Position numbers and translations under genes: made by a program
Part shown: piece after piece, positions 1 to 64,000 of the stretch
Layout of the letters: each line of letters begins with the position of its first letter
How positions within the stretch are numbered: the first letter of the stretch is position 1
The notes under the pieces: generated by a model
What the model saw: only the letters and a program-made list of their open reading frames with translations
Database searches by the model: none
Told to the model about the DNA's origin: nothing
Assembly: GCF_025399835.1 (NCBI RefSeq)
Contig: NZ_JAODVR010000002.1
Location: 186,001-250,000, forward strand
DNA length: 64,000 nt
Direction: 5' to 3'
Source of the DNA: Haloarchaeobius sp. HME9146
GTDB lineage: Archaea; Halobacteriota; Halobacteria; Halobacteriales; Natrialbaceae

Positions 1-571
1 CGAAGAACCCTGTCGCGCGGTCGATGGTTTCGGATTCGACGCCGCGCTCGGTGAGGTCGGCGCGGAAGTCCGTCGCGAGGACGGCAGTCGCTTCGATACC
101 GGCACCCTTGGTGAGTATCACGACGTCCCCTGGCTCCGCCCCGGAGGTCGGGACGTACCGGTCGGTCGGGCCCATGCAGGTCAACGAGAGCAACGGGCGG
201 GCGAGCCCGGCAACCGTCTCCGTGTGTCCACCGACGATGGAGATTCCCAGCCGGCTGGCCTCGTCGTCGAGTTGGGCGGTGATGTCGTCGATGAGGTCGA
301 CGTCCGGGTCCGGGAGGAGGATGGTGCTCACGAGCCATTCCGGAACGCCACCGCAGGCGGCGACGTCGTTACTCGCGATGGCGACACCGAGCGTCCCGAT
401 GCGTTCCGCCGCGAGCGAGATGGGGTCGGTGCTGACGACCATGGTTCCCTCGTCGGTGGCGATGGCCGCTGCGTCCTCCCCGTAGCCGGGGCCGACGAGC
501 AGGTCCTCGTTGGCCGCGCCCGTCCGCGAGAAGATGTAGCGGTCGAGGTCCGCAGGCGAGAGTTTGCTCAT
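1..571 (-). CDS. AIR synthase (PurM)-like / HypE-like protein, 3' end cut by window edge
   Basis: The reading frame starts at the ATG at 571 and runs off the left edge, so only the N-terminal 190 residues are visible. The protein begins MSKLSPADLDRYIFSR and carries features of the AIR synthase-related N-terminal domain: a glycine-rich GPGYGEDAAAI segment, STDPISLA, a conserved NDVAACGG stretch near residue 70 and IVGGHTE near residue 115. Such proteins bind ATP; PurM and HypE use it in purine synthesis and hydrogenase cyanide-ligand maturation, but stand-alone archaeal members such as this often have no assigned substrate. It is divergent from the aminotransferase gene starting at 651. The family assignment is firm; the function is open. 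Confidence 0.85.
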   Translation of the reverse strand, partial: MSKLSPADLDRYIFSRTGAANEDLLVGPGYGEDAAAIATDEGTMVVSTDPISLAAERIGTLGVAIASNDVAACGGVPEWLVSTILLPDPDVDLIDDITAQLDDEASRLGISIVGGHTETVAGLARPLLSLTCMGPTDRYVPTSGAEPGDVVILTKGAGIEATAVLATDFRADLTERGVESETIDRATGFF

Positions 572-650
572 GTCCTCCTCTGTGTGTGGTGTGCTTTTGT
601 GCCTTCCGTCGAGCGCTGGGTTGAAGCGACCGTACCGACAACGGCTCTCT

Positions 651-1706
651 ATGCAGATGACACCCGGTCCGACGGCCGTTCCCCCGCGGGTTCGAGACCG
701 CATGAGCGACCCGATGCCGAACCCCGACGTGGAGCAGGCCTTCTTCGACATGTACGACGACGTCTGCGAGAACCTCCAGACCGTCTACGGAACCGACGAC
801 GACGACGTGATCGTCATGGGTGGCGAGGGTATCCTCGGACTCGAAGCGGCCATCGCCTCGACGGTCGCCCTGGGCGACGAGGTGCTGTGCATCTCGAACG
901 GGCTCTACGGCGACGGCTTCGCCGACTTCGTCGAGAACTACGGCGGGGACCCCACGCTCGTCGGGGCCGACTACACCGACCCCCTGGACGTCGAAGCCGT
1001 CGAGGCGGCCCTCGACGACGGTGATTACAAGGTCGCGACCATGGTCCACTGTGAGACCCCGACGGGCACGCTAAACGACATCGAGCCCGTCCTCGAACTG
1101 TGCCACGAACACGACGTGCTGACCGTGGTCGACGCCGTCTCCTCGCTCGGTGGGACGCCCGTCCCGAGCGAGCACATCGACATCAATCTCGGCGCGTCCC
1201 AGAAAGCGTTCAGTTCGCCACCGGGACTGACGACGGTCGCCGTCAGCGACCGCGCCTGGGCGGTCACAGAGGAGCGCGACCCGAACTCGCTCTACACCAA
1301 CCTGCTCCCGTGGCGCGACACCAGCGACATGTTCCCCTACACCCACCTCGTCGCCAACGTCGCCGCGCTCGACGAATCGCTGTCGATGCTGCTGGACGAA
1401 GGTATCGATTCGGTGTACGAGCGCCACGAGACCGCGGCTGCCCGCTGCCGCGAACGCGGGGCAGAGCTCGGGCTCGACCTGTACCCCGATGCCGAGCGCA
1501 GCGCACCGACGGTGACGGCGTTCCACCTCCCCGGAGAGGCAGCGACCGTCCAGCACGAACTCGAGGAGGAGCACGACATCGTCCTCTCGACCGGACTCGG
1601 TGACCTTGCGGACGACATCCTCCGCGTCGGGCACATGGGCTACAACGCGAAGGTCGAGAAGGTCGAGCAGGTGATGGACGCGCTGGAGCAGGTTCTGACG
1701 GAGTAG
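651..1706 (+). CDS. class V aminotransferase (serine-pyruvate/alanine-glyoxylate type)
   Basis: A 351-residue PLP enzyme of fold type I, related to serine-glyoxylate and alanine-glyoxylate aminotransferases. It opens with MQMTPGPTAVPPRV, the usual TPGPT start of this family, which is why I place the start at 651 although the frame is open back to 564. The cofactor-binding Asp is at about residue 161 (TVVDAVSS) and the Schiff-base lysine at about residue 185 (GASQKAFSSPPGL). MGGEGILGLEAA near residue 57 matches the phosphate-contacting loop. It probably moves an amino group between a small amino acid and glyoxylate or pyruvate. The next gene starts 34 bases later on the same strand. Exact substrates cannot be read from the sequence. 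Confidence 0.9.
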   Translation: MQMTPGPTAVPPRVRDRMSDPMPNPDVEQAFFDMYDDVCENLQTVYGTDDDDVIVMGGEGILGLEAAIASTVALGDEVLCISNGLYGDGFADFVENYGGDPTLVGADYTDPLDVEAVEAALDDGDYKVATMVHCETPTGTLNDIEPVLELCHEHDVLTVVDAVSSLGGTPVPSEHIDINLGASQKAFSSPPGLTTVAVSDRAWAVTEERDPNSLYTNLLPWRDTSDMFPYTHLVANVAALDESLSMLLDEGIDSVYERHETAAARCRERGAELGLDLYPDAERSAPTVTAFHLPGEAATVQHELEEEHDIVLSTGLGDLADDILRVGHMGYNAKVEKVEQVMDALEQVLTE

Positions 1707-1740
1707 GTAGCTTTTTACTCGGCTCCTTGTGAGTTAGCCC

Positions 1741-3273
1741 GTGTACGATTTGTCGGGCAGGCTGGTTCGCGAAGCGTTCTCGACGCTGTCGCTCGCCCCC
1801 GAGCTATTGCTGCAGGCAGACGGTGGCGTCCAGCTTCTGGAGCAGGTGCAGTCGCTGTTCTCGGCGATGGGTCCGGCGTTGCTCATGCCGGTCATCGTGT
1901 TCCTCCTCGGCGTCGTCGTGGGCTTGCCAGTTCTCAGCGCGGTTCGCTCCGGCCTGCTCGTCGGCGTCGCCTTCGTCGGTATCTTCGCGCTCCTGGACTT
2001 CGTCCTGGGACCGATTGCACAGACGGTCCAGGCACTCGCGACGGTCTGGAATCTGAACCTCGTCGGACTCGACATCGGCTGGGCACCGGTCTCCGGCTTC
2101 GCCTGGGCGATGGGCGTGACCGCGCTCATCATCCCGCTCGGGCTCGGCGTGAACCTCATCATGCTCGCGCTCGGCTGGACTCGAACCCTCGATGCGGACA
2201 TCTGGAACTACTGGCAGTGGGCGCTCAACGCGGCCATCGTCTACGTCATCACCGGTAGCTGGGTGCTCGGACTCCTTGCTGCGGTCGTCACCGAAATCGT
2301 CGTCCTTCGGCTCGCCGACTGGACAGCCGAACTTGGACAAGCGTACTTCGGGATTCCGGGGACGAGCCTTCCCCACGCGCAGAGCGTCCTGCAGGCCCCG
2401 TTCGTCTTCGCCATCGACCGCTGTCTGCGGGCGCTCCCAGTCATCGGGTCGCTGGAGGTCAGCCCCGAGGCTATCGAGGAGCGAATCGGCGTCCTTGGAG
2501 AACCGGTCCTGCTCGGCTTCCTCGTCGGCCTGTTCATCAGTCTCCTCGCACAGCAGCCACCTATGGACGGCTTCCGAACCGCGGTTTACGTCGCTGGCTT
2601 GCTGACCATCCTCCCCGAGATGGTCGAGTTCCTCGTCGACGGCCTCGACCCCGTCGTCGAAAAGGCGTCCACCCGGGTCAACGAGAGCGACCGATTCGGT
2701 GGCGACACGGTCGTCATCGGCATCGACGCCGGAGCCATCGTGTTCGCCGACACGACCGCGGTCGTGGCCGGACTCTTGCTCATCCCTTATGCGCTGGGTC
2801 TCGCGTTCATCCCCGGTATCGTCGTCATGCCGCTGGCAGACCTGGTCGTCTTGCCGATATTCTGCATGTGGGCCGCCGCGATCAGCCGGGGGAACCTCGT
2901 CCGCACCGTCATCGGCGGCGGCATCATGACGACCATCGTGACGGTCGCGAGTACCGTCCTCGCGCCGTATATCACCGAGATCGGGACCGCGACTGGTGGT
3001 CTGCAGACGGTCGATACGAACGGTTCCGAACTCGTCTCCGCTCTCAGTGCTGGCGGCCACTGGTGGTCGCTCGGACTGTTCAGCCCGCTCGGACTCTCGG
3101 CTGGCGTCAGCGAAGCGGTCGTGCTTGCGGGCGTGGGCTCCGTCGTGCTCGCGTACGGGTGCTACCGGTGGACGAGACACATGCCCGCTCAGGTGGCCGC
3201 GAATTTCGATACGGAGTCCAGTGACGGGGTCGAACGGAAGACGGTGGTCGCACCTGCCGAAACCGACGATTGA
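1741..3273 (+). CDS. PTS EIIC membrane component, galactitol (GatC) family, orphan
   Basis: A 510-residue polytopic membrane protein starting at a GTG. Segments such as TVWNLNLVGLDIGW, DADIWNYWQWALNAA, ITGSWVLGL, LGEPVLLGFLVG and SRGNLVRT line up with what I know of E. coli GatC, and the DGLDP segment also fits. GatC is the sugar-translocating domain of the galactitol phosphotransferase system, which needs EIIA, EIIB, EI and HPr to phosphorylate its substrate. None of these is encoded beside it or anywhere in this window. An AT-rich stretch at 1711-1720 lies about 27 bases upstream and could be its own TATA box. It may work with PTS proteins encoded elsewhere, or as a secondary carrier. The family call is confident; the substrate is not. 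Confidence 0.85.
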   Translation: MYDLSGRLVREAFSTLSLAPELLLQADGGVQLLEQVQSLFSAMGPALLMPVIVFLLGVVVGLPVLSAVRSGLLVGVAFVGIFALLDFVLGPIAQTVQALATVWNLNLVGLDIGWAPVSGFAWAMGVTALIIPLGLGVNLIMLALGWTRTLDADIWNYWQWALNAAIVYVITGSWVLGLLAAVVTEIVVLRLADWTAELGQAYFGIPGTSLPHAQSVLQAPFVFAIDRCLRALPVIGSLEVSPEAIEERIGVLGEPVLLGFLVGLFISLLAQQPPMDGFRTAVYVAGLLTILPEMVEFLVDGLDPVVEKASTRVNESDRFGGDTVVIGIDAGAIVFADTTAVVAGLLLIPYALGLAFIPGIVVMPLADLVVLPIFCMWAAAISRGNLVRTVIGGGIMTTIVTVASTVLAPYITEIGTATGGLQTVDTNGSELVSALSAGGHWWSLGLFSPLGLSAGVSEAVVLAGVGSVVLAYGCYRWTRHMPAQVAANFDTESSDGVERKTVVAPAETDD

Positions 3274-3325
3274 CTGTCCAGTCTGGCGAGAGAGAACGTC
3301 TCGACGAGCCGGCGACAGGTAGTCG

Positions 3326-4195
3326 TTAGTGTCTGGGTCGCCGCCTCGCCGTCTCGACCACGGTTGCGGTCTCGTCGACCGTGACCGCCAGCGTCTCATC
3401 GCCAGCGTCGATGGGGACGACGTACCGCGGTGGGTCGGTCGAAGCGACGGTCACCCCTGCATCGTCGAGGCAGAAATCGAACGTCCAGAACCGGCGGTCG
3501 TCGACGTAGATTCCGTGGTCACCGAGGAACGAGACGACTTCGGGGTCCGAAAGCAACCGGAGTCCGATGGTCGAGCCGACGGTGCTGCCGCAGTCCTCGC
3601 AGCTGCTCGTGGCCGCGTAGTCGATGTACCAGCCGGGGTCCGCATCGACCGTCGTCTGCATCCTGCCGCTACAGTGTGGGCAGACTCCGCGGTGGGCGAG
3701 CGTGAAGTCGCGCCAGAGTCGCTGGGAGTATGCATCGAGGAAGTCATCGGCGTTACGCGCTGCCCGGCCACGCGGGGGGAAATAGCCGTAGTGGACCAGG
3801 GTCTCACACGCGGGGCACCCGAGTTCGAGGTCGCCATCTTCGTAGGTCGCGTGGAGCTCGGTGCCGCATTCGGGGCAGTTCGCGCCAGCCGGTTCGTCGA
3901 TGGGGGCTGGAGTCGGGCCGAACCGTTCGTCGAGGACCAGGTCGACCGCCTTGGCCCCGGCCGGGGTGAGGTGGTACCCGTCGTCGGTCTTGGTGACGAA
4001 TCGAGCCACGAGTTTGTCGAGGTGGTAGTTGAACCGGCCGCTGTCCTCGAAGCCTGCCGCCTCCTGGAGCGCGGCGAATCCAAGCGGGTCGGACTGCCAG
4101 AGTGCGAGCAGGATGTCGATGCGTGCCTCGTCCGCGAGCGCGCCCAGCGCGGCTGCTGCCTCCGCCGCGTCCACGTCGCCGGTGCGCTCTTCCAT
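3326..4195 (-). CDS. winged-helix (ArsR-like) regulator with two zinc-ribbon segments
   Basis: 289 residues. The N-terminal third (about residues 12-85) is a winged-helix domain: LGALADEARIDILLALW followed by a recognition region FEDSGRFNYHLDKL, as in ArsR-type haloarchaeal regulators. It is followed by two paired-cysteine modules, NCPECG with GCPACE and then VCPHCS with SCEDCG, expected to bind zinc. The C-terminal part is a predicted beta-rich domain of unknown role. This layout is widespread in haloarchaea and is taken to be a transcription factor. It is divergent from the Gfo/Idh/MocA gene at 4296 and convergent with the PTS gene, so the oxidoreductase promoter in the 100-base gap is a plausible target. 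Ligand unknown. Confidence 0.82.
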   Translation of the reverse strand: MEERTGDVDAAEAAAALGALADEARIDILLALWQSDPLGFAALQEAAGFEDSGRFNYHLDKLVARFVTKTDDGYHLTPAGAKAVDLVLDERFGPTPAPIDEPAGANCPECGTELHATYEDGDLELGCPACETLVHYGYFPPRGRAARNADDFLDAYSQRLWRDFTLAHRGVCPHCSGRMQTTVDADPGWYIDYAATSSCEDCGSTVGSTIGLRLLSDPEVVSFLGDHGIYVDDRRFWTFDFCLDDAGVTVASTDPPRYVVPIDAGDETLAVTVDETATVVETARRRPRH

Positions 4196-4295
4196 ACCCG
4201 TTCTTCGGCGAGCAGTCCCCTGAACCTGTCCCTCTGGACCGAAGAAAACTTCTGCTGAACCTTATTGCGCGCTGTCCCCAATCTCCGGTATCAGA

Positions 4296-5303
4296 ATGAC
4301 AGCCCCAATCAGCACTGGCATCATCGGGACGGGTGGGTTCGGCACGTTCTTCGGCGAACAGTTGGCCGAGGTCGAGGCTGCGTCGATAGCCGCCATCGCC
4401 GACGTGAGCGAGGAGAACCGAAACCGGGCGGGCGACCAGTTCGGCGTCCCGGCCAAGTCGCGATACGAGGACTACGAGGAGATGCTCGCCGAGGCGGACA
4501 TCGACGCCGTCGTCATTTCGACACCCCATACGCTCCACTACGAGATGATCACGGCCGCGATGGATGCGGGCCTCCACGTGATGTGCGAGAAGCCCCTGAC
4601 CACCGACCTCGGTCACGCGAAAGACCTGGTCAGGCGCGCCGACGAGCGCGACACGATCCTCATGGTCGGCTACCAGCGCCACCTCAGTCCGGCGTTCATG
4701 CTGGCCAGAGACGAACTCGCTGGCAGCGAGCCGAAGTTCATCACCGCGGAGATCACCCAGAACTGGCTCGCGGCGACCGGCGGGACGTGGCGGCACGACC
4801 CCGACCTCAGCGGCGGTGGTCAGCTCTACGATACCGGGAGTCACCTCGTCGACGCCGTCCTCTGGACCACCGGCCTGGTCCCTGATTCGGTCTCGGCCGA
4901 GATGGTGTACGAGGACGAGGCCGAACGTGTCGATATCCAGGCCGTCCTCAATGTGACGTTCGAGAACGGGTGCGTCGCGAGCCTCTCCGTCTCCGGCGAC
5001 TCACCGCGGGTAAGCGAACACATCCGTCTCTGGAGCGACGACGGCGGCGTCCGCATCGACGGGACCGACTGGGACGAACGTGAGGTCTCCGTCGTCGAAC
5101 CGGACGGGACGGAGGTGTCCCCATCGACCGAGGGCGTCGAGAACCGCAACCGGGCGGAGGCGTTCATCGACGCCATCGTCCACGGCGAGACCCCACCGGC
5201 GACGGCCCGCGACGCGCTGGCGGTGACTGCGGTCACCGAGGCCGCCTACGAATCGGCACGAACTGGCGAGAGGGTCAGCGTCGACCTCGACATCTCCGAG
5301 TAG
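4296..5303 (+). CDS. Gfo/Idh/MocA family NAD(P)-dependent oxidoreductase
   Basis: 335 residues with the two-domain layout of the glucose-fructose oxidoreductase / inositol dehydrogenase family. The Rossmann glycine motif GTGGFG is at residues 11-16. The signature EKP is at residues 98-100 (MCEKPLTTD), where the lysine is normally catalytic. Asp179 and His183 lie in GGGQLYDTGSHLVD, matching the family's catalytic D-x3-H. It should oxidise or reduce a sugar, inositol or a related cyclic polyol in the cytoplasm. An AT-rich element CCTTATTGC at about 4258-4266 lies some 30 bases before the ATG. A GH13 glycosidase follows 200-230 bases downstream, and an orphan PTS permease lies upstream, giving a loosely sugar-related neighbourhood. 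Substrate not determinable. Confidence 0.92.
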   Translation: MTAPISTGIIGTGGFGTFFGEQLAEVEAASIAAIADVSEENRNRAGDQFGVPAKSRYEDYEEMLAEADIDAVVISTPHTLHYEMITAAMDAGLHVMCEKPLTTDLGHAKDLVRRADERDTILMVGYQRHLSPAFMLARDELAGSEPKFITAEITQNWLAATGGTWRHDPDLSGGGQLYDTGSHLVDAVLWTTGLVPDSVSAEMVYEDEAERVDIQAVLNVTFENGCVASLSVSGDSPRVSEHIRLWSDDGGVRIDGTDWDEREVSVVEPDGTEVSPSTEGVENRNRAEAFIDAIVHGETPPATARDALAVTAVTEAAYESARTGERVSVDLDISE

Positions 5304-5533
5304 GGACGACGGTTCCAGAAGATTTCTTCACAACGTCGGCGGACGGTCGGTTCTCGTTCGATACCGCCCCCAGTTTCCTCACGAGGTAGTCGGGGGTCCA
5401 GCGGGCCTGTATCAGGAGCGTCCCGGACTAACTCCGGAAACCGACGACGAACGCGGTTCACCGAGAACCTGGAAGCCACTGAAGATACCTTCTGAATACC
5501 GTTATGGGGAGCGAAACCGTGCCTCGGTGTACG

Positions 5534-7636
5534 ATGCACCATCCTGGCCCCCCTCGGTTCACGACGGTCGGCGACCCTGTCGAACTCGCGCCCCGAGACC
5601 CCGACCCGGGCGGCGACTACGACTGGCGAGTCGTGGACGCGCCAGCAGAAAGCACGACCACCCTCGGCGATGGCGCAGTCCTCGACTTCGACCCCGACGC
5701 GCCCGGCACCTATCGGATCGCACTCGACGCGCCGGATGGGACCCACGAACTCACGGTTCGGGTCTTTCCGGACGACCGAAAAGAGACACGGCTGGAGTAC
5801 CCCCTGGACGAGTTCCCCCGTGACGCCGACGAGCTCGACGACGTCTCCGTCATCGGGCTGTTCAACGAACACATCCTCGGCGTGGACCAGCCGACGGTCG
5901 AGGACGGCATGGTCGGTATCGAGAAGCGACTCTCGCCGGGCCTGCACCGCTTCGGGTTCACCGCCCCCGGTTCGTTCTGGGTTCCAGGCGGCATGCACGA
6001 GGTGCCCGGTCCCGGCCGACCGAAACTCCGACTCGACGCCAGCGTCGAAGACGACGCGGTCGTCGTGAGTGCAGTCACCGCCGCTGCACCCGCGAGCAAG
6101 TTCGAGGACGAGGAGATTTCAGTCGAGTTCTACCCGGATGACCGCGACGCCGTCTCGGATAGCGACCTCCAGACGGACGGGACCACCGCGAGGGTCCCCC
6201 TCGACGCGGTCGGCGAGCGCGCTCGCATTCACGCGGTCGCAGTCGGCGAACGACACAGTGTGCCCGACGTGGTCGACATCCGCGTGGAGGACAGCAGCGA
6301 GGGGTCCGTCTCTCTCCACTATCCGAACGAAGCCCCCGAGTGGCTGCAGGACGCGACCATCTACGAGATATTCGTCCGGTCGTTCGCCGGTAAGCGACCC
6401 CCGACGACCTTCGAGGAACTCGAACGACGACTCCCCTACATCGATTCGCTCGGAATCGACTGTATCTGGCTCACGCCCGTCCTCCAGAGTCCGACGGAAC
6501 ACGGCTACCACATCACGAACTTCTTCGAGCTGGCCGACGACCTCGGCACCCGCGAGGAGTTCGAGTCCTTCGTCGAGGCGGCCCACGACCGCGGGATGAC
6601 GGTCATGTTCGACCTCGTCATCAACCACTCCGACCGCGAGCACCCCTTCTTCCAGATGAGCGCTGCGGGCGTGCCCGAATACGAGGACTGGTACGTCTGG
6701 GAGGAGCGCGCAGACGCCTTCACCCCGAACGAGGAGCCGAGCCCGCGGTCCCGGGGCCCCGGAGAATCCGACAAGCGCGCCGAACGCTACTTCAACTGGA
6801 AGCGCATCCCGAACTTCAACTTCGAATCGCTCGCCGTCCGGTCACACCTCCTCGACGTGGTCGACGAATGGGCCGGCGTGGTCGATGGATTCCGGTGCGA
6901 CGTGGCCTGGGGCGTCCCACACGGCTTCTGGAAGGAGACTCGAGAGCGCGTCAACGAGCACCATCCAGACTTCGGGTGGCTCGACGAGACGATTCCACAC
7001 GACCCGGACTACCACGACCAGGAGTTCGACGCGCACTACGACACGTCGCTCTACTACGTGCTGCGAGATATCGGGACCGGCGATGCCCCGGCCACCGCCA
7101 TCCTCGACGCCCTGGACCACATCGAGCACGCGGGCTTCCCGGACCGCTCGGTTCACATGCGCTACGTCGAGAACCACGACGAGGACCGATACGTCGACGA
7201 GTGTAGCGAGCACGGCCTGCGCGCTGCCGCCGCCGCGACGTTCACGCTCCCCGGCGCGCCGATGATTTATGCCGGACAGGAGCGCGGCATGACGGAGTAC
7301 CGCGGGCCGATGGCCTGGCACGATGGGGACACCGCGCTCACGGACTACCACCGGCGGCTCAGCCGAGCCCGTGACGAGCACGCAGTTCTCCGTGAGGGGA
7401 CGGTCGAACGTGTCGACTATGTGGCCGAGACGACCGAGGCGGTCGCGTTCGCTCGGGACGACGGCGACGAGCGGGTGCTGGTCCTTCTCCACTTCGGTGA
7501 GGGCACCGCGACCGTGACTGTCGGTGAGGGGGTTGAGGGAACTGACCTCGTCACCGGCGACGAAGTGACCCGGACACCAGTCGACGATGGGGTCGAGGTG
7601 TCCGTCGACGATGTGCTGGTCCTGCGGGCGGACTGA
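5534..7636 (+). CDS. GH13 alpha-amylase family glycosidase with N-terminal beta domains (cytoplasmic)
   Basis: About 700 residues. I take the start MHHPGPPRF at 5534 because the exported paralog at 18535-22296 has a matching DPGPPRF segment; an in-frame ATG at 5504 is the alternative. Residues 1-250 are beta-rich accessory domains; the catalytic barrel begins near ATIYEIFVRSF (residue 274). GH13 region I is DLVINH (360-365), the nucleophile Asp456 lies in DGFRCDVAW, the acid/base Glu485 is in WLDET, and the third acid Asp549 is in VENHDED, so the active site is complete. WLDET is unusual; many GH13 enzymes have a Gly-Glu here. There is no signal peptide, so it should act inside the cell on maltodextrin-like substrates. 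Exact bond specificity is unclear. Confidence 0.9.
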   Translation: MHHPGPPRFTTVGDPVELAPRDPDPGGDYDWRVVDAPAESTTTLGDGAVLDFDPDAPGTYRIALDAPDGTHELTVRVFPDDRKETRLEYPLDEFPRDADELDDVSVIGLFNEHILGVDQPTVEDGMVGIEKRLSPGLHRFGFTAPGSFWVPGGMHEVPGPGRPKLRLDASVEDDAVVVSAVTAAAPASKFEDEEISVEFYPDDRDAVSDSDLQTDGTTARVPLDAVGERARIHAVAVGERHSVPDVVDIRVEDSSEGSVSLHYPNEAPEWLQDATIYEIFVRSFAGKRPPTTFEELERRLPYIDSLGIDCIWLTPVLQSPTEHGYHITNFFELADDLGTREEFESFVEAAHDRGMTVMFDLVINHSDREHPFFQMSAAGVPEYEDWYVWEERADAFTPNEEPSPRSRGPGESDKRAERYFNWKRIPNFNFESLAVRSHLLDVVDEWAGVVDGFRCDVAWGVPHGFWKETRERVNEHHPDFGWLDETIPHDPDYHDQEFDAHYDTSLYYVLRDIGTGDAPATAILDALDHIEHAGFPDRSVHMRYVENHDEDRYVDECSEHGLRAAAAATFTLPGAPMIYAGQERGMTEYRGPMAWHDGDTALTDYHRRLSRARDEHAVLREGTVERVDYVAETTEAVAFARDDGDERVLVLLHFGEGTATVTVGEGVEGTDLVTGDEVTRTPVDDGVEVSVDDVLVLRAD

Positions 7637-8129
7637 CCGCTGGAGCTCTCTACCGTTTCGCCGTGCTTCCAGTGGCTATGTTTCGCATGAGATACCGCGT
7701 CACGAGTAGTAACGCGAACAACCAAATTTGACAATAAAAGTAAAATACAGTTAAAATATATTCTCTATGTCATTTAGTGTATGGCCTGTTGCTGGAGCTA
7801 GCTGTATTCGATATTCATCCAACTTAATCTTCCATACTACCTAAAAATCGCGCATTCACCAAAAATACCTGGGATGTGTGCAGACCTACAATCAGTGGCT
7901 TCAAATTCGAGAACACCACTGTTGAACAGCATAGTTTCCAGTAAATCTATCTCAAATTCGCAAAAGCGGTGCTATTCTACCAACAGAGGGGTTTTCGGGT
8001 GGGCTGTTCCGATATACACATGAATTAAAACCTATCAACAAAATCAGTATCACTACAAGATGTTGTTTGTGTTCCTCGGCGTTCGTGACCAAGATTGAAC
8101 AGGGAACGAAAGTCGAGAAAGACAGTGAC
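7637..8129. other. AT-rich intergenic gap without a recognisable gene
   Basis: About 490 bases between a glycosidase and the end of the PotC-like gene. Base composition is far more AT-rich than the flanking genes from about 7720 to 8060, with runs such as AATAAAAGTAAAATACAG. I found no open frame with a protein-like composition, no tRNA-like fold and no repeated unit. It marks the downstream boundary of the minus-strand catabolic cassette and probably holds its transcription stop. Composition alone makes a decayed insertion possible, but no transposase remnant is recognisable. Confidence 0.5.
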
Positions 8130-8972
8130 TCACTCGACGACGCGCGCCGATAACTTCTCGGCGGCGAGCGCTACGAGGAGCGAGAACAGGACGATAAGCG
8201 TCCCGATGGCGTTAATCGTCGGGTCGAGTCCCGTCCGAATCTTCGAGTAGATGACTATCGGGAGCGTCTGGGTGTCCGTCCCGACCCAGAAGAACGTCTG
8301 GGTGAAGTTGTCGAACGAGATGGTGAACGCGAACAACATCCCTGCGATGATACCCGGCAGTATCAGGGGGAACGTCACTTCGTAGAAGGTGCGGAGCTCG
8401 GACGCCCCGAGGTTCTTGGCTGCCTCCTCGAGTTCGCGGTCGAACCCGTACAGCCGAGAGGAGACGACCATGATGACGAACGGCATCGTGACGAGGATGT
8501 GCCCGAGGATCACCGAGAACAACGTCCCCTGGATACCGATGAGGTTGTACAGGGTCAGCATGGCGATACCGGTCACGACCCACGGGACGACGATGGGGGA
8601 GAGGAACAGCGTATTGAGGACCTGTGAGTTGAGTAGCCGGGAGTTGAAGTCACTCCGGACCATCCCCAGCGCGGTGAGGGTCCCGACGATGCCGGACCCG
8701 ATGGACGACAGGGTCGCGATCTTGAAGCTCTGTATGAGAGCGTTCACGATTTGCTCGTCGTGGTTCGGCGGGAGCAGTTGTGCGTACCAGTCCAACGTGA
8801 ACCCCGAAATCGGGAAGGACGGGACGCGGTTAGTGGTGAACGACAGCAACATCACGATGGCGATGGGTGCGTACAGGAACAGGTAGATCCCGTACGTGAA
8901 CCACCGCAGGAGCCGACCACTGTTCTGGTCCGAGACCTCCACTCGTTCCAGGATTCGGTGAACACCGTTCAT
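8130..8972 (-). CDS. ABC importer permease, PotC-like
   Basis: 280 residues with six predicted membrane segments and the binding-protein-dependent transport signature EEAAKNLGASELRTFYEVTFPLILPG (loop that docks the ATPase, near residues 165-190). Similar to PotC of the spermidine/putrescine importer family. It is the last gene of a minus-strand set and overlaps the PotB-like gene by four bases (ATGA), so the two permeases are translationally coupled. With the PotB-, PotA- and PotD-like genes it forms a complete type I importer. Because the adjacent upstream genes encode a DoeA-like hydrolase and an FAD amine oxidase, the cargo may be a cyclic or N-substituted amino compound rather than a polyamine; that is inference. 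Confidence 0.92.
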   Translation of the reverse strand: MNGVHRILERVEVSDQNSGRLLRWFTYGIYLFLYAPIAIVMLLSFTTNRVPSFPISGFTLDWYAQLLPPNHDEQIVNALIQSFKIATLSSIGSGIVGTLTALGMVRSDFNSRLLNSQVLNTLFLSPIVVPWVVTGIAMLTLYNLIGIQGTLFSVILGHILVTMPFVIMVVSSRLYGFDRELEEAAKNLGASELRTFYEVTFPLILPGIIAGMLFAFTISFDNFTQTFFWVGTDTQTLPIVIYSKIRTGLDPTINAIGTLIVLFSLLVALAAEKLSARVVE

Positions 8973-9916
8973 TGTGCCGACCCCCCGTCGTCATAGAGCT
9001 CTTCCAGCCCAACGATGGAGTTGAAGATGAAGACGAACGCCAGCACGAAGACGGTGACAGAGATCGCGATGGCGCTTCCCAGACTCCAGTTGAACAGTTC
9101 GATGAACGTCGACCCGATGGTGTTCGCTATCATGAGGTTCTGGGTCCCACCGAGCAAGAGCGGCACGACGAACGCGCCGAAACCGAGCACGAACGAGAGA
9201 ACGACCCCCGCCGCGACTCCGGGGATGCTCTGGGGAAGCGTCACCTCGTAGAACGCCTGTGCGTTGTTCGCCCCGAGGTTCTGGGCAGCCTCGATGTGCG
9301 AGCGGTCGATGTTGTCGAGCGAGACGTAGATTGGCAGTATCATGTACGGGAGGAAGATGTGGAGCAACCCGAGCACGATGGAGTTCTGCGAGAACAACAG
9401 GTTCGCCGGACTGTTCAGAACACCCAGGATATCGACCAGGAACCAGTTGATGATGCCCTTGTTCCCGAGGATGAGTCGCCACGCGTACGTCCTGATGACG
9501 AGGTTTATCCAGAACGGGAGGATGATAAGGAGCAATAGCAGGTTCTTCCGGTCGCTCTCGGTGAACGCGAGGAAGTAAGCCACAGGGTATCCGAACAGCA
9601 GTGCGCCGAGCGTCGACTTCACCGCGATGACGAGCGAGTCCCAGAGGACCACGCGGTAGAACCCGTTGGCCAGGAACTCGCGATAGTTCTGGAATGTGAA
9701 CTCGTACGCCCCCTGTGGTGGTGCCTGCCTGAGGAAGCTGTAGAATACGATGATGGCGATCGACGAGCCGAACAGCAGGAACATCGCCAGCCCGATCGAC
9801 AACTGCGCCGTCGCGGACCCATTTTGGCGCTGCCTGATGAACTGGTTGAGGCGGAACACGGTGTCCGAGACGGTCGAAACCAGCCCGCCGTCGGTGTCGG
9901 TTGATGGATGGCTCAT
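8969..9916 (-). CDS. ABC importer permease, PotB-like
   Basis: 315 residues, six predicted transmembrane helices, preceded by a hydrophilic N-terminus. The ATPase-docking motif is EAAQNLGANNAQAFYEVTLPQSIPG. It resembles PotB, the first permease of spermidine/putrescine-type importers. The stop codon overlaps the start of the PotC-like gene by four bases and only seven bases separate it from the PotA-like gene upstream, so all three are one transcription unit. It would form the membrane channel as a heterodimer with the PotC-like protein. Confidence 0.92.
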   Translation of the reverse strand: MSHPSTDTDGGLVSTVSDTVFRLNQFIRQRQNGSATAQLSIGLAMFLLFGSSIAIIVFYSFLRQAPPQGAYEFTFQNYREFLANGFYRVVLWDSLVIAVKSTLGALLFGYPVAYFLAFTESDRKNLLLLLIILPFWINLVIRTYAWRLILGNKGIINWFLVDILGVLNSPANLLFSQNSIVLGLLHIFLPYMILPIYVSLDNIDRSHIEAAQNLGANNAQAFYEVTLPQSIPGVAAGVVLSFVLGFGAFVVPLLLGGTQNLMIANTIGSTFIELFNWSLGSAIAISVTVFVLAFVFIFNSIVGLEELYDDGGSAQ

Positions 9917-9923
9917 GCGTGAA

Positions 9924-11018
9924 TCACCTGTCGAGGACGAGGCAATCGTTCGTGTCCCACGTGAGGCTCACGGTGTCGCCCACCTCGAAGCGCTCACGGA
10001 ATTCGCTATCGCTCACGTCGACCTGGACCTCTTCGTCGCCCACGGTGACCAGGAACGTCGTCACCTTCCCCTGGAAGGTCTTCGTCTTGATCGTCCCGTC
10101 GACGGAGGCCCTGTTTTCGGTCGCGGAGTCCGCGAGCGTGAGGTCCTCCGCCCGAATCGACAGGGCGACCTCATCGCCGTTCAGGTCCTGGTTTCGGGGC
10201 ACCGCAGCGCGGGAGAGCTGGATGGGGTCCTGTTCCGCGTTGGTCAGGGCGACCGAGACGGTTTCGCCCGCTGCGTCGTCGAGTTGGGCGGGTAAGATGT
10301 TCGATTCCCCCATGAAGTCGGCGACGAACGTATTCGTGGGCGCGTTGTACACCTCGGTGGGTGAGCCGATCTGTTCGGCCTGCCCGTCGTTCAACACGAG
10401 CAGCTCGTCACTCATGGCCAACGCCTCCTCCTGGTCGTGAGTGACGTACACCGTCGTGATGCCCAGCGTCTCCTGGATTCGCTTGAGTTCGAACTGCATC
10501 TCCTTGCGCAGCTTGAGGTCCAGGTTCGAAAGCGGTTCGTCGAGCAACAGCACTTCAGGTTCGATGACGAGCGCACGGGCCAACGCGACGCGTTGTTGCT
10601 GCCCACCGGAGAGTTCGGTTGGGGACCGGTCCTCGGTTCCGGGGAGTCCGACGAGGTCGAGGATGTCGGCGACCTGTTCCCGCCGTTCGTCGGCCGGCAC
10701 GCCCTCCATCTTGAGGCCGAAGCCGACGTTCTCCCCCACGGTTTTGTGCGGGAACAACGCGTAGCTCTGGAAGACCATCCCGACGTCACGGTTGTATGGC
10801 GGAACGTCGTTCACCTTTTCCCCGTCGATGTAGACGCCGCCGTCGGTCGGCTTTTCGAAGCCCGCGAGCATGCGCAGGGTGGTCGACTTCCCACAGCCGC
10901 TCGGTCCGAGCAGGGAGAAGAACTTGCCTTCCTCGATCTCGAAAGAGACGTCGTCGACAGCACGCGTCTCACCGAACTCCTTGGTGAGACCGCGAACCTC
11001 GATGGCTGGTTCCGTCAT
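9924..11018 (-). CDS. ABC importer ATPase, PotA-like
   Basis: 364 residues. Walker A is GPSGCGKST, the Q-loop follows at VFQSYALFPH, the ABC signature is LSGGQQQRVALARAL, Walker B is VLLLDEPLSNLD, and the switch histidine is in YVTHDQEEALAMSD. The C-terminal third carries a TOBE-type regulatory domain, as in PotA. I chose MTEPAIEVRGL at 11018; an in-frame ATG six codons earlier (11036) is possible but the residues before MTEP do not look conserved. It supplies the ATP-driven power stroke for the PotB/PotC-like permeases. A 69-87 base gap separates it from the binding-protein gene. Confidence 0.93.
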   Translation of the reverse strand: MTEPAIEVRGLTKEFGETRAVDDVSFEIEEGKFFSLLGPSGCGKSTTLRMLAGFEKPTDGGVYIDGEKVNDVPPYNRDVGMVFQSYALFPHKTVGENVGFGLKMEGVPADERREQVADILDLVGLPGTEDRSPTELSGGQQQRVALARALVIEPEVLLLDEPLSNLDLKLRKEMQFELKRIQETLGITTVYVTHDQEEALAMSDELLVLNDGQAEQIGSPTEVYNAPTNTFVADFMGESNILPAQLDDAAGETVSVALTNAEQDPIQLSRAAVPRNQDLNGDEVALSIRAEDLTLADSATENRASVDGTIKTKTFQGKVTTFLVTVGDEEVQVDVSDSEFRERFEVGDTVSLTWDTNDCLVLDR

Positions 11019-11105
11019 TGTCGTATGGTCACACAACCTGCTGCTATGTTATTCTTTGTCTCGATCCGGTGCGGTGGACGTGCAGCACTTCTTCTCATCC
11101 AACTA

Positions 11106-12284
11106 TCAGTTGCTCCGGGCGATCTGTTGGAACTTCTGTGACCACTCCTTCTGGTTGTTGCTGAACACTTCCTGGTCCCAGAGCTTGATGCGGTCGGGAT
11201 GCTGGTTGTCCGGGATGGTCTTGTAGGACTCGGGTGGGTTGGATATCTCGTTCGCCTGTGCGTAGCTGATTATCTCTGCCAGCCGGCGAGACGGTTCATC
11301 GGCCAGGACGTAGTTCAGCAGCCGCTCGCACGTGTAGCGTTTGGGGTCGTCGATGTTGGAGTTGACTGCCCAGACGCTCGCGTAGCCAACTGCCCCGTCC
11401 TCCGGAAGCGTGTATTTCACCGGGACGTCGTTCTCGTTGTTGAGGACCCGCGTCCGCCCGACCCAGAAGTTGCCAGCCAGTGCGGAGTTGTTCGTATAGA
11501 GCTGCTGTGCGGTCGTCGCCGAGTCCCACCACTGGTAGGAGTGCTCGTGCTGTTTCTTCACGCGGTTCCAGACATCCTCGACCTTCGCGTCGTCGGATGC
11601 GAACTCGTTGATGTCGTAGCCGAGGTCGAGTGCCGCGGTTCCGACGACCGATGAAGTGAACTGGCTCAACGAGAGGTTCCCTTTGAGGTTGCTGTTGTAG
11701 ATATCCTCCCACTTTTTGGGTTCACTCGAGACCTCGTTAGTGTTGTACACCAGTCCGTAGGCTCCGTACGTATTCGGAACGTGATGTATCTCCTCTCCCT
11801 GGTCGTACGGGACCTCGCTCGGTTTGAGGGTGCGGAGGCGGTCGATGTTCGGGATGTTCTTGGTCCGAAGCGGTGCCCAGATGTCATCCACGATGCCCTG
11901 ATAGAGCGGTGGGTCCGTCATCAGCATGGCATCGACGTCGGCCTGGCCCGCCTTGATCTTCGAGAGCATCGTGCTCGGATTACCGTACGTCTGGAGGTTC
12001 ACCGTCACGCCGGTCTCCTCTTGGAACGGCTTGAGCAACGCTTCGTCCATCTTTCGGGCCCACGACCCGCCGGTCGAGTAGAACGTGATCTTGTCCGCGA
12101 GCTTGTCCCCGGCGGTTCCGACGGTCGTCCCGTTGCTGTCGGTGCTACCGGAACCACCGCTGCCGCCGCCACCGAGACATCCGCCGAGTCCGGCGGTTAC
12201 CGTGGCTGTGAGACCTGCGCTTTTCAGGAATCCTCTCCGCGAGGAGTTCGGTTCACTGTCTGAGTTTGCACCATTTGCCACCAT
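11106..12284 (-). CDS. Tat-exported substrate-binding lipoprotein, PotD-like
   Basis: 392 residues. A twin-arginine motif (SSRRGFLKSAG) is followed by a hydrophobic stretch and a lipobox LGGC near residue 35, then a glycine/serine linker: a haloarchaeal Tat lipoprotein. The rest is a type II periplasmic-binding fold (FYSTGGSWARKMDEALLKPF, then VNLQTYGNPSTM) of the spermidine/putrescine-binding family. It would capture the substrate outside the cell for the PotABC-like importer. A TATA-like element lies about 29 bases upstream (12307-12319) and a perfect palindrome at 12336-12349 lies just beyond it, so this gene probably starts a regulated transcript of its own although the FAD oxidoreductase gene is just upstream in the same direction. 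Confidence 0.93.
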   Translation of the reverse strand: MVANGANSDSEPNSSRRGFLKSAGLTATVTAGLGGCLGGGGSGGSGSTDSNGTTVGTAGDKLADKITFYSTGGSWARKMDEALLKPFQEETGVTVNLQTYGNPSTMLSKIKAGQADVDAMLMTDPPLYQGIVDDIWAPLRTKNIPNIDRLRTLKPSEVPYDQGEEIHHVPNTYGAYGLVYNTNEVSSEPKKWEDIYNSNLKGNLSLSQFTSSVVGTAALDLGYDINEFASDDAKVEDVWNRVKKQHEHSYQWWDSATTAQQLYTNNSALAGNFWVGRTRVLNNENDVPVKYTLPEDGAVGYASVWAVNSNIDDPKRYTCERLLNYVLADEPSRRLAEIISYAQANEISNPPESYKTIPDNQHPDRIKLWDQEVFSNNQKEWSQKFQQIARSN

Positions 12285-12306
12285 GTCTCATGATGGCTTG
12301 TTGCAT

Positions 12307-12319
12307 ACATATAAAATTT
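12307..12319 (-). promoter_or_regulatory. TATA-like promoter element of the binding-protein gene
   Basis: On the minus strand the sequence reads AAATTTTATATGT, centred about 29 bases before the ATG at 12284. This spacing is what is expected for an archaeal TATA box with transcription starting at or very close to the start codon. It is visible as an AT-rich island in an otherwise GC-rich stretch. Confidence 0.55.
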
Positions 12320-12335
12320 GGGCACAGCGGAGATG

Positions 12336-12349
12336 GTTCCGGCCGGAAC
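12336..12349. promoter_or_regulatory. 14-base perfect palindrome, candidate operator of the importer operon
   Basis: GTTCCGGCCGGAAC is fully self-complementary and sits about 20 bases upstream of the TATA-like element of the PotD-like gene. A shorter palindrome, TTCCGGAA, lies 48 bases further upstream at 12397-12404. Both share the half-site TTCCGG. The two IclR regulators at 15.8-17.5 kb are the nearest candidates to bind it. No experiment supports this; the location is the main argument. Confidence 0.4.
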
Positions 12350-12426
12350 TGCCAGAACCGCTTGACTATACAACCCTAACAGTACCGAAAACGGGATTCC
12401 GGAACGGGGCTCGCTCCTGAACCGAA

Positions 12427-13620
12427 CTAGTATGCGATGCCGCCGCCGTGTCCCGCTTCGCTCGTCTCGAATCGCGAAAGCGAGAAGAAATCCAGGTCCA
12501 CGAGGTCCGATTCCCCGGCGTCCAGGAGGTCGGTCATCACGCGACCAACTGCCGGTGCCTGTTTGAAGCCGTGGCCTGAGAAGCCACACGCGACGTAACA
12601 GCCATCGGGCCCGCATCCGTCCAGGATGAAGTCGTGGTCCGGACTGTTCGAGTAGACCCCACTGTACCGACCCTGAACGCCCGCATCATCCAGATCAGGA
12701 ACGTACTCCGCGACGGTTTCGTGGAGTTCTAGGAGCGTCGACTGGTCCGGAGCGTTCTGATACCGGTCGGGGTCGACCTTCTCGCCGGAGTGATGGGTCG
12801 CCATCAACACGCTGTCACCGAATTCGGGGCGGATGTAGTACCCGCCCGGGAGTCCGGCGATGGGAACGCTCTCCGGGTACTTGTCGTGAAACTCCTCGTC
12901 GGGGTCGAGCAATATCACCCGTTCCCGCGAGGGGGTTACTGGAACGTCGATTCCGAGCATCTCCGCGAGCTGCGGCGTCCAGGGGCCCGCAGCAAGCACG
13001 AGTTCCTCGCAGGCGGCCGTCCCGTCGTCCGTTTTGACGGCGGTTACCTCCCCTTCGTCGATGGCGACGTCGGTGACCTCCGTTCCGGTGACGACAGTCG
13101 CGCCCTCCTCGGCAGCGGCGCGCGCGAAACCGGACGCTACGTCCGTCCCGTCCGAGTAGGCGGCCGTGAGGTCGCTGACTGCGAAGTCGAACTCGTCGAG
13201 TGAGAGCATCGGGAACTCCGCTTCGAGTGTCTCGCCTTCGTACCGTTCGGTTGGAACGTCGAGCCGAGAAAGGATGTCGTAGCCGGCGTCGGCGTAGGCG
13301 GCGTCGTCCGAGCCTTCCTCGGCGAACACGACGCGGGGGCACTCCTCGTAGGCGATGGGTTCGCCGACGAGCTCTTCGAACCGTCGGTAGAACTCGTGAC
13401 TCCACAGCGCCATCCGGGTGTAATGTTCCTTCTCGCCGTAATGGTGTCTGATGATGGCCGACGAGTCGCCCGTCGAGCCAGCAGCGATCGAATCTTTCTC
13501 TACGAGCGTGACGTCTCGGTCGGTCTCCGTGACCAGGAAGTACGCGATACTGGTTCCGATGACGCCGCCACCGACGATAACGGTGTCCGTCTCCGCTGGA
13601 AGTTCAGGTACTGCGCTCAT
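12427..13620 (-). CDS. FAD-dependent oxidoreductase (sarcosine oxidase / DadA superfamily)
   Basis: 397 residues. The N-terminal FAD-binding motif VIVGGGVIGTSIAYFL is followed by the ribose-binding acid in VTLVEKDS. The C-terminal GFSGHGFKQAPAVGRVMTDLL segment is typical of monomeric sarcosine oxidase, glycine oxidase and related D-amino acid oxidases. These enzymes oxidise a secondary or primary amine to an imine that hydrolyses. It lies nine bases downstream of the DoeA-like hydrolase gene on the same strand, implying co-expression, and upstream of the PotABCD-like importer. I infer that it oxidises an amine released by that hydrolase. Substrate uncertain; an oxygen-dependent or dehydrogenase mode cannot be told apart here. 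Confidence 0.9.
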   Translation of the reverse strand: MSAVPELPAETDTVIVGGGVIGTSIAYFLVTETDRDVTLVEKDSIAAGSTGDSSAIIRHHYGEKEHYTRMALWSHEFYRRFEELVGEPIAYEECPRVVFAEEGSDDAAYADAGYDILSRLDVPTERYEGETLEAEFPMLSLDEFDFAVSDLTAAYSDGTDVASGFARAAAEEGATVVTGTEVTDVAIDEGEVTAVKTDDGTAACEELVLAAGPWTPQLAEMLGIDVPVTPSRERVILLDPDEEFHDKYPESVPIAGLPGGYYIRPEFGDSVLMATHHSGEKVDPDRYQNAPDQSTLLELHETVAEYVPDLDDAGVQGRYSGVYSNSPDHDFILDGCGPDGCYVACGFSGHGFKQAPAVGRVMTDLLDAGESDLVDLDFFSLSRFETSEAGHGGGIAY

Positions 13621-13629
13621 TGCTCAGAC

Positions 13630-14814
13630 TCACTCCTTGACGATGAGTTCGCGAGGGATGTCCGCGAGCACTTCGGCACCATCTTCGGTGACGAGGAACG
13701 ACTCGCTGATCTCTATCCCGTAGTCGTCGAACCAGACGCCAGGAATCATGTGGAACACCATGTTTGGCTGCAACACGGTTTCGTCCCCGGGCCGGATGCT
13801 CGCCGTCTTCTCGACCCACGACGGAGGATAGCCGATTCCCGTCGAATACCCGATTCTGGACTCCTTCTCGACCATCGTCCCCGCGATCTCCTCGCGCCAT
13901 GCCATCTCGACCTCCTCACACGTCACGCCAGGCTCGACCGCTTCGAGTGCGGCATCGAGTCCGTTGACGATGACGTTGGAAGCTCGACGTGCCTCTTCGG
14001 GCGGTTCACCGAGGAAAATCGTTCTCGTGAGCGGGGAGTGGTACCGGTTCACGACGCCGGCGAGTTCGAGGATGACTGGCTCCCCGCGCTCGTACTCGTC
14101 CGCGGTCCAGGTGAGGTGAGGGGAACCGGTTCCTTCCCCGGACGGCATCAGCGGCGGAATTGCCGGGTATTCACCCCCGGTTTCTTCGGTACCAGCGTAG
14201 AGCGCCTCATGCACCGCAGCAGCCGCGTCACACTCCCTCACTCCGGGCTCGATGGTCTCGATACCGACCTCCATCGCGCGTTCGGAGATACGAGCCGCCT
14301 GTCTGTGGTACTCGACTTCCCTGTCGCTCTTCACCATGCGGACCTCGTTCACCAGCTTCGTTGTATCTTCGAGGGTGGCGTCGGGGAGCGCATTGCGGAG
14401 TTCGTGATACGCCCGTGCAGAGAGGTAGTAGGCGTCCATCTCCACCCCGATGGTCTTGGAGGCTTCTCCCCAATCGGTCACCATGTCAGCGACGAGCTGC
14501 ATCGGATGGAGCTCGGAGTCGACGTAGTCATCGGAGTACAGAACGATGTTCTCGCGGTCCAGCCAGGTCGTCTCGACGGCGCACGTCAGGTCTTGCTCGC
14601 GCCCGACCCACACGGGTTGCTGCTGGTCCGGCGTGACGATGAGGATCTGTGGGACGTAGAACGAGTACGCATCGTACCCCGAGAGGTAGTACATGTTCGC
14701 CGGGTCGGTGACGAGCAACACGTCGAGTCCCCGCTCTTCCATCCGGTGTTGGGTTTCACGGAGACGATCTTGATACTCGGCTTCTGGAAACGGTCGCCTG
14801 GCTAGTTGTGCCAT
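13630..14814 (-). CDS. M24-fold hydrolase lacking metal ligands, ectoine hydrolase (DoeA/EutD)-like
   Basis: 394 residues, starting at ATG 14814 (MAQLARRPFPEAEY). It has the creatinase/prolidase two-domain fold. Motifs GGEYPAIPPLMPSGEG, GSPHLTWT, YSTGIGYPPSW, SIRPGDETVLQP and FHMIPGVWFDDYGIEISES match my memory of bacterial ectoine hydrolase. In true M24 metallopeptidases two Asp ligands fall where this protein has Glu250 (VILELAG) and S-P-L in YHSPLTRT, so metal binding is not expected; in EutD a Glu in about this place is reported to bind the substrate covalently. It may open a cyclic amidine such as ectoine, or cleave a related compound. The doeB, doeC and doeD partners are absent here. 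Creatinase-type action is the alternative. Confidence 0.85.
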   Translation of the reverse strand: MAQLARRPFPEAEYQDRLRETQHRMEERGLDVLLVTDPANMYYLSGYDAYSFYVPQILIVTPDQQQPVWVGREQDLTCAVETTWLDRENIVLYSDDYVDSELHPMQLVADMVTDWGEASKTIGVEMDAYYLSARAYHELRNALPDATLEDTTKLVNEVRMVKSDREVEYHRQAARISERAMEVGIETIEPGVRECDAAAAVHEALYAGTEETGGEYPAIPPLMPSGEGTGSPHLTWTADEYERGEPVILELAGVVNRYHSPLTRTIFLGEPPEEARRASNVIVNGLDAALEAVEPGVTCEEVEMAWREEIAGTMVEKESRIGYSTGIGYPPSWVEKTASIRPGDETVLQPNMVFHMIPGVWFDDYGIEISESFLVTEDGAEVLADIPRELIVKE

Positions 14815-15843
14815 ATCACACCATGATTTGCTGACTTTTAATAATTCTTTGGCTCCCCGTTCGGACACTCTGGAACCTGGTCGAACCGAGAGGTGTGGCT
14901 GTCGGGACTCCCCCCGCCCTCTTCTGTCTCCACTCCGTGGCGGTACGAGACGTAGACATTGAAGTGCATGTCTGGGCACGAGTCCTTGTCAACGTCTACC
15001 AATGGTGGTTCGGTTGGCTGTTGAATTGGTCTGTTGCGGGTACCACGGGCGAAGTAGTATATAAATCGCTACAAGAGGTACATTCACTACACTGATACTC
15101 AATTCTAAACCCCGGATGGAAATGCTCTGTCCCCGTTCTCGTGCGAACCGAGCATCCACGTTCGTGCAGGGAGAATAGATATAAACCATCTTCCCGGATC
15201 GTGTCATCGAGACGGTGTGCAGTCCGACGGACGAACGAGCTGGTCGTTCGCTACTGGATCGTGTTACGCCAATATGAGTGTAACTTTAATCCTTGTAATC
15301 GGGGGTGACCAGGGCGAGGAGAACGGGAGCGTGCTTGACGGATTACTCGGAACCAATTATATCAACTACCATTGTGATACATGATAACATCATTTTATAT
15401 CCAATCATTTTCTCATCCAGCACATTCAGAAGCCAGTATAACTGAGAACTGCCATTGAAGCGGTTCTGGGCGGTGAAAACTCGGTTTCCACTCCTTTTCT
15501 TGGCGATATGCCACTAACTCATTTCTTCCCGAGAGAATATTTCTGAAAGTGCCCTAGAACTCCTCTTCAAACCCAGTATTGCGACAATCGCAGATTTAGT
15601 CCCAACTCCATGTGAGCAGTGAACCAGGTTCCCACTATGGATAAAATCTAAAATAAAAGTCATCCTAGTAGATTTGGTAGGAACTGTTTGGGCTTCCATG
15701 TCGAGGAACGAACCAGGCGTCGTCTGTCGACGGATCAGCCTCCTTCGTGCCGCCTCCAGCCTAACGCCAACCTTCTTACTCGATGCTGAGAATGGATACC
15801 GTAACGGACAAAGATTCTTGGTCGCACGGAGTGGTCAGGACAC
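14815..15843. other. Kilobase AT-rich gap upstream of the DoeA-like and IclR genes
   Basis: This 1.03-kb stretch separates the DoeA-like gene from the first IclR gene. A TATA-like element for the DoeA-like gene lies at 14836-14846 (minus strand ATTATTAAAAG, 27 bases before its ATG). The part from about 15270 to 15700 is markedly AT-rich. Short open frames exist (for example 14895-15095 plus and 15514-15699 minus, the latter with a somewhat protein-like tail) but neither has a recognisable family. An imperfect dyad GTTAC N12 GTAAC spans 15263-15284. I see no RNA gene. It may be a remnant of a former insertion or a long regulatory region. Confidence 0.5.
14836..14846 (-). promoter_or_regulatory. 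TATA-like promoter element of the DoeA-like gene
   Basis: Minus-strand ATTATTAAAAG lies about 27 bases before the ATG at 14814, fitting a leaderless haloarchaeal transcript for the hydrolase-oxidoreductase pair. This spacing also supports choosing 14814 as the start rather than the upstream in-frame codons. Confidence 0.5.
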
Positions 15844-16620
15844 ATGAAACAGCACAACGGGGGGAGAAGTCTGAAGACGACGGAGACTTCGCTCGAAGTA
15901 CTCGAAGCGGTCATCGACCATGGGGGCGCTTCGATATCGACACTCGTAGACGAATTGGGTCTGTCGAGAAGCACCGTTCACAACCACGTTAGTACGCTCG
16001 TCGACCACGGGTACCTGACCGAGGACGCGAACACGTACTACGCGGGGGCGAAGTTCTGTCAGATCGGGGACCACGTCCGGAAGTGTAAACCCGAGTACGT
16101 CATCGCGGGTGACATCGTCGCTGACCTGGCCGAACGGACCGAGCTGGACGTCGACTTCTCGGTCGAAGAGAACGGGTACATCATCTCGCTGTACAATGGA
16201 CTACGGTGGGCGGACAACGCCCACTTTCTGAACTCGGGGAGTTTCTTTTACGTCCACAGCACCGCCTCTGGGAAAGCCATTCTCGCGGAATATACAACGG
16301 ACCACGCGGAACAGATATTGGAAAAGCGAGGGCTACCCGAGTTGACGAGACACACGATAACCTCGAAGGAAGCGTTCTTCGAGGAACTCGAACGGGTTCG
16401 TGAACAGGGGTATGCGGTGAACGAGGAGGAGTCGCTCGAAGGGATGTGGTCTGTCGCCAAGACCGTCCACAATCCGATGGGGAAGGTCATCGGGACGGTG
16501 AACTTGAGCGCCCCGTTATACCTCCGCGACCCCGATGTACAGGGGCCGGCGGTGGAACTGCTGACCGAGAGCGTCGAACGCTTCGAGGAGCGTCTCGAAC
16601 AGAAGTTCCTCGAAGGCTAA
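15844..16620 (+). CDS. IclR family transcriptional regulator (first of a tandem pair)
   Basis: 258 residues. An N-terminal winged helix (LKTTETSLEVLEAVIDHGGASISTLVDELGLSRSTVHNHVSTL, about residues 10-52) is followed by the IclR effector-binding domain, with the typical FYVHSTASGKAILAEY segment near residue 140 and YAVNEEESLEGMWSVAKTV near residue 188. IclR proteins are dimeric regulators that bind small metabolites. It is followed 69 bases later by a related IclR gene in the same orientation, and the two face away from the DoeA-like cassette across a 1-kb gap. Regulation of that cassette is the most economical inference. Confidence 0.93.
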   Translation: MKQHNGGRSLKTTETSLEVLEAVIDHGGASISTLVDELGLSRSTVHNHVSTLVDHGYLTEDANTYYAGAKFCQIGDHVRKCKPEYVIAGDIVADLAERTELDVDFSVEENGYIISLYNGLRWADNAHFLNSGSFFYVHSTASGKAILAEYTTDHAEQILEKRGLPELTRHTITSKEAFFEELERVREQGYAVNEEESLEGMWSVAKTVHNPMGKVIGTVNLSAPLYLRDPDVQGPAVELLTESVERFEERLEQKFLEG

Positions 16621-16656
16621 CGACGGACAGATTCAGCTATGTGAGGGTTCCCCCGT

Positions 16657-16682
16657 CATGTTTTACGGGTGTAGGAAACATG
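16657..16682. promoter_or_regulatory. Inverted repeat over the promoter of the second IclR gene
   Basis: CATGTTT at 16657-16663 and AAACATG at 16676-16682 are perfect inverted copies separated by 12 bases, ending seven bases before the ATG at 16690. The left arm runs into the AT-rich TTTTAC that could serve as the TATA box. This is the arrangement expected of an autoregulatory operator for a dimeric repressor. Arms of this length at this spacing will also arise by chance a few times in a window of this size. Confidence 0.4.
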
Positions 16683-16689
16683 GTTCGGT

Positions 16690-17475
16690 ATGAAACCACG
16701 CCGCACGGAAGGTGGGCTCCAGACGACGGCGATATCGTTGCGACTCGTCGAACTCCTGGTGGAACTGGAGGGTGCAACGCTCGGAAGACTCGCAGAGGAG
16801 GCCGACCTGGCAAAGAGTACGGTACATAATCACTTGTCCACCCTCTCGCAGTACGGCTACGTCACGCGGGAGCAGAACACCTACCACGTGGGGTTGAAAC
16901 ACTATCACATCGGTGACTACGCCCGGAAGCGGAACGACGCGTTTGGAATCGCGAAAGAACTCGTTCCGGAACTCGCTGACGAGACGCAACTCGAAGTGGA
17001 CTTCACAGTCGAAGAGAACGGGAGAATCGTCTCGCTCTACGACGAATCCACCTACTCGGCGACGCCCTCGTATCTGGTCGATGGCAGGCTGTTTCACGTT
17101 CACAGCACGGCCTCCGGGAAGGCCATCCTCAGCGAATACGCTGACGAACGGGTCCGGGATATCATCAACCGGTGGGGGTTGCCACAACAGACCGACAACA
17201 CCATCACGTCGGTCGAGGCGTTACTGACTGAACTCGATACCGTTCGGGAGCAGGGATACGCCACCAACCACGAGGAGGCCATCGAGGGGATGTGGGCGGT
17301 GAGTCAGATAGTCACGGGACCGAACGGCGAGGTCGCTGGCTCGCTCAACGTTTGCGGACCGACGTACGTGTACAGCGAGGAACGGGAGGCCGAGATCGTC
17401 GATGCGCTGTCCGAGAAGGTGGAGGCGTTCGAGAACCGTCTCGCCGACATGTACCCGTCTGGGGAGCGTCGGTGA
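16690..17475 (+). CDS. IclR family transcriptional regulator (second of a tandem pair)
   Basis: 261 residues, same domain order as its upstream neighbour: winged helix with AKSTVHNHLSTLSQYGYVT near residues 38-57, then the effector domain with FHVHSTASGKAILSEY and YATNHEEAIEGMWAVSQIV. The two tandem proteins are clearly related (shared VEENG, HSTASGKAIL and EGMW segments), suggesting local duplication followed by divergence. A perfect inverted repeat overlaps its promoter. Two regulators could sense two intermediates of the same pathway, or one could control the other. It is convergent with the phosphoesterase gene at 17539. Confidence 0.93.
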   Translation: MKPRRTEGGLQTTAISLRLVELLVELEGATLGRLAEEADLAKSTVHNHLSTLSQYGYVTREQNTYHVGLKHYHIGDYARKRNDAFGIAKELVPELADETQLEVDFTVEENGRIVSLYDESTYSATPSYLVDGRLFHVHSTASGKAILSEYADERVRDIINRWGLPQQTDNTITSVEALLTELDTVREQGYATNHEEAIEGMWAVSQIVTGPNGEVAGSLNVCGPTYVYSEEREAEIVDALSEKVEAFENRLADMYPSGERR

Positions 17476-17538
17476 CCACGGATCAGCGCGAGATCGATGG
17501 GTCGCAGCGTTTGCGTGAGCGACTACCGAATGCGACGC

Positions 17539-18468
17539 TCAGACGGACTCGACCGAAACCGCGCCAGTCGACAGGCGCGTGACCGATAGCAGAGCGTCCT
17601 GAGTCTCCACAAGAACGCCCTCGCCGCCGTGTTCCTTCCTGTTCTGCCGGATGACGTTCCCACAGACCGCCTGGCCGCGGCGGGTTGGAGCCCTGTGCTT
17701 CGTGTGTCCGACGACCTGTGCCGGTGTGTCGGTGGGCATGTGCTTGAAGTCCATCCAGAGGAGGCCAGCCCCCGGTCCGCGACCGGTGCCCCCGTCGAGA
17801 CCGAAGACGGTCGGATACCGCTCGGGTATCTCCTCTTGCACCTCGATGTACTCACCATCCTCGATAGCGTCCCGGAGGTCCGCGGCAGCGGCCCGGAGAG
17901 TCTCGTTCGCCGCCGACACGTCGATTGCGCTGGGCGACCCGGCGTGGCTGTACGTGTACTCGTGCCCTTTGAAAGCCGCAGTCACCAGTCCGGCGTCGAC
18001 CCACTCGAGGAAGCTCTCGCGCGACTCGTCATCGAGGCGGCCACTGTACGTCTCAGGCCAGTACAGGACCTCGGGGAGGAGGATGGCCATCTCGTGGTTC
18101 CCGAGGTGGAAGCGAACGCGACCGCGGGGGGCTTCGTCGAGCAGTCGCTGGACCATCGCGAGGGTTTCCTCGTTACGGTCGCCGCGGTCGACCATGTCCC
18201 CGTTGAAGACGAGCACGTAGTCGTTCCCGGCCCAGTGGAGGGTGCCGTCCTCGTCCTGGGTCACCACCGGGTCGAATCGGTCGGTCTCGCCGACGGCCGT
18301 CAGAGCACTGCGAGCGTCGTCGAGGTAACCGTGGATGTCGCTGATGCTGACGATGGGCGCCCGCCAGTGGTCGGGGATAGCGTCGTCAAGTGGATTCCAG
18401 CGGTCGAGTTCGACCGCGGCGCGCGGGAGCGTCGCAGGTGGATCGTCGGTGGAGGAGCGGAGGCGCAT
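17539..18468 (-). CDS. calcineurin-like metallophosphoesterase
   Basis: About 309 residues from the ATG at 18468 (MRLRSSTDDPP); the frame stays open upstream to 18513. Metal-binding motifs are in order: SDIHG, then FNGDMVDRG, then LGNHE, and later YSHAG and VGHTKHR, the D-x-H / G-D-x2-D-R / G-N-H-[ED] / H / G-H-x-H series of the bimetal phosphoesterase superfamily. The GDMVDRGDRNEE form is typical of PPP-like serine/threonine phosphatases and of diadenosine tetraphosphatase relatives. Substrate is unknown. It lies 66 bases downstream of the stop of the large exported GH13 gene on the same strand, but a functional tie is not evident. Confidence 0.88.
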   Translation of the reverse strand: MRLRSSTDDPPATLPRAAVELDRWNPLDDAIPDHWRAPIVSISDIHGYLDDARSALTAVGETDRFDPVVTQDEDGTLHWAGNDYVLVFNGDMVDRGDRNEETLAMVQRLLDEAPRGRVRFHLGNHEMAILLPEVLYWPETYSGRLDDESRESFLEWVDAGLVTAAFKGHEYTYSHAGSPSAIDVSAANETLRAAAADLRDAIEDGEYIEVQEEIPERYPTVFGLDGGTGRGPGAGLLWMDFKHMPTDTPAQVVGHTKHRAPTRRGQAVCGNVIRQNRKEHGGEGVLVETQDALLSVTRLSTGAVSVESV

Positions 18469-18534
18469 GCGTGTCAGTATCGGACTGTTGTCAGCTTGAA
18501 AAACGTTTTCCACCCGTGGGTACTACTCTCACTC

Positions 18535-21500
18535 CTATTCCGATTCACTCTCGACCGACAGGAACGGAATCGTCGCTTGCTCGTTTGCGCTGTAGGCCAG
18601 AGCCTTCGACTGGGTCGTACCTTCCGGAGGAATCATGTCGAGAACCTTCGGTTCGACGTTGCCGTCGCTCCCGCCGCCGAATGTCCACTCACCCTTCGAC
18701 GAGCTGATAGCGCGCAGGCCGCCGTCGCCGTAGCCGTCGTAGGGGCAGACCAGCGGCGCAATCTCCATCCCGGCAACCGAGCCGCCGATGGCTCGCTTCG
18801 GGAACTCCAGGTACACCGTGTTCTCGTCGGCGAGGCCAGCGTCGGTGTCCGTGCTGACCGTTTCGCCCCCGTCGTCGTTCGGGGCTTCCACTTTGACCGT
18901 CGATTCGCCGTTCGCGACGACCCGGTAGTGATAGGGTGCCTCGAAGGCCGCGAGGACGTTTTGCCTGGCCCGCTCGGTCGCGGGCTGGTCGCTGGCTGCA
19001 CCGGGGGCGCGCAGGTACACCTGGAAGAACTGGTGGGAGAACCCGTTCTCCAGGTTCCACGGGTTCTCGACCGGTTCGGCCATCTCGAACAGGAACCGGA
19101 CGCGGTCGCGGCTCTCCTCGATGCGGAAGCCAGTGAGGTCGAACGCGTTCTCGTAGAAATCGCCCGCGGTCGGGTAGGTGTAGCTCCCCGGACCGTGGTC
19201 GTCGCCGGACTGGTCGGTCCAGCTCGCCAGCGGCTCGAACGAGGACGTCATCGGTGTGTAGGGAACCTCTGCCGGAGCATTTTCACTGAAGGCGAGCGCG
19301 TCGGCATTGGTCACTCCCTGTGGCGTGACGAGGTCAATGACGTTCGGGGCGTTCGCGTTCTCTGTGCCGCCGAAGGTTCGCTTGCCGGCAGTCGATTCGA
19401 CCTGCATGACGGTCCCCTCGGCCTCGGGGTCGTAGCCGAGTACGAGGGGTGCGACCTTCAGCGACGAGAGCGGGTCGTTGAGTGCCTGTTTCGGGAACTG
19501 GACGAGGATACCCCCGTCCGGGAGGACTGCGACCTGGCCGGTCGCGACCTGTTCGTCGAGTGCGGTCTCGACGCGAACGCCGTGTTCGCCGTCGACGAGG
19601 ATGCGGTACTGGTACAGGTCGGGGAATGTGACGCCCACCCCGTCCCTGGCTTCGTCGACGCCCCAGAGCCCCTTCCCGTTGGAGAGGTAGCACTGGAGGT
19701 GCTGGTGGGAGAAGCCATGGTCGAGGCTCCAGGGATTCTCGACCGGCCCGGCGACGTCGAACTTCAGCTGGTAGTCGTCGGTCGTCTCGAAGGCGGTCAC
19801 ACCGGTGATGTCGAAGGCTCCATCGGAGACGGCGGTCGGGTAGGTGTAATTCCCGGGGCCGGTATCGTCACCGGTCGGGTCTTCCAGCCCGACGATCTGG
19901 TCGCCCAGGCCGACCAGTGAGGGTGTCTCGAGGACGGCGAGCGTGTCGACCGAGACGGTGACCGTCCCCTCGCCACTCCCGACCTGCAGGTCGCTCCCGG
20001 TGAACTCGTCGGTGGTCGAGACCGCGTCGCGCAGGTCGACCGAAGCCGCATCCGCACCGAAGTTGACCAACACGACGCGCTTGCCGGCCTCGGCATCCAG
20101 GCCGAAGGCGAGTACGTCTCCGTCCGCGTCTGTCTCGTGCCAGGCCTGGGCGAGTTCGGCGTCTGGACCGAGCACCGGTGACTCGTGGTAGAACTCGATG
20201 AGTGCTTTGTAGAAACCGAGGTGGTCCTGTGGGACGGTGTCGCCGTTCTCCTCCCAGTTCATGAACGCCCGCTTGTACGGGTCCGTCTCGATGTCGTCGT
20301 CGAGACTGTAGTTGTCTTCCCACACGCTATCTCGCCGGGTGCCATATTCGCTGATGAGGCGTTCCTGGCCGTAGTAGACGAATGGGATTCCGGGGAGCGT
20401 GAAGCTGGCCGCGGCGGCAGCGCGCTGGGCCCTGGCCGGGTCGTCGCGACTCCCGTTCTCCTTGGCCTCGTAGTAGAGCCGGGGTTCGTCGTGGTTCTCG
20501 ACGGAATTGATGAGCCGGGTGTAGCTCGGGAAGCCCTCGATTGAGCGCCCTTCGACAGCATCGACCAGTTCCGCGGGTCTGGCCTCGCCGCGAGCCACGT
20601 CGTGGGCGGTGTTCATGAAGTCGGCCGTGTCGAAATGCACGTCGAACTCGGACTCGGCGAAGGAGGGGTCGTTCGGGACCGTCTCGTCCAGCAGGAAGAA
20701 CTCGGTGTCTTTCGCCTTCACGAGGTCACGAATCTCCTTCCAGAAGCTGTGGGGCACACCCCAGGCGACGTCGCACCGGAACCCGTCGACGATGTCCGAC
20801 CAGAAGTCGGCCGCGGCGAGGATGTGCTCACGGAGGGCGACGTTCCCGAAGTTGAGGTTCGGCTGGAGGCGAACCCCGAAGAAACTCGTCTGTGCGGGTG
20901 CGGCGTCGTAGGACAGTCCCTCCATGCGGTCGAACCAGTCGAAGTACTTCGAGTCCTCGTTCCAGCCCGTGATCTGGGGGAACTCCCAGGAGTTCGCCGG
21001 CTCCGGGCCGGTGCTGGCGATGGTGTCCTGGAAGAAGGGGTGGGTCCAGCCGCAGTGGTTGATGACGAGGTCGAAACAGACCTTGATGTCGTGGCGGTGG
21101 AGTTCCTCGACGAACGCTTCGTACTCGGCAAGTGTGCCGAGGTCCTCGGCCACGTCGAAGTAGTCACCCGTGCTGTAGCCGTGGGGGCCGCCAGGTGCGT
21201 GGGTGTCGGTCTCGGCGTCGATGGTCGCACTCCACGCGGGAACGATGGGCGTCAGCCAGACCACGTCGATACCGAGTTCGGCCAGATAGCTGGCCTTCTG
21301 CTGGAGGAAGGTGAAGTCGGTCGCGCCCTCGCTGCCGGCGAACGAGCGCGTGAATATCTCGTAGATAACCGCGTCGTCCAGCCACTCGGGCGGTCGGTTC
21401 GGGAGGCTGACCGACTCGGATTCTGGGTCGAGCTCGATCTCGTCGGTGTAGCTGTGTGTCTCGCCGTCGAAGGCAGCGGCGTAGAGTCGCGTTGGGCCGT

Positions 21501-22296
21501 CGAGGGCGTCTTTCGGAACGTGCGCCCGGTACTGGTCGTCGACTTGGATGTCGGCTTTCGAGAGCCCTGCCTGGTCCGCTGGCAGGAACTCGACGTCCAG
21601 GTCGTTCGCGTCGGCGTTGCTGTCGCTCGCAAGGGCCGCGTTGGAGTCGACGACGAACTCGCCCGCGTCACCGTCGTAGGACCCCGAGAGTTCGAGCGTT
21701 GGGGGAGCACCCGCGTTGGTGGGTGCAGCCTCGAACACCCGGATCGTCTGCTGGTACGTCCCGTCGGGTGCGGCGAGTTCCACGACGTAGGTCCCCGGGA
21801 CGTCGGGTTCGATCTCCGCGGTGTTGTGCCGACCAGCGTCGTACTGCTCGGCTCCGTCGTCGTAGGGGGTCGGCGCGTACGCAAGTTCGGCTTCGCTATC
21901 GTCCGGTTTCGAGGCGAGAGACCAGGTGAAGTCGTCCGGGCTGTAGTTGTCGGGGTCGCGCTTCGGGCTCTGGATGGAGGGTGCGAGGTTGTCCCGGTCC
22001 AGGCCGTGGCTCGCGTCTGAGAAGATGGGGTCCACGAGGCGCTCGCCGACCTGCATGAATCTGGGTGGGCCAGGGTCGAACGCGCCACCCGGCGGTCGAT
22101 TGTTCGTCTTCGGCTGCTCGTCTTCGGTTTCGGGACTCGTCGACTCTTCGGTCGGTGTGGTCCCCGTCTCTGTGGGGTTTCCCTGGGTGCCGCCACAGCC
22201 GGCGAGCATTCCGAGACTCGCCACGCTGCCGTACTGGAGAACTCGTCGCCGTGTCAGGTAGCCGCTGCCCGTCGGTGTGTTCTTCCTGTCAGCCAT
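18535..22296 (-). CDS. Tat-exported GH13 glycosidase lipoprotein with duplicated glucodextranase-type C-terminal domains
   Basis: 1253 residues from ATG 22296. A twin-arginine motif TRRRVLQYG and lipobox LAGCGG mark a surface lipoprotein. After a Thr/Glu-rich linker come beta-rich domains and a GH13 barrel: FDLVINHCGW, nucleophile in DGFRCDVAWG, acid/base in LLDETVP, and SVENHDEPR. The barrel closely resembles the cytoplasmic enzyme at 5534-7636. The last 460 residues are two copies of one domain (each with GPG[NS]YTYPTA, VENPW, GFSHQ and a FPK stretch), like the C-terminal domain of glucodextranase; they occupy roughly 19245-19930 and 18535-19245. It should degrade an extracellular alpha-glucan. 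An operator-like dyad lies upstream at 22335-22351. Confidence 0.9.
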   Translation of the reverse strand: MADRKNTPTGSGYLTRRRVLQYGSVASLGMLAGCGGTQGNPTETGTTPTEESTSPETEDEQPKTNNRPPGGAFDPGPPRFMQVGERLVDPIFSDASHGLDRDNLAPSIQSPKRDPDNYSPDDFTWSLASKPDDSEAELAYAPTPYDDGAEQYDAGRHNTAEIEPDVPGTYVVELAAPDGTYQQTIRVFEAAPTNAGAPPTLELSGSYDGDAGEFVVDSNAALASDSNADANDLDVEFLPADQAGLSKADIQVDDQYRAHVPKDALDGPTRLYAAAFDGETHSYTDEIELDPESESVSLPNRPPEWLDDAVIYEIFTRSFAGSEGATDFTFLQQKASYLAELGIDVVWLTPIVPAWSATIDAETDTHAPGGPHGYSTGDYFDVAEDLGTLAEYEAFVEELHRHDIKVCFDLVINHCGWTHPFFQDTIASTGPEPANSWEFPQITGWNEDSKYFDWFDRMEGLSYDAAPAQTSFFGVRLQPNLNFGNVALREHILAAADFWSDIVDGFRCDVAWGVPHSFWKEIRDLVKAKDTEFFLLDETVPNDPSFAESEFDVHFDTADFMNTAHDVARGEARPAELVDAVEGRSIEGFPSYTRLINSVENHDEPRLYYEAKENGSRDDPARAQRAAAAASFTLPGIPFVYYGQERLISEYGTRRDSVWEDNYSLDDDIETDPYKRAFMNWEENGDTVPQDHLGFYKALIEFYHESPVLGPDAELAQAWHETDADGDVLAFGLDAEAGKRVVLVNFGADAASVDLRDAVSTTDEFTGSDLQVGSGEGTVTVSVDTLAVLETPSLVGLGDQIVGLEDPTGDDTGPGNYTYPTAVSDGAFDITGVTAFETTDDYQLKFDVAGPVENPWSLDHGFSHQHLQCYLSNGKGLWGVDEARDGVGVTFPDLYQYRILVDGEHGVRVETALDEQVATGQVAVLPDGGILVQFPKQALNDPLSSLKVAPLVLGYDPEAEGTVMQVESTAGKRTFGGTENANAPNVIDLVTPQGVTNADALAFSENAPAEVPYTPMTSSFEPLASWTDQSGDDHGPGSYTYPTAGDFYENAFDLTGFRIEESRDRVRFLFEMAEPVENPWNLENGFSHQFFQVYLRAPGAASDQPATERARQNVLAAFEAPYHYRVVANGESTVKVEAPNDDGGETVSTDTDAGLADENTVYLEFPKRAIGGSVAGMEIAPLVCPYDGYGDGGLRAISSSKGEWTFGGGSDGNVEPKVLDMIPPEGTTQSKALAYSANEQATIPFLSVESESE

Positions 22297-23000
22297 TGTC
22301 ACGTTCCACGTTTGCTCAGACCACCATCCCACAGCACAAAAATGTTTTGTGAAATTGTACTTCATACTTCTATCCCGCCCGGAGGTTCCTCTCCCAGGAC
22401 CCAGGGCACCAGCAGAGTGAGATGGTATCGAGGAGGAGAATCAGGGTCATTGGTCTCCTAGAGTATTGACTAATATCGTGAAGTACGCTTACTATTACTA
22501 TTCAAAACCGTCGACACAGTCCCGATCTCTGATTTCGAACAGACGCTACTTGTAGATGCTCTAAAACCACTATTGGAGGCGTTCTACAGTGTATATCGGC
22601 GTTTTCGATACCAGTGTGCAGTAAGTATGCTCCGGCCGTCCCCTCACGAGAGAACCAAGCAGTTAAACTAGGCCATAGGGCGGGTAAAAGGCTTCAAAAG
22701 CCAATTCCGCTCTGGATTTGCGTTGAAGAATCCGGTAAACAGGCCAGCCACTGCCCCACCGTGACTGCGGCAGTACCTACTAATTTAGAATGTATTCAAT
22801 TATTTTGGAATATATGGCGTTCTCTGCCCCGTCTGCTCGCGGGACAGCGGCAAACTATCGAGAGAACGTGGCCAGACTGAGAACGCTTCGAGCGGGCAGC
22901 ATTCGGGTACCAGAGCTGTCGCTACCCGACCCTGTAGCCCCGGCACGTCCAGCGTCAGGGGTACAGCTCGCTCAGCACTTCGGTGGGGTCGTCCTGCGTG
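22297..23000. other. Intergenic region with an upstream dyad and no supported gene
   Basis: About 700 bases upstream of the exported GH13 gene. The first 60 bases contain its presumed promoter and the dyad at 22335-22351. Beyond about 22440 the composition becomes AT-rich and patchy. Open frames at 22614-22880 and 22790-23113 on the plus strand lack any family resemblance and have composition unlike the neighbouring genes, so I do not call them. No RNA or mobile element is recognisable. Confidence 0.45.
22335..22351. promoter_or_regulatory. 17-base perfect dyad upstream of the exported GH13 gene
   Basis: CACAAAA at 22335-22341 and TTTTGTG at 22345-22351 flank a three-base centre (ATG). It lies 39-55 bases before the start codon, overlapping the most TATA-like stretch on the minus strand (ATTTTTGTG), so a protein bound here would block transcription initiation. 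Sugar-responsive control is plausible for an extracellular amylase, but the regulator is unknown. Confidence 0.45.
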
Positions 23001-23417
23001 TTACTCAGCCATACCGGTCACGACGACTGGGATCTCCGACTGCAACAACACCGACTGCGTTGTGCTGCCGAATAGCGCCTTGCCCACGGGAGAACGTTTC
23101 CGCCCCGCGATGACGACCTGCTCGGCCTCCAGATCGCGAGCCGCTTCCATGATGCCCTTGTCGACTGGACTGTATATCTCCTGTTTCTCTACCTCGATGC
23201 CGCGGTCTTCGAGGTGCGATTGCACTTCGACGACCGCGTCGCTCTCCTCAGGAGGGAGGGAATCGTCCATCGGGTTCTCGGCCTCGTCTTCGTCGGCGTA
23301 CGAGTGTACGATGGTCACCTCGATGGACGACGCCGCGTCCGGGAGTCCCGCGATATAGGATGCCTGTGTCAGTGCTCGTTCGACGTCCGTACCGACCGGT
23401 GCTACTATCCGGTACAT
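23001..23417 (-). CDS. universal stress protein (UspA family)
   Basis: 138 residues from ATG 23417 (MYRIVAPVGTDVERA); upstream in-frame codons give an unconvincing extension. It has the single UspA alpha/beta domain and the ATP-binding glycine motif near the C-terminus, GRKRSPVGKALFGSTTQSVL, fitting G-x2-G-x9-G-[ST] loosely. The last strand is IPVVVTGMAE. Such proteins bind nucleotides and are linked to stress survival. It is divergent from the MFS gene at 23532 with a 114-base gap that must hold both promoters. Nothing in the context indicates a more specific role. Confidence 0.92.
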   Translation of the reverse strand: MYRIVAPVGTDVERALTQASYIAGLPDAASSIEVTIVHSYADEDEAENPMDDSLPPEESDAVVEVQSHLEDRGIEVEKQEIYSPVDKGIMEAARDLEAEQVVIAGRKRSPVGKALFGSTTQSVLLQSEIPVVVTGMAE

Positions 23418-23531
23418 ACGGTAGCGACAACCACGCGCATCTACATAGTGTCTGGGGTCGGGAGCAGCCACGTGAGGGGAAATCTGCCATCGACAGAACA
23501 TTTTACCACCCACCCTGTGTATCGCTACTCC

Positions 23532-24707
23532 ATGCGTTCGCGTCGCGTCTGGACAGTCGTCTTGTTCGCGTTCGTCGCCGGGCACGGAGTCATACAGCAG
23601 TCCATGGGCGCACTCTTGCCGAGTTTCGAGGAAGAGTTCCTCGTCACGCAGGAACTGCTCGGGATGGTCGGGCCCGCAGCGACGCTCGGACTCCTGCTGA
23701 CGGTCATGCTCGTCGGGATGCGCTCCGGTGCCCTGGACATCGAACGGATGCTGGTCCTGGGGACGGCGGTTACGATCCTCGCCTCGGTGCTCATCAGCGT
23801 GACCAGCTCGTTCGCCACACTTCTTCTGTTCCTCTTTCTGCAGGGCGCAAGCGTCGGAATCGTCCGTGCGCTCGACCGGCCGCTACTCAGTCACCTCTAT
23901 CCGGACGGCCGCGGGCGAATCTTCAATCTCTATGCGCTGATGTGGGCGGTCGGGGCGACGGTCGGACCGCTGTTCGTCAACGCCGTCCTTGCGAACACAG
24001 ACTGGCGCGTTGTGTACGCCCTCGTCGCCCTCGCGTTCGTCCCGCTCCTCGTCGGCATGTGGCGACTGGACCTCCCTGCCGAATCGTGGTCGGAGGAGAC
24101 TATCTCCCTCCAGGCCCTCCGGACCGTACTGGAGAAGCCCGCTGTCATCGGGATGGTTGCCGCGCTCGTCTGCAGCGGGGCCATCGAGGGAACGGTGTTC
24201 ACCTGGCTCCCCTTCTATGCGTCCCAGTTCATGCCCCGCGAGTCGGCGAACGTCCTCCTCTCCAGTTTCCTCGTGATGTACATCCCCGCACGCCTGGCGT
24301 ACAGCGTGCTCGTGGAACGGGTCGGCCACCTGGACATCGTCGCCATCGTCGGGCTGGCCTCGCTGCCACTGCTCGTCATTGCCTTCGTGTTGCGTATCGA
24401 GGCGGTCTTCTTCCCGGCCGTGATGGGCCTCGGTCTGTTCGTCGCAGGGTTCTTCCCCACGCTCTCCGCGTTCGGCGTCGACACGACTCCGGAGTTCAGT
24501 GGTCCCGTGAACGCGATCGCCACCGGCGCGAACTTCCTCGGAATAACGGCCGGACCGTTCGTTGTGGGAATCTTCGCCGGTCGAGTTGGAATCACCGAAG
24601 CGATGCAGGTCATCGTGGCCATCATGGCTGGACTCGTAGCCATCACGGTTCTGACCCGATTCTCGGTCGACCGAGAGCGACGGCCAGCCGGGAGCGAATC
24701 GGTGTAG
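23532..24707 (+). CDS. MFS transporter
   Basis: 391 residues from ATG 23532 (MRSRRVWTVVLFAF). About twelve hydrophobic segments are visible, with a positively charged cytoplasmic start and the usual repeat of two six-helix halves; the central loop is near residues 180-205 (WRLDLPAESWSEETISLQALR). The fold is major facilitator superfamily, a secondary carrier driven by an ion gradient. It precedes the thiolase gene by 66 bases in the same direction, so it could import an acid used by the downstream acyl-CoA genes; export of a product is equally possible. The frame is open further upstream, but that part is antisense to the stress protein gene and I exclude it. Confidence 0.88.
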   Translation: MRSRRVWTVVLFAFVAGHGVIQQSMGALLPSFEEEFLVTQELLGMVGPAATLGLLLTVMLVGMRSGALDIERMLVLGTAVTILASVLISVTSSFATLLLFLFLQGASVGIVRALDRPLLSHLYPDGRGRIFNLYALMWAVGATVGPLFVNAVLANTDWRVVYALVALAFVPLLVGMWRLDLPAESWSEETISLQALRTVLEKPAVIGMVAALVCSGAIEGTVFTWLPFYASQFMPRESANVLLSSFLVMYIPARLAYSVLVERVGHLDIVAIVGLASLPLLVIAFVLRIEAVFFPAVMGLGLFVAGFFPTLSAFGVDTTPEFSGPVNAIATGANFLGITAGPFVVGIFAGRVGITEAMQVIVAIMAGLVAITVLTRFSVDRERRPAGSESV

Positions 24708-24773
24708 ACTTCCCATTCCCGTATTTGTCTCGACCGCAACAGCTACAAGATAGACTCTATTCTAGAACGTCGT

Positions 24774-25940
24774 ATGCAAGCAGTCCGCATAGCGGGCGTA
24801 GCCGTGACTCCGTTCGGCGAACACTCGGAACGCACCGGGAGGGACCTGTTCGCCCAGGCGAGCGACGACGCCCTGGAGGGTGCCGATATCCCTCGTACCG
24901 ACATCGACGAGGTACTGTACGGCAACTTCATCGGCGAGGTCACCGAGGACCAGGGCCATCAGGGACCGCTCGTGGCGGAGGTCGCAGGAACGACCTCAGC
25001 CTCGACGCGGTTCGAGAGCGCCTGCGCGTCCGGTGGCGTGGCGATGCGTGCTGGGGTTCGGGCAGTCCGGAGCGGCGACGCCGACGTCGTCCTGGTCGGT
25101 GGGATGGAGCGGATGACGAACGTCGACGTCCATCACGCGACCGACGCCCTGGCACTGGCCGCCGACGACCTGCACGAACGCCGTGTCGGGATGACCTTCC
25201 CGGGAGCGTACGCCCTCCTCACGCGGGCCTACTTCAGGGAGTACGGCGGGTCGCGAGAGGAACTCGCAGCAGTCGCGGTGAAGAACCACGAGAACGCACT
25301 GGACAACGAGAACGCACATCTCCAGCAGGAGTTATCGATCGAGGACGTCCTGGATGCACCACCCATTGCCGAACCAGTCGGCCTGTACGACGCATGTCCC
25401 ATCAGCGATGGGGCCGCTGCGGTCGTCCTGGTCAGCGACGACTACGCCGACGAGCACGACCTCGACGCGCCAGTCGCCGTCACCGGAACCGGCCAGCGCA
25501 GCGACACCCTGGCGCTCCAGCGGCGTGCGAACCGGGCCGCCACGCCCGCAACCGAACAGGCGGCAGAAGCGGCGTACGAGATGGCAGGCGTCACGGCCGC
25601 AGACATCGACGTGGTGGAGGTCCACGATTGTTTCACCATCGCAGAGGTGCTCGCCATCGAGTCACTCGGGTTCTACGAACCGGGCGAGGGTATCTCGGCA
25701 GCCGCCTCGGGCGAGACGACTCGTGATGGCGAGCTTCCGGTCAACCTCTCCGGCGGCCTGAAGGCGAAGGGGCACCCGGTCGGCGCGACCGGTGTCGCAC
25801 AGATCGCAGAGCTCACCGAACTTCTGGCAGGCGAGCACGTCCACAGCGACGCGGTCCCCGAGGCCCGTGTCGGACTCGCGCACAATGCCGGTGGGACCGT
25901 CGCGAGTGCTGTCGTACATGTTTTGGAGGTGGTCGCATGA
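24774..25940 (+). CDS. thiolase family protein (SCP-x/acetyl-CoA acetyltransferase type)
   Basis: 388 residues. The nucleophilic cysteine lies in FESACASGGVAM (about residue 85), the catalytic histidine in VHDCFT (a HDC triad typical of SCP-x-like archaeal thiolases) and a second histidine in GGLKAKGHPVGATG near the C-terminus. Archaeal thiolases of this type work in a complex with a DUF35 protein, encoded directly downstream, and in other archaea with HMG-CoA synthase, which is absent here. That argues for a catabolic role: cleavage of acetoacetyl-CoA or another 3-ketoacyl-CoA. The gene ends within a 16-base direct repeat that recurs 59 bases later. Confidence 0.92.
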   Translation: MQAVRIAGVAVTPFGEHSERTGRDLFAQASDDALEGADIPRTDIDEVLYGNFIGEVTEDQGHQGPLVAEVAGTTSASTRFESACASGGVAMRAGVRAVRSGDADVVLVGGMERMTNVDVHHATDALALAADDLHERRVGMTFPGAYALLTRAYFREYGGSREELAAVAVKNHENALDNENAHLQQELSIEDVLDAPPIAEPVGLYDACPISDGAAAVVLVSDDYADEHDLDAPVAVTGTGQRSDTLALQRRANRAATPATEQAAEAAYEMAGVTAADIDVVEVHDCFTIAEVLAIESLGFYEPGEGISAAASGETTRDGELPVNLSGGLKAKGHPVGATGVAQIAELTELLAGEHVHSDAVPEARVGLAHNAGGTVASAVVHVLEVVA

Positions 25941-25999
25941 GCGAGCAACGCGAGTTCCTGCGAGTTCGCCGGGCCGCAGGTCCGGAGGTGGTCGCATGA
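25925..25999 (+). repeat. 16-base direct repeat splitting the thiolase/DUF35 junction
   Basis: GGAGGTGGTCGCATGA occurs at 25925-25940 and again, identically, at 25984-25999. Each copy holds a strong ribosome-binding site and an ATGA. The first copy contains the thiolase stop overlapping an ATG that opens a 20-codon frame (25937-25999); that frame ends in the second copy, whose ATG starts the DUF35 gene. The intervening part itself contains GCGAGTTC twice. It looks like a small tandem duplication of an ancestral thiolase-stop/DUF35-start overlap. Confidence 0.8.
25937..25999 (+). CDS. possible 20-codon coupling ORF between thiolase and DUF35 genes
   Basis: A minimal frame beginning at the ATG that overlaps the thiolase stop and ending in the TGA that overlaps the DUF35 start. 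It encodes MSEQREFLRV followed by RRAAGPEVVA. Ribosomes finishing the thiolase could reinitiate here and pass on to the DUF35 gene, preserving coupling despite the duplication. The peptide itself is probably without function. I list it because the two ATGA junctions and the GGAGGTGG sites are precisely placed. Confidence 0.35.
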   Translation: MSEQREFLRVRRAAGPEVVA

Positions 26000-26385
26000 A
26001 CGCCGAGACCAGGGACGCCGGGTACGACGAGTTCCTCGACGCCATCGCCAGCGACGAGGGCTACTATCTGGCGTGTCCCGAGGGGCATGGCTCGGTTCCC
26101 CCGACCCCACGCTGCCCGGTCTGTAACGCGACGGACCTCTCCGAGGAGCCGTTGCCCAGCTCAGGCGTCATCGAAGACCAGACCCACATCCACGTCGCCG
26201 CCAGTGGCTTCGAAGGCGAGACGCCGTACGTAGTCGCCATCGCGGCGTTCGGACCGGTCACGATGACAGGGCGACTCCGTGGCGACGCGGTCGCCGACCT
26301 GGACACGGGGGCAGCGGTCGTTCCATCGGTCGAACTATCGGACACCACCGGGAGTCGGATGCTCGTCTTCCGTCCAAGCAAGTAG
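25996..26385 (+). CDS. DUF35 (zinc-ribbon/OB-fold) thiolase partner protein
   Basis: 129 residues. An N-terminal helix (DEFLDAIASDEGYYLA) leads to a rubredoxin-like zinc ribbon and then an OB fold (SGVIEDQTHIHVA through VTMTGRLRG). DUF35 proteins bridge thiolase and its partners and help channel acetoacetyl-CoA. The ribbon is atypical: the second knuckle RCPVC is intact, but the first reads ACPEGHG instead of C-x2-C, leaving Cys27 and possibly His31 as ligands. It starts at the second copy of the direct repeat, right after the thiolase gene, and is clearly its partner. The frame is open far upstream, but only this start has the repeat-borne ribosome-binding site. Confidence 0.88.
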   Translation: MNAETRDAGYDEFLDAIASDEGYYLACPEGHGSVPPTPRCPVCNATDLSEEPLPSSGVIEDQTHIHVAASGFEGETPYVVAIAAFGPVTMTGRLRGDAVADLDTGAAVVPSVELSDTTGSRMLVFRPSK

Positions 26386-26416
26386 TACTATGCCGGTCGA
26401 GCATCCATCTGCGTCC

Positions 26417-26917
26417 ATGCGCAAACCACTGCGGAACACCAGCCCGCTCGTTGCAGAGTCCGCGTTCGTCTCGGACATGGCGTACCTCATCGGGGACGTC
26501 GTCGTCGACGAGCGCGCGAGCCTGTGGCCGTTCGTCTGCCTCCGGGGCGATGGCGCGACCGTCGACGTCGGCAAGGAGACGAACGTCCAGGAGTTCTCGA
26601 TGCTCCACGGGGCGACGCTCGGCGACGAGGTGACGGTCGGACACAACGCGGTCGTCGACTACGCCACCATCGAGGACCACTCGCTGGTCGGGATGCACAG
26701 CGCCGTGCTCCGGGGGGCCACGGTCGAATCGAACTGCATCGTCGCCGCGAACACGGTGGTCCTCCAGGACCAGACGATCCCCGAGGGGCACCTGGCGTAC
26801 GGGACTCCTGCGGAGACGAAACCGCTCAGCGACGCACAGCTCGACGAGATATCCCGCACACACGAGCACTACGTCGAACTCGGTCAGGAGTACAAGGAGT
26901 CCGGCGACTTCGAGTAG
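26417..26917 (+). CDS. gamma-carbonic anhydrase-like hexapeptide-repeat protein
   Basis: 166 residues of left-handed beta-helix repeats (VDVGKETNVQEF, VTVGHNAVVDYATIEDHSLVGMHSAVL) with a C-terminal helix. Relatives include gamma carbonic anhydrases, YrdA and PaaY. Metal ligands in active members are three histidines; here SMLHGATLG and VGHNAVV supply two, but the usual third (V-H-G-C) reads V-D-Y-A, so Asp replaces His. A zinc site with Asp is possible, or carbonic anhydrase activity is lost; PaaY-like thioesterase-type roles are an option given the acyl-CoA neighbours. It lies between DUF35 and the CoA ligase, all in one direction. An alternative ATG is at 26390. Confidence 0.85.
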   Translation: MRKPLRNTSPLVAESAFVSDMAYLIGDVVVDERASLWPFVCLRGDGATVDVGKETNVQEFSMLHGATLGDEVTVGHNAVVDYATIEDHSLVGMHSAVLRGATVESNCIVAANTVVLQDQTIPEGHLAYGTPAETKPLSDAQLDEISRTHEHYVELGQEYKESGDFE

Positions 26918-26983
26918 CTCGCAGGGAACGCCGCCATCCGGTCCTCTTATCATGCCTGCCGTTGTCACAATAGGACAGACGCT

Positions 26984-28996
26984 ATGTCAGACCAGCCATC
27001 GGATTCGGCAGCGATAGCGCACGAGCCGTCCGAGGCGTTCGTCGAGTCGACGAACGTCTGGGCGTTCATGCAGGCGCAAGACATCGCCGACTACGACGAA
27101 CTCATCGAACGAACGACGACCGACCTCGACGGGGTTCCGGACTCGGGTGTCGACTGGTTCTGGGACGAACTGGTCGACTACCTCGACATCGAGTTCTACG
27201 AGGAGTACGACTCCGTGCGGGATTCGAGCGACGGGCCGCAGTTCACCGACTGGTATCCGGGCGGTACCATCAACACGGCCCACAACGTCGTGGACCGTCA
27301 CGCCGTCCAAGGGAGCGAGACGCGGAACAAGGTCGCGCTCATCTGGGAAGGTGAGCCCGGCGACGTTCGAGAGATAACCTACCACGAGCTCCATCGGCAG
27401 GCCAACAAGGTCGCGAACTACCTCGAATCGGCCGGTATCGAGACCGGTGACACGGTCGGGCTATACATGCCGATGGTTCCGGAAGTCGTCTCCATCCTCT
27501 ATGGCTGTTTCAAGGTAGGTGCCATCGCCGTCCCCATCTTCTCCGGGTTCGGCGTCGACGCCGCCGCGACACGGATTGCCGACGCGGAGTGCTCGGTGCT
27601 GTTCACGGGAGATGGCTTCTACCGTCGCGGTGGCGAGATCACGCTCAAGGGGGCTGCCGACGACGCTATCGATGCGGCAGGCCACGTAGAAGAGACGGTC
27701 GTCTACGACCGGCTCGGTGGTTCGGACCCCGAGGCTGCCGTCGAGGTGCCCTGGGATGACGACCGCGACCAGTGGTGGCACGAGGCCGTCGAACCGCAGT
27801 CGGACGAGTACGAGACGAAGGAGCTCGGTTCCAACCAGGAGTCCATGCTGCTGTACTCCTCGGGGACGACGGGCACCCCGAAGGGTATCGTCCACACCCA
27901 CGCCGGGGCGCTGATGCAGTGCGCCAAGGAGTTACACTTCGGCTTCGACCAGAAGTCGTCGGACCGGTTCTTCTGGGTCTCCGACATCGGCTGGATGATG
28001 GGCCCGTGGACGCTCATCGGCAACCACGCGTTCGGCGGGACCGTCTTCATGTACGAGGGCGCTCCGGACCACCCCGAACCCGACCGGTTCTGGGAGATGA
28101 TCGACCGGCACAAGCTCACCCAGTTCGGCATCTCGCCGACGGCCATCCGCGCCCTGCGCAAGCACGGTGACGAGTGGGTCGAGAAGCACGACCTCTCCAG
28201 CCTGCGTCTCCTCGGGAGCACGGGCGAACCGTGGGACCCCGAGTCCTGGCACTGGTTCTACGAGAACGTGGGCGGAGGCGAGGCACCCATCATCAACATC
28301 TCCGGCGGCACGGAGATCTGCGGTTGCTTCCTCATGCCGATGCCCATCAACGACCTGAAGCCCTGCAGCCTCGGTGGCCCCGGACTCGGGATGGACATCG
28401 ACGTCGTCGATGGCGACGGCGAGAGCGTTCGCGAAGACAACGAACGCGGCTACCTCGTCGCCCGGGACTCCTGTCCCAGCATGACGAAGTCGCTCTGGTC
28501 GGGTGACGAGCGCTACCTCGAGGAGTACTGGAGCACCTGGGACGACCTCTGGGACCACGGCGACTGGGCCCAGAAGGACGAGGACGGCTTCTGGTTCCTC
28601 CACGGTCGCGCCGACGACGCGCTCAACGTGGCCGGTCGGAAGGTCGGGCCCGCCGAAATCGAAGGCGTCCTCTGCGAACACGACGACATCAACCAGGCCG
28701 CGGCCGTGGGTGTCCCCGACGACACCACCGGGACCGCCGTCGTCGCATTCTTCATCACCGAACCGGGCGTCGAGGCGAGCGACGAGTTGGCAGGTGAACT
28801 CCGCGAGCTGGTCGGCGAAGAACAGGGCAAACCCTTCCGGCCGCGAGAGCTCGTCTTCGTCGACGACCTGCCCCGAACCCAGTCGGGGAAGGTCATCCGG
28901 CGCGCCGTCGAGGCGGTCTACCGTGGTGAGGACCCCGGTGACCTCTCCTCGATGGAGAACCCGGCAGCGCTCGACGCTATCGAGGACGCAGTGTAG
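26984..28996 (+). CDS. acyl-CoA synthetase, acetyl-/acetoacetyl-CoA synthetase-like
   Basis: 670 residues of the adenylate-forming family. The phosphate-binding loop is LLYSSGTTGTPKGIVH (near residue 290), the A5 motif is NISGGTEICGCF, the hinge region lies near FLHGRADDALNVAGRKVGP and the catalytic lysine is in PRTQSGKVIRR. The length and the N-terminal W-F-W segment fit acetyl-CoA synthetases, but in those the A5 region reads W-W-Q-T-E, whose Trp limits the pocket to acetate; here it is G-G-T-E, as I recall for acetoacetyl-CoA synthetases. A larger acid such as acetoacetate or another short-chain acid is therefore likely. It follows the thiolase-DUF35-gamma-CA genes by 66 bases. Confidence 0.9.
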   Translation: MSDQPSDSAAIAHEPSEAFVESTNVWAFMQAQDIADYDELIERTTTDLDGVPDSGVDWFWDELVDYLDIEFYEEYDSVRDSSDGPQFTDWYPGGTINTAHNVVDRHAVQGSETRNKVALIWEGEPGDVREITYHELHRQANKVANYLESAGIETGDTVGLYMPMVPEVVSILYGCFKVGAIAVPIFSGFGVDAAATRIADAECSVLFTGDGFYRRGGEITLKGAADDAIDAAGHVEETVVYDRLGGSDPEAAVEVPWDDDRDQWWHEAVEPQSDEYETKELGSNQESMLLYSSGTTGTPKGIVHTHAGALMQCAKELHFGFDQKSSDRFFWVSDIGWMMGPWTLIGNHAFGGTVFMYEGAPDHPEPDRFWEMIDRHKLTQFGISPTAIRALRKHGDEWVEKHDLSSLRLLGSTGEPWDPESWHWFYENVGGGEAPIINISGGTEICGCFLMPMPINDLKPCSLGGPGLGMDIDVVDGDGESVREDNERGYLVARDSCPSMTKSLWSGDERYLEEYWSTWDDLWDHGDWAQKDEDGFWFLHGRADDALNVAGRKVGPAEIEGVLCEHDDINQAAAVGVPDDTTGTAVVAFFITEPGVEASDELAGELRELVGEEQGKPFRPRELVFVDDLPRTQSGKVIRRAVEAVYRGEDPGDLSSMENPAALDAIEDAV

Positions 28997-29140
28997 CCGT
29001 CGCTCGGCGGTCGATTTTTCGAAAATCATCGAAGCGCCCGGCGACGGGTGGATGCTATCGGACAGTGGTGGGAGTTGTCGCCGACGCGCCTCGACGATGT
29101 GGCACGGGTGGGAGTCGATTGGTGAATCGGGTCGATACGG

Positions 29141-29560
29141 TCAGCTGGTTCGCTCGGCGTAGGGTGTGACCCCGGCGTCGTCCATGCGCTGGAGGAACCG
29201 TTCGCGACGGGTCTTCCGCTCGTCTTCGGACATGCGTTCTTTCGTCCAGATCTGGCCGCTGGTGTCCTGATGGACGATGACCTCCTCGACGGGGTCGAGT
29301 GCTTCGACGCGCTCGATTATCTCGTCGTTCATGTCGATGAAGTAGGTGCATAGCTGCGAGGTCAGCAGCAGCGTCACTTCGACGTGACGCCCGCCGTCGC
29401 GTGTCTCGATTCCCTCGACGAGACCGAGGTCGAGGATGCTGATTGGATGGTTGCTCGCGCAGCTACACGGGTCGAGTACCTCGTCCAGTTCGGCCTTGAT
29501 GGCCGACTTGAGGTCGTCGTCGAACTCGGTTTCGGGAGTGATGTGGCTGGACATGCTCAT
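29141..29560 (-). CDS. DUF59 / MIP18 family protein (PaaD-like, metal-sulfur maturation)
   Basis: 139 residues. The conserved core ISILDLGLVEGIE and a later cysteine in LLLTSQLCTYF match the DUF59 family (PaaD, SufT, MIP18), which helps assemble iron-sulfur or other metal sites. Unusually, DPCSCASNH inserts two cysteines just before the core where other members have a short turn. The ATG overlaps the amidohydrolase stop by four bases, so the two are made together. I recall a similar amidohydrolase plus DUF59 pair beside bacterial soluble diiron monooxygenases, which suggests a metal-loading role; no such monooxygenase is in this window. Confidence 0.85.
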   Translation of the reverse strand: MSMSSHITPETEFDDDLKSAIKAELDEVLDPCSCASNHPISILDLGLVEGIETRDGGRHVEVTLLLTSQLCTYFIDMNDEIIERVEALDPVEEVIVHQDTSGQIWTKERMSEDERKTRRERFLQRMDDAGVTPYAERTS

Positions 29561-30633
29561 GCACTCGTCTCGTAGGTGGACCAGGGTTCGACCGGGAACT
29601 CGGCAGTCTCACGCAGTTCCTGGCGCTTCTGGTCCCACTTGTCGCCCTCGATCTGGTCGCGGATGTCGTCGGGGTCCTCCCCGAGCAGGCGGAGTGCGTT
29701 CTTGCCGAGGATCTTCTCCTTGATCTCCTGTGTGACCTCGGGGTAGTCCTGGTTCACGCGGAGGTCCTCCGGCATCTCGAAGTCCCAGAGCCCCTCGATG
29801 GGTGGCTGCGGGTGCAGCGCCGTCGCTCCGCTGGCGAAGAGGATGCGGTCCGGGCCGGCCCAGTACAACATCTCACCCAGCGACTCGGCGAACTTCCGGG
29901 GCCGCGTGTTGACCATACAGACCGTGTTCTCGAGGTTGGCGTACACGTTCTCGTGGCTCGCCATCGCGAACACCGTCTCCTCGAGGAACGAGAAGCCCGC
30001 GTGGATGATCTCGAAGTTGAGGTCGGGGAACGACAGCGCTGCGTCCTCCACGTCGGCCATCCGGAAGTACCGGACCGGGGCCGTCGCGAACGGGATGAAC
30101 TTGTGCATCGCGACGGTGTCCACGTCGGAGTCGGCCGCCGCTTCGAGGATGGGCCAGACTGCGTCCTCGGTGAGCTGGAGCGAGAGGTCCTGGCCGTTCT
30201 GGTAGCGCGACGGGTAGAGCTTGATGCCCTTCACGAAGTCCTTCGAGGCGTAGTGGTGGACCTGCTCGACGGCGTCGTCCTCGAGCGGGTTGATGTCGAC
30301 GTACATCGATGTCCGGGTCGGGTTCTGTTCGCAGAACTCGAAGCCCTTCTCGCGCGAGACGTACCCGTCGTGGAAGTAGTCGTCGAGCGGGAGCGAGTGG
30401 TACACGGTGTAGTCGATCTGGCTCTCCAGGAAGATGAGGCGGGCGAGCTCCTCGGGCGAGTGGTCACGGTAGAAGACCTCTTCCGACGGCACGTGGCTGT
30501 CGGGGAGGAGTTTCGCGCCGAGTTCGTAGGTCTCGTCGTCCCATCGCTGGGCGTGTGGGTGCTTGTGGTTGTCGGGTGTGTGGTTGAAACAGTGACTGAC
30601 AGAGTCAACCACTAATGCGCCAGACTCTAACAT
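29557..30633 (-). CDS. amidohydrolase-fold protein (amidohydrolase 2 type) with degenerate metal site
   Basis: 358 residues, TIM-barrel fold of the amidohydrolase-2/ACMSD group. Start at ATG 30633 (MLESGALVVDSVSH). The first metal motif, normally D-x-H-x-H, reads D10-S-V-S-H14, so the first histidine is Val. Later VAMHKF and FEIIHAGFSF keep histidines at the usual positions, but the final Asp of the usual G-S-D-x-P motif is missing: LFASGATALHP. A normal hydrolase metal centre is therefore doubtful. It is translationally coupled to a DUF59 protein. It might be a chaperone-like or scaffold member, or use another metal arrangement. Divergent from the SDR at 30772. Confidence 0.82.
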   Translation of the reverse strand: MLESGALVVDSVSHCFNHTPDNHKHPHAQRWDDETYELGAKLLPDSHVPSEEVFYRDHSPEELARLIFLESQIDYTVYHSLPLDDYFHDGYVSREKGFEFCEQNPTRTSMYVDINPLEDDAVEQVHHYASKDFVKGIKLYPSRYQNGQDLSLQLTEDAVWPILEAAADSDVDTVAMHKFIPFATAPVRYFRMADVEDAALSFPDLNFEIIHAGFSFLEETVFAMASHENVYANLENTVCMVNTRPRKFAESLGEMLYWAGPDRILFASGATALHPQPPIEGLWDFEMPEDLRVNQDYPEVTQEIKEKILGKNALRLLGEDPDDIRDQIEGDKWDQKRQELRETAEFPVEPWSTYETSA

Positions 30634-30734
30634 ACACTGCCATCGTTTCTCACATTCCCTATTAAAGTTATGGATAGTTCCAAACAATTACCAGTCGCGT
30701 GGGTGGACGCCCTGAGGGCCTGAACCCGCGAGTA

Positions 30735-30744
30735 ACACTTAATT
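30735..30744 (+). promoter_or_regulatory. TATA-like element of the SDR gene
   Basis: ACACTTAATT lies about 32 bases before the ATG at 30772 in the 138-base gap between the divergent amidohydrolase and SDR genes. It is the only AT-rich hexamer at suitable spacing on this strand. The amidohydrolase side has TTAAAGTTATGG at about 30663-30674 in its own upstream region. Confidence 0.4.
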
Positions 30745-30771
30745 GACCGGAGACGAGTTGTACGATAGACC

Positions 30772-31527
30772 ATGAGTGGTAGACTCACAGATACCGTAGC
30801 ACTGGTGACCGGTGCGGCATCCGGGAACGGCCGAGCTATCGCGCGACGCTTCGCCGAGGAGGGCGCAAGCGTAACCGTCGCGGACCTGCAGGTGGAACCC
30901 CGACTCGGCGGCGACCCGACGCACGAGGTCATCGAAGCCGAAGGTGGAACCGCACAGTTCGTCGAGACGGACGTGACCGACATCGACGCCCTCCGGAACG
31001 CGGTCGACCAGACCGTCGAGGCCTTCGGCTCGCTCGACGTGATGGTCAACAACGCGGGCGTCGACCGCCAACTCCCCATCGAAGAAGCGAGCGAGGAGGA
31101 CTTCGAGTTCCTTATGGACATCAACGTGAAGGGCGTCTACTTCGGCAGCCAGGTCGCCATCCAGACGATGCTGGACCAGGACGAGGGCGGCCGTATCATC
31201 AACATGTCCTCCATCGGGGGCATCCGCGGGCTCCCGAACTCCTCGCTCTACTGTACCTCGAAAGGTGCCGTCACGAACCTCACGCGCGAACTCGCGGTCG
31301 AGCACGGAGAGAACGACATCCGGGTGAACGCGCTCAATCCGGGGTTCATCGAGACGGCGATGACCCAGGAGGACGGCGACACGGCAGGTGGCATCCTCGA
31401 ACAGACTCCCCTCGGCCGGGCCGGTCAACCGGAAGAGGTGGCTGATGCGGCACTCTTCCTCGCCAGCGAGGAGTCCTCGTTCATGACCGGACACAACCTC
31501 GTGCTGGATGGCGGCTTCACGGCCTGA
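30772..31527 (+). CDS. short-chain dehydrogenase/reductase (SDR)
   Basis: 251 residues of classical SDR type. The nucleotide-binding motif is TGAASGNGRAIA (residues 12-23; the usual G-I-G is G-N-G), the NNAG motif is in VMVNNAGVD, the catalytic serine is in NMSSIGG, and Y-x3-K is YCTSKGA. Acidic Asp at the end of beta-2 (VADLQ) favours NAD over NADP. It oxidises a hydroxyl on an unknown substrate. It is followed 57 bases later by the AOR gene in the same direction and then by an alcohol dehydrogenase, so the three may act in sequence on alcohols or aldehydes. Confidence 0.93.
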   Translation: MSGRLTDTVALVTGAASGNGRAIARRFAEEGASVTVADLQVEPRLGGDPTHEVIEAEGGTAQFVETDVTDIDALRNAVDQTVEAFGSLDVMVNNAGVDRQLPIEEASEEDFEFLMDINVKGVYFGSQVAIQTMLDQDEGGRIINMSSIGGIRGLPNSSLYCTSKGAVTNLTRELAVEHGENDIRVNALNPGFIETAMTQEDGDTAGGILEQTPLGRAGQPEEVADAALFLASEESSFMTGHNLVLDGGFTA

Positions 31528-31584
31528 ATCCATCTGTGCCGACGTCGTAACGACTTAGTAGACCGTGCGAGACTGTCTCTGTGT

Positions 31585-33255
31585 ATGCTTCACACCGAGG
31601 GGCACCTCCTGTCGATAGACTGTGGGGACCGTACGACCACTACCGAGAACATCGACGACATCGTCGAGACGTTCGTCGGCGGCCGCGGGGTCGCGACGAA
31701 ACTCGCCCACGAGCGCGTGCCGTTCGACGCCGACCCACTCGGCCCGGAGAACAGACTCTACCTGAGCACTGGCCCGATGCAGACGTCGAACATGAGCTTC
31801 ACCGGTCGGATGAACTGCACCGCCGTCTCACCACAGACCGGTGGCCTGCTCTCCTCGAACGCTGGCGGATTCATGTCGCGCCACTTCGCCGACACCGGCT
31901 ACGCTGCCATCGAGTTCACCGGGGCGTGCGACGAACTCAGCATCGTCCACGTCACCGACGAGGGCGTCGAGTTCGAACCGGTTCCGGACCTCGAACTGGC
32001 GACCGTCCCCGAGACGGTCGCGTACATCGAGGACGAGCACGGCCTCGACGCCGAACACACCGCGTGCATCGGCCCTGCCGGGGAGAACGCGGTCCGGTTC
32101 GCGTCCATCATGACGACCGAGAGCCGGGCGTTCGGCCGCGGTGGCCTCGGCGCTGTGCTCGGCTCGAAGAACATCAAGGCCATCACGTTCGAGGGTGACT
32201 CGCGCCACGAGATCGAGATTCCCCCGGTCCAGATGGACGTCCACCGGGACGCCGCGACCTCGGACAGCCTGATGAAGCGACAGGGAACGACCAACGTCAC
32301 GGACCTCGCCAACGAGGTCGACGCACTCCCGACGCGGTACTTCTCGGAGCTCTCCTTCGAGGGTGTCGAGGGCATCAACGGTGACAGCGTCGAGCAGAAG
32401 AAGTACAAACGCGGGACGTGCTCGGCCTGTGCGTTCGCCTGCAAGCTCCCGACGAAGGACGAGGAGCGCGGCGTCGAGACCGAAGGGCCCGAGTTCGAGA
32501 CCGTCATGTCGTTCGGGTCGAACGCGGGTGTCGACGACATCGTGGACGTGATGAAGTCGAACGACCTCTGCGACGAGTTCGGGATGGACACCATCTCCTG
32601 TGGCGACGTGGTCTCGGCCTACCTCGCGAGCGAGGACGAGTTCGGGAACACCGACCTCATCTTCGACCTCGTCGAGAAGATCGCCTACCGTGAAGACGTG
32701 GGTGACACGCTCGCCGAAGGCATCGACCGCTTCCACGAGGAACTCGGCGTGGAGAACTGGACCGTCAAGGGACTGGAGTTCGCGGCTCACGATGGCCGGA
32801 CACTCCACGGCCAGGGGCTCAGCTACGCCACGGCGAACCGCGGCGCGGACCACATGTATACCACGCTGTACTCGTGGGAATATCCCCTGGTGGAGAAGGA
32901 CGAGGCCCTCCCACAGGGCGGCCTCGAAGGAAAGGCACCCTTCGTCGTCAGACAAGAGAACGCCCGCGCCTTCGAGGACTGTGGCATCATCTGTCGGTTC
33001 TCGCGTGGCACGATGACGGAAGAACGCTTCGAGGGACTGTTCGACGCGGACTACGACGAGATGCTCGCCATCGGCTCGCGTGTGGTGGAACTCGAACGCC
33101 ACTTCAACAACCAGCGTGGCTTCGACCGGGCGGACGACCGCCTGCCGTACGACCTGCCCGACTTCGAGACGGCACTCGACGAGTACTACGGCGTGCGTGA
33201 CTGGAACGACGACGGGACCGTTCCCGACGACCACGTCGCGGTCCAGTCGGACTGA
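31585..33255 (+). CDS. aldehyde:ferredoxin oxidoreductase (AOR) family, tungsten/molybdopterin enzyme
   Basis: 556 residues, a little shorter than the usual 600-620. N-terminal motifs VGGRGVATKLAHE and the N-terminal pterin-binding domain are followed by the Fe4S4 ligands C279-S-A-C282-x3-C286 and, near the end, Cys470 (DCGIICRF). The GPEFETV and GMDTIS segments and YATANRGADH (about 414-423) match cofactor-contacting positions. It should oxidise an aldehyde to the acid with ferredoxin as acceptor in the cytoplasm. Flanked by an SDR and a zinc alcohol dehydrogenase, it fits an alcohol to aldehyde to acid series that would feed the nearby CoA ligase. Substrate unknown. Confidence 0.92.
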   Translation: MLHTEGHLLSIDCGDRTTTTENIDDIVETFVGGRGVATKLAHERVPFDADPLGPENRLYLSTGPMQTSNMSFTGRMNCTAVSPQTGGLLSSNAGGFMSRHFADTGYAAIEFTGACDELSIVHVTDEGVEFEPVPDLELATVPETVAYIEDEHGLDAEHTACIGPAGENAVRFASIMTTESRAFGRGGLGAVLGSKNIKAITFEGDSRHEIEIPPVQMDVHRDAATSDSLMKRQGTTNVTDLANEVDALPTRYFSELSFEGVEGINGDSVEQKKYKRGTCSACAFACKLPTKDEERGVETEGPEFETVMSFGSNAGVDDIVDVMKSNDLCDEFGMDTISCGDVVSAYLASEDEFGNTDLIFDLVEKIAYREDVGDTLAEGIDRFHEELGVENWTVKGLEFAAHDGRTLHGQGLSYATANRGADHMYTTLYSWEYPLVEKDEALPQGGLEGKAPFVVRQENARAFEDCGIICRFSRGTMTEERFEGLFDADYDEMLAIGSRVVELERHFNNQRGFDRADDRLPYDLPDFETALDEYYGVRDWNDDGTVPDDHVAVQSD

Positions 33256-33359
33256 ACGCTTCGGTCCACCGGTCGGCAGCAGTCGTCGCCTGCCACCAGC
33301 CCTGGAAGAGCAGTGCCACATACGAATCCTTTTGTGCGTGGTCCATGGTACTCTGGCCC

Positions 33360-34433
33360 ATGAGGGTTGCAAATTACTACGGCCCCGGAGACGTCCGTGT
33401 CGAATCGGTGTCCGAACCCGACCTCGGCCCGGACGAGGTTCGAATCGAGATCGCCGCGTGTGGCATCTGCGGCACCGACCTGCACGAGTACGAGGAGGGT
33501 CCCGACCTGACGCCCGAGGAGGATACCTCCCATCCCTTGACCGGGGTCTCCCTGCCCGTTCCGCTCGGGCACGAGTTCAGTGGCACCGTCACGGCCGTCG
33601 GCGACGAGGCCGAAGGTGTTGCGGTCGGCGACGAGGTTACGGCGAACCCGGCGATGGTCTGTGGGGACTGTCGGTACTGTGCCGAAGGTCGGCACAACCT
33701 CTGTGAGTCTGTCGCGAACACCGGCCTGTCTGCAAAGAGTGGCGGGTTCGCCGAGTCCGCGGTCGTCCCGGCAGACAACGTCGTCCAGCTTCCCGACGGT
33801 GTCCCTGTCGAGTACGGAGCGCTGGTCGAACCGTTCAGCGTCGGTGTTCACGCGACTCGCCGGTCCGGCATGCAGACAGGTGACAGCGTCGCCGTCTTCG
33901 GCGCAGGGCCCATCGGCATCTCCATCGTCCAGGCGGCGACGGCTGCGGGCGCGAAGGAGGTGTTCGTCTCCGAACCGCGCGCGAAGCGACGTGAGATAGC
34001 CGAGGAAGTCGGTGCGAGGACCACGCTCGACCCGACGACGACGGAGGCGGTCGACGAGATCACCGACGCGACCGACGGTGGCGTCGACGTGGCCTTCGAG
34101 GCAGTCGGTATCGAGCCGACGTTCAAAGCCGCCATCGAAGCGACCAAGCGCGGCGGTCAGATCACCGCGGTTGGCATCTCCGACGACGACGTCGGGCTGA
34201 CGCCGAACGAGCTCGTCGTCGTCGAACGGACCATCACTGGCTCGAACGGCTACCTCAGTGGGCCACTCGCGGACCGTGAGTTCGAGATGGTCACGAGCTT
34301 CCTCGAATCCGGTGAGTTCGACCCTGAGCCGATGATAACCGCCCGCATCTCGCTCGAGGACATCGTCGAGGAAGGATTCGAAAAACTGCTCGATCCAGAG
34401 AGCGAGCACGTCAAGATACTCGTCGAACCGTAA
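33360..34433 (+). CDS. zinc-dependent medium-chain alcohol dehydrogenase (butanediol/sorbitol dehydrogenase-like)
   Basis: 357 residues from ATG 33360 (MRVANYYGPGDV); an in-frame ATG five codons earlier is possible. Catalytic zinc residues are Cys37 (CGTD) and His71-Glu72 (GHE). The structural zinc cysteines are C101, C104, C107 and C115. The NAD-binding motif is VFGAGPIGISIV followed by an acidic residue (VSEPRAKRR), suggesting NAD. Closest in style to 2,3-butanediol and polyol dehydrogenases. It lies downstream of the AOR gene in the same direction with a 104-base gap. It would oxidise a secondary alcohol or polyol in the same catabolic block. Confidence 0.93.
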   Translation: MRVANYYGPGDVRVESVSEPDLGPDEVRIEIAACGICGTDLHEYEEGPDLTPEEDTSHPLTGVSLPVPLGHEFSGTVTAVGDEAEGVAVGDEVTANPAMVCGDCRYCAEGRHNLCESVANTGLSAKSGGFAESAVVPADNVVQLPDGVPVEYGALVEPFSVGVHATRRSGMQTGDSVAVFGAGPIGISIVQAATAAGAKEVFVSEPRAKRREIAEEVGARTTLDPTTTEAVDEITDATDGGVDVAFEAVGIEPTFKAAIEATKRGGQITAVGISDDDVGLTPNELVVVERTITGSNGYLSGPLADREFEMVTSFLESGEFDPEPMITARISLEDIVEEGFEKLLDPESEHVKILVEP

Positions 34434-34583
34434 CGGCAGGAATACCCGCGATTCAACACCGAGCAGCGTTCTCTGTCGTCGTCAGTCGACAGGCGCGGCT
34501 GCTGGGTGAGGAAGTCGAAAGAGAGGCAGACCGGCCGCAACGATACGTACTACGGGTAGTAAGAACAGAAAGGACCGTCGCGG

Positions 34584-35585
34584 TTACTTCACCACGTCGA
34601 TCTTCCGGCGGTCGATGGACAGCGCGACCGCAGCGACCACGACCACGCCCAGGATGATCTCCTGGACGAACGAGTCGACCGCGAGCAGGTTCATCCCGTT
34701 GCGCAGCACGCCGATGACGAGGACACCGAGGATGGTTCGGTGGGGGCCCCCGACACCGCCGGTCAGTGCGGTCCCGCCCATGACGATAGCTGCGATGCTG
34801 GGCAGCAGCAGGCCAGCGCCGAGCCCCGGCGACGCCGAGGAGATACGGGCCGCGAACAGGAAGCCAGCGAGGCCACACAGCAGGCCCGAGAGCACGAACG
34901 GGTAGATCTTGTACCGGTCGACCTTCGCACCAGCGAGTTCGACGACCTTCTCGTTCTCACCCAGTGCGAAACTGTAGCGTCCGAACTTGGTCCGCCACGC
35001 GAGGAACACCGAGGCACCGTACAGGATGAGGCCCCAGAACACGAGGTTGGGGACTCCGGGGATGTACTCGCCCGTGGCGATGGTACGGACCGCCGGGTTG
35101 CGGAACGTGATGGTCGACCCGCCGGTGATGATGAGCGCGAAGCCGTTGATCACCGACAGCGTACCGAGGGTCACCAGGAACGACGGGACCTTCAGCTTGG
35201 TGAACACGAGCCCGTTCGCGAGGCCCGCAAGCATCCCGACCACGATGACCATCGGGATGGCGAGCATTCCGAAGTCGCTCACCAGCAAGACGGTGAGCAC
35301 GGCCGTCAGGCTGACGATGGATTCGACCGAGAGGTCGATGCTCTGCTGGAGGATCGGGAAGGTGCCCGCCAGCGCGACGAGCAGCAAGAACGCGCTGTTC
35401 TTCGCGACGTTCCCGACCAGGTTGTTGTAGGTCAGGAAGTTCTCCGACATCGTGGAGAACAGGATGCCGAGGACGATGAGCATCGCGAACGGACCGAGGT
35501 CGATGATCCAGTCCTGACGGGTGCGTTCTTCTCGCTTCTCATGTAACCAGTCTCGAATCGCGTTGGATGTTTCGTTCGTACTCAT
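34584..35585 (-). CDS. sugar-type ABC importer permease (RbsC-like)
   Basis: 333 residues with eight to ten predicted membrane segments and the family loop GENEKVVELAGAKVDRYKI (E-x3-A/L-x-G) that contacts the ATPase. Similar to RbsC/AraH permeases of the ribose-type importers. It starts one base after the end of the ATPase gene, with the stop and start nearly overlapping, so the order binding protein, ATPase, permease forms one operon. Substrate class for such systems is pentoses, polyols or autoinducer-like sugars; in this setting a hydroxy acid or polyol feeding the dehydrogenases is plausible. Confidence 0.92.
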   Translation of the reverse strand: MSTNETSNAIRDWLHEKREERTRQDWIIDLGPFAMLIVLGILFSTMSENFLTYNNLVGNVAKNSAFLLLVALAGTFPILQQSIDLSVESIVSLTAVLTVLLVSDFGMLAIPMVIVVGMLAGLANGLVFTKLKVPSFLVTLGTLSVINGFALIITGGSTITFRNPAVRTIATGEYIPGVPNLVFWGLILYGASVFLAWRTKFGRYSFALGENEKVVELAGAKVDRYKIYPFVLSGLLCGLAGFLFAARISSASPGLGAGLLLPSIAAIVMGGTALTGGVGGPHRTILGVLVIGVLRNGMNLLAVDSFVQEIILGVVVVAAVALSIDRRKIDVVK

Positions 35586-35586
35586 T

Positions 35587-37152
35587 TCAGATCATCTTCT
35601 GAATCAGGTCTTCTTCGGTCGGCTTGTTCCCGGCTGAGGCGTCGATCGTTTCACCGACGAGTCGTCCATCGCGCATGACGGCGATGCGGTTCGACATCCC
35701 GATGACCTCGGGAAGCTCGTCGCCGATGAAGACGATGGAGACTCCTTCGTCGGTGAGTTCACGGCAGAGGCGGTACACCTCCTCCTTCGCACCGACGTCG
35801 ATACCCCGCGTCACGTTGTCCATCACGAGGACCGGCGTGTCGCGAGCGAGCCAGCGCGCGATGACGACCTTCTGCTGGTTGCCGCCACTGAGCCCGTGCA
35901 CGAGGGCATCCGGGCCGGGCGTCTTGATGTTCAGCTCCTCGATGGTCTCGGCGGTGACCTTGTCCTCGGCCTCGAGGTCGAGGAGCGGCAACAGGCCGTT
36001 CATGTCCCGGATCATCGCCAGAGAGGTGTTCATCGTCACCGACTGGAACAACAACAGTCCCTCCGACTTCCGGTCCTTCGGGATGTAGCCGACACCCGCG
36101 TCGACCATGTCCGCCGGTGAGGACGGTCTGATCTCCGTCCCGGCCACAGAGACGTTCCCGTCGGTCGGGGAGAGTGCGCCCGCGAGCATCCGCCCCAGGC
36201 GTTCCTTCCCTGACCCTTCGACACCGACCACGCCGAGGATCTCTCCCTCGTGCAGGTCGAAGGAGACCGGGCCGATGTCGTCCTCGAACTGGAGTTTCGA
36301 CGCCTGGAACACCGTTTCCCCCAGGGCGTCGGCCGTCCGCTGGTCGGAGACGCGGTAGTACTCGTCCGACGACTCGCGGCCGACCATCCGCTCCTGGAGC
36401 GAGTCCTGCGTCGCGTCCGCCGCCATCGTCTCGCCGACGAGTTCGCCGTCCTTGAGGACGTAGATGCGGTCGGACATCTCGAGCACCTCGTCGAGTTCGT
36501 GGGAGACGAAGACGAACGTCGCCTTATCTCGGAGGTCGTTCACCAGGTCGAAGAGAATCTCACGTCCCGCTTCTTCGAGTCCGGCGGTCGGTTCGTCCAA
36601 CAAGATGACCGGGTGGTCCGACTCGCGGGACGTGTGGAACGCCTTCGCGATCTCGAGCATCTGCCGCTCGTTGAACGAGTAGTTCTGGACGTACTCGTCC
36701 ATGTCGATGTTGATGCCGAGGTCGTCGACGAACGCCTGGGCCTCCTCGCGCATCTTGCTGTGCTTGAGGATACCGAAGCGCTCCTGTTCGCGGGCGAGGA
36801 AGAGGTTCTCGTAGCCCTTCAGGTTCGGGATGACGTCCTGCTCCTGATGGACCAGCGAGACACCGAGTTCCGATGCCTGCCGCGGGTTGGTGAGTTCGAC
36901 AGGGTCGCCGTCGATGACGATACGACCGTCGTCCGGCGAGAGGACACCCGTCAGTATGTTCAACAGGGTACTCTTGCCGGCACCGTTCTCGCCGACGAGC
37001 CCGACTACCTCTCCACGGTCGATGCGTAAAGAGACGCCGTCGAGCGCAGTGACGTGTCGGAACGACTTCGACACGTCTTCGACGACCAGACTCGGTTCCG
37101 AGTCTGGGCGGGAATCGCCTGATTGGTCAAGTTCCATGTCTGGTGTGCTCAT
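35587..37152 (-). CDS. sugar-type ABC importer ATPase with two nucleotide-binding domains (RbsA-like)
   Basis: 521 residues, a tandem ATPase. Domain 1: Walker A GENGAGKST, a degenerate signature YSFNERQMLEIAKAF and Walker B VILLDEPTAGL. Domain 2: a degenerate Walker A GVEGSGKERLGRML, but a good signature LSGGNQQKVVIARWL and VLVMDNVTRGID. This one-good, one-poor pattern is usual for RbsA/MglA proteins. Part of a complete importer with the genes on either side. Start at ATG 37152 leaves a 22-base gap from the binding-protein stop. Confidence 0.93.
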   Translation of the reverse strand: MSTPDMELDQSGDSRPDSEPSLVVEDVSKSFRHVTALDGVSLRIDRGEVVGLVGENGAGKSTLLNILTGVLSPDDGRIVIDGDPVELTNPRQASELGVSLVHQEQDVIPNLKGYENLFLAREQERFGILKHSKMREEAQAFVDDLGINIDMDEYVQNYSFNERQMLEIAKAFHTSRESDHPVILLDEPTAGLEEAGREILFDLVNDLRDKATFVFVSHELDEVLEMSDRIYVLKDGELVGETMAADATQDSLQERMVGRESSDEYYRVSDQRTADALGETVFQASKLQFEDDIGPVSFDLHEGEILGVVGVEGSGKERLGRMLAGALSPTDGNVSVAGTEIRPSSPADMVDAGVGYIPKDRKSEGLLLFQSVTMNTSLAMIRDMNGLLPLLDLEAEDKVTAETIEELNIKTPGPDALVHGLSGGNQQKVVIARWLARDTPVLVMDNVTRGIDVGAKEEVYRLCRELTDEGVSIVFIGDELPEVIGMSNRIAVMRDGRLVGETIDASAGNKPTEEDLIQKMI

Positions 37153-37174
37153 CGTGCGCCTCTTACTTAAACTA

Positions 37175-38527
37175 TTATTTGAGCGGGTTGTTCTGGAGCT
37201 GTTGCTCGTACGTCTGCGCGACCTCGTCCATCGCGGCCTCGTCGTCGAAGACCTCGTGGAGAGTGTATCCGCTGGGTTTGTTGCTCTCCTCCCAGTCGAG
37301 CAGGCTCTTCAGGTCCGTCTTCCGGATCGGCTCCATCCTGATCTGGGGGTCCCAGTCGTCGCCCGAGGCCGCCACGGACATCTTCTTCCAGTCGTACGGG
37401 GTCTCGCCCTCGAAGATGTCCTTCTTGTACTGGGCGGCGTCGAGGATGGGCAGTTGCGTCTCGTCGCCGATCATGTCCTGCCACTTGCCGGGGTCTTTCA
37501 CCGTCAGCGGTGAGTCGAACGACATCATCCGCTCGGCGGGCTTGAGCTTGTGCCCCTGCAGGTAGTCGTACACCTTCGCCATCGACCAGCCGGCCTGCCA
37601 CGGGCCCATCCCGGAGACGGAGCCGGTGAGTCGGCCTTCCTCGATCAGTTCGAGGCCGGGTTCGCTGGAGTCGATGCCGACGACCGGCACGTCGAAGTCG
37701 TTCTCCTCGAGCATCGTCAGCCCACCGATGGCGACGGCGTCGTTCTGGCCGAAGAAGCCCTCGATCTTGTCGCCGTGCTTGGAGATGAGGTCGGACATCG
37801 CCTTCCGGGAGTCCGAACGGACCCAGTTCCCCTGCAGACGCGGGCCGAGCAGTTCGATGTCGGGGTACTCCTCGAGCGCCTTCTGGACGCCGAGGTTACG
37901 ACCGATGTTCGGGGCGGTCCCACGGTTCCCCTCGATGTGGACGAAGCCACCGCTGCCGCCCATCTCCTCGAAGAGCACCTTCGCGGCCGTGTACGCGTGT
38001 CGGACGAAGTGCGGAGTGAAGAACTGCGTGTACTCCTCACCAGCGTCCATCGGTGTGTACCACTTCGCGATGGTGACCGCGAGCACGGTCGGAACACCGG
38101 CCTGGACACACGTCTCGGCGAGCGAGATCGCGGCCGCGTTCGTGTACGTCTGGCCGACGATGGCGTCCGTGTTGTTCGCGATCGCGGTGTCGAACTGCTG
38201 TTGCTGCTTGCTGACCTGCCCGTCGTTGGTCTGGAGGTTCTGGTCGAAGTCGAAGGCGGCAGCTGCCTCCTCGTAGCCCTTCTTCCAGGACAGCCAGTAC
38301 GAGTTCTTCAGGTTTGCGATGGACCCCATCGACGTCAGGGAGTCACCGGAGTTACCGCCACCGCCACCACCGCCGGTGTCGTCGCCGCCACCGCCGCCGC
38401 CACCGTTACTGGTCGATCCCGAGTCACCGGCACACCCTGCAATCGCACCGAGTCCCATCGTCGTCCCACCCGCGACGGTCTTCTTCATGAAGTTCCGGCG
38501 GGAGTGGTTGGTGCTATCTCTTGCCAT
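37175..38527 (-). CDS. Tat-exported sugar-type binding lipoprotein (RbsB-like, type I fold)
   Basis: About 450 residues from ATG 38527 (MARDSTNHSRRNFMKK). Twin arginines in HSRRNFMKKTVAGG, lipobox IAGCAG, then a long Gly-Ser-Asp linker typical of haloarchaeal lipoproteins. The body is a type I periplasmic-binding fold (SMGSIANLKNSYWLSWKKGYE, ANNTDAIVGQTY, FGQNDAVAIGG). It catches the ligand for the RbsAC-like transporter. An AT-rich element at 38561-38570 lies about 38 bases upstream. Divergence from typical ribose binders is large, so the ligand cannot be assigned. Confidence 0.92.
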   Translation of the reverse strand: MARDSTNHSRRNFMKKTVAGGTTMGLGAIAGCAGDSGSTSNGGGGGGGDDTGGGGGGGNSGDSLTSMGSIANLKNSYWLSWKKGYEEAAAAFDFDQNLQTNDGQVSKQQQQFDTAIANNTDAIVGQTYTNAAAISLAETCVQAGVPTVLAVTIAKWYTPMDAGEEYTQFFTPHFVRHAYTAAKVLFEEMGGSGGFVHIEGNRGTAPNIGRNLGVQKALEEYPDIELLGPRLQGNWVRSDSRKAMSDLISKHGDKIEGFFGQNDAVAIGGLTMLEENDFDVPVVGIDSSEPGLELIEEGRLTGSVSGMGPWQAGWSMAKVYDYLQGHKLKPAERMMSFDSPLTVKDPGKWQDMIGDETQLPILDAAQYKKDIFEGETPYDWKKMSVAASGDDWDPQIRMEPIRKTDLKSLLDWEESNKPSGYTLHEVFDDEAAMDEVAQTYEQQLQNNPLK

Positions 38528-38560
38528 GTATTGAACAACCTGAACATGAGAGGGCACCCA

Positions 38561-38570
38561 TTTATAATTT
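38561..38570 (-). promoter_or_regulatory. TATA-like element of the RbsBAC-like operon
   Basis: Minus-strand AAATTATAAA is the strongest AT element upstream of the binding-protein gene, about 38 bases before its ATG, implying a short leader of around ten bases. The surrounding 38555-38600 is AT-rich as a whole. Confidence 0.45.
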
Positions 38571-38660
38571 ATGATTGATTATTTAATAATAGGGCATACA
38601 ACAACCGCTAACGGAGCGGTGAACACACGGATTACGGCTCTGGAGTGTCGCCTGCGAGGG

Positions 38661-39437
38661 TCAGTACATCACTTTACCGGCGGAGACGTTGACGTCCTGA
38701 CCAGTGATTCGGTCGGCATCCGACGAGCAAAGGAACGCCACGGTCTGTGCGATGTCCTCTCGCTGGACGAGCTCTCGACGAGGACTCTCTGCCTCCGCCT
38801 CGCTCCTGACCGCCTCGTACGTCCGGCCGGACGCGTTGGCCTTCTCTTCGAACACTCGCTGGATTCGCGGACCGTCGACCGACCCGGGACAGACCGCGTT
38901 CACGTTGATGTCGTCCTCACCGACCTCCGCGGCCAGCGTGCGCGTGAACCCGATGAGTCCCATCTTGGTCGTCGCATAGGGGGTCCGCTGGGTCAACGGG
39001 CGCTTCCCGGTCACGGACGCGATGTTGACGATGCGGCCGTACGATTGCTCCTTCATCGATGGAAGCACCTGCCGGCACATGTAGAACGGGCCGCGAAGGT
39101 TCACCGCCATCGTCTGGTCCCACTCGTCGGGTTCGACGGCTTCGCAGGCCGCTGTCGGACCTGCGATACCCGCGTTGTTGACCAGGATCTCGATTGTTCC
39201 AAACTCGGCCAGGGCCTCGTCGACCGTCGCTTCCACGTCTTCGAACGACCGGAGGTCTGTGTGTATCGGATAGCCACGCACGCCTTCTTCCTCGACGAGG
39301 GCTGCTGTCTCGGCCATCTCGTCCTCGTCGATATCCGCGATGACGACGTCGGCACCCTCTGCTGCGAGTTCACAGCAGATAGCACGTCCGATACCGCGAC
39401 CGCCACCGGTAACGATGGCAGTGCTTCCTGATACCAT
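38661..39437 (-). CDS. short-chain dehydrogenase/reductase (FabG-like SDR)
   Basis: 258 residues. TGGGRGIGRAI is the cofactor motif (residues 11-21), an acidic residue follows in VIADIDEDE (NAD preference), NNAG is in ILVNNAGIAG, and the catalytic Tyr-x3-Lys is YATTKMG. The C-terminal DADRITGQDVNVSAG is typical for the family. It is divergent from the BKACE gene, and the importer operon follows it 133 bases downstream in the same direction. I infer oxidation of a beta-hydroxy acid to the beta-keto acid that BKACE cleaves. Confidence 0.93.
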   Translation of the reverse strand: MVSGSTAIVTGGGRGIGRAICCELAAEGADVVIADIDEDEMAETAALVEEEGVRGYPIHTDLRSFEDVEATVDEALAEFGTIEILVNNAGIAGPTAACEAVEPDEWDQTMAVNLRGPFYMCRQVLPSMKEQSYGRIVNIASVTGKRPLTQRTPYATTKMGLIGFTRTLAAEVGEDDINVNAVCPGSVDGPRIQRVFEEKANASGRTYEAVRSEAEAESPRRELVQREDIAQTVAFLCSSDADRITGQDVNVSAGKVMY

Positions 39438-39443
39438 GTATCA
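39429..39443. promoter_or_regulatory. 15-base dyad across the SDR start codon
   Basis: TGATAC and GTATCA flank a CAT centre that is the SDR start codon on the minus strand. The SDR promoter has a TATA-like element at 39461-39470 (minus CGTTTATTAC), so the dyad covers the presumed transcription start. It has the same length and TGA...TCA ends as the dyad at 40860-40874 before the local IclR gene. Confidence 0.35.
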
Positions 39444-39524
39444 ACAAGTATTCGAGGGTAGTAATAAACGTACCGCAACAATAGGTGGCGTGTCCGAAGA
39501 GTAGCTCACCCGACGACCCACCCA

Positions 39525-39537
39525 AAATTATAAATCT
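39525..39537 (+). promoter_or_regulatory. TATA-like promoter of the BKACE gene
   Basis: AAAATTATAAATC is centred about 30 bases before the ATG at 39561, the spacing of a leaderless archaeal promoter. Together with the minus-strand element at 39461-39470 it makes the 123-base gap a compact divergent promoter for the SDR and BKACE genes. Confidence 0.6.
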
Positions 39538-39560
39538 CGCATTCCCGCTGTTCCAATCGT

Positions 39561-40415
39561 ATGGCGTACGACGGCTACAGCGACTATTTCGACGAGAAGC
39601 TCATAATCAGCGTGGCAACCACCGGCGGGCACCAGGGGAAGGAAGCGAACCCGAACCTGCCGGAACAGCCCGAGGAGATCGCACAGGACCTCGCCGAGTG
39701 CGAGGAGGCCGGTGCCTCCATCGTGCACCTGCACGCCCGTGACGAGGACGGCCAGAACACCAAGGACGTCGCCCGGTTCCAGGAGATGCGCGACTGCATC
39801 GACGAGTACTGTGACGACATCATCGTGAACTTCACCACCGGCGGCGGTGGCATCTACCCGCGCGAGGAGCGCATCGCGCCTGTCCTCGAGACGGACCCCC
39901 GACCGGAACTGGCCACCATCGACCTCGGCCCCATCAACTTCGGGCAGACGAGGACCGCCGAGAACACGCGCGAGCAGAACGAGGAGTACGCAGAACGGAT
40001 GCGTGACGCGGGGGTGAAACCCGAACTGGAGCTGTTCAACCCCGGCCAGATACCCGAGGCCGAACACCTCATCGAAGAGGGACTCCTCGACGCCCCGTAC
40101 TGGGCGACGGTTATCTTCGGCATGCAGAACGGGATGCCGCCGGGGCCGCGGAACCTGATCAACTTCGTCGACAACCTTCCCGAGCCGGTCGAGTGGCAGG
40201 CGCTGGCCGTCGGCAAACACCAGCTCCCGATGACGACCGCCGCGATAACCATGGGTGGGCACGTCCGGGTCGGCATGGAGGACAACGTCTACTACCGCAA
40301 GGGAGAGCTGGCAGATAGCAACGCCCAGTTGGTCCGTCGGACCGCCAGAATAGCCGAGGAACTCGAGCGTCCCATCGCGACCCCCGCCGAAGCACGAGAG
40401 AAACTCGGCCTCTGA
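39561..40415 (+). CDS. beta-keto acid cleavage enzyme (BKACE, DUF849)
   Basis: 284 residues, TIM-barrel Zn enzyme family. IVHLHARDEDG supplies His56, His58 and Arg60, where the two histidines bind zinc in characterised members; NFTTGGGG near residue 91, ELELFNPG near residue 157 and GHVRVGMEDN near the C-terminus are family hallmarks. BKACEs condense a beta-keto acid with acetyl-CoA and split it to acetoacetate and a new acyl-CoA; specificity varies (3-keto-5-aminohexanoate, dehydrocarnitine, adipate-type acids). It is divergent from an SDR and beside a sugar-type importer and IclR regulator. The nearby acetoacetyl-CoA-synthetase-like ligase and thiolase would handle its products. Confidence 0.93.
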   Translation: MAYDGYSDYFDEKLIISVATTGGHQGKEANPNLPEQPEEIAQDLAECEEAGASIVHLHARDEDGQNTKDVARFQEMRDCIDEYCDDIIVNFTTGGGGIYPREERIAPVLETDPRPELATIDLGPINFGQTRTAENTREQNEEYAERMRDAGVKPELELFNPGQIPEAEHLIEEGLLDAPYWATVIFGMQNGMPPGPRNLINFVDNLPEPVEWQALAVGKHQLPMTTAAITMGGHVRVGMEDNVYYRKGELADSNAQLVRRTARIAEELERPIATPAEAREKLGL

Positions 40416-40859
40416 CCGCTCGAACTGCCGTCGTTCTGGTTCCTCCGTACCGTCCTTCGAACCCCCAGCACGCCGTTTTCCTACGGTAGCACCACTCGTG
40501 CTAGGCATTCGCACCTCACGAACTGGTGTCCGCTTCGCTTCCCCACTGAATGGGGGACAGCGGGGACAAACTGCGATTCTCGTGTCTCAGGTTTTCTATC
40601 GTGGTTGTTCATGATGCTCGAGTGGGTTCGACAGCCGAGTCCTGTCGAGATCTTGGTCAGACGCACGGTCAGGTCAAGGGGATGGGCAGACGAACGCTGA
40701 CTAATACCGAATATTTCGTTACAGAAATCTACTTTTCTGCGTATTAATCCACACACCGTCTACCGTAGAGATTGTAACTATATTATGAATGAATTCGCCC
40801 CGTCAGAATATTATATACTAGAACTCCGCCCACCAACCGTTCTGCCCCCCCGATACCCA

Positions 40860-40874
40860 TGACAATGTTTGTCA
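40860..40874. promoter_or_regulatory. 15-base perfect dyad upstream of the IclR gene
   Basis: TGACAA and TTGTCA surround a three-base centre (TGT). It lies about 40 bases before the TATA-like element of the IclR gene and is a natural candidate for autoregulation by that protein. Dyads with six-base arms and a three-base gap are expected by chance around fifteen times in 64 kb, so position is the only weight it has. Confidence 0.35.
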
Positions 40875-40910
40875 ATCCGAGGTTGCGGAGGGGTGGATTC
40901 GCACACGCGG

Positions 40911-40920
40911 AACTTTAAGT
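40911..40920 (+). promoter_or_regulatory. TATA-like element of the IclR gene
   Basis: AACTTTAAGT lies about 27 bases before the ATG at 40943 within a GC-rich stretch, giving a clear leaderless promoter. Confidence 0.55.
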
Positions 40921-40942
40921 ACCTCCTCGTGAATGCCACCGT

Positions 40943-41710
40943 ATGGGCACGAACGAAAGCGGACGGACGTTGCGGACGACGGAGACCTCCCTCGAAGTGC
41001 TGGAGACACTCAGGGAGATCGGTGGAGCGAGGGTGACCGAACTGGCAGAGGAGATGGGGCTCGCTCCCAGTACGATGCACGCGCATCTCACGACGCTCAA
41101 AGAGAAAGAATACGTCGTCAAGTCGGGGGACGTCTACCATCTCGGTCTCAAGTTCCTCTCGTTCGGTGACTACGTGGCGAACCGGAAGGAAGCATACCGC
41201 ACGGCGAAGTCCTACACGGAGCAGCTCGCGAACGAGACGGAGTGCCGGGCTGTCTTCGTCGTGGAGGAGAACGGACGCGGCGTCTACCTACACACGTACT
41301 CCGGGAAACACGCGGTCTGGAAGTACTCGACCGTGGGCAAGCGATTTAATCTCCACCAGACCGCATCCGGGAAGGCGCTACTCTCCCAGCTTCCCGAGAG
41401 TCAGGTCAGGGTGTTCGCGGACAAGTGGGGACTGCCCGCCGAGACGGAGAACACGATCACGGACGTCGAAGCCCTCCTGGACGAACTGGCCGAGATTCGC
41501 GAGACAGGAATCGCGTTCAACGAGGAGGAGCAACTGGAGGGTGTGAAGGCGGTCGGTGTCCCCGTGAAAGGTCCCGATGGCCGTGTCGTGGGTGCATTCA
41601 GCGTCGCCAGCCCGGCGAACCGGGTCGACGAAGAACGGTTCCGGAGCGAGCTTCCGAACATCCTCCTGGGTGTGGCGAACGAATTCGAACTCGAGATATC
41701 GCTTTCCTGA
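40943..41710 (+). CDS. IclR family transcriptional regulator (BKACE region)
   Basis: 255 residues. Winged helix RTLRTTETSLEVLETLREIGGARVTELAEEMGLAPSTMHAHLTTL at the N-terminus, then the effector domain with HQTASGKALLSQL and IAFNEEEQLEGVKAVGVPV. It is the third IclR in the window and shares the TTETSLEVLE start with the regulator at 15844. Its place after the BKACE gene, same strand, argues that it controls the BKACE/SDR and RbsBAC-like transcripts in response to a pathway acid. It is convergent with the RdfA gene across a gap holding two matching dyads. Confidence 0.93.
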   Translation: MGTNESGRTLRTTETSLEVLETLREIGGARVTELAEEMGLAPSTMHAHLTTLKEKEYVVKSGDVYHLGLKFLSFGDYVANRKEAYRTAKSYTEQLANETECRAVFVVEENGRGVYLHTYSGKHAVWKYSTVGKRFNLHQTASGKALLSQLPESQVRVFADKWGLPAETENTITDVEALLDELAEIRETGIAFNEEEQLEGVKAVGVPVKGPDGRVVGAFSVASPANRVDEERFRSELPNILLGVANEFELEISLS

Positions 41711-41745
41711 GCGAGCCGATTCACGTTTCCTCTAACTCGCCACCT

Positions 41746-41771
41746 CCATAACATCAGTACGCTTGTTAGGG
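41746..41771. repeat. Dyad repeat, copy 1 (arms TAACA / TGTTA)
   Basis: A 26-base element with left part CCATAACA and right part TGTTAGGG around a centre containing CAGTACG. A second copy lies 124 bases away in the same orientation, identical at 21 of 26 positions. It sits in the convergent gap between IclR and RdfA genes, where a bidirectional terminator, a regulator site or a remnant repeat could occur. Confidence 0.65.
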
Positions 41772-41869
41772 TAGTTCTTGGACCGTGTTCTACCTGATGG
41801 ACGGCCAACCGCTCACCACACGCATCACTGCTGGTACTGGGAGAACGCCGCAGACCCTCTCACAGTCTT

Positions 41870-41895
41870 CCGTAACAACAGTACGTCTGTTATGG
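41870..41895. repeat. Dyad repeat, copy 2 (arms CCGTAACA / TGTTATGG)
   Basis: Second copy of the element at 41746. Here the arms CCGTAACA and TGTTATGG can pair over eight positions (one G-U), and an inner dyad AACAG / CTGTT with a five-base loop is perfect. The conserved centre CAGTACG is shared with copy 1. I did not find further copies elsewhere in the window. Confidence 0.65.
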
Positions 41896-41937
41896 AAACA
41901 CCACGAAGTCAGAATGGACCGGGGTCACTACCGACGT

Positions 41938-42576
41938 TCACGCAGATTCGTCGGTGGCCGACTCGCAGTCACAGCCTTCGTTTCTGAAGAACTCGGCGAT
42001 GTCGTACTGGTTCCCACAGTCAGAGCAGAGCACGGTCGCCTCGACGAGGAGCGAGTAATCACCGACCGAGATCCGTCCGGTCCGCTCCAACCGGTCGATT
42101 CGCTCGTCTGCGACCGATTCGAGGCGTGACCGGAGCCGCTCGATGCTCTCGGCGTCCTTCTCGAGCTGGGCCTCGTCGCTGGTCTGTTCGTATTCGGCAC
42201 CACGGTTCTTCACGTACGTCCGTATCGACTGGTACGAGACGAAGTCCGAGAGGAGTGTATCGACGTCGATTCCAGCCGATTCGAGTTGCGTCTCGATCTC
42301 TATCCTGTCCCCCGCTGTGAAATCAGGGTTGGTCAGCCGGAGGTAATAGGATTCGACCTCGTCATCGTGGGGATGAGTACCGTTCTCTTGGAGGGCAGCG
42401 CGCAAGAGTTCCCGGTTGAAATAGTCCGCGAGATCTCGAAGGCTCATCCGTTCAGCTCCGTCACCGGTCCATCGAGCGACGAGGTCCTCGCCTGTCTCCT
42501 CCCCGAGGTTGTATCTCTCGATGAGGCGAGCAACCTTCCCTCGACCGCCCTGCGAACTCTCGGATTCGTCGGCCAT
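41938..42576 (-). CDS. rdfA: rod-determining factor RdfA family protein
   Basis: 212 residues. The N-terminal GGRGKVARLIERYNLGE, the SLRDLADYFNRELLRAAL segment, DFVSYQSIRTYVKNRGAEY in the middle and a C-terminal zinc-ribbon-like CSDCG...GCDC group match the haloarchaeal family that includes RdfA, reported to be needed for rod shape in Haloferax volcanii. Haloarchaea usually carry several paralogs, so this copy may have a different role. A coiled-coil-like stretch (EKDAESIERLRSRLESVADERIDRLE) links the halves. It stands alone, convergent with the IclR gene. Confidence 0.75.
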   Translation of the reverse strand: MADESESSQGGRGKVARLIERYNLGEETGEDLVARWTGDGAERMSLRDLADYFNRELLRAALQENGTHPHDDEVESYYLRLTNPDFTAGDRIEIETQLESAGIDVDTLLSDFVSYQSIRTYVKNRGAEYEQTSDEAQLEKDAESIERLRSRLESVADERIDRLERTGRISVGDYSLLVEATVLCSDCGNQYDIAEFFRNEGCDCESATDESA

Positions 42577-43139
42577 ACCGGGAACCTTGTTTGGGCGAGA
42601 TTATAAAGTGTCGTTTCATCCGACCGTTGTAGAACTCGCCATAAATTTACAGATAAACTACTGATTTGTTTATGTAATTGGTTCTAAATCACAGTTGAGA
42701 ATTGTCGATAGTGGAAATAACAAATCTATGCTTGAAAGTATTTTCACGCCACCAATCATCGGTTATCACATTAATTTTCGAAATTAATAATGTTCTAATC
42801 AGAGATTTAGTTACATATATTGAGTCAATCACCGAACGCCCTGTTCTTACTCTCTCCCGCTCTGAGTCTGTGTCAGGAAACTCCTCTACGACCAGATTTC
42901 AAGTTCTTTGAGTCATCTCCATCGATTCTCGAACAAGAGAATCTCTCTGCCCGGGGCTCGTGCCGAGACTGCGGATCTCTCTTCGGGCAATCAGTTTACG
43001 CACAAATAAATCCAATCGAGTTTATTATTCTGTGGCAGCACGAGGCAGCTCGGCTGACGTAGCGCCTCGGACGCGCCCACCTACAGCGGACGCGCATCTC
43101 ACCACCGGCCTGGATAACCGTGATTACCGGGGCACGCCT
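42577..43139. other. AT-rich gap between rdfA-like and AI-2E-family genes
   Basis: About 560 bases. From 42640 to 42830 the sequence is strongly AT-rich with repeated TTAAT/ATTAAT words and no protein-like frame. Two short plus-strand frames (42702-42911 and 42820-43062) have no family resemblance. The RdfA promoter must lie at its left end (AT-rich AGATTATAAAGTG at about 42599-42611, some 30 bases before that ATG) and the next operon's promoter at its right end. Confidence 0.5.
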
Positions 43140-43217
43140 ATGAACGACTCTATGAAGCGCAGTCGACTCCCGTCCGATGCGCGGGTCGAGTCGCGGCCTG
43201 GACGGAGGGTCGGCTGA
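43140..43217 (+). CDS. possible 25-residue leader ORF coupled to the AI-2E-family gene
   Basis: A small frame MNDSMKRSRLPSDARVE... ends in TGATG, where its stop overlaps the next gene's ATG by one base. A GGATAACC element lies about 25-28 bases before its ATG, and GGAGGG sits eight bases before the downstream start inside the small frame. This would let a leaderless transcript begin at the small ORF and reinitiate on the transporter. The peptide is basic, unlike typical haloarchaeal proteins, so it may be only a coupling device. Confidence 0.35.
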   Translation: MNDSMKRSRLPSDARVESRPGRRVG

Positions 43218-44296
43218 TGGTCGACCGTGAGGGTGAGGGCGACGGGGGTGACGAAGTGGAACGGAACGACGAGACCAACCAGAGCAAGCAGATGTCGTCC
43301 CGGACCACGTTACGAGCCCTGCTGCTGGTGGCGGGAATCCTCTCAGCGCTTCTGGTGTTGCCGTTCCTGCAGCCCATCCTGTTGGCCGGACTGCTGGCGT
43401 ACCTCGCCAGACCGGCACAGGTACGGCTCGCGCCACGACTGGGGCGAACCATCGCGGCGGCCGTCACGATGACAGCGACCGTCGTGGTCGTCCTCGCCCC
43501 GGTACTGCTACTCCTCGTCGTCGCAGCGACCCAGGCCGTCCTCTTGCTCCGTGGAGTCGAGATACCCGACATCGCAGCTATCGAGGCGCTCTTTCGGGGT
43601 TGGCTCGGGACGAACCCCCCGGACCTCTCCGTGCTGGCCGAGCCGGTCGCAGGTGCGCTTCAGGCCGGCCTCCAGGGAATCCTGGGAGGTGTGGTCGGCT
43701 TCCTCGGCGGCGTCCCGGCCTTCCTGGTGGGGACGGTGGTATTCTTCTTCGCGTTCTTCTCCTTCCTGCGTGACGGGGACAGACTCGTCGTCTGGATTCG
43801 GTCCGCTATCCCCCTCGGCCCTGCCACGATGGACGAACTGATCGAGCGGACCGACGACCTCCTGTGGGCAGCGGTCGTGGGGAACGTCATCGTCGCGGCG
43901 CTACAGGCGGTACTGACCGTTCTCGGGTTCGTCGCCGTCGGTTTCGACAACATCATCTTCTGGGGCATGACGACGTTCGTACTGGCGCTGCTCCCCATCA
44001 TCGGTGCCTCCGTGGTCTGGATTCCGGCCGTCCTCTATCTGCTCAGCACCGGACAAATCCCGGAGGCAGTGGGGCTGCTGGTGTACGGCTCCATCGTCAT
44101 CAGTGGGTCGGACAACGTCGTCCGGCCGTTTGCGATGAAGCGTGGTGCTGAACTCGATACGGGCGTCCTCGTCATCGGTATCTTCGGAGGCATCGCGGTC
44201 TTCGGCTTCCTCGGGCTCTTCATCGGGCCCGTCGTGCTGGGACTGGCGAAGACGCTGGTCGAACTGCTCGTCCGAGAGCGAGGGGAGCACGTATAG
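43217..44296 (+). CDS. AI-2E family transporter (PerM/UPF0118)
   Basis: 359 residues. A charged N-terminus (MVDREGEGDGGDEVERND) precedes about eight membrane segments with the family's features: FLQPILLAGLLAYLARPAQ, a long soluble loop, FFFAFFSFLRDGDRL, GNVIVAALQAVLTVLGF, and the C-terminal VRPFAMKRGAELDTGVLVIGIFGG with FIGPVVLGLAKTL. Members have been tied to autoinducer-2 export or Na+/H+ exchange; the role in archaea is unknown. It overlaps the candidate leader ORF and is followed 71 bases later by a small acidic protein gene. Confidence 0.92.
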   Translation: MVDREGEGDGGDEVERNDETNQSKQMSSRTTLRALLLVAGILSALLVLPFLQPILLAGLLAYLARPAQVRLAPRLGRTIAAAVTMTATVVVVLAPVLLLLVVAATQAVLLLRGVEIPDIAAIEALFRGWLGTNPPDLSVLAEPVAGALQAGLQGILGGVVGFLGGVPAFLVGTVVFFFAFFSFLRDGDRLVVWIRSAIPLGPATMDELIERTDDLLWAAVVGNVIVAALQAVLTVLGFVAVGFDNIIFWGMTTFVLALLPIIGASVVWIPAVLYLLSTGQIPEAVGLLVYGSIVISGSDNVVRPFAMKRGAELDTGVLVIGIFGGIAVFGFLGLFIGPVVLGLAKTLVELLVRERGEHV

Positions 44297-44367
44297 GGCC
44301 GAGGCTGGGGATGGTGGGGCAGCTAATCAAGGGAACCGTTACCCGAGCGACCGGCGTGGTAGACGAT

Positions 44368-44532
44368 ATGGCTGATACCAAGAAAGGACGGGAAGACCAG
44401 GCCGACACTAAGGAAGCGCAACAGCGCGAACACGAGCTCGAGGAAGAACTGGCGTACGAAGACGCAGCCGAGAAACGGAAGAAGGACCACGAGGACGAAG
44501 CGCTCGAAGAGGAACTCGGGGAAGACGAGTAA
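44368..44532 (+). CDS. small highly charged protein
   Basis: 54 residues, almost all Lys, Arg, Glu, Asp, Ala and Gln, with a helical, coiled-coil-like pattern (QREHELEEELAYEDAAEKRKKDHEDEALEEEL). I use the ATG at 44368 (MADTKKGRED); an in-frame ATG at 44311 would add 19 less charged residues. No family is recognised. It lies between the AI-2E-family gene and a convergent small heat shock protein gene. Confidence 0.55.
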   Translation: MADTKKGREDQADTKEAQQREHELEEELAYEDAAEKRKKDHEDEALEEELGEDE

Positions 44533-44559
44533 TCGAACAGGGACCTGGAACGGTCCAGC

Positions 44560-45015
44560 TCACTCGATGGGGATGTCTTTCCCCTTCGGTTTCTTGGACT
44601 TCTTCAGTTCGACGGTCAACACGCCGTTCTTGTACGTCGCCGAGACGGCGTCCTCCTCGACCGCGGCAGGCAAGGTCACCGACCGCTTGACCGACCGCTG
44701 GGTCCGTTCGCGGTGGATGAACTCACCTTCCTGTTCGTCTTCGCTCTCGGCCGCGTGCTCGGCACTGATGCTGAGTGTGTTCCCGTCGATGGTCACGTCG
44801 ATTTCGTCTCGCTCGAAACCGGGCAGCTCCGCGGCGACGACAAGCTCGTCGTTCACCGCCTGGATGTCGAGTGGCATCGCATCGAAAGTCACCCCACCCC
44901 AGTCGCTCATCGGTTGCCCCCAGCCGGTCCAGGTGTCGTTGAACTCCGCGAACTGGTCGCCCATCCTGTCGAAGAACCGCTGGAGCTCCTCGAACGGGTT
45001 ACGCTTCGTTGCCAT
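44560..45015 (-). CDS. Hsp20/alpha-crystallin small heat shock protein
   Basis: 151 residues from ATG 45015 (MATKRNPFEELQRFFDRM). The N-terminal arm is followed by an alpha-crystallin domain (AVNDELVVAAELPGFERDEIDVTIDGNTLSISAEHAAE, then VTLPAAVEEDAVSATYKNGVLTVELKK, with the A-x2-K-N-G-V-L signature) and a C-terminal I-P-I anchor (KDIPIE). It should form oligomers that hold unfolding proteins. The frame is open upstream to 45075, but the family start and a GC-poor upstream stretch favour 45015. Confidence 0.93.
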   Translation of the reverse strand: MATKRNPFEELQRFFDRMGDQFAEFNDTWTGWGQPMSDWGGVTFDAMPLDIQAVNDELVVAAELPGFERDEIDVTIDGNTLSISAEHAAESEDEQEGEFIHRERTQRSVKRSVTLPAAVEEDAVSATYKNGVLTVELKKSKKPKGKDIPIE

Positions 45016-45129
45016 GGTGGTATCCACGGGCAGTGTAGGGTCGCCCACGATTCCAACCGCTCCCTTATATCCCAAGGGCGTTGCCCGACGGGTACGGAGA
45101 AGTGGATTTCAGACGGGTCGGTGGCCGTC

Positions 45130-45558
45130 TCAGGCTGGCTGCTGGACGTCCCGCAAGAACCGTTCCAGCTCGGTCTGGCCGTAGGCAGCGACGCGCTCAC
45201 AGTACTCGAACAGGACGTCGTTGAACTGCTCGCGGGTCGCCTCGTCGAGGCTGTGCTCCCCCCGGTAACCCTCGCCCGGAATCTCAGGGTGGAAGGTACA
45301 GACGACTCGCAAGGGGACCTCCTCGAGGTCCTGTCCCGTGATGATGCCGTATTCGTCACTGCCCCAGATTCCGAGGCCCGTCTGCCTACTCAGCGCGGAG
45401 TCGATGCGGTCGAGCTGGCGAAGTTCTTGCCCCGTCACGACCGCGTCGGGGCCGTCGAAGAGGTCCGCGAACGCCCGGTCCCGGCCGTCGAAGATCCAGC
45501 TATCGAGCTGTTCCCTCGCTCGTCGGAGCAACGACCGGTCAGGAAGTACGGGTTCCAT
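45130..45558 (-). CDS. uncharacterised haloarchaeal protein
   Basis: 142 residues, acidic, no membrane segment or signal. The N-terminal half contains RRAREQLDSWIFDGRDRAFADLFDG; the centre has a IWGSDEYGIITGQDLEEVPLRVVCTFHPEIPGEGYRGE stretch; the C-terminus is helical (FNDVLFEYCERVAAYGQTELERFLRDVQ). I do not recognise a characterised family. It stands between the Hsp20 gene and a plus-strand lamin-tail gene. Codon use is like the neighbours, so it is a real gene. Confidence 0.75.
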   Translation of the reverse strand: MEPVLPDRSLLRRAREQLDSWIFDGRDRAFADLFDGPDAVVTGQELRQLDRIDSALSRQTGLGIWGSDEYGIITGQDLEEVPLRVVCTFHPEIPGEGYRGEHSLDEATREQFNDVLFEYCERVAAYGQTELERFLRDVQQPA

Positions 45559-45698
45559 GTCACCACAGAGGGCCCGAACCGGAATGAGCGTAGCTCCCTC
45601 GCGACACGGAGCCGTCAGGAATGTGGGTGTCGGCCGAGCGCGAAACGAGGTGACTGACCTATGTTCCTTGCTCGCGTAGTACTGGTGAGGGGAGACAC

Positions 45699-46061
45699 AT
45701 GAGCCAACCCGAGAAAGTCCACCACAGTGACCTGCAGCTCGACGAGATCCACAACGACCCCATCGGCCGGGACGTGAACCACCTCGATGAGGAGTACGTG
45801 CGGTTCCAGAACACCGGAGACGACCCGCTGAACATCTCGGGCTGGACCGTCGAGAACGATGCCGGTGACGTGTACGAGTTCCCCGAGGGAACGGTCGTCG
45901 AACCCGGCGAGCACGTCACGCTCCACACCAGCAGCGACGATGACACCACGTGGGACTACCACTGGGGGTCGGAGAAGCCCGTCTGGGCGAACCTCGAAGA
46001 CACGATAGCTGTCAGAGACGCCGACGGAACGCTCAGGATTCGCGAGTCGTACAACAAGTAA
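45699..46061 (+). CDS. lamin-tail domain (LTD) protein, single domain
   Basis: 120 residues, essentially one LTD immunoglobulin-like domain: LQLDEIHNDPIGRDVNHLDEEYVRFQN, then NISGWTVENDAGDVYEFPEG, then GEHVTLHTS and VWANLEDTIAVRDADG. No signal peptide, so apparently cytoplasmic, unlike the exported nuclease at 49238-52027 whose two C-terminal LTDs share the LNDEYVVFEN and VTLHTGSG pattern. LTDs are thought to bind DNA, protein or the cell surface. A purine-rich ribosome-binding site (GAGGGGAG) precedes the ATG. Confidence 0.85.
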   Translation: MSQPEKVHHSDLQLDEIHNDPIGRDVNHLDEEYVRFQNTGDDPLNISGWTVENDAGDVYEFPEGTVVEPGEHVTLHTSSDDDTTWDYHWGSEKPVWANLEDTIAVRDADGTLRIRESYNK

Positions 46062-46135
46062 CGGACCAGCGTCGAAACGGTGCGTTGACAGAACTGGCGA
46101 AACCGCGATGTGTCCCCCACCCCTATAGTAAAACC

Positions 46136-46450
46136 ATGTTCCAGGCACGTTGGGACGACATCAAGGGGAGGGAACTACGCCACGGGGGCCACACCTGGGA
46201 GCTGACCGGTGACATCGCCATCGAGGACAGCGGTGAGGTGCTCTCGGTAGAAGCCAGACAGGTCGACGGCGTGAAGGGGGACATCGCCCGACTGCAGTTC
46301 GACATCGACGGGCCGCCGCACTCGTTGAACCCGGGAAACGCAGGCGAGCACTTCAACAGGCTCGAACGCGTCGGGGAGCGCCAGTATCTGGTGGTCAAGA
46401 ACGAGGGGCGAACCTACCGGTACGAACTGCACCGCATCGAGTACGTCTGA
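46136..46450 (+). CDS. small uncharacterised protein
   Basis: 104 residues from ATG 46136 (MFQARWDDIKGRELRHGGHTWELTG), near a TATA-like stretch CCTATAGTAAAACC just upstream. The predicted fold is all-beta. No catalytic or metal motif and no signal peptide are visible. I do not recognise the family; composition is like the neighbours. It follows the LTD gene by 74 bases in the same direction. Confidence 0.7.
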   Translation: MFQARWDDIKGRELRHGGHTWELTGDIAIEDSGEVLSVEARQVDGVKGDIARLQFDIDGPPHSLNPGNAGEHFNRLERVGERQYLVVKNEGRTYRYELHRIEYV

Positions 46451-46624
46451 ACCGGCCCTTCTGAACTGGTCCTGCCGTTCTCAACATCGGAACGGCCGGG
46501 AGCCAGGTCTGCAACTCAATCGGAGAGACGGAACTGCCCGTCGGCCAGATACGTCACACGGTGAAGAAGCGGGCGAAGCGACCTCCCAGAAACGTCTCTT
46601 TTGCGGTATCGCCCGACCCGTTCA

Positions 46625-47344
46625 CTATTCGGGTCTCGACGCTCGGACACACAGGAACGTCGGATATCGCAGCCGCTTCTCGTAGGATTCTGGCTTCTTC
46701 TCTTTGAAGCTCTCTTTCGGGGTCGGTTCGACCAGTTCGTCCAGTTGGAAGCCAGTTTCGATGAGTGGGTTGATGGCCTCCGAGATCGGCCGGCGATAGA
46801 ACGGGACGTCGACCTCCTCACCGCCGGCCGACCACGTCATCACTTCCTGTTCGACCTCGAAGTAGTTCTCTGCCTCGAACGCGATGTACTCGTCGACTGG
46901 ATTCTGCGCCGAGAACACGAGGAAGCCACCGGGCTTGAGGATGCGGGCGAACTCCCTGAAGGGCTGTCGCCAGTCTTCGACGTAGTGGAGCGATAGGCCG
47001 CAGATGACGCCATCGAACTCGTCGTCGGCGGCGAATTCGAGTGGTGCTGTGATATCGCCCTGGCGGATCGCTGCTCTCTCACCGATTCGTCGTCTCGCCT
47101 GTTCGAGCATCTCCTCGTTCTTGTCGACAGCGACGACAGTTGCCCCACGCTCGAGCAACCACTCTGTGTAGCGACCGTGTCCACAGCCCGCATCGAGAAT
47201 CCGCTTCCCCGCCACGTCTGGAACGAGCTCGGTCGTCGCAGGGAACTCGAAATCCGTGCAGTACGGGTCCTGTTCTTGCGACTCGTACGTCTGTGCCAAC
47301 TTGTCGTAGGCCGCATCGACGGTGGGACGCTGGTCAGGCGGCAT
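46625..47344 (-). CDS. class I SAM-dependent methyltransferase
   Basis: 239 residues. Motif I is RILDAGCGHGRYTEWLLERG with the acidic motif II in VVAVDKNEEML, followed by FDGVICGLSLHYVEDW and an ILKPGGFLVFS post-motif, the standard order of Rossmann-fold methyltransferases such as UbiE/Methyltransf_11. The C-terminus (FQLDELVEPTPKESFKEKKPESYEKRLRYPTFLCVRA) matches small-molecule methyltransferases. Substrate unknown. It lies next to a GH13 gene, 41 bases away, on the same strand, but without a visible functional link. Confidence 0.92.
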   Translation of the reverse strand: MPPDQRPTVDAAYDKLAQTYESQEQDPYCTDFEFPATTELVPDVAGKRILDAGCGHGRYTEWLLERGATVVAVDKNEEMLEQARRRIGERAAIRQGDITAPLEFAADDEFDGVICGLSLHYVEDWRQPFREFARILKPGGFLVFSAQNPVDEYIAFEAENYFEVEQEVMTWSAGGEEVDVPFYRRPISEAINPLIETGFQLDELVEPTPKESFKEKKPESYEKRLRYPTFLCVRASRPE

Positions 47345-47385
47345 GAACCCGAGTATGTGTCACACTTCGGATTAATCGTTGTGAT

Positions 47386-49125
47386 TCAGTTTTCGAGACG
47401 GTAGACTCGTGCTTCCCAGGGTCGCAGGTCGAGCGAAGCGAGCGCGTCGGCATCTGCTGGCTCCTCCCGTTGGCCGTAGTTCCCGAGCAGGAGCGTCGCC
47501 TCGTCGTCGCCGAGGTCGACCGACTCGGAGACGTCCATCGTCGTCGAGGAATCCGAGAAGTTGAGCGCGACGAAAAGCTGCTCGTCCCCGTGGGTCCGGG
47601 TGTATGCCCAGAGTTCCTCGTGGTCGGGCGTGAGCTGGTCGTACTCGCCGTAGACGACCACGTCGTGTTCCTTCCGGAGGTCTATGAGGGCACGGTAGTA
47701 GTGGAAGACAGAGTCGGGGTCCTCACGCTCGGCTTCGGCATTGATGTGCTCGTGGTTCGGATTGACCTGCATCCACGGCTCGCCGTCGGTGAACCCGGCG
47801 TGCTCGTCGTCGGACCACTGCATCGGGGTCCGGGCATTGTCTCGGGAGTTCTGGCGCACGTCGTCGGCCACGGCCTCGAACGAGTCGATGCGACCGTCGT
47901 CGATCGCGTTCTGGACCGGGTTGACCGTGTCCACGTCCTGGTAGTCGTCGAGGGACTCGAAGGGGTAGTTTGTCATGCCCAGCTCTTCACCCTGGTAGAT
48001 ATAGGGCGTTCCCTGGAGCGTGTGGAGGAGGGTTCCGAGGAGCTTCGCGGACTCGCGGCGGTACTCGTCGTCGTTCCCGAACCGGGAGACCATCCGGGGC
48101 TGGTCGTGGTTGTTCAGGTAGAGGCTGTTCCAGCCGTCGTCGGCGAGGCCGTGCTGCCAGCGGTCGAAGACGGCCTTGAACTCGGTGAGGTCGAGTTCTT
48201 CGCGCTCCCAGATGTTGTGCCCACGGTCGAGCAGCATGTGCTCGAAGTGGAATATCATGCTGAGACCGTCGCCGTTCTCGCCGACGTACTGGCGCGCGGT
48301 CTCCATCGCCATCTCGTCGCCGATCATCTCGCCGACGGTCAGCAGGTTCTCGCCCTCGAGCACCTCCTCGTTCATCTCCTGGATGTACTCGTGGATTCGC
48401 GGGCCGTTGAAGTAGTGCTCCGGAATCGCATCGTCCGGGGCGTCTGCTTCAACCTTCGAGATGAGGTTGATGACGTCCATCCGGAAGCCGTCGATGCCCT
48501 TCTCGAGCCACCACTGCATCATGTCGAACACCTCCTCTCGAACGTCGGTGTTCTCCCAGTTCAGGTCGGGCTGCTTGCGGTCGAAGAGGTGGAGGTACCA
48601 CTCCTCGGTCTCGTCGTCGTAGGCCCACGCCGGGCCGCCGAAGAACGAGCCCCAGTCGTTCGGTGGGGCTTCACCCTCGGGCCCTTCCTCGGTGTCCCAG
48701 TCCACCTCGTCCGCGTCGACGCCCTCTCGCCACCAGTACCAGTCGCGGTACTCACTCTCGGGGTCGCGCGACTGGACGAACCACTCGTGCTCGTCGGAGG
48801 TGTGGTTGACGACGAGGTCCATGATGAGGGCGATACCGCGCTCGTGGAGCCCGTCGAGGAGGTCTTCCCAGTCGGCCATCGTCCCGAACTCGTCCATGAT
48901 AGAGCGATAATCGGCGATGTCGTAGCCGTTGTCCGCGTTCGGGGACTCGTAGACGGGATTGAGCCAGACGACGTCGACGCCAAGCTCGTCGAGGTAGTCC
49001 AGCTTCTCGATGACGCCCTGGAGGTCACCGACGCCGTCGCCGTCGGTGTCGTTGAAACTGCGGGGGTAGACCTGGTAGACGACTGCTTCTTTCCACCAGT
49101 CGCTGTCGTGTTCGAGACCAGCCAT
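47386..49125 (-). CDS. GH13 alpha-glucosidase / oligo-1,6-glucosidase
   Basis: 579 residues, the usual length, cytoplasmic. It opens with DSDWWKEAVVYQVYPRSF. Region I is DLVVNH, the nucleophile Asp217 is in DGFRMDVI, the acid/base Glu266 is in LTVGEM, and Asp341 is in NNHDQPR. The residue after the nucleophile is Val218; in characterised enzymes Val here goes with alpha-1,6 (isomaltase) and Thr or Ala with alpha-1,4 preference, so isomalto-oligosaccharides are likely substrates. The promoter has an AT-rich box at 49153-49162 and a dyad at 49140-49154. It would finish degradation of glucans cut by the other two GH13 enzymes. Confidence 0.93.
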   Translation of the reverse strand: MAGLEHDSDWWKEAVVYQVYPRSFNDTDGDGVGDLQGVIEKLDYLDELGVDVVWLNPVYESPNADNGYDIADYRSIMDEFGTMADWEDLLDGLHERGIALIMDLVVNHTSDEHEWFVQSRDPESEYRDWYWWREGVDADEVDWDTEEGPEGEAPPNDWGSFFGGPAWAYDDETEEWYLHLFDRKQPDLNWENTDVREEVFDMMQWWLEKGIDGFRMDVINLISKVEADAPDDAIPEHYFNGPRIHEYIQEMNEEVLEGENLLTVGEMIGDEMAMETARQYVGENGDGLSMIFHFEHMLLDRGHNIWEREELDLTEFKAVFDRWQHGLADDGWNSLYLNNHDQPRMVSRFGNDDEYRRESAKLLGTLLHTLQGTPYIYQGEELGMTNYPFESLDDYQDVDTVNPVQNAIDDGRIDSFEAVADDVRQNSRDNARTPMQWSDDEHAGFTDGEPWMQVNPNHEHINAEAEREDPDSVFHYYRALIDLRKEHDVVVYGEYDQLTPDHEELWAYTRTHGDEQLFVALNFSDSSTTMDVSESVDLGDDEATLLLGNYGQREEPADADALASLDLRPWEARVYRLEN

Positions 49126-49139
49126 TGTAGAGAGATTAC

Positions 49140-49154
49140 TTACAGGAGTTGTAA
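49140..49154. promoter_or_regulatory. dyad TTACA N5 TGTAA at the alpha-glucosidase promoter
   Basis: Perfect five-base arms (49140-49144 and 49150-49154) lie between the AT-rich box AAATATATTT (49153-49162) and the ATG at 49125, where a repressor would block a short-leader transcript. Short arms make chance occurrence common. Confidence 0.3.
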
Positions 49155-49237
49155 ATATATTTGGAACCGCGCATCGCAGGGCGAACCACTGAGGGGAAAG
49201 AAGGAAGAACAGCCTGCGCTATCGGGAGACCAGTCGC

Positions 49238-52027
49238 TCAGTACGAGTGCGTCAACACCGTGTTCCCGCTCGCGTCGAACAGGTAGACCGTGTCGCCCGA
49301 GTTGTTCCACACAGAGGAGCCACGACCCCAGTAGAGGTCGGTGCTGGTGTCGGTCCCGCTCCCGGTGTGGAGCGTGACGGTCGCGCCCGCGTCGAGGGTG
49401 AACGACGGGAAGGTGTAGTCGTGGGCCGCCTCGTCCTCGCAGACGTAGTCGGTCATGTCGACCGCCGAACTGCCGGCGTTCTCGAAGACGACGTACTCGT
49501 CGTTGAGGTTCTCCGAGTCGGTGCCAGCTGCGTCCTCGTGGACGTCCTTGACCACGATGCCATCACTGGTACTCCCGTCGTCGCCGGTCTCGTCGAAGCC
49601 ATCGCCGCTGTAGGTGCGGTTGATGATCTCGGCACCCGAGTCGTCGGTGACGATGACGGTGTCACCGGAGTTGTTCCAGACCGAGGAACCTCGGTTCCAG
49701 TAGAGGTCGGTTGCCGAGTCGGTCCCACTCCCGGTGTGGAGCGTGACCCGCGCCCCAGCATCGAGGCTGAACTCGGGGACGGTGTAGCTCTTGCCGGCCT
49801 CGTCCTCGACCACGTAGTTCGTGAGTTCCATCGACCCGGAGCCGGTGTTCTCGAAGACGATGTACTCGTCGTTGAGGTTCTCGGACTCGGTGCCTTCCGC
49901 GTCAGCGTGGACCTTCACGAGTTCGAGCGTGCCCGACCCGCCGGTGTTGCTCCCGTCGAAGGCCGAGAACAGCGGGAACGAGGTGTCGAATCGCGTGCTG
50001 ACCGGGACGGTCGCGTCCGAATTCACGTTGTTCGAGTCGTCCTCGACCTGGTCGTCGCTCAGGCGCAGGTCGCTGCCGAGGTCGGCCGCGAGCGCGTTGA
50101 GGTTCGACCGGGCATCGCTCGTCGCGGTGGACGCGCCGATGAGGACGACGGAGCCCCCGTTCGCGACGAACTGCGAGATGGCGTCGGTCTCGGACGTGGT
50201 AAGCGACTGTGGCGGCGAGGTGACGATGAGAGAGCGCGCGCCGGAGAGGTTGTCGCTCGTGAGGTTGTTCACCTGGTCGAAGTCGATGCCGACGCCTTCG
50301 AGGTAGCGCTGGTAGTACGCCACGTCCTCGCTGGAGAGTGCGTAATCGGCGCTGAACTGGCCGTGACCGCCGTCGATGACCACCTTCCCTGCGCTATCCG
50401 AGAGCCAGTCGAGCAGGTTGGTCAGGAAGGTGAAGTTCTCGTAGGTGGACGTGTCGACCGCGTAGTCCTCGGCCTGTTCGTAGCTCTCGTCGATGAACGG
50501 CGAGCCGACCATCGCGACGTTGGCCGCCTCGTCGACGCCGACGAGCGGGATGTCGGTGTACGAGACGCTCGGGGTCCCGGTCTGGCTCGCCGTCGACTCC
50601 GCGAGCACGGGCACGCGGGACTGGCTGATGGCTCCCGAACTCGTCTTGATCGACGCCGCGTCGGGGAAGAACTGGTCGTCCACGGTCCGATTGCGGATGG
50701 GGTCCGTGGCCGACGGGTCGCTCTGGCCCCATAGGTTCGTCCCGTTCTGCTGGGCCGTGACCTCGGCGTCGTAGAACTGCTCGTACTTACTGAACGCGGA
50801 GGCGTAGACTCGGGCGTAGCCGTTCTCGACCGTGCGCAGGTTGTAGAAGTCGTCGCGGACGCCGTCACCGGTCGCGTCGTAGTGGATGTACCCGAGCAGG
50901 CGGTCGTAGGTGTCGAAGATGCCCGGCTCTGCCGGGTCGAACGAGAGCTCGATGGTCTTTCCACTCAACTCGTTCTGCCCCCATGTCGTCGCGTTCGCGC
51001 CCCAGTCTGCGAGGTAGGTCAGGGACTCGATTCCTTCCCACTCCTGGGTGCGCTCGTACTGCTGGTACTGCTCCTTCTCGGGCGTGTCCATCCCGAGGAT
51101 GCGGACGTTCTCCTCGCGCCCGGAGTCGAACCGGACGTTCGCGGTGTCCCCGTCGGTTACATCTACGACGTCGACGAGGTGTGTCGTGTCCGGGTCGATC
51201 TCCATCCCTGGCCGGTCCGCGAAGAAGTCGAAAGTGGTGTCGAACCGGGAGGTCGTCGGCTTGTAATACACGCCACCGTTGTTGTCGTTGTCCGTGACCT
51301 GGTCGTCGTTGAAGCGGAACGAGAGTCCGAGCCCGTCCGCGATGTCGTTGAGGTTCGCGGTCTCGTCGAAGTTCGAGTAGTCGGCGCGGTCGAAGATGAA
51401 CACGTGGCCGCCACCTGCCACGAAGTCCGCGAGGTCCTGTTTTTCGGAGCTGGTGTACGCGGTCGCCGGCCCGGTGAGCCAGACCGCGTCCGCGGTCGAG
51501 AGGTCCGACGAGAGCGTCGAGGTGCCCGTCACCGTGTAGTTCTGCTGGGTCTCGGCGTAGTTCGCCATGTTCGAGAACCCGGTGAGCGTGTGGTAGGCGT
51601 CGTGTCCCTCGTCGTAGAGGATGGTCCCGGAGCCACCGAGGTACGCGTCGAAGACGTTGAGGACGAACTCCTCGTTGTCGCTCCTGAAGTTCGCGTCGTC
51701 GGAGACGAGCGTCGCGCCGAAGCCGACGACCGTGCCCGCGCTGGAGTCGTCAACAGCAACGAGTGGGATGTCGGTGTTGTAGGGGTATGCGACCGCGTCG
51801 CCGTTCCCGTCGGCGTCGTCGTTATCGGCGGTGGTCTCCGCCTTCACCGCGATGAGCGAGTCGTCGGTCAGGGTGTTGCCCGAAGCGTCGAGGAGGCTCG
51901 CTGAGGAGTCGAACTCCAGCGAGTCGATGGTGCCCGAGGCGGCTCGCGCCACCGTAGATGCCGAGTTCCCGATTGCTGTGCCCGCCGCCGCGACCGTGAG
52001 CGATGTGAGGAAGTCACGTCGTCGCAT
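49238..52027 (-). CDS. exported thermonuclease-like protein with two GATase-like and two lamin-tail domains
   Basis: 929 residues. A Tat signal (MRRRDFLTSLTVAAAG) without lipobox. Residues about 85-270 form a DUF4350/GATase-like alpha/beta domain (VWLTGPATAY, DFVAGGGHVFIFDRADY); 285-435 is a staphylococcal-nuclease fold with D292, R309, D314-T315, E317 and R376 in place of D21, R35, D40-T41, E43 and R87, so it looks active; 490-690 is a second copy of the GATase-like domain (SPPQSLTTSETDAISQFVANGGSVV, same FRFNDD/LRLSDDQV and RFDT pattern); 700-805 and 822-929 are LTDs. It probably digests extracellular DNA. A TATA-like TTTTATTAAG lies about 27 bases upstream. Confidence 0.9.
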   Translation of the reverse strand: MRRRDFLTSLTVAAAGTAIGNSASTVARAASGTIDSLEFDSSASLLDASGNTLTDDSLIAVKAETTADNDDADGNGDAVAYPYNTDIPLVAVDDSSAGTVVGFGATLVSDDANFRSDNEEFVLNVFDAYLGGSGTILYDEGHDAYHTLTGFSNMANYAETQQNYTVTGTSTLSSDLSTADAVWLTGPATAYTSSEKQDLADFVAGGGHVFIFDRADYSNFDETANLNDIADGLGLSFRFNDDQVTDNDNNGGVYYKPTTSRFDTTFDFFADRPGMEIDPDTTHLVDVVDVTDGDTANVRFDSGREENVRILGMDTPEKEQYQQYERTQEWEGIESLTYLADWGANATTWGQNELSGKTIELSFDPAEPGIFDTYDRLLGYIHYDATGDGVRDDFYNLRTVENGYARVYASAFSKYEQFYDAEVTAQQNGTNLWGQSDPSATDPIRNRTVDDQFFPDAASIKTSSGAISQSRVPVLAESTASQTGTPSVSYTDIPLVGVDEAANVAMVGSPFIDESYEQAEDYAVDTSTYENFTFLTNLLDWLSDSAGKVVIDGGHGQFSADYALSSEDVAYYQRYLEGVGIDFDQVNNLTSDNLSGARSLIVTSPPQSLTTSETDAISQFVANGGSVVLIGASTATSDARSNLNALAADLGSDLRLSDDQVEDDSNNVNSDATVPVSTRFDTSFPLFSAFDGSNTGGSGTLELVKVHADAEGTESENLNDEYIVFENTGSGSMELTNYVVEDEAGKSYTVPEFSLDAGARVTLHTGSGTDSATDLYWNRGSSVWNNSGDTVIVTDDSGAEIINRTYSGDGFDETGDDGSTSDGIVVKDVHEDAAGTDSENLNDEYVVFENAGSSAVDMTDYVCEDEAAHDYTFPSFTLDAGATVTLHTGSGTDTSTDLYWGRGSSVWNNSGDTVYLFDASGNTVLTHSY

Positions 52028-52250
52028 ACCATGTCGGGCGAAGCACGACTTAATAAAACATTGTATTTGTTCTAAATAGTATACTGAACACAGCGAGAAA
52101 AAGACAATCTGCTTTGGTAACTAAACTAGTGGACCCGATTCAGCCGAATCTGCTCGATACACCAACCAATACTGTTGGCTATCAGGAATGGTTATTGAAA
52201 CCCGAGACGAACCTGCTGCAAGGAACATCACCCCCGACGTCGATTCCCGC

Positions 52251-53159
52251 CTACCCGGTCACGACCCGCGTCGAGAGACCAGCAAGGGTGCCCGTGATAT
52301 CTCCCGTCGGGAGTTCGACGGTGACTCTCGTCTGGCCGGTCACGTCCGCGAACTTCACGTGGACCGAGAAGGTTCCGTCGGCCCGTATCGGCGCGGCCTC
52401 CATCCGGTCGCTGCCGACCTCGCGGACCCAGACCATCTCGCCCTGCTGTTCAGGATCGACGCGTCCGCGGATGCGGTACGTTCGCCGCTCGGAGACGTTC
52501 TCGCCGACGACCGGGTAGTCGAGGCCCTTCCACTCGTAGTACCCCTCGTCGATGACGAAGACGTTCGAGTACCCGGCCTGCTGGAGTTCTGCGGCCCGAA
52601 CCGACGAGAGGTGATGTGGACAGCCGCAGTAGCAGATGATCCGGTCGGACTGGCTCCAGTCCGCGACGGGCGAGATGTCCAGCGGGCTTCCAGCCGGTGA
52701 ACTCACCGCACCGTAGACGTGCTCGTTCCGGTACTGTGCCATCCCGCGGGCATCGGCGAACCGGGCCTCGCGTCGCGCCCACCAGTAGTGGACGTCCTCG
52801 ACGGGAGCCAGTCGAACCTGCTCACCATCGACCCCGATGGTCTCGTACGCATCCGTGTCGATGTCGCGCTCGGCAGGAACCGAATCCGGCTCTGGTGGGT
52901 AACCATCGGCCGGCTTCGGGTCGTTCGGGTTCGACGTGACCTCGCGCGGACTGGGGCGGTCTGTTCCCGTTGTCGCGGTGTCGTCGTTCCCGCCGATCTC
53001 CTGTGCCTCGTCGGTATCTGTGGTTCGTGTCGCCGTCGCGGTCGCGGTCGACACAGTGGAGTCAGTACCGTCACCTGCTCCCGACCCAGCGTCGGTAGCA
53101 CAGCCAGCGAGCCCTGTGACGATTCCAGTGGAGAGTGCGAGGAACGCACGTCGCTTCAT
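52251..53159 (-). CDS. Tat lipoprotein with rhodanese domain
   Basis: 302 residues from ATG 53159 (MKRRAFLALSTGIV). Signal with KRR and lipobox LAGCATD, then a Thr/Asp-rich linker to about residue 110. Residues about 115-215 form a rhodanese domain: DVHYWWARREARFADARGM and the active-site loop RIICYCGCPHHLSSVRAAELQQAGYSNVFVIDEGYYEWKG, with the cysteine of CYCGCP in the catalytic place. The last 80 residues are beta-rich and unassigned. It may handle sulfane sulfur or thiol redox outside the membrane. The extra Cys pair in the loop is unusual for a sulfurtransferase. Confidence 0.88.
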   Translation of the reverse strand: MKRRAFLALSTGIVTGLAGCATDAGSGAGDGTDSTVSTATATATRTTDTDEAQEIGGNDDTATTGTDRPSPREVTSNPNDPKPADGYPPEPDSVPAERDIDTDAYETIGVDGEQVRLAPVEDVHYWWARREARFADARGMAQYRNEHVYGAVSSPAGSPLDISPVADWSQSDRIICYCGCPHHLSSVRAAELQQAGYSNVFVIDEGYYEWKGLDYPVVGENVSERRTYRIRGRVDPEQQGEMVWVREVGSDRMEAAPIRADGTFSVHVKFADVTGQTRVTVELPTGDITGTLAGLSTRVVTG

Positions 53160-53242
53160 TACCAAATTCTTCGTGTCGAATTAAATAGGCCCTTCGGTCG
53201 ACGCCCGATACCGTGGGGCACACCAGGTCGGACCCGCGGCCC

Positions 53243-54427
53243 CTACGCTTCCACCAGGACATCGCGGTCTAACTCGCCGGCCGTATCGTGTCCCGTGAGT
53301 GCCACCGTGAGGTCGAAGTCCGCGAGGAAGTTCTCGAGGACCTCGTGGACGCCGTCTTCCCCGTCGATGCCCAGCCCGTAGGCGTAGGGGCGGCCGAGCA
53401 TGACCGCGTCAGCACCCAGGGCCAGCGCCTTCACCGCGTCGGCACCCCGACGGATACCCGAGTCGAAGATGAGGGTCGCGTCGCCCCCGATTCGACGCGC
53501 GATGGTCGGGAGCTGGCGGAGCGCCGCGACCTCACCATCCACCTGACGCCCGCCGTGGTTCGAGACGACCACGCCGTCCGCCCCGTGTTCGACCGCCTGC
53601 TCCGCGTCGTCCGGGTGCAAGATGCCCTTGCAGACGATGGGCAGGTCGGTCTGGCCCGCGAGCCAGTCGAGGTCGGGCCACGTCAGCGACGGGTTCGAGA
53701 ACACCTCGACGAACTCCTGTGCGGCAGCCTGTTCGTTCTCCTCCGGGGGCTGGGCGAGCCGGTCACGGAACACCGGGTCCGAGGCGTAGTTCGCGATACC
53801 GTCGCCGGCGAGGAACGGAAGGAAGCCGCGGCTCACGTCGCGCTCGCGCCAGCCCAGGTGGGGCGTGTCGAGTGTGACCACCAGCGCGTCGTACCCCGAG
53901 TCTTCGGCCCGGTGAACGAGACTCTCTGTCAACTCGCGGTCCTCGCTCCAGTATAGCTGGAACCACTTCGGCGTGTCACCGAGTTCCTCGGCCACGTCCT
54001 CCAGCGGTTCCGACGACTGGGTCGAGCAGACATAGGGCATGTTCAGCCGGGCCGCGGCGCGAGCACTGGCCAGGTCGCCGTCCTCGTGCAGGATGCCCTG
54101 TGCACCGATGGGCGCGAGCAACACCGGGACGTCGAACGATTGCCCGAATACCTCGACCGAGAGGTCACGCTCGGCGGTGTCCCGCATCACCCGCGGGACG
54201 ATTCGGTAGTCCCCGAACGCGACCCGGTTGTGGTGCTTCGTCGACTCAGAGCCTGCACCGCCGGCGACGTAGTCGTAGGCCTCGCCCTCGAGTTCCTCCG
54301 CTGCTCGCTGCTTCAGCGCCTCGTACGCGGGCGGAATCTCGGGCGTCTCGCCGGTGAGCATCCCGGTCGTGTACACCGTCGTCTGGCGGAACCGACCGTA
54401 CGGCGTCGACGTGTTATCGTCTGACAT
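53243..54427 (-). CDS. FMN-dependent alpha-hydroxy acid oxidase/dehydrogenase (lactate 2-monooxygenase-like)
   Basis: 394 residues. The FMN barrel is marked by VPVLLAPIGAQGILHEDGDLASARAA, PKWFQLYWSEDRELTESLVHRAEDSGYDALVVTLD, the catalytic histidine in GVVVSNHGGRQVDGEVAALRQLP and the phosphate site IFDSGIRRGADAVKALALGADAVMLGR. The family oxidises lactate, glycolate or mandelate to the 2-keto acid. The N-terminal FRQTTVYTTGMLTGETPEIPPAYEALKQRAAEEL arm is like bacterial lactate 2-monooxygenase. It stands alone between a rhodanese lipoprotein and a YdjM-type gene. Confidence 0.93.
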   Translation of the reverse strand: MSDDNTSTPYGRFRQTTVYTTGMLTGETPEIPPAYEALKQRAAEELEGEAYDYVAGGAGSESTKHHNRVAFGDYRIVPRVMRDTAERDLSVEVFGQSFDVPVLLAPIGAQGILHEDGDLASARAAARLNMPYVCSTQSSEPLEDVAEELGDTPKWFQLYWSEDRELTESLVHRAEDSGYDALVVTLDTPHLGWRERDVSRGFLPFLAGDGIANYASDPVFRDRLAQPPEENEQAAAQEFVEVFSNPSLTWPDLDWLAGQTDLPIVCKGILHPDDAEQAVEHGADGVVVSNHGGRQVDGEVAALRQLPTIARRIGGDATLIFDSGIRRGADAVKALALGADAVMLGRPYAYGLGIDGEDGVHEVLENFLADFDLTVALTGHDTAGELDRDVLVEA

Positions 54428-54594
54428 GTCCCGGGGTTCGGTGGGGTCGGAGATAACGTGTGGGGGTTGCTCACCATCGACTATTTCAGTAAACTAACAA
54501 GTGGGCCCGATGGGCAACACTAAACTATAGACGTTTCAACAAGAATGCACGAAGGGTATTAATACTGGAGCCACGCCACGCGAGATCTCCCGGG

Positions 54595-55101
54595 CTACCG
54601 TCGGTTCAACTCGGTCCGGACGAAGACCGCGAGCGCGAGCACAGAGAGCACGAAGCCAACGATGGTGAACCCCGAGAACGAGAGGTTCTGGAAGTGAGCG
54701 GTGAAACTCTTGTCCGTGGGGTAGTCGGGCGAAGGGAGCACCGGCCACAGCAGGAACGTGAGGTCGGCGAACTGGAGCTTGAGCAGCGAGTTGAGTGAAT
54801 CGCCCACGAGGTGGGAGGCGTAGCCGAACGACGCGGCAAACGCGAGGTCGGTACGGTCGTACCGCCGAGCGACCGCGTACGCGAGGACGATGAAGACGCT
54901 CAGCGTCAGAAGGGAGTGCGCGAAACTCCGGCCCGTCGGCAATATCGTCGCCCACCAGGCGAGCGGTTTGTCGACGAGGTCAGGCAACTGAGTCCCGACG
55001 AGCAACACGAGTAAGACCAGCACCGACTCGTGGGCCTTCCGTTTCGTCGGTAGCAGTCGATAAGCGAGATAGCCGAACGCAGCGTGTCCCCAGGGCCACA
55101 T
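54595..55101 (-). CDS. YdjM/DUF457-type membrane-bound metal-dependent hydrolase
   Basis: 168 residues from ATG 55101 (MWPWGHAAFGYLAYRLL). Four to five membrane segments carry conserved polar residues: GHAAFGY, QLPDLVDKP, GRSFAHSLL and SHLVGDSLN, the His/Asp pattern of the YdjM family. Members are membrane proteins with a presumed metal site; the substrate is unknown. An upstream extension is open to 55167 but starts outside the family pattern. It is divergent from the 38-residue zinc-ribbon gene at 55250. Confidence 0.88.
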   Translation of the reverse strand: MWPWGHAAFGYLAYRLLPTKRKAHESVLVLLVLLVGTQLPDLVDKPLAWWATILPTGRSFAHSLLTLSVFIVLAYAVARRYDRTDLAFAASFGYASHLVGDSLNSLLKLQFADLTFLLWPVLPSPDYPTDKSFTAHFQNLSFSGFTIVGFVLSVLALAVFVRTELNRR

Positions 55102-55249
55102 CGGACTCTGCTTTGCAGAGGAGCGGGATACGTTCGTTGCTTTCCCGGAGAAGATTGCGAAATGCATTGGGACGCATGGCCAAAAACTATATACTATGAA
55201 TGTCTCGCTACTATCACGTCAACCACATTGGGGTTGTGGTGGGGGAAAC

Positions 55250-55366
55250 ATGTCAGGTATGAACACTCAGTATTGCGAGCACTGTGAGGAAGAGAAGCCG
55301 ATCGTCCAGACGGTCGGCTGGCAACCGAACGTCTGCAGAGGTTGTGGGAACGACATCGAAGACTGA
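55250..55366 (+). CDS. 38-residue zinc-ribbon microprotein
   Basis: A short frame ATG 55250 to TGA 55366 encodes MSGMNTQYCEHCEEEKPIVQ followed by TVGWQPNVCRGCGNDIED. Two C-x2-C knuckles (CEHC and CRGC) separated by 16 residues form a complete zinc ribbon. GGTTGTGGTGGGGG precedes the ATG, and an AT-rich ACTATATACTATG lies at about 55187-55199, some 50-60 bases upstream. The second Met (55259) is an alternative start. Tiny zinc ribbons of this kind are common and functionally open in haloarchaea. Confidence 0.7.
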   Translation: MSGMNTQYCEHCEEEKPIVQTVGWQPNVCRGCGNDIED

Positions 55367-55424
55367 CAGCAGGCACGGGGGCGAGCCAACATCTTCTTGA
55401 GCGCCCCCGCACAATCGGCGACCA

Positions 55425-55700
55425 ATGACAACTCGTCGTCGCCAGCGGTACGTCCATGCGACCCTCGCATGGACCCTCGCCAGCGCACTCGCGCTGTCGC
55501 TGCTGGGCGCGCTCGAGTACGAGCTCTTCTTCGTCTGTTCGCTCATCGGGGTGTTGGTCGTGACCGAACTGACAGCTGCAATCAATGTGACGCCGACCTG
55601 GCGCAAGCGCCTGCGCTGGCTCATCGGACTCGGGTTGGTCGTCTTCGCCTACATCGTGATCCGGCGGATTCTGGCCATCCTCCCGCCGGGGGTGTTCTGA
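55425..55700 (+). CDS. small membrane protein, first gene of the MoxR/FtsX operon
   Basis: 91 residues with an Arg-rich start (MTTRRRQRYVHATLAW) and three predicted membrane segments, the last ending IRRILAILPPGVF. No family assigned. Its TGA abuts the GTG of the next gene with no gap, and the chain of close or overlapping junctions to the MoxR and FtsX genes marks one operon. It may anchor or assist the DUF4350 protein. Confidence 0.8.
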   Translation: MTTRRRQRYVHATLAWTLASALALSLLGALEYELFFVCSLIGVLVVTELTAAINVTPTWRKRLRWLIGLGLVVFAYIVIRRILAILPPGVF

Positions 55701-56777
55701 GTGCATTTCGCTGGCCGGACGGTCCGGTACCCGCAACTCCTGGTCGCCGGTCTCCTGGTCCTGCTCGTCGGGGCAGGACTCTGGGCAGGCGTCACGTCCG
55801 CGGACGCCTTCGGTGCGTACAACCCCGCGTGGGACGGATTGCAGGACGCACGGACTATCGTGGGAGAGACGGACAGGACGGTCGTCGTCGCGCAGGAGAC
55901 GAGCGAATACGGGACGCTCGACGCGAACGAGACCACGGCGTTCGTGCTCTCGCCGACCAGCGACTACGGCCCGGCAGCCGAGGCCGACCTCAGGAACTTC
56001 GTCCGGGACGGCGGTACACTGGTCGTGGCTGGTGACTTCGGTGGGACCGTCAATCCCCTGCTTTCGGGTATCGGAGCTACTTCTCGGCTCGACGGGACGA
56101 CACTCCGTGACGAACAGCAGTACACGGAATCCCCCGCGATGCCACTAGCGACGAACGTCAGTGACGACTCGCGCGTGGCTGACGTGGACGAACTCGCACT
56201 GAACTACGCGACGGTCGTCGACCCCGGAGCCGAGAGCACCGTTCTCGTTCGAAGCTCCCCGTACGGGTATCTGGACGCGAACGGGAACCAAGCCCTCGAC
56301 GACAACGAGACCCTTGCCAGCTATCCCGTCGTCGTCACCGAGTCCGTCGGTGAGGGACAGGTGGTCGTCGTCTCCGACCCGAGCGTGTTCATCAACACGA
56401 TGCTCGACCGGGGCGACAACCGGGCGTTCCTCTCCGCTATCGTGGGTGAGTCCGAGACGGTCCTCTTCGACTACTCCCACGCAGGGCAACTCCCGCCACT
56501 GGTCAGGCTCACGCACCTGCTCGCCGACTCGGCGCTGGCCATGCTCGTGACCGGTCTCCTGCTCCTTGTCGGTGGAACCATTGCCGTTCGTGGGCTCCCG
56601 GTATCGGTTCCGGTCCCGTGGGGACGGGAGTCGCCATCGATCACAAGTGTCACTCTCGACGAGGCGTCCATCACCGACCTGCTGGAACGCCGGCACCCGG
56701 AGTGGGAACGCGAACGTGTCCGCCGTGTCGCGAAAAGTATTAACAGGCCATCCGAAAATACGGTGAACGATGAATAA
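55701..56777 (+). CDS. DUF4350 membrane-anchored protein
   Basis: 358 residues, GTG start directly after the previous stop. An N-terminal membrane segment (LLVAGLLVLLVGAGLWAG) is followed by a DUF4350-type, GATase-like domain (TAFVLSPTSDYGPAAEADLRNFVRDGGTLVVAGDFGG, then VVTESVGEGQVVVVSDPSVFINTMLD), and a second membrane segment near residue 285 with a cytoplasmic tail. DUF4350 proteins commonly sit in MoxR operons. Here it overlaps the MoxR gene by eight bases. The related GATase-like domains in the exported nuclease at 49 kb share the DGG/NGG turn. Confidence 0.88.
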   Translation: MHFAGRTVRYPQLLVAGLLVLLVGAGLWAGVTSADAFGAYNPAWDGLQDARTIVGETDRTVVVAQETSEYGTLDANETTAFVLSPTSDYGPAAEADLRNFVRDGGTLVVAGDFGGTVNPLLSGIGATSRLDGTTLRDEQQYTESPAMPLATNVSDDSRVADVDELALNYATVVDPGAESTVLVRSSPYGYLDANGNQALDDNETLASYPVVVTESVGEGQVVVVSDPSVFINTMLDRGDNRAFLSAIVGESETVLFDYSHAGQLPPLVRLTHLLADSALAMLVTGLLLLVGGTIAVRGLPVSVPVPWGRESPSITSVTLDEASITDLLERRHPEWERERVRRVAKSINRPSENTVNDE

Positions 56778-57765
56778 CCCGGCCGACGCCTACGCCGCCC
56801 TCCGCGACGAGATATCTACCGTTCTGGTCGGCAACGACGAGCTTATCGAGTACCTGACAATTTCGCTGTTCACTCGGGGACACGTCCTCGTCGAGGGCGT
56901 CCCGGGCGTCGCGAAGACGACCGCGGCGAACGCCTTCGCGAGGGCGGTCGGCCTCGACTACACCCGTATCCAGATGACGCCCGACGTGCTGCCCGCGGAC
57001 ATCACGGGAACCCACGTTTTCCGTGAGGGAACCGGTGAGTTCCAGCTCCAGCGTGGTCCCATCTTCTCCAACCTCGCGCTGGCCGACGAGATCAACCGGG
57101 CGACGCCGAAGACCCAGTCCGCACTGCTCGAAGCGATGCAGGAGAACCAGGTGACCATCGAGGGAGACACCTTACCCCTCCCACAGCCGTTCATGGTCAT
57201 CGCGACCCAGAACCCCATCGAGATGGAGGGCACGTTCGACCTGCCCGAGGCGCAACGCGACCGCTTCCAGCTGAAGCTCGTCGTCGATACGCCGACCCGT
57301 GAGAACGAGCGAATCTTGCTCGACCGGTTCGACGACGACGCACAGCTCGGTGCGCGAGATGTCGAACAGGTGTTGACCGCGCAGGACGTGCTCGAACTTC
57401 GAGAGGTCGTCGAGGACGTCCACGTCGCGTCGTCGGTGAAGGAGTACATCCTCGACGTGGTCCGGGCAGTGCGTGAGGACGACAACGTCGACGTCGGGTC
57501 CTCACCGCGTGCGGGCATCACACTCCTGAACACGACGAAAGCGCGGGCCGCGATCAGGGGTCGGGACTACGTGATTCCCGACGACGTGAAGGCGCTGGCG
57601 AAGCCCGTGCTCCGGCACCGGATAGTGCTCAGTACCGAGGCAGACCTGGGGAGCGTGGATGCGGAGGACGTCGTCGAGGACGTGCTCGACCGCATCGCGC
57701 CGCCGGAGGTCAGTGGCTTCCAGTTCGGTGACGAGACGCGAGACGCGCCGACGGCAGACGAGTAA
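56770..57765 (+). CDS. MoxR family AAA+ ATPase
   Basis: 331 residues. Walker A is GVPGVAKTTAANAFA, Walker B LALADEINRATPKTQSALLEAMQE, sensor 1 MVIATQNPIEMEGTFDLPEAQRDRF, and the C-terminal lid with SPRAGITLLNTTKARAAIRGRDYVIPDDVK. This is the classical MoxR group, chaperone-like ATPases that usually activate a target encoded next door, typically with a DUF58 (von Willebrand-like) partner. No DUF58 gene is present here; the neighbours are the DUF4350 protein and a large FtsX-like permease. It is translationally coupled to both sides (eight-base overlap upstream, 15-base gap downstream). Confidence 0.94.
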   Translation: MNNPADAYAALRDEISTVLVGNDELIEYLTISLFTRGHVLVEGVPGVAKTTAANAFARAVGLDYTRIQMTPDVLPADITGTHVFREGTGEFQLQRGPIFSNLALADEINRATPKTQSALLEAMQENQVTIEGDTLPLPQPFMVIATQNPIEMEGTFDLPEAQRDRFQLKLVVDTPTRENERILLDRFDDDAQLGARDVEQVLTAQDVLELREVVEDVHVASSVKEYILDVVRAVREDDNVDVGSSPRAGITLLNTTKARAAIRGRDYVIPDDVKALAKPVLRHRIVLSTEADLGSVDAEDVVEDVLDRIAPPEVSGFQFGDETRDAPTADE

Positions 57766-57780
57766 GGGCCCTACCTCCTG

Positions 57781-60723
57781 ATGGAATACAGACGGCTCGT
57801 TCTGACGCGGTGGACCCGACGCGACCGGCTGGCAGTTCTCACCATCGCGGTCACCGTCGCCTTCTTTACGAGCACGGTGCTCGCCGTGACGGCCGTCTCG
57901 ACGCAGACGACCGCCATCGCCGCCGAGTTCGAAACCCCAGCGAGCGTCGAACACGTCTCTGGTGGCGCGGCCACGGAGCAGGGTGTCGCCATCCCCGCAG
58001 GGACGATCCAGGTCGACGGGACGAACGCGACGCTCGTCGGGCTCTCGAACGAGACGGTTCAGCGCCTGCAAGCCTCGAATATCGTCGTGCCGCCGCCACC
58101 AGGGGCCGGTGTCACCGTCGCAACTGACGGAGCAGGGCGGTCGGCTGGCAACGTGACTGTCGTGACGAGCGACGGGACCGAGACGACCGTCTCGCTCCAG
58201 ACGCGGTCCGCCGGGCAGCAAGCGATACCCGGGGAGTGGTATGTGGCGAACGAGACGCTCGCTAGCCAGGTCGGTGGCGGGGACGGGTACCGAATCGAGA
58301 CGGAGACGCCGACCGTCCCGGCCGACGGATCCCCGGTGCTCGGTGCACTCGCGTTCTTCGTCGCCGGGACGCGCTCGCTCGTCGGATTGCTGTTCGCCGG
58401 GGCAGTGGGTGTCGCCATCCTCGTGGGCGTCATCGTCTACAGCGTCGTCAGGATGACCGTCAGGGACCGGCGAGAGGAGATACGGCTGGTCAGGGCACTC
58501 GGTGCGCTCCCGCGACAGGTCCTCACACTGTTCGGCGGGCGGGCACTGTTGCTGACGGCGGTCGGCATCGCACTGGGGTATTCGGTCGGCGTCATCGGGG
58601 TGAACCTGGCCGCGAACGTGGGCGTGTTCCTCGGGCTGCCGACCTCCCTCTCCATGCGCGTCTCGGCACGTTCCGCGGTGTTGCTCTTGCAGGGGTACGG
58701 CATCGTCTTCGCCAGTGGTGGCATCGCCGGGATACTCGCGACGCTTCCGGCAGTCAGGGGCGCACCCTACGCCGAGACGGGCGAGGACTACTCGGACGGT
58801 CGCCTGACGAGTCTCGCACCTGCAACGCTCGAACCGGAACTGTTCGACTGGCGCGGGGTGGTGCCTGCCGCCGGAGCCCTGACCGTTTTCGTCGCCGTGC
58901 TGTTGCTCGTGACCTCGTTCGCCGGAGCACTCGGCCCACTCGCGGGCGGTGACGGTGCGACGGTTACCGAACCGGGCGCGACGCATCCCATCGCGAGCGA
59001 CGTCCCCGGACACTACGCCGGTGTGCTCGAATCTCAGGACCAGATTACCGCGAGCCCGGAGATACTGGGTTTCTCGACCGTCGACGGTACCGCCGTGCTG
59101 GTCCGTGGGGCGGATTACGAGAAGTTCGCGACGGTGAGCGACGCGGCCCTCGTCGCCGGCCGCCGGCCGACCACACAGGGCGAGGCCGTCATCGGAGCGG
59201 ACCTCGCCGCGTCACTCGGTGTCGAGCCAGGTGACGAGGTGACGCTCGGGGGGAGCACGCGACCCGCGTTCACCTCGGTGTCGGTGGTGGGGACCTACGA
59301 GGCACCGGGCTACTTCGACGACCACCTGCTCGTCTCGCTCTCGACGGCTCGTCATCTTTCGACGAAGCGCGGTGATTCGGTGAACTTCATCCGGCTGTCC
59401 GAGCGACCGGACGCCTCCCCGGGCGGCGACGAGGTCCAGGTCGTCGACCTCGGTGCGCCGAACCGGACGACGGTCGGGTCGACGGTCACGGTGACCGCAA
59501 CGGTGTTGAACCCGACCACCTCGACAGTGGAGCGGACGGTGACGTTCACCATCGATGGACAATCGGTCGACCGGACGGTATCGATCCGGTCGTTCGCCTC
59601 GCGGACGGTATCGACCAGATTCGAAGCGACCGAGACCGGGTCGGTGACCGTCGGCGTCGAGGACCGCACGAGGACGGTGCAGGTGCTGCCCGCCGATGCA
59701 GTCACCATCCGCGGGCTTCCCCCGGTCGCGCCACCCGATTCGAGCATCCGCGTCCAGGTGGTCGGAGTGGCTGACGGCGCACCCGTTGCAGGGGCCACGG
59801 TGACCCTCGGTAGCGAGACGTACGAGTCTGACGAGAACGGCGTGGTGTCGCTTTCGGTCCCATCGACGGGAACCTACGACGTGGAAGTCGCTCGCGGGGA
59901 CTACGCGACGACGCAGCGGCTCGAGGTCGCCACTGGTGCGCAACGTTCCCTCGTCGCCTCGTGGGACGTTCCTGCGGCCGCCTCTCCGCTCTCGCAGGTG
60001 GAGGGCCGCCTCACCGTCTCGAACCCCTGGAACCAGACGCTCTCCCGGACGGTCCTGCTCAACTATCCCGGCAGAACGCGGTCGGTGTCCGTCTCCCTCG
60101 CCCCCGGTGAATCCCGGACGGTGCCGGTTTCGGTCGGCAGGCTGGCACCCGATTCGTACGAGTTCACCGCCGTGAGCGACGGCGAGGAACTGGCGACCGC
60201 GACGCTCCGAGTCGAGGGCGACGCTCGGCTCGCGTCTGCAATCGCCTCCCACAGCGCGACCGAGGCCGGGACGACCGGTATCGGGCGGGCCGTCGCGACC
60301 GTCTTCGGGAACGTCCAGATAATCGTCGCTGCCCTCGTCGTGTTCGCCGGCGTGATGACCGTCGGTGGGACCACGGCCGCATTCGCCCGGAGCGTCCAGG
60401 CCCGGTACCGCGAACTCGGGCTGTACCGGGCGGTCGGTGCGAGTCGCCGGCAGGTCCTGGGCGTGGTGGTCCGTGACGGACTCCGGGTCGGGAGCGTGGC
60501 GACCGTGCTGGGGTTGGCACTCGGGACGGGGTCTGTGCTCGCGCTGGAACAGCTCGGGTTGCTCCGGGTGTACGGCGTCAGCGCACCCGTTGAACTCGGT
60601 GTTTCGACGCTGGGTCTGTCGGTCGTGACCAGTCTCGTGCTGGTCGTCACCGGGACGGTGCTGGCCGTCTGGCCGGCGCTGCAGAAAGAGCCGGTCGTGC
60701 TCGTCGAGGCTGGAGACGAATAG
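57781..60723 (+). CDS. large FtsX/MacB-type permease with internal extracellular domains
   Basis: 980 residues. One membrane helix near the N-terminus, then extracellular residues to about 195, an FtsX core of three helices (VGVAILVGVIVYSVV...EIRLVRALGALPRQVL, GIALGYSVGVIG, YGIVFASGGIAGILATLPA), a second MacB-like extracellular part (residues 385-545), a long beta-rich insert with CARDB-like and carboxypeptidase-regulatory/Big-like repeats (about 555-820: VGSTVTVTATVLNPTTSTVERTVTF, GVADGAPVAGATVTLGSETYESDENGVVSL), and a final FtsX core (YRELGLYRAVGASRRQVLGVVVRDGL). The two cores suggest one polypeptide forms the whole permease. No LolD/MacB ATPase gene is in this window. Confidence 0.88.
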   Translation: MEYRRLVLTRWTRRDRLAVLTIAVTVAFFTSTVLAVTAVSTQTTAIAAEFETPASVEHVSGGAATEQGVAIPAGTIQVDGTNATLVGLSNETVQRLQASNIVVPPPPGAGVTVATDGAGRSAGNVTVVTSDGTETTVSLQTRSAGQQAIPGEWYVANETLASQVGGGDGYRIETETPTVPADGSPVLGALAFFVAGTRSLVGLLFAGAVGVAILVGVIVYSVVRMTVRDRREEIRLVRALGALPRQVLTLFGGRALLLTAVGIALGYSVGVIGVNLAANVGVFLGLPTSLSMRVSARSAVLLLQGYGIVFASGGIAGILATLPAVRGAPYAETGEDYSDGRLTSLAPATLEPELFDWRGVVPAAGALTVFVAVLLLVTSFAGALGPLAGGDGATVTEPGATHPIASDVPGHYAGVLESQDQITASPEILGFSTVDGTAVLVRGADYEKFATVSDAALVAGRRPTTQGEAVIGADLAASLGVEPGDEVTLGGSTRPAFTSVSVVGTYEAPGYFDDHLLVSLSTARHLSTKRGDSVNFIRLSERPDASPGGDEVQVVDLGAPNRTTVGSTVTVTATVLNPTTSTVERTVTFTIDGQSVDRTVSIRSFASRTVSTRFEATETGSVTVGVEDRTRTVQVLPADAVTIRGLPPVAPPDSSIRVQVVGVADGAPVAGATVTLGSETYESDENGVVSLSVPSTGTYDVEVARGDYATTQRLEVATGAQRSLVASWDVPAAASPLSQVEGRLTVSNPWNQTLSRTVLLNYPGRTRSVSVSLAPGESRTVPVSVGRLAPDSYEFTAVSDGEELATATLRVEGDARLASAIASHSATEAGTTGIGRAVATVFGNVQIIVAALVVFAGVMTVGGTTAAFARSVQARYRELGLYRAVGASRRQVLGVVVRDGLRVGSVATVLGLALGTGSVLALEQLGLLRVYGVSAPVELGVSTLGLSVVTSLVLVVTGTVLAVWPALQKEPVVLVEAGDE

Positions 60724-60748
60724 AGTCCTAAATCGGCTGCTAACAGGC

Positions 60749-62128
60749 TCAGTCCGACTCGTCTGCCCAGTCGTTCCAGACGTACACCAGCGTGTGCACG
60801 TCGATCATGTCGGCGTCGGGCCGTTCTTCCCTGAGCACGTCACGGAGTTCGCGACAGGTGAGGACCACCTGCCAGTACTGGGTCGGCCGGAAGCCGGTGT
60901 CGAGGCCGTCGACCGAGGAGTTCGCCGCGAAGAAGGAGTCGAAGCGGCTGTACTGGAAGGTGATGTAGTCCTCGGGGTAGGCGAACATCAACAGCGTGCT
61001 CGCAAACCGCATGAGGTTCCCCGGGGAGACGTCGAGCGGGGCACAGAAGTTCTGGAGTGCGCCGAGCCGGTCGGTGACGTGTGCGTCCTCGGTCAACAGG
61101 TCCGAGATGACTGCTGCGCCCTCCTCGGGGTTCTCGAGGCAGTGCTTCCGGACGGCGTTCCAGTCGGACGCGCCCCACCGGCCCATCATGTGGTTCAGGA
61201 CGGACGAGACCGGCTCCATCCCCACGTCGAGGTCCGCGAAGAACGAGTCGAGTTCCTCGGGGTCGAGGTCGGTGATATCGTACTTCTCTCGAATCGTTTC
61301 CTCGAAATACTTCGCATACGCCCACTTCCAGGACTCGATGTGGGTCCCGCCCCAGTGCTCGGTCGTCTCGTCCTGGTACGCTCCGGACTCGCGCGCGGCG
61401 AGGTGGCCGTCGATGGCGGGAGCCAGTTTCTCGTAGTCGAGCCGTATCGGCCGGTTCGTCTCCGTGCTCCCGGACGAACCGTACCCGTCGAGCGACCGGT
61501 AGAGCGGCCCGCGCGGGCCGTCCACCTCTGCCCGAATGGTCTCGGGGTCGACCGTCGTCACCAGCGCAAGGAGTTCGTCAATCTCGACCCAGACGGGGAC
61601 TTCGTGGTCGGTCCCGGCGGTCACGTGGCCGACGCGTTCACGGTAGGTCTCCGCGAACCGTTCGAGCGAGTCGACCCGTTTCTCGTACGTGTTGCCGCCC
61701 GCGAACCCGAACTGCTTGAGCCCACTCGCGGCCTGGCTCGTCGGGATGGGACTGGTCTCGGCGTGGGTTCGCCCGTACAATTCCCAGAGCGATTGCGACC
61801 ACTGGAACTTCCGCTCCCATGCCGGTTCGTACGTCTCGGCGTCGCGCACCTCGGCGAACAGCTCGGCGAGCTCCTCGACCGACCCCCAGAAGGAGTCGAG
61901 GGCGAGGCTCTTGTTCGGAGAGAGCGACTCGTAGAGGGCGTCGAGGTCCCACAGTTCCTCGAAGGTCTCTGTCGATGGGTTCTCGATGAACTCGTCCAGA
62001 CGCTCGGTACACACGCGGGTCCGGTTCGATTCCGAGAGGTCGTATCCCGGTCCAGTGGGATGCTCGGGAACTGTCTGCTTCCACGCGGAGAGTATCGCTT
62101 CCTGCCGGGGACCGAACGTATCTGTCAC
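60749..62128 (-). CDS. standalone protein resembling the N-terminal region of McrB-type ATPases
   Basis: 459 residues from a GTG at 62128 (TDTFGPRQEAILSAWKQ follows); no in-frame ATG exists near there. No membrane segment and no AAA+ motif. The C-terminal 150 residues, with PGNLMRFASTLLMFAYPEDYITFQYSRFDSFFAA, CRELRDVLREERPDADMIDVHTLVYVWNDW, resemble what I recall from the N-terminal part of haloarchaeal McrB-like restriction ATPases, where it is thought to recognise modified DNA. The N-terminal half (DEFIENPSTETFEELWDLDALYESL) is also seen in such proteins. A lone recognition module is possible. Low certainty on function. Confidence 0.7.
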   Translation of the reverse strand: MTDTFGPRQEAILSAWKQTVPEHPTGPGYDLSESNRTRVCTERLDEFIENPSTETFEELWDLDALYESLSPNKSLALDSFWGSVEELAELFAEVRDAETYEPAWERKFQWSQSLWELYGRTHAETSPIPTSQAASGLKQFGFAGGNTYEKRVDSLERFAETYRERVGHVTAGTDHEVPVWVEIDELLALVTTVDPETIRAEVDGPRGPLYRSLDGYGSSGSTETNRPIRLDYEKLAPAIDGHLAARESGAYQDETTEHWGGTHIESWKWAYAKYFEETIREKYDITDLDPEELDSFFADLDVGMEPVSSVLNHMMGRWGASDWNAVRKHCLENPEEGAAVISDLLTEDAHVTDRLGALQNFCAPLDVSPGNLMRFASTLLMFAYPEDYITFQYSRFDSFFAANSSVDGLDTGFRPTQYWQVVLTCRELRDVLREERPDADMIDVHTLVYVWNDWADESD

Positions 62129-62210
62129 GGTACAACAGACCCATGCAGGACGTAAAGTTCCCAGGGCAACGGTCGCAAGTTTTCTTGGTGTACTCGACCG
62201 CCGACTCGCC

Positions 62211-63158
62211 TCACCGCCAGCGGATAGTGAACGTTCCTTCGGGTGGAATCCGGTATTGCCCAGACGGCAGATTGAACTTCTCACTGGCCAACACGGGCTG
62301 GAACCGGACCTCCGACTCGGAGGCTGTCCCGGGAGACGGGTTGTCGGTCCGAATGAAATACTCGTGGTAGTCGTCCAGGTTCTTCCCAGGGCCACCGTGC
62401 CCCTGCAGCTGGATGAGCAGGTCCCCGTACCCGAGGTCAGTCCCCGGGAACGGATAGGTGGCAACGTATCCCATGTCGAAGTGCTGCTCGTCCTTGTCGA
62501 CGGTGAAGGTGCCATCCTGATACGCGTCGGCGAACGCAGACTGAACGTGCCACTCCGCGGGAAGCCATTCGAACGCCTTCGTGCTCATCTGTGTCGTCGC
62601 ACTCTCCTCGATGCTGAACCCCTCGAAACTCGCGACCCCCTCCAGAGTACCCGTGTCGCCACCGCTGTTCACGGCCACGACGGCGAGGTTCGCCTTCGAG
62701 GTGGCAGGGACCACCATCTGAATCACGTCCTCGTCGCTCTGCCGCTGGACTGCCTTGGAGTATACCGCACCGTTGCTTGGATATCGGAGTCTGATGGCGA
62801 CGTGCGAGAGATAGACCTGATTTGCGACACCCGGGGCACTCGCACCAGCGAATCGGGTCGAACTCGACGCCGTCTCGAGCGTCGATTCGAGGTGCTCCCA
62901 GTCGACCTGGACCTCGTACAGTGTCGGCTGGTCCCCGCTTCCATCTGACTCCTCTTGCGTCGTCGATTCAGTCGGTCGGTCTGTCGGTTGCTCCGTCGTC
63001 GCAGTCGTCTGCTCCGTCATCGCGGTCGTCTGTTTCGACGTCTGCGTCGACGATTCCGTATCAGTACCACCCGCCACATCCGCGGTGTCACTTTCCAGCC
63101 GAAGACAGCCTGCAAGCGAGACAGGGGCAAGCGCCCGAATGAAGGTACGACGATCCAT
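62211..63158 (-). CDS. Tat lipoprotein of unknown function
   Basis: 315 residues. Short signal MDRRTFIRALAPVSLAGC with twin arginines and lipobox, then a Thr/Glu/Ser linker to about residue 78 and a globular beta-rich domain (LYEVQVDWEHLESTLETASSSTRFAGAS, VVPATSKANLAVVAVN, FDMGYVATYPFPGTDLGYGDLLIQLQGHGGPGKN). No catalytic motif is recognisable. It is probably surface-exposed. It lies 82 bases upstream of the standalone McrB-like gene on the same strand, which hints at a possible pairing. I do not recognise the family. Confidence 0.8.
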   Translation of the reverse strand: MDRRTFIRALAPVSLAGCLRLESDTADVAGGTDTESSTQTSKQTTAMTEQTTATTEQPTDRPTESTTQEESDGSGDQPTLYEVQVDWEHLESTLETASSSTRFAGASAPGVANQVYLSHVAIRLRYPSNGAVYSKAVQRQSDEDVIQMVVPATSKANLAVVAVNSGGDTGTLEGVASFEGFSIEESATTQMSTKAFEWLPAEWHVQSAFADAYQDGTFTVDKDEQHFDMGYVATYPFPGTDLGYGDLLIQLQGHGGPGKNLDDYHEYFIRTDNPSPGTASESEVRFQPVLASEKFNLPSGQYRIPPEGTFTIRWR

Positions 63159-63322
63159 CGTAGTGATACCAGTACTCTCGATAGCCTCCTAAAATGTGTT
63201 TCGCCCGCGAGTATTGTAGATGACCGGGAGTACGACAGCAGAATTCGTTCGCGAGCAAAAAACGAGGTCCACCCTTCAGGCCGTCCGCTTGAATCGGGTG
63301 ATGAACGCAGGTCGTCCTGCGC

Positions 63323-64000
63323 TCAGTTGGTCCGACGCATCGCGAGCAGCGCCGCCGCGACCAGGGCGACGAGCGCGGGTCCGAGACCGAATCCGGGTAT
63401 CGAGGAGCTGCTTCCGGAGTCGTCAGCGTCGTCCTCTGCCGGGGGTTCCGTCGTGGTGTCGGCCACGGTGGTCGACTCGGTCGTCGTCACCGGGTCGTCG
63501 CTGTTCGACGGTGCGGTCGTGGTCTGCGTCGAGTCGGTCGTGGTCGGCGTCGCGGTCGTGGTCGTCGATTCGCCCGCCGATTCGACGGTGACGAACTCGA
63601 AGTCGCTGCCGTCGGGACTGAGGCTGTGCGTTCCCTCCTCGCTGAAGCGGTAGGTGAACTCGACGGTGCGCTCCATGCCCTTCAGCACGGAGAGGCGCTT
63701 GCCTTCGACGAGTTCGCCGTCCACGTACAGCGCGGGGGTGATGGTCTTCGTGCTGTCGGCGTTGTTCGCGACCGTGACGGTGAGCGTGACCTGCTCACCG
63801 GGGGCGACAGTCGAGTCCGAGACGGACCAGTCAGCAATCTTGATGGTGCCAGCCGAGCCACTGCCCTGACCGCCACCACCGCCGCCACCGCCGCCCTGGT
63901 TACCCCCGCCACCGCTGCCGCCGTCACCGGCACCAGCCACGGTGAAGTTCACCGTCTTGTTGAGGGTGCGGCCGAGGGAGTCAGTGAGCGTCACGACGAG
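63323..64000 (-). CDS. C-terminal part of a PGF-CTERM surface protein, 5' end beyond window
   Basis: The frame enters from the right edge, so the N-terminus is missing. About 225 residues are visible: a Gly-rich linker, an immunoglobulin-like CARDB-type domain (KIADWSVSDSTVAPGEQVTLTVTVANNADSTKTI...EFTYRFSEEGTHSLSPDG), a Thr/Ser/Asp-rich stretch likely O-glycosylated, and a C-terminal PGF-CTERM tail: IPGFGLGPALVALVAAALLAMRR. PGF-CTERM proteins are processed by archaeosortase A and lipid-anchored at the surface. It may be a glycoprotein of the S-layer or an adhesin. Confidence 0.9.
   Translation of the reverse strand, partial: LVVTLTDSLGRTLNKTVNFTVAGAGDGGSGGGGNQGGGGGGGGGQGSGSAGTIKIADWSVSDSTVAPGEQVTLTVTVANNADSTKTITPALYVDGELVEGKRLSVLKGMERTVEFTYRFSEEGTHSLSPDGSDFEFVTVESAGESTTTTATPTTTDSTQTTTAPSNSDDPVTTTESTTVADTTTEPPAEDDADDSGSSSSIPGFGLGPALVALVAAALLAMRRTN

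Follow-up and report, generated by a model that had tools for sequence, protein, structure and literature searches.

An amidohydrolase with altered metal-ligand positions and its DUF59 partner: a candidate two-part catabolic enzyme of a conserved haloarchaeal gene cluster

Amidohydrolases of the TIM-barrel fold hold their metal with histidines at strands β1, β5 and β6 and an aspartate at β8, and the canonical mononuclear ligand set reads HxH, His, His and Asp. The superfamily includes decarboxylases and hydrolases that act on C-C or C-O bonds. In a 64,000-nucleotide stretch of DNA from Haloarchaeobius sp. HME9146 (hereafter the window; G000:C2, 186001-250000), haloarchaeal also by its relatives, an amidohydrolase gene (AH) that departs from this pattern overlaps a DUF59-family gene by 4 bp (29557-29560). 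Is such a protein an amidohydrolase that has lost its metal, and does the pair serve another metal enzyme or act as an enzyme itself? We show herein that this variant of the AH-DUF59 pair is real and conserved; as far as the accessible parts of the literature examined show, it is under-described.

The AH matches the Pfam family PF04909 (Amidohydro_2) over residues 101-318 (E=5e-24; 86 bits against a cut-off of 26.4). Its ATG at 30633 matches the start sites of its homologues; the longer TTG frame (30687) is unneeded. An earlier note on this DNA had read the first motif as D-S-V-S-H and the final Asp motif as replaced by A-S-G-A, and both readings stand: the β1 motif, canonically D-x-H-x-H, is D10-S-V-S-H14, and the β8 motif is F-A-S-G269-A, in which Asp is absent. 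Thus the canonical mononuclear set is incomplete, with V12 in place of the first His and G269 in place of the Asp. The same note spoke of "lost metal ligands", which is half true, because two new residues, H274 and E235, appear in the alignment where the canonical His and Asp vanish, and H14, K138, H177, K178 and H211 stay. H274 lies just past β8, and E235 just past the predicted β7 strand. Judged by the alignment, the AH ligands look relocated, not merely lost. A search for a close relative of the AH with a solved structure found none.

The partner matches PF01883 of Pfam with 27.4 bits, above the curated cut-off of 23.5. The two extra cysteines before the core that the earlier note had remarked on are C32 and C34, which lie in a D-P-C-S-C motif, and the core cysteine, C71, is common to every DUF59 partner aligned. 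A PaaD (NF041868, TIGR02159) or SufT (TIGR03406) identity was considered and rejected, the scores against the PaaD, SufT and SUF-associated NCBIfam models being far below their cut-offs (38.5 of 143.4, 34.5 of 180, 29.6 of 202.6 and 25.6 of 108.15). The pair and its neighbors are listed in Table 1.

Table 1. The AH-DUF59 pair and neighboring genes, in window coordinates
Feature	Coordinates	Strand	Remarks
Universal stress protein	23001..23585	-	gene recurs at cluster edge
Thiolase	24774..25940	+	
OB-fold DUF35-type thiolase partner	25996..26385	+	just below Pfam cut-off
Gamma-carbonic-anhydrase-like hexapeptide protein	26345..26917	+	
Acyl-CoA synthetase, acetate-CoA ligase type	26984..28996	+	under equivalog cut-off
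DUF59 / FeS_assembly_P partner	29141..29560	-	139 aa; C32, C34, core C71; PF01883
AH, group B	29557..30633	-	358 aa from ATG; PF04909; alignments and counts
SDR dehydrogenase, divergent from AH	30772..31527	+	PF13561; recurrent near AH in haloarchaeal cluster
Aldehyde:ferredoxin oxidoreductase family (AOR)	31585..33255	+	PF01314, PF02730
Zn-type alcohol dehydrogenase	33345..34433	+	nearest model IolM, below its cut-off
ABC transporter permease (BPD_transp_2, RbsC-like)	34584..35585	-	
ABC transporter ATPase, two ABC stretches (RbsA-like)	35587..37152	-	
Sugar-type substrate-binding protein (Peripla_BP_4)	37175..38557	-	
SDR, 3-hydroxybutyrate dehydrogenase / FabG type	38661..39437	-	top models FabG, 3-hydroxybutyrate dehydrogenase
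β-keto acid cleavage enzyme (BKACE)	39561..40415	+	PF05853, E=2.6e-98; located by tblastn
IclR-type regulator	40943..41710	+	

Relatives were collected from one genome scan (12 loci), from a plasmid collection, and from 392 same-phylum genomes, an even sample of a larger group; 24 of these genomes matched the AH at 1e-20 or better. Bacterial members come from plasmid records only. The plasmid collection gave 38 records with an AH match and 8 with a DUF59 match, all 8 being within the 38. Twenty-seven of the 38 were taken as annotated regions, H2 is the same as L002, and H19, H20, H23, H28, H30, H31, H34, H35, H37 and H38 were left out. The last, a Haloferax gibbonsii plasmid (NZ_CP063208.1, 22795-23015), holds only two short AH fragments, which cover 21% of the query at 78% identity and are perhaps a relic. 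Sixty-six AH rows were aligned; with L066 (identical to L005) and the outgroup L096 kept outside the counts, 64 rows remained, all distinct. They form three groups: A (n=35, including the propane-monooxygenase type), B (n=27, the group of the window) and C (n=2).

Every row of group A carries His12, Asp269 and Ala235 (35/35 each), so that Glu235 is absent throughout, and His274 is likewise found in none of the 35; His14 is present in 33, with Ala in the other two. Two group-A AHs, from Peribacillus (L023, 5962-6996) and Rhodococcus JS3073 (L025, 5902-7017), have a D-x-H-V-A motif that keeps the first β1 His and has Ala for the second, a mirror image of group B; with these two set aside, group A fits the canonical ligand pattern. 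In groups B and C together, no His occurs at position 12 in the 28 readable rows (V in 25, S in 1, A in 2; one row is unreadable) and no Asp at position 269 in 29 (G in 26, E in 3). His14 is found in 28 of 28 readable rows, His274 in 29 of 29, and Glu235 in 26 of 29, the exceptions being L059, L092 and L095; for group B alone, the figures are all 27 for His274 and 26/27 for Glu235. K138, H177, K178 and H211 are present in all 64 rows. The AH of the window has every mark of group B: no His12, no Asp269, His274, a DPC partner, and adjoining genes.

With the cut for a fixed column set at ≥97% of the 35 A rows and ≥96% of 26 B rows (L061, L092, L095 and L096 excluded), 11 of 358 columns are fixed and unlike between the two groups: H12V, D17N, Y87F, T141P, T181P, R216F, D219E, F220T, G233N, A235E and D269G. 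Three of these are ligand or putative ligand positions. The 26 full-length group-B AHs are all distinct; 16 are close kin from the haloarchaeal cluster, and 10 are about 30-35% identical to the AH of the window, an identity computed for nine of them, with L060 being a near relative of L013. Because these motif states recur in 26 distinct full-length proteins, chance or sequencing error as their source is ruled out.

These counts could be read as degeneration, the AH being a metal-free pseudo-enzyme, or as the mark of a LigI-type hydrolase that works without metal, in either case with the DUF59 protein as a structural partner. Two canonical ligands are indeed absent in every readable group-B protein, and the superfamily has metal-free members, of which the LigI-type hydrolase is an example. 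Nonetheless, an invariant H274 and a near-invariant E235 are new, and H14, K138, H177, K178 and H211 occur in every readable row of groups B and C. Degeneration would not be expected to fix new residues, which argues against this reading and leaves it, in our estimate, distinctly unlikely.

The state of the AH is matched by that of its partner. DUF59 partners of group A read DPE in 34 of the 34 found (L063, L069, L070, L073, L074 and L083 among them), the 35th locus, L088, being cut by a contig end. Those of group B read DPC, with a cysteine at the position of C32, in 26 of the 26 found, L009 included. The 27th locus, L061 (7983-8732, a Natrinema caseinilyticum plasmid), holds a truncated group-B AH annotated as 249 aa, and no DUF59 partner was found there. 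C34 occurs only among the close haloarchaeal relatives; the distant L059 carries DPCC instead. In this Nonomuraea locus (8537-9969), the DUF59 gene lies upstream of the AH gene, and the AH combines a β8 Glu and the new His with Ala235, possibly an intermediate state. In group C (Shinella and Ensifer), which has a β8 Glu plus the new His, a NifU-type protein with a C-x-x-C motif replaces DUF59 at both loci. It is annotated as such in Shinella, and the Ensifer protein is 63% identical to it. The latter scores far below the cut-offs of the NifU and NfuA NCBIfam models and gives a weak match to the DUF59 profile (3.5e-05 in a small set), which agrees with the shared structural superfamily of NifU-type and DUF59 domains. 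At L092 (5800-7103) and L095 (5800-7115), the AH gene, whose product has Glu at β8 and a His of the H274 type, overlaps a NifU-type gene, and both pairs adjoin a conserved gene annotated as an SDR. The Shinella group-C locus also holds sugar-phosphate isomerases and an inositol monophosphatase-family gene.

In a tree of the AHs, from which twelve near-copies or fragments were excluded, group A lies on one side of a branch with support of 100/100, group B is weakly supported (62/84), and the group-C pair sits on a long branch (100/99). Many AH rows are near-copies of one another. As the A/B split is one branch, the exceptionless association between AH and partner motif may rest on one evolutionary event. 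In these alignments the association points strongly to a joint function but does not prove it.

Such an association might also arise if C32 and C71 of the DUF59 protein and histidines of the AH jointly held one metal or Fe-S cluster at a shared interface. The Glu-to-Cys change of the partner falls exactly in the group with altered AH ligands, and the group-C partner has its C-x-x-C; on the other side, the A/B switch is a single branch, and C32 might just as well belong to a site within the DUF59 protein alone. We consider this composite site improbable, the least probable of the explanations weighed. If true, the AH would have surrendered two ligands and moved others (E235, H274) while the partner contributes cysteine, and an enzyme of the amidohydrolase superfamily would have a Cys/His site assembled with a lasting Fe-S carrier subunit; the NifU-type C-x-x-C protein of group C would then be another answer to the same problem.

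Predicted structures bear on these readings at the level of fold. The AH model has a mean pLDDT of 54, with residues 1-109 and 268-277 under 50, and is too poor to show that H14, H177, H211, E235 and H274 meet. It matches isoorotate decarboxylase and further amidohydrolase-fold proteins at TM-scores of ~0.3-0.5, which is a fold-level hint only. The DUF59 model (pLDDT 81) is matched by Foldseek to the DUF59 structures 3cq1/3cq2 and 3lno; the segment with C32 and C34 (residues 31-40) has a mean pLDDT of only 64.

The earlier note had stated that an AH-DUF59 pair accompanies propane-type diiron monooxygenases with an alcohol dehydrogenase (ADH) nearby, and had taken the present pair to be a maturation device freed from such an enzyme or serving one encoded elsewhere. 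The former statement was borne out among bacterial group-A loci, where monooxygenase genes lie upstream in 8 of 11 stretches, called by annotation in L024, L089, L090, L091 and L093, by BLAST in L097 and L025, and by an alpha-subunit match only in L020; no monooxygenase genes were seen in the stretches of L019, L023 and L026. GroEL adjoins all eight monooxygenase-linked loci, and an ADH lies <3 kb from the AH in five of the eight. The extension to haloarchaea fared differently. The diiron monooxygenase family PF02332 had no match in any of the 24 haloarchaeal genomes with the pair, including that of the window itself (4.19 Mb, three contigs); in the same search, 6/6 monooxygenase plasmids were positive, with two matches each, and the 14 control genomes of the search tool were all silent. 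A search of the Haloarchaeobius genome for another diiron family, PF02406, found no match, and its controls were silent too. The plasmids behind L014 and L019 have PF02332 genes at >100 kb from the pair, and the plasmid records behind L013, L015, L016, L017, L018 and L022 (these records only) gave no match; L092 and W15 lay outside the records covered. As far as PF02332 reaches, the idea that the pair serves a monooxygenase encoded elsewhere is rejected, and a monooxygenase-maturation role of the group-B pair in haloarchaea is not supported. The alignment with monooxygenase-linked AHs tells in the same direction: these retain the first β1 His and the β8 Asp, and it is the other group that changed.

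In a wider form of the idea, the pair would catalyze nothing itself and would act as a maturation or chaperone device for the metal site of the AOR or of some other metal enzyme. In its favor, both DUF59 and NifU-type domains belong to families of Fe-S assembly, an AOR lies near the pair in the window, and an AH without canonical ligands would suit a helper, as would the bacterial loci with their diiron monooxygenases. Against it, PF02332 has no match in the haloarchaeal genomes searched, the stretch examined in Haloarcula contains an aldehyde dehydrogenase but lacks an AOR, and among L016, L017, L059 and L063-L088, the AOR of the window was matched only at the cluster loci L066 and L068. Moreover, the putative active-site residues are invariant across highly divergent AHs. 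We therefore regard a maturation device as unlikely, if ahead of the other two alternatives.

The pair usually has a dehydrogenase for a neighbor. A divergent ADH adjoins the AH in 21/22 archaeal group-A loci and in two annotated haloarchaeal plasmids, and such AH-adjoining ADHs of archaea occur in genomes with no PF02332 match. The haloarchaeal ADH beside the group-A pair of L021 shares 43% identity with its counterpart in a Paracoccus monooxygenase cluster and 45% with the one of Thermomicrobium. An SDR or ADH match at ≤3 kb was recorded in 25/29 rows of groups B and C and in 29/35 rows of group A, many of which are kin; within that distance none was found in 4/29 and 6/35, respectively. As dehydrogenases are common in catabolic clusters, adjacency is weak evidence for a shared pathway. 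Even so, archaeal pairs beside dehydrogenases in genomes without a PF02332 match point to a catabolic step, and this question is thereby testable in a haloarchaeon.

Haloarchaeal relatives keep around the pair the SDR, the AOR, the acetate-type CoA ligase, the gamma-carbonic-anhydrase-like protein, the OB-fold protein and thiolase, the RbsABC-like transporter, the universal stress protein and BKACE, the last being matched in 9 of the 12 genome-scan loci, three of these cut by the stretch edge. The set varies: Natronorubrum (L002, L012, L062) showed neither a thiolase nor an OB-fold nor a carbonic-anhydrase-like gene next to the pair, no thiolase or OB-fold match was found in L001 and L003, and no AOR match in L009. 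Natronorubrum aibiense has an aldehyde dehydrogenase as well as the AOR, and the Zn-type ADH of the window was matched only in L011 among the 12 genome-scan loci. The substrate-binding protein scored low against the allose and ribose models, among others. The second SDR scores best with FabG and 3-hydroxybutyrate dehydrogenase models, which fits a conversion of a hydroxy acid to a β-keto acid, followed by cleavage, CoA activation and thiolysis. Judged by the families of the neighbors, candidate substrates of the pathway include acetone, 2,3-butanediol, cyclitols, carnitine and rings like that of phloroglucinol. Near the IclR end of the cluster lies a gene for a rod-determining factor A family protein (41938-42576, minus strand; PF21811, 7e-69). 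A promoter scan of the sigma-70 type, which is not apt for archaea, led nowhere.

From the residues, the partners and the neighborhood, we arrive at a reading to which we give about an even chance: the AH and the DUF59 protein would make up a catabolic two-part enzyme, with a dedicated Fe-S or metal-handling partner, in a conserved haloarchaeal cluster. The relocated AH ligands and the new cysteine of the partner suggest a working two-part enzyme, not a broken one. The AH would be the catalytic TIM-barrel subunit, and its metal site would have been rebuilt in group B, with the first β1 His and the β8 Asp gone, H14, H177 and H211 kept, and H274 and E235 put to use as new putative ligands, in step with the Glu-to-Cys change at C32 of a partner in presumed contact with it. 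We infer that the DUF59 protein serves the AH specifically, rather than as a general assembly factor. The substrate may be the carbonyl product of the neighboring dehydrogenase, here probably the divergent SDR, and the reaction is most likely a metal-assisted hydrolytic cleavage or decarboxylation. The pathway as a whole would import a small sugar- or polyol-like compound and end in β-keto acid, CoA ligase and thiolase steps. The coupled change in AH ligands and partner pinpoints residues for mutation, and this coupling could show how a carrier domain for Fe-S clusters is turned into an enzyme component.

Several known systems resemble this one in part. The clusters of propane- and acetone-type soluble diiron monooxygenases hold a homologous AH (profile-profile probability 100, 28% identity to that of the window) adjacent to a gene for a DUF59-family partner ("iron-sulfur cluster assembly protein"). 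Their AH differs from that of the window in that neither the first β1 His nor the β8 Asp is lost; the DUF59 protein that goes with it is longer (about 240-270 aa against 139 aa) and has DPE in place of DPC; and GroEL and monooxygenase genes lie near, whereas the window has neither. The association of the pair with monooxygenases has already been published as gene layouts (PMC9213486, PMC6849523, in the parts available), and those parts draw the AH and DUF59 genes near propane or acetone monooxygenases with no stated role. In the available part of a gas-seep study, the layout figure labels an amidohydrolase (PMC9213486). For Mycobacterium AT1, the accessible text describes an amidohydrolase, an unknown protein and an alcohol dehydrogenase located apart from the monooxygenase, with GroEL staying adjacent, and reports that GroEL is essential for functional expression in a heterologous host (PMC6849523). 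A table of relative protein abundance in an acetone/2-HIBA-degrading actinobacterium gives 3.2 for the Mim amidohydrolase-like protein and 4.0 for the chaperone MimG in the portion seen (PMC7176365), a value for the former that is compatible with an enzyme and a chaperone alike. The accessible parts of the literature examined on the pair and its clusters held no stated function for it, and those of PMC8305020 and PMC8394569 held nothing on the pair.

PaaD, SufT and SUF-associated DUF59 proteins share domain family and fold with the DUF59 protein of the window, which differs in having DPC, not DPE, and in the coupling of its gene to that of an AH. The back end of the window's cluster is paralleled in the phloroglucinol cluster of Clostridium scatologenes, which, in the available part of its description, has a hydroxyacid dehydrogenase, a β-keto acid cleavage enzyme and a thiolase and likewise includes a C-C hydrolase step, but with a hydrolase of the "cyclase" family, not an AH, and as there described with no DUF59, AOR or sugar transporter (PMC10470551). 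A further comparison lies within the same cell: a second AH-DUF59 pair of the Haloarchaeobius genome (G000:C1, about 1143.6-1146.6 kb; L063, 6645-9604), part of a haloarchaeal ADH-AH-DUF59 triad. Like the pair in the window, it stands beside a divergent dehydrogenase; unlike it, the triad has canonical ligands, a DPE-type DUF59 protein and a Zn-type ADH instead of the SDR. This canonical pair provides a natural internal control within the same genome.
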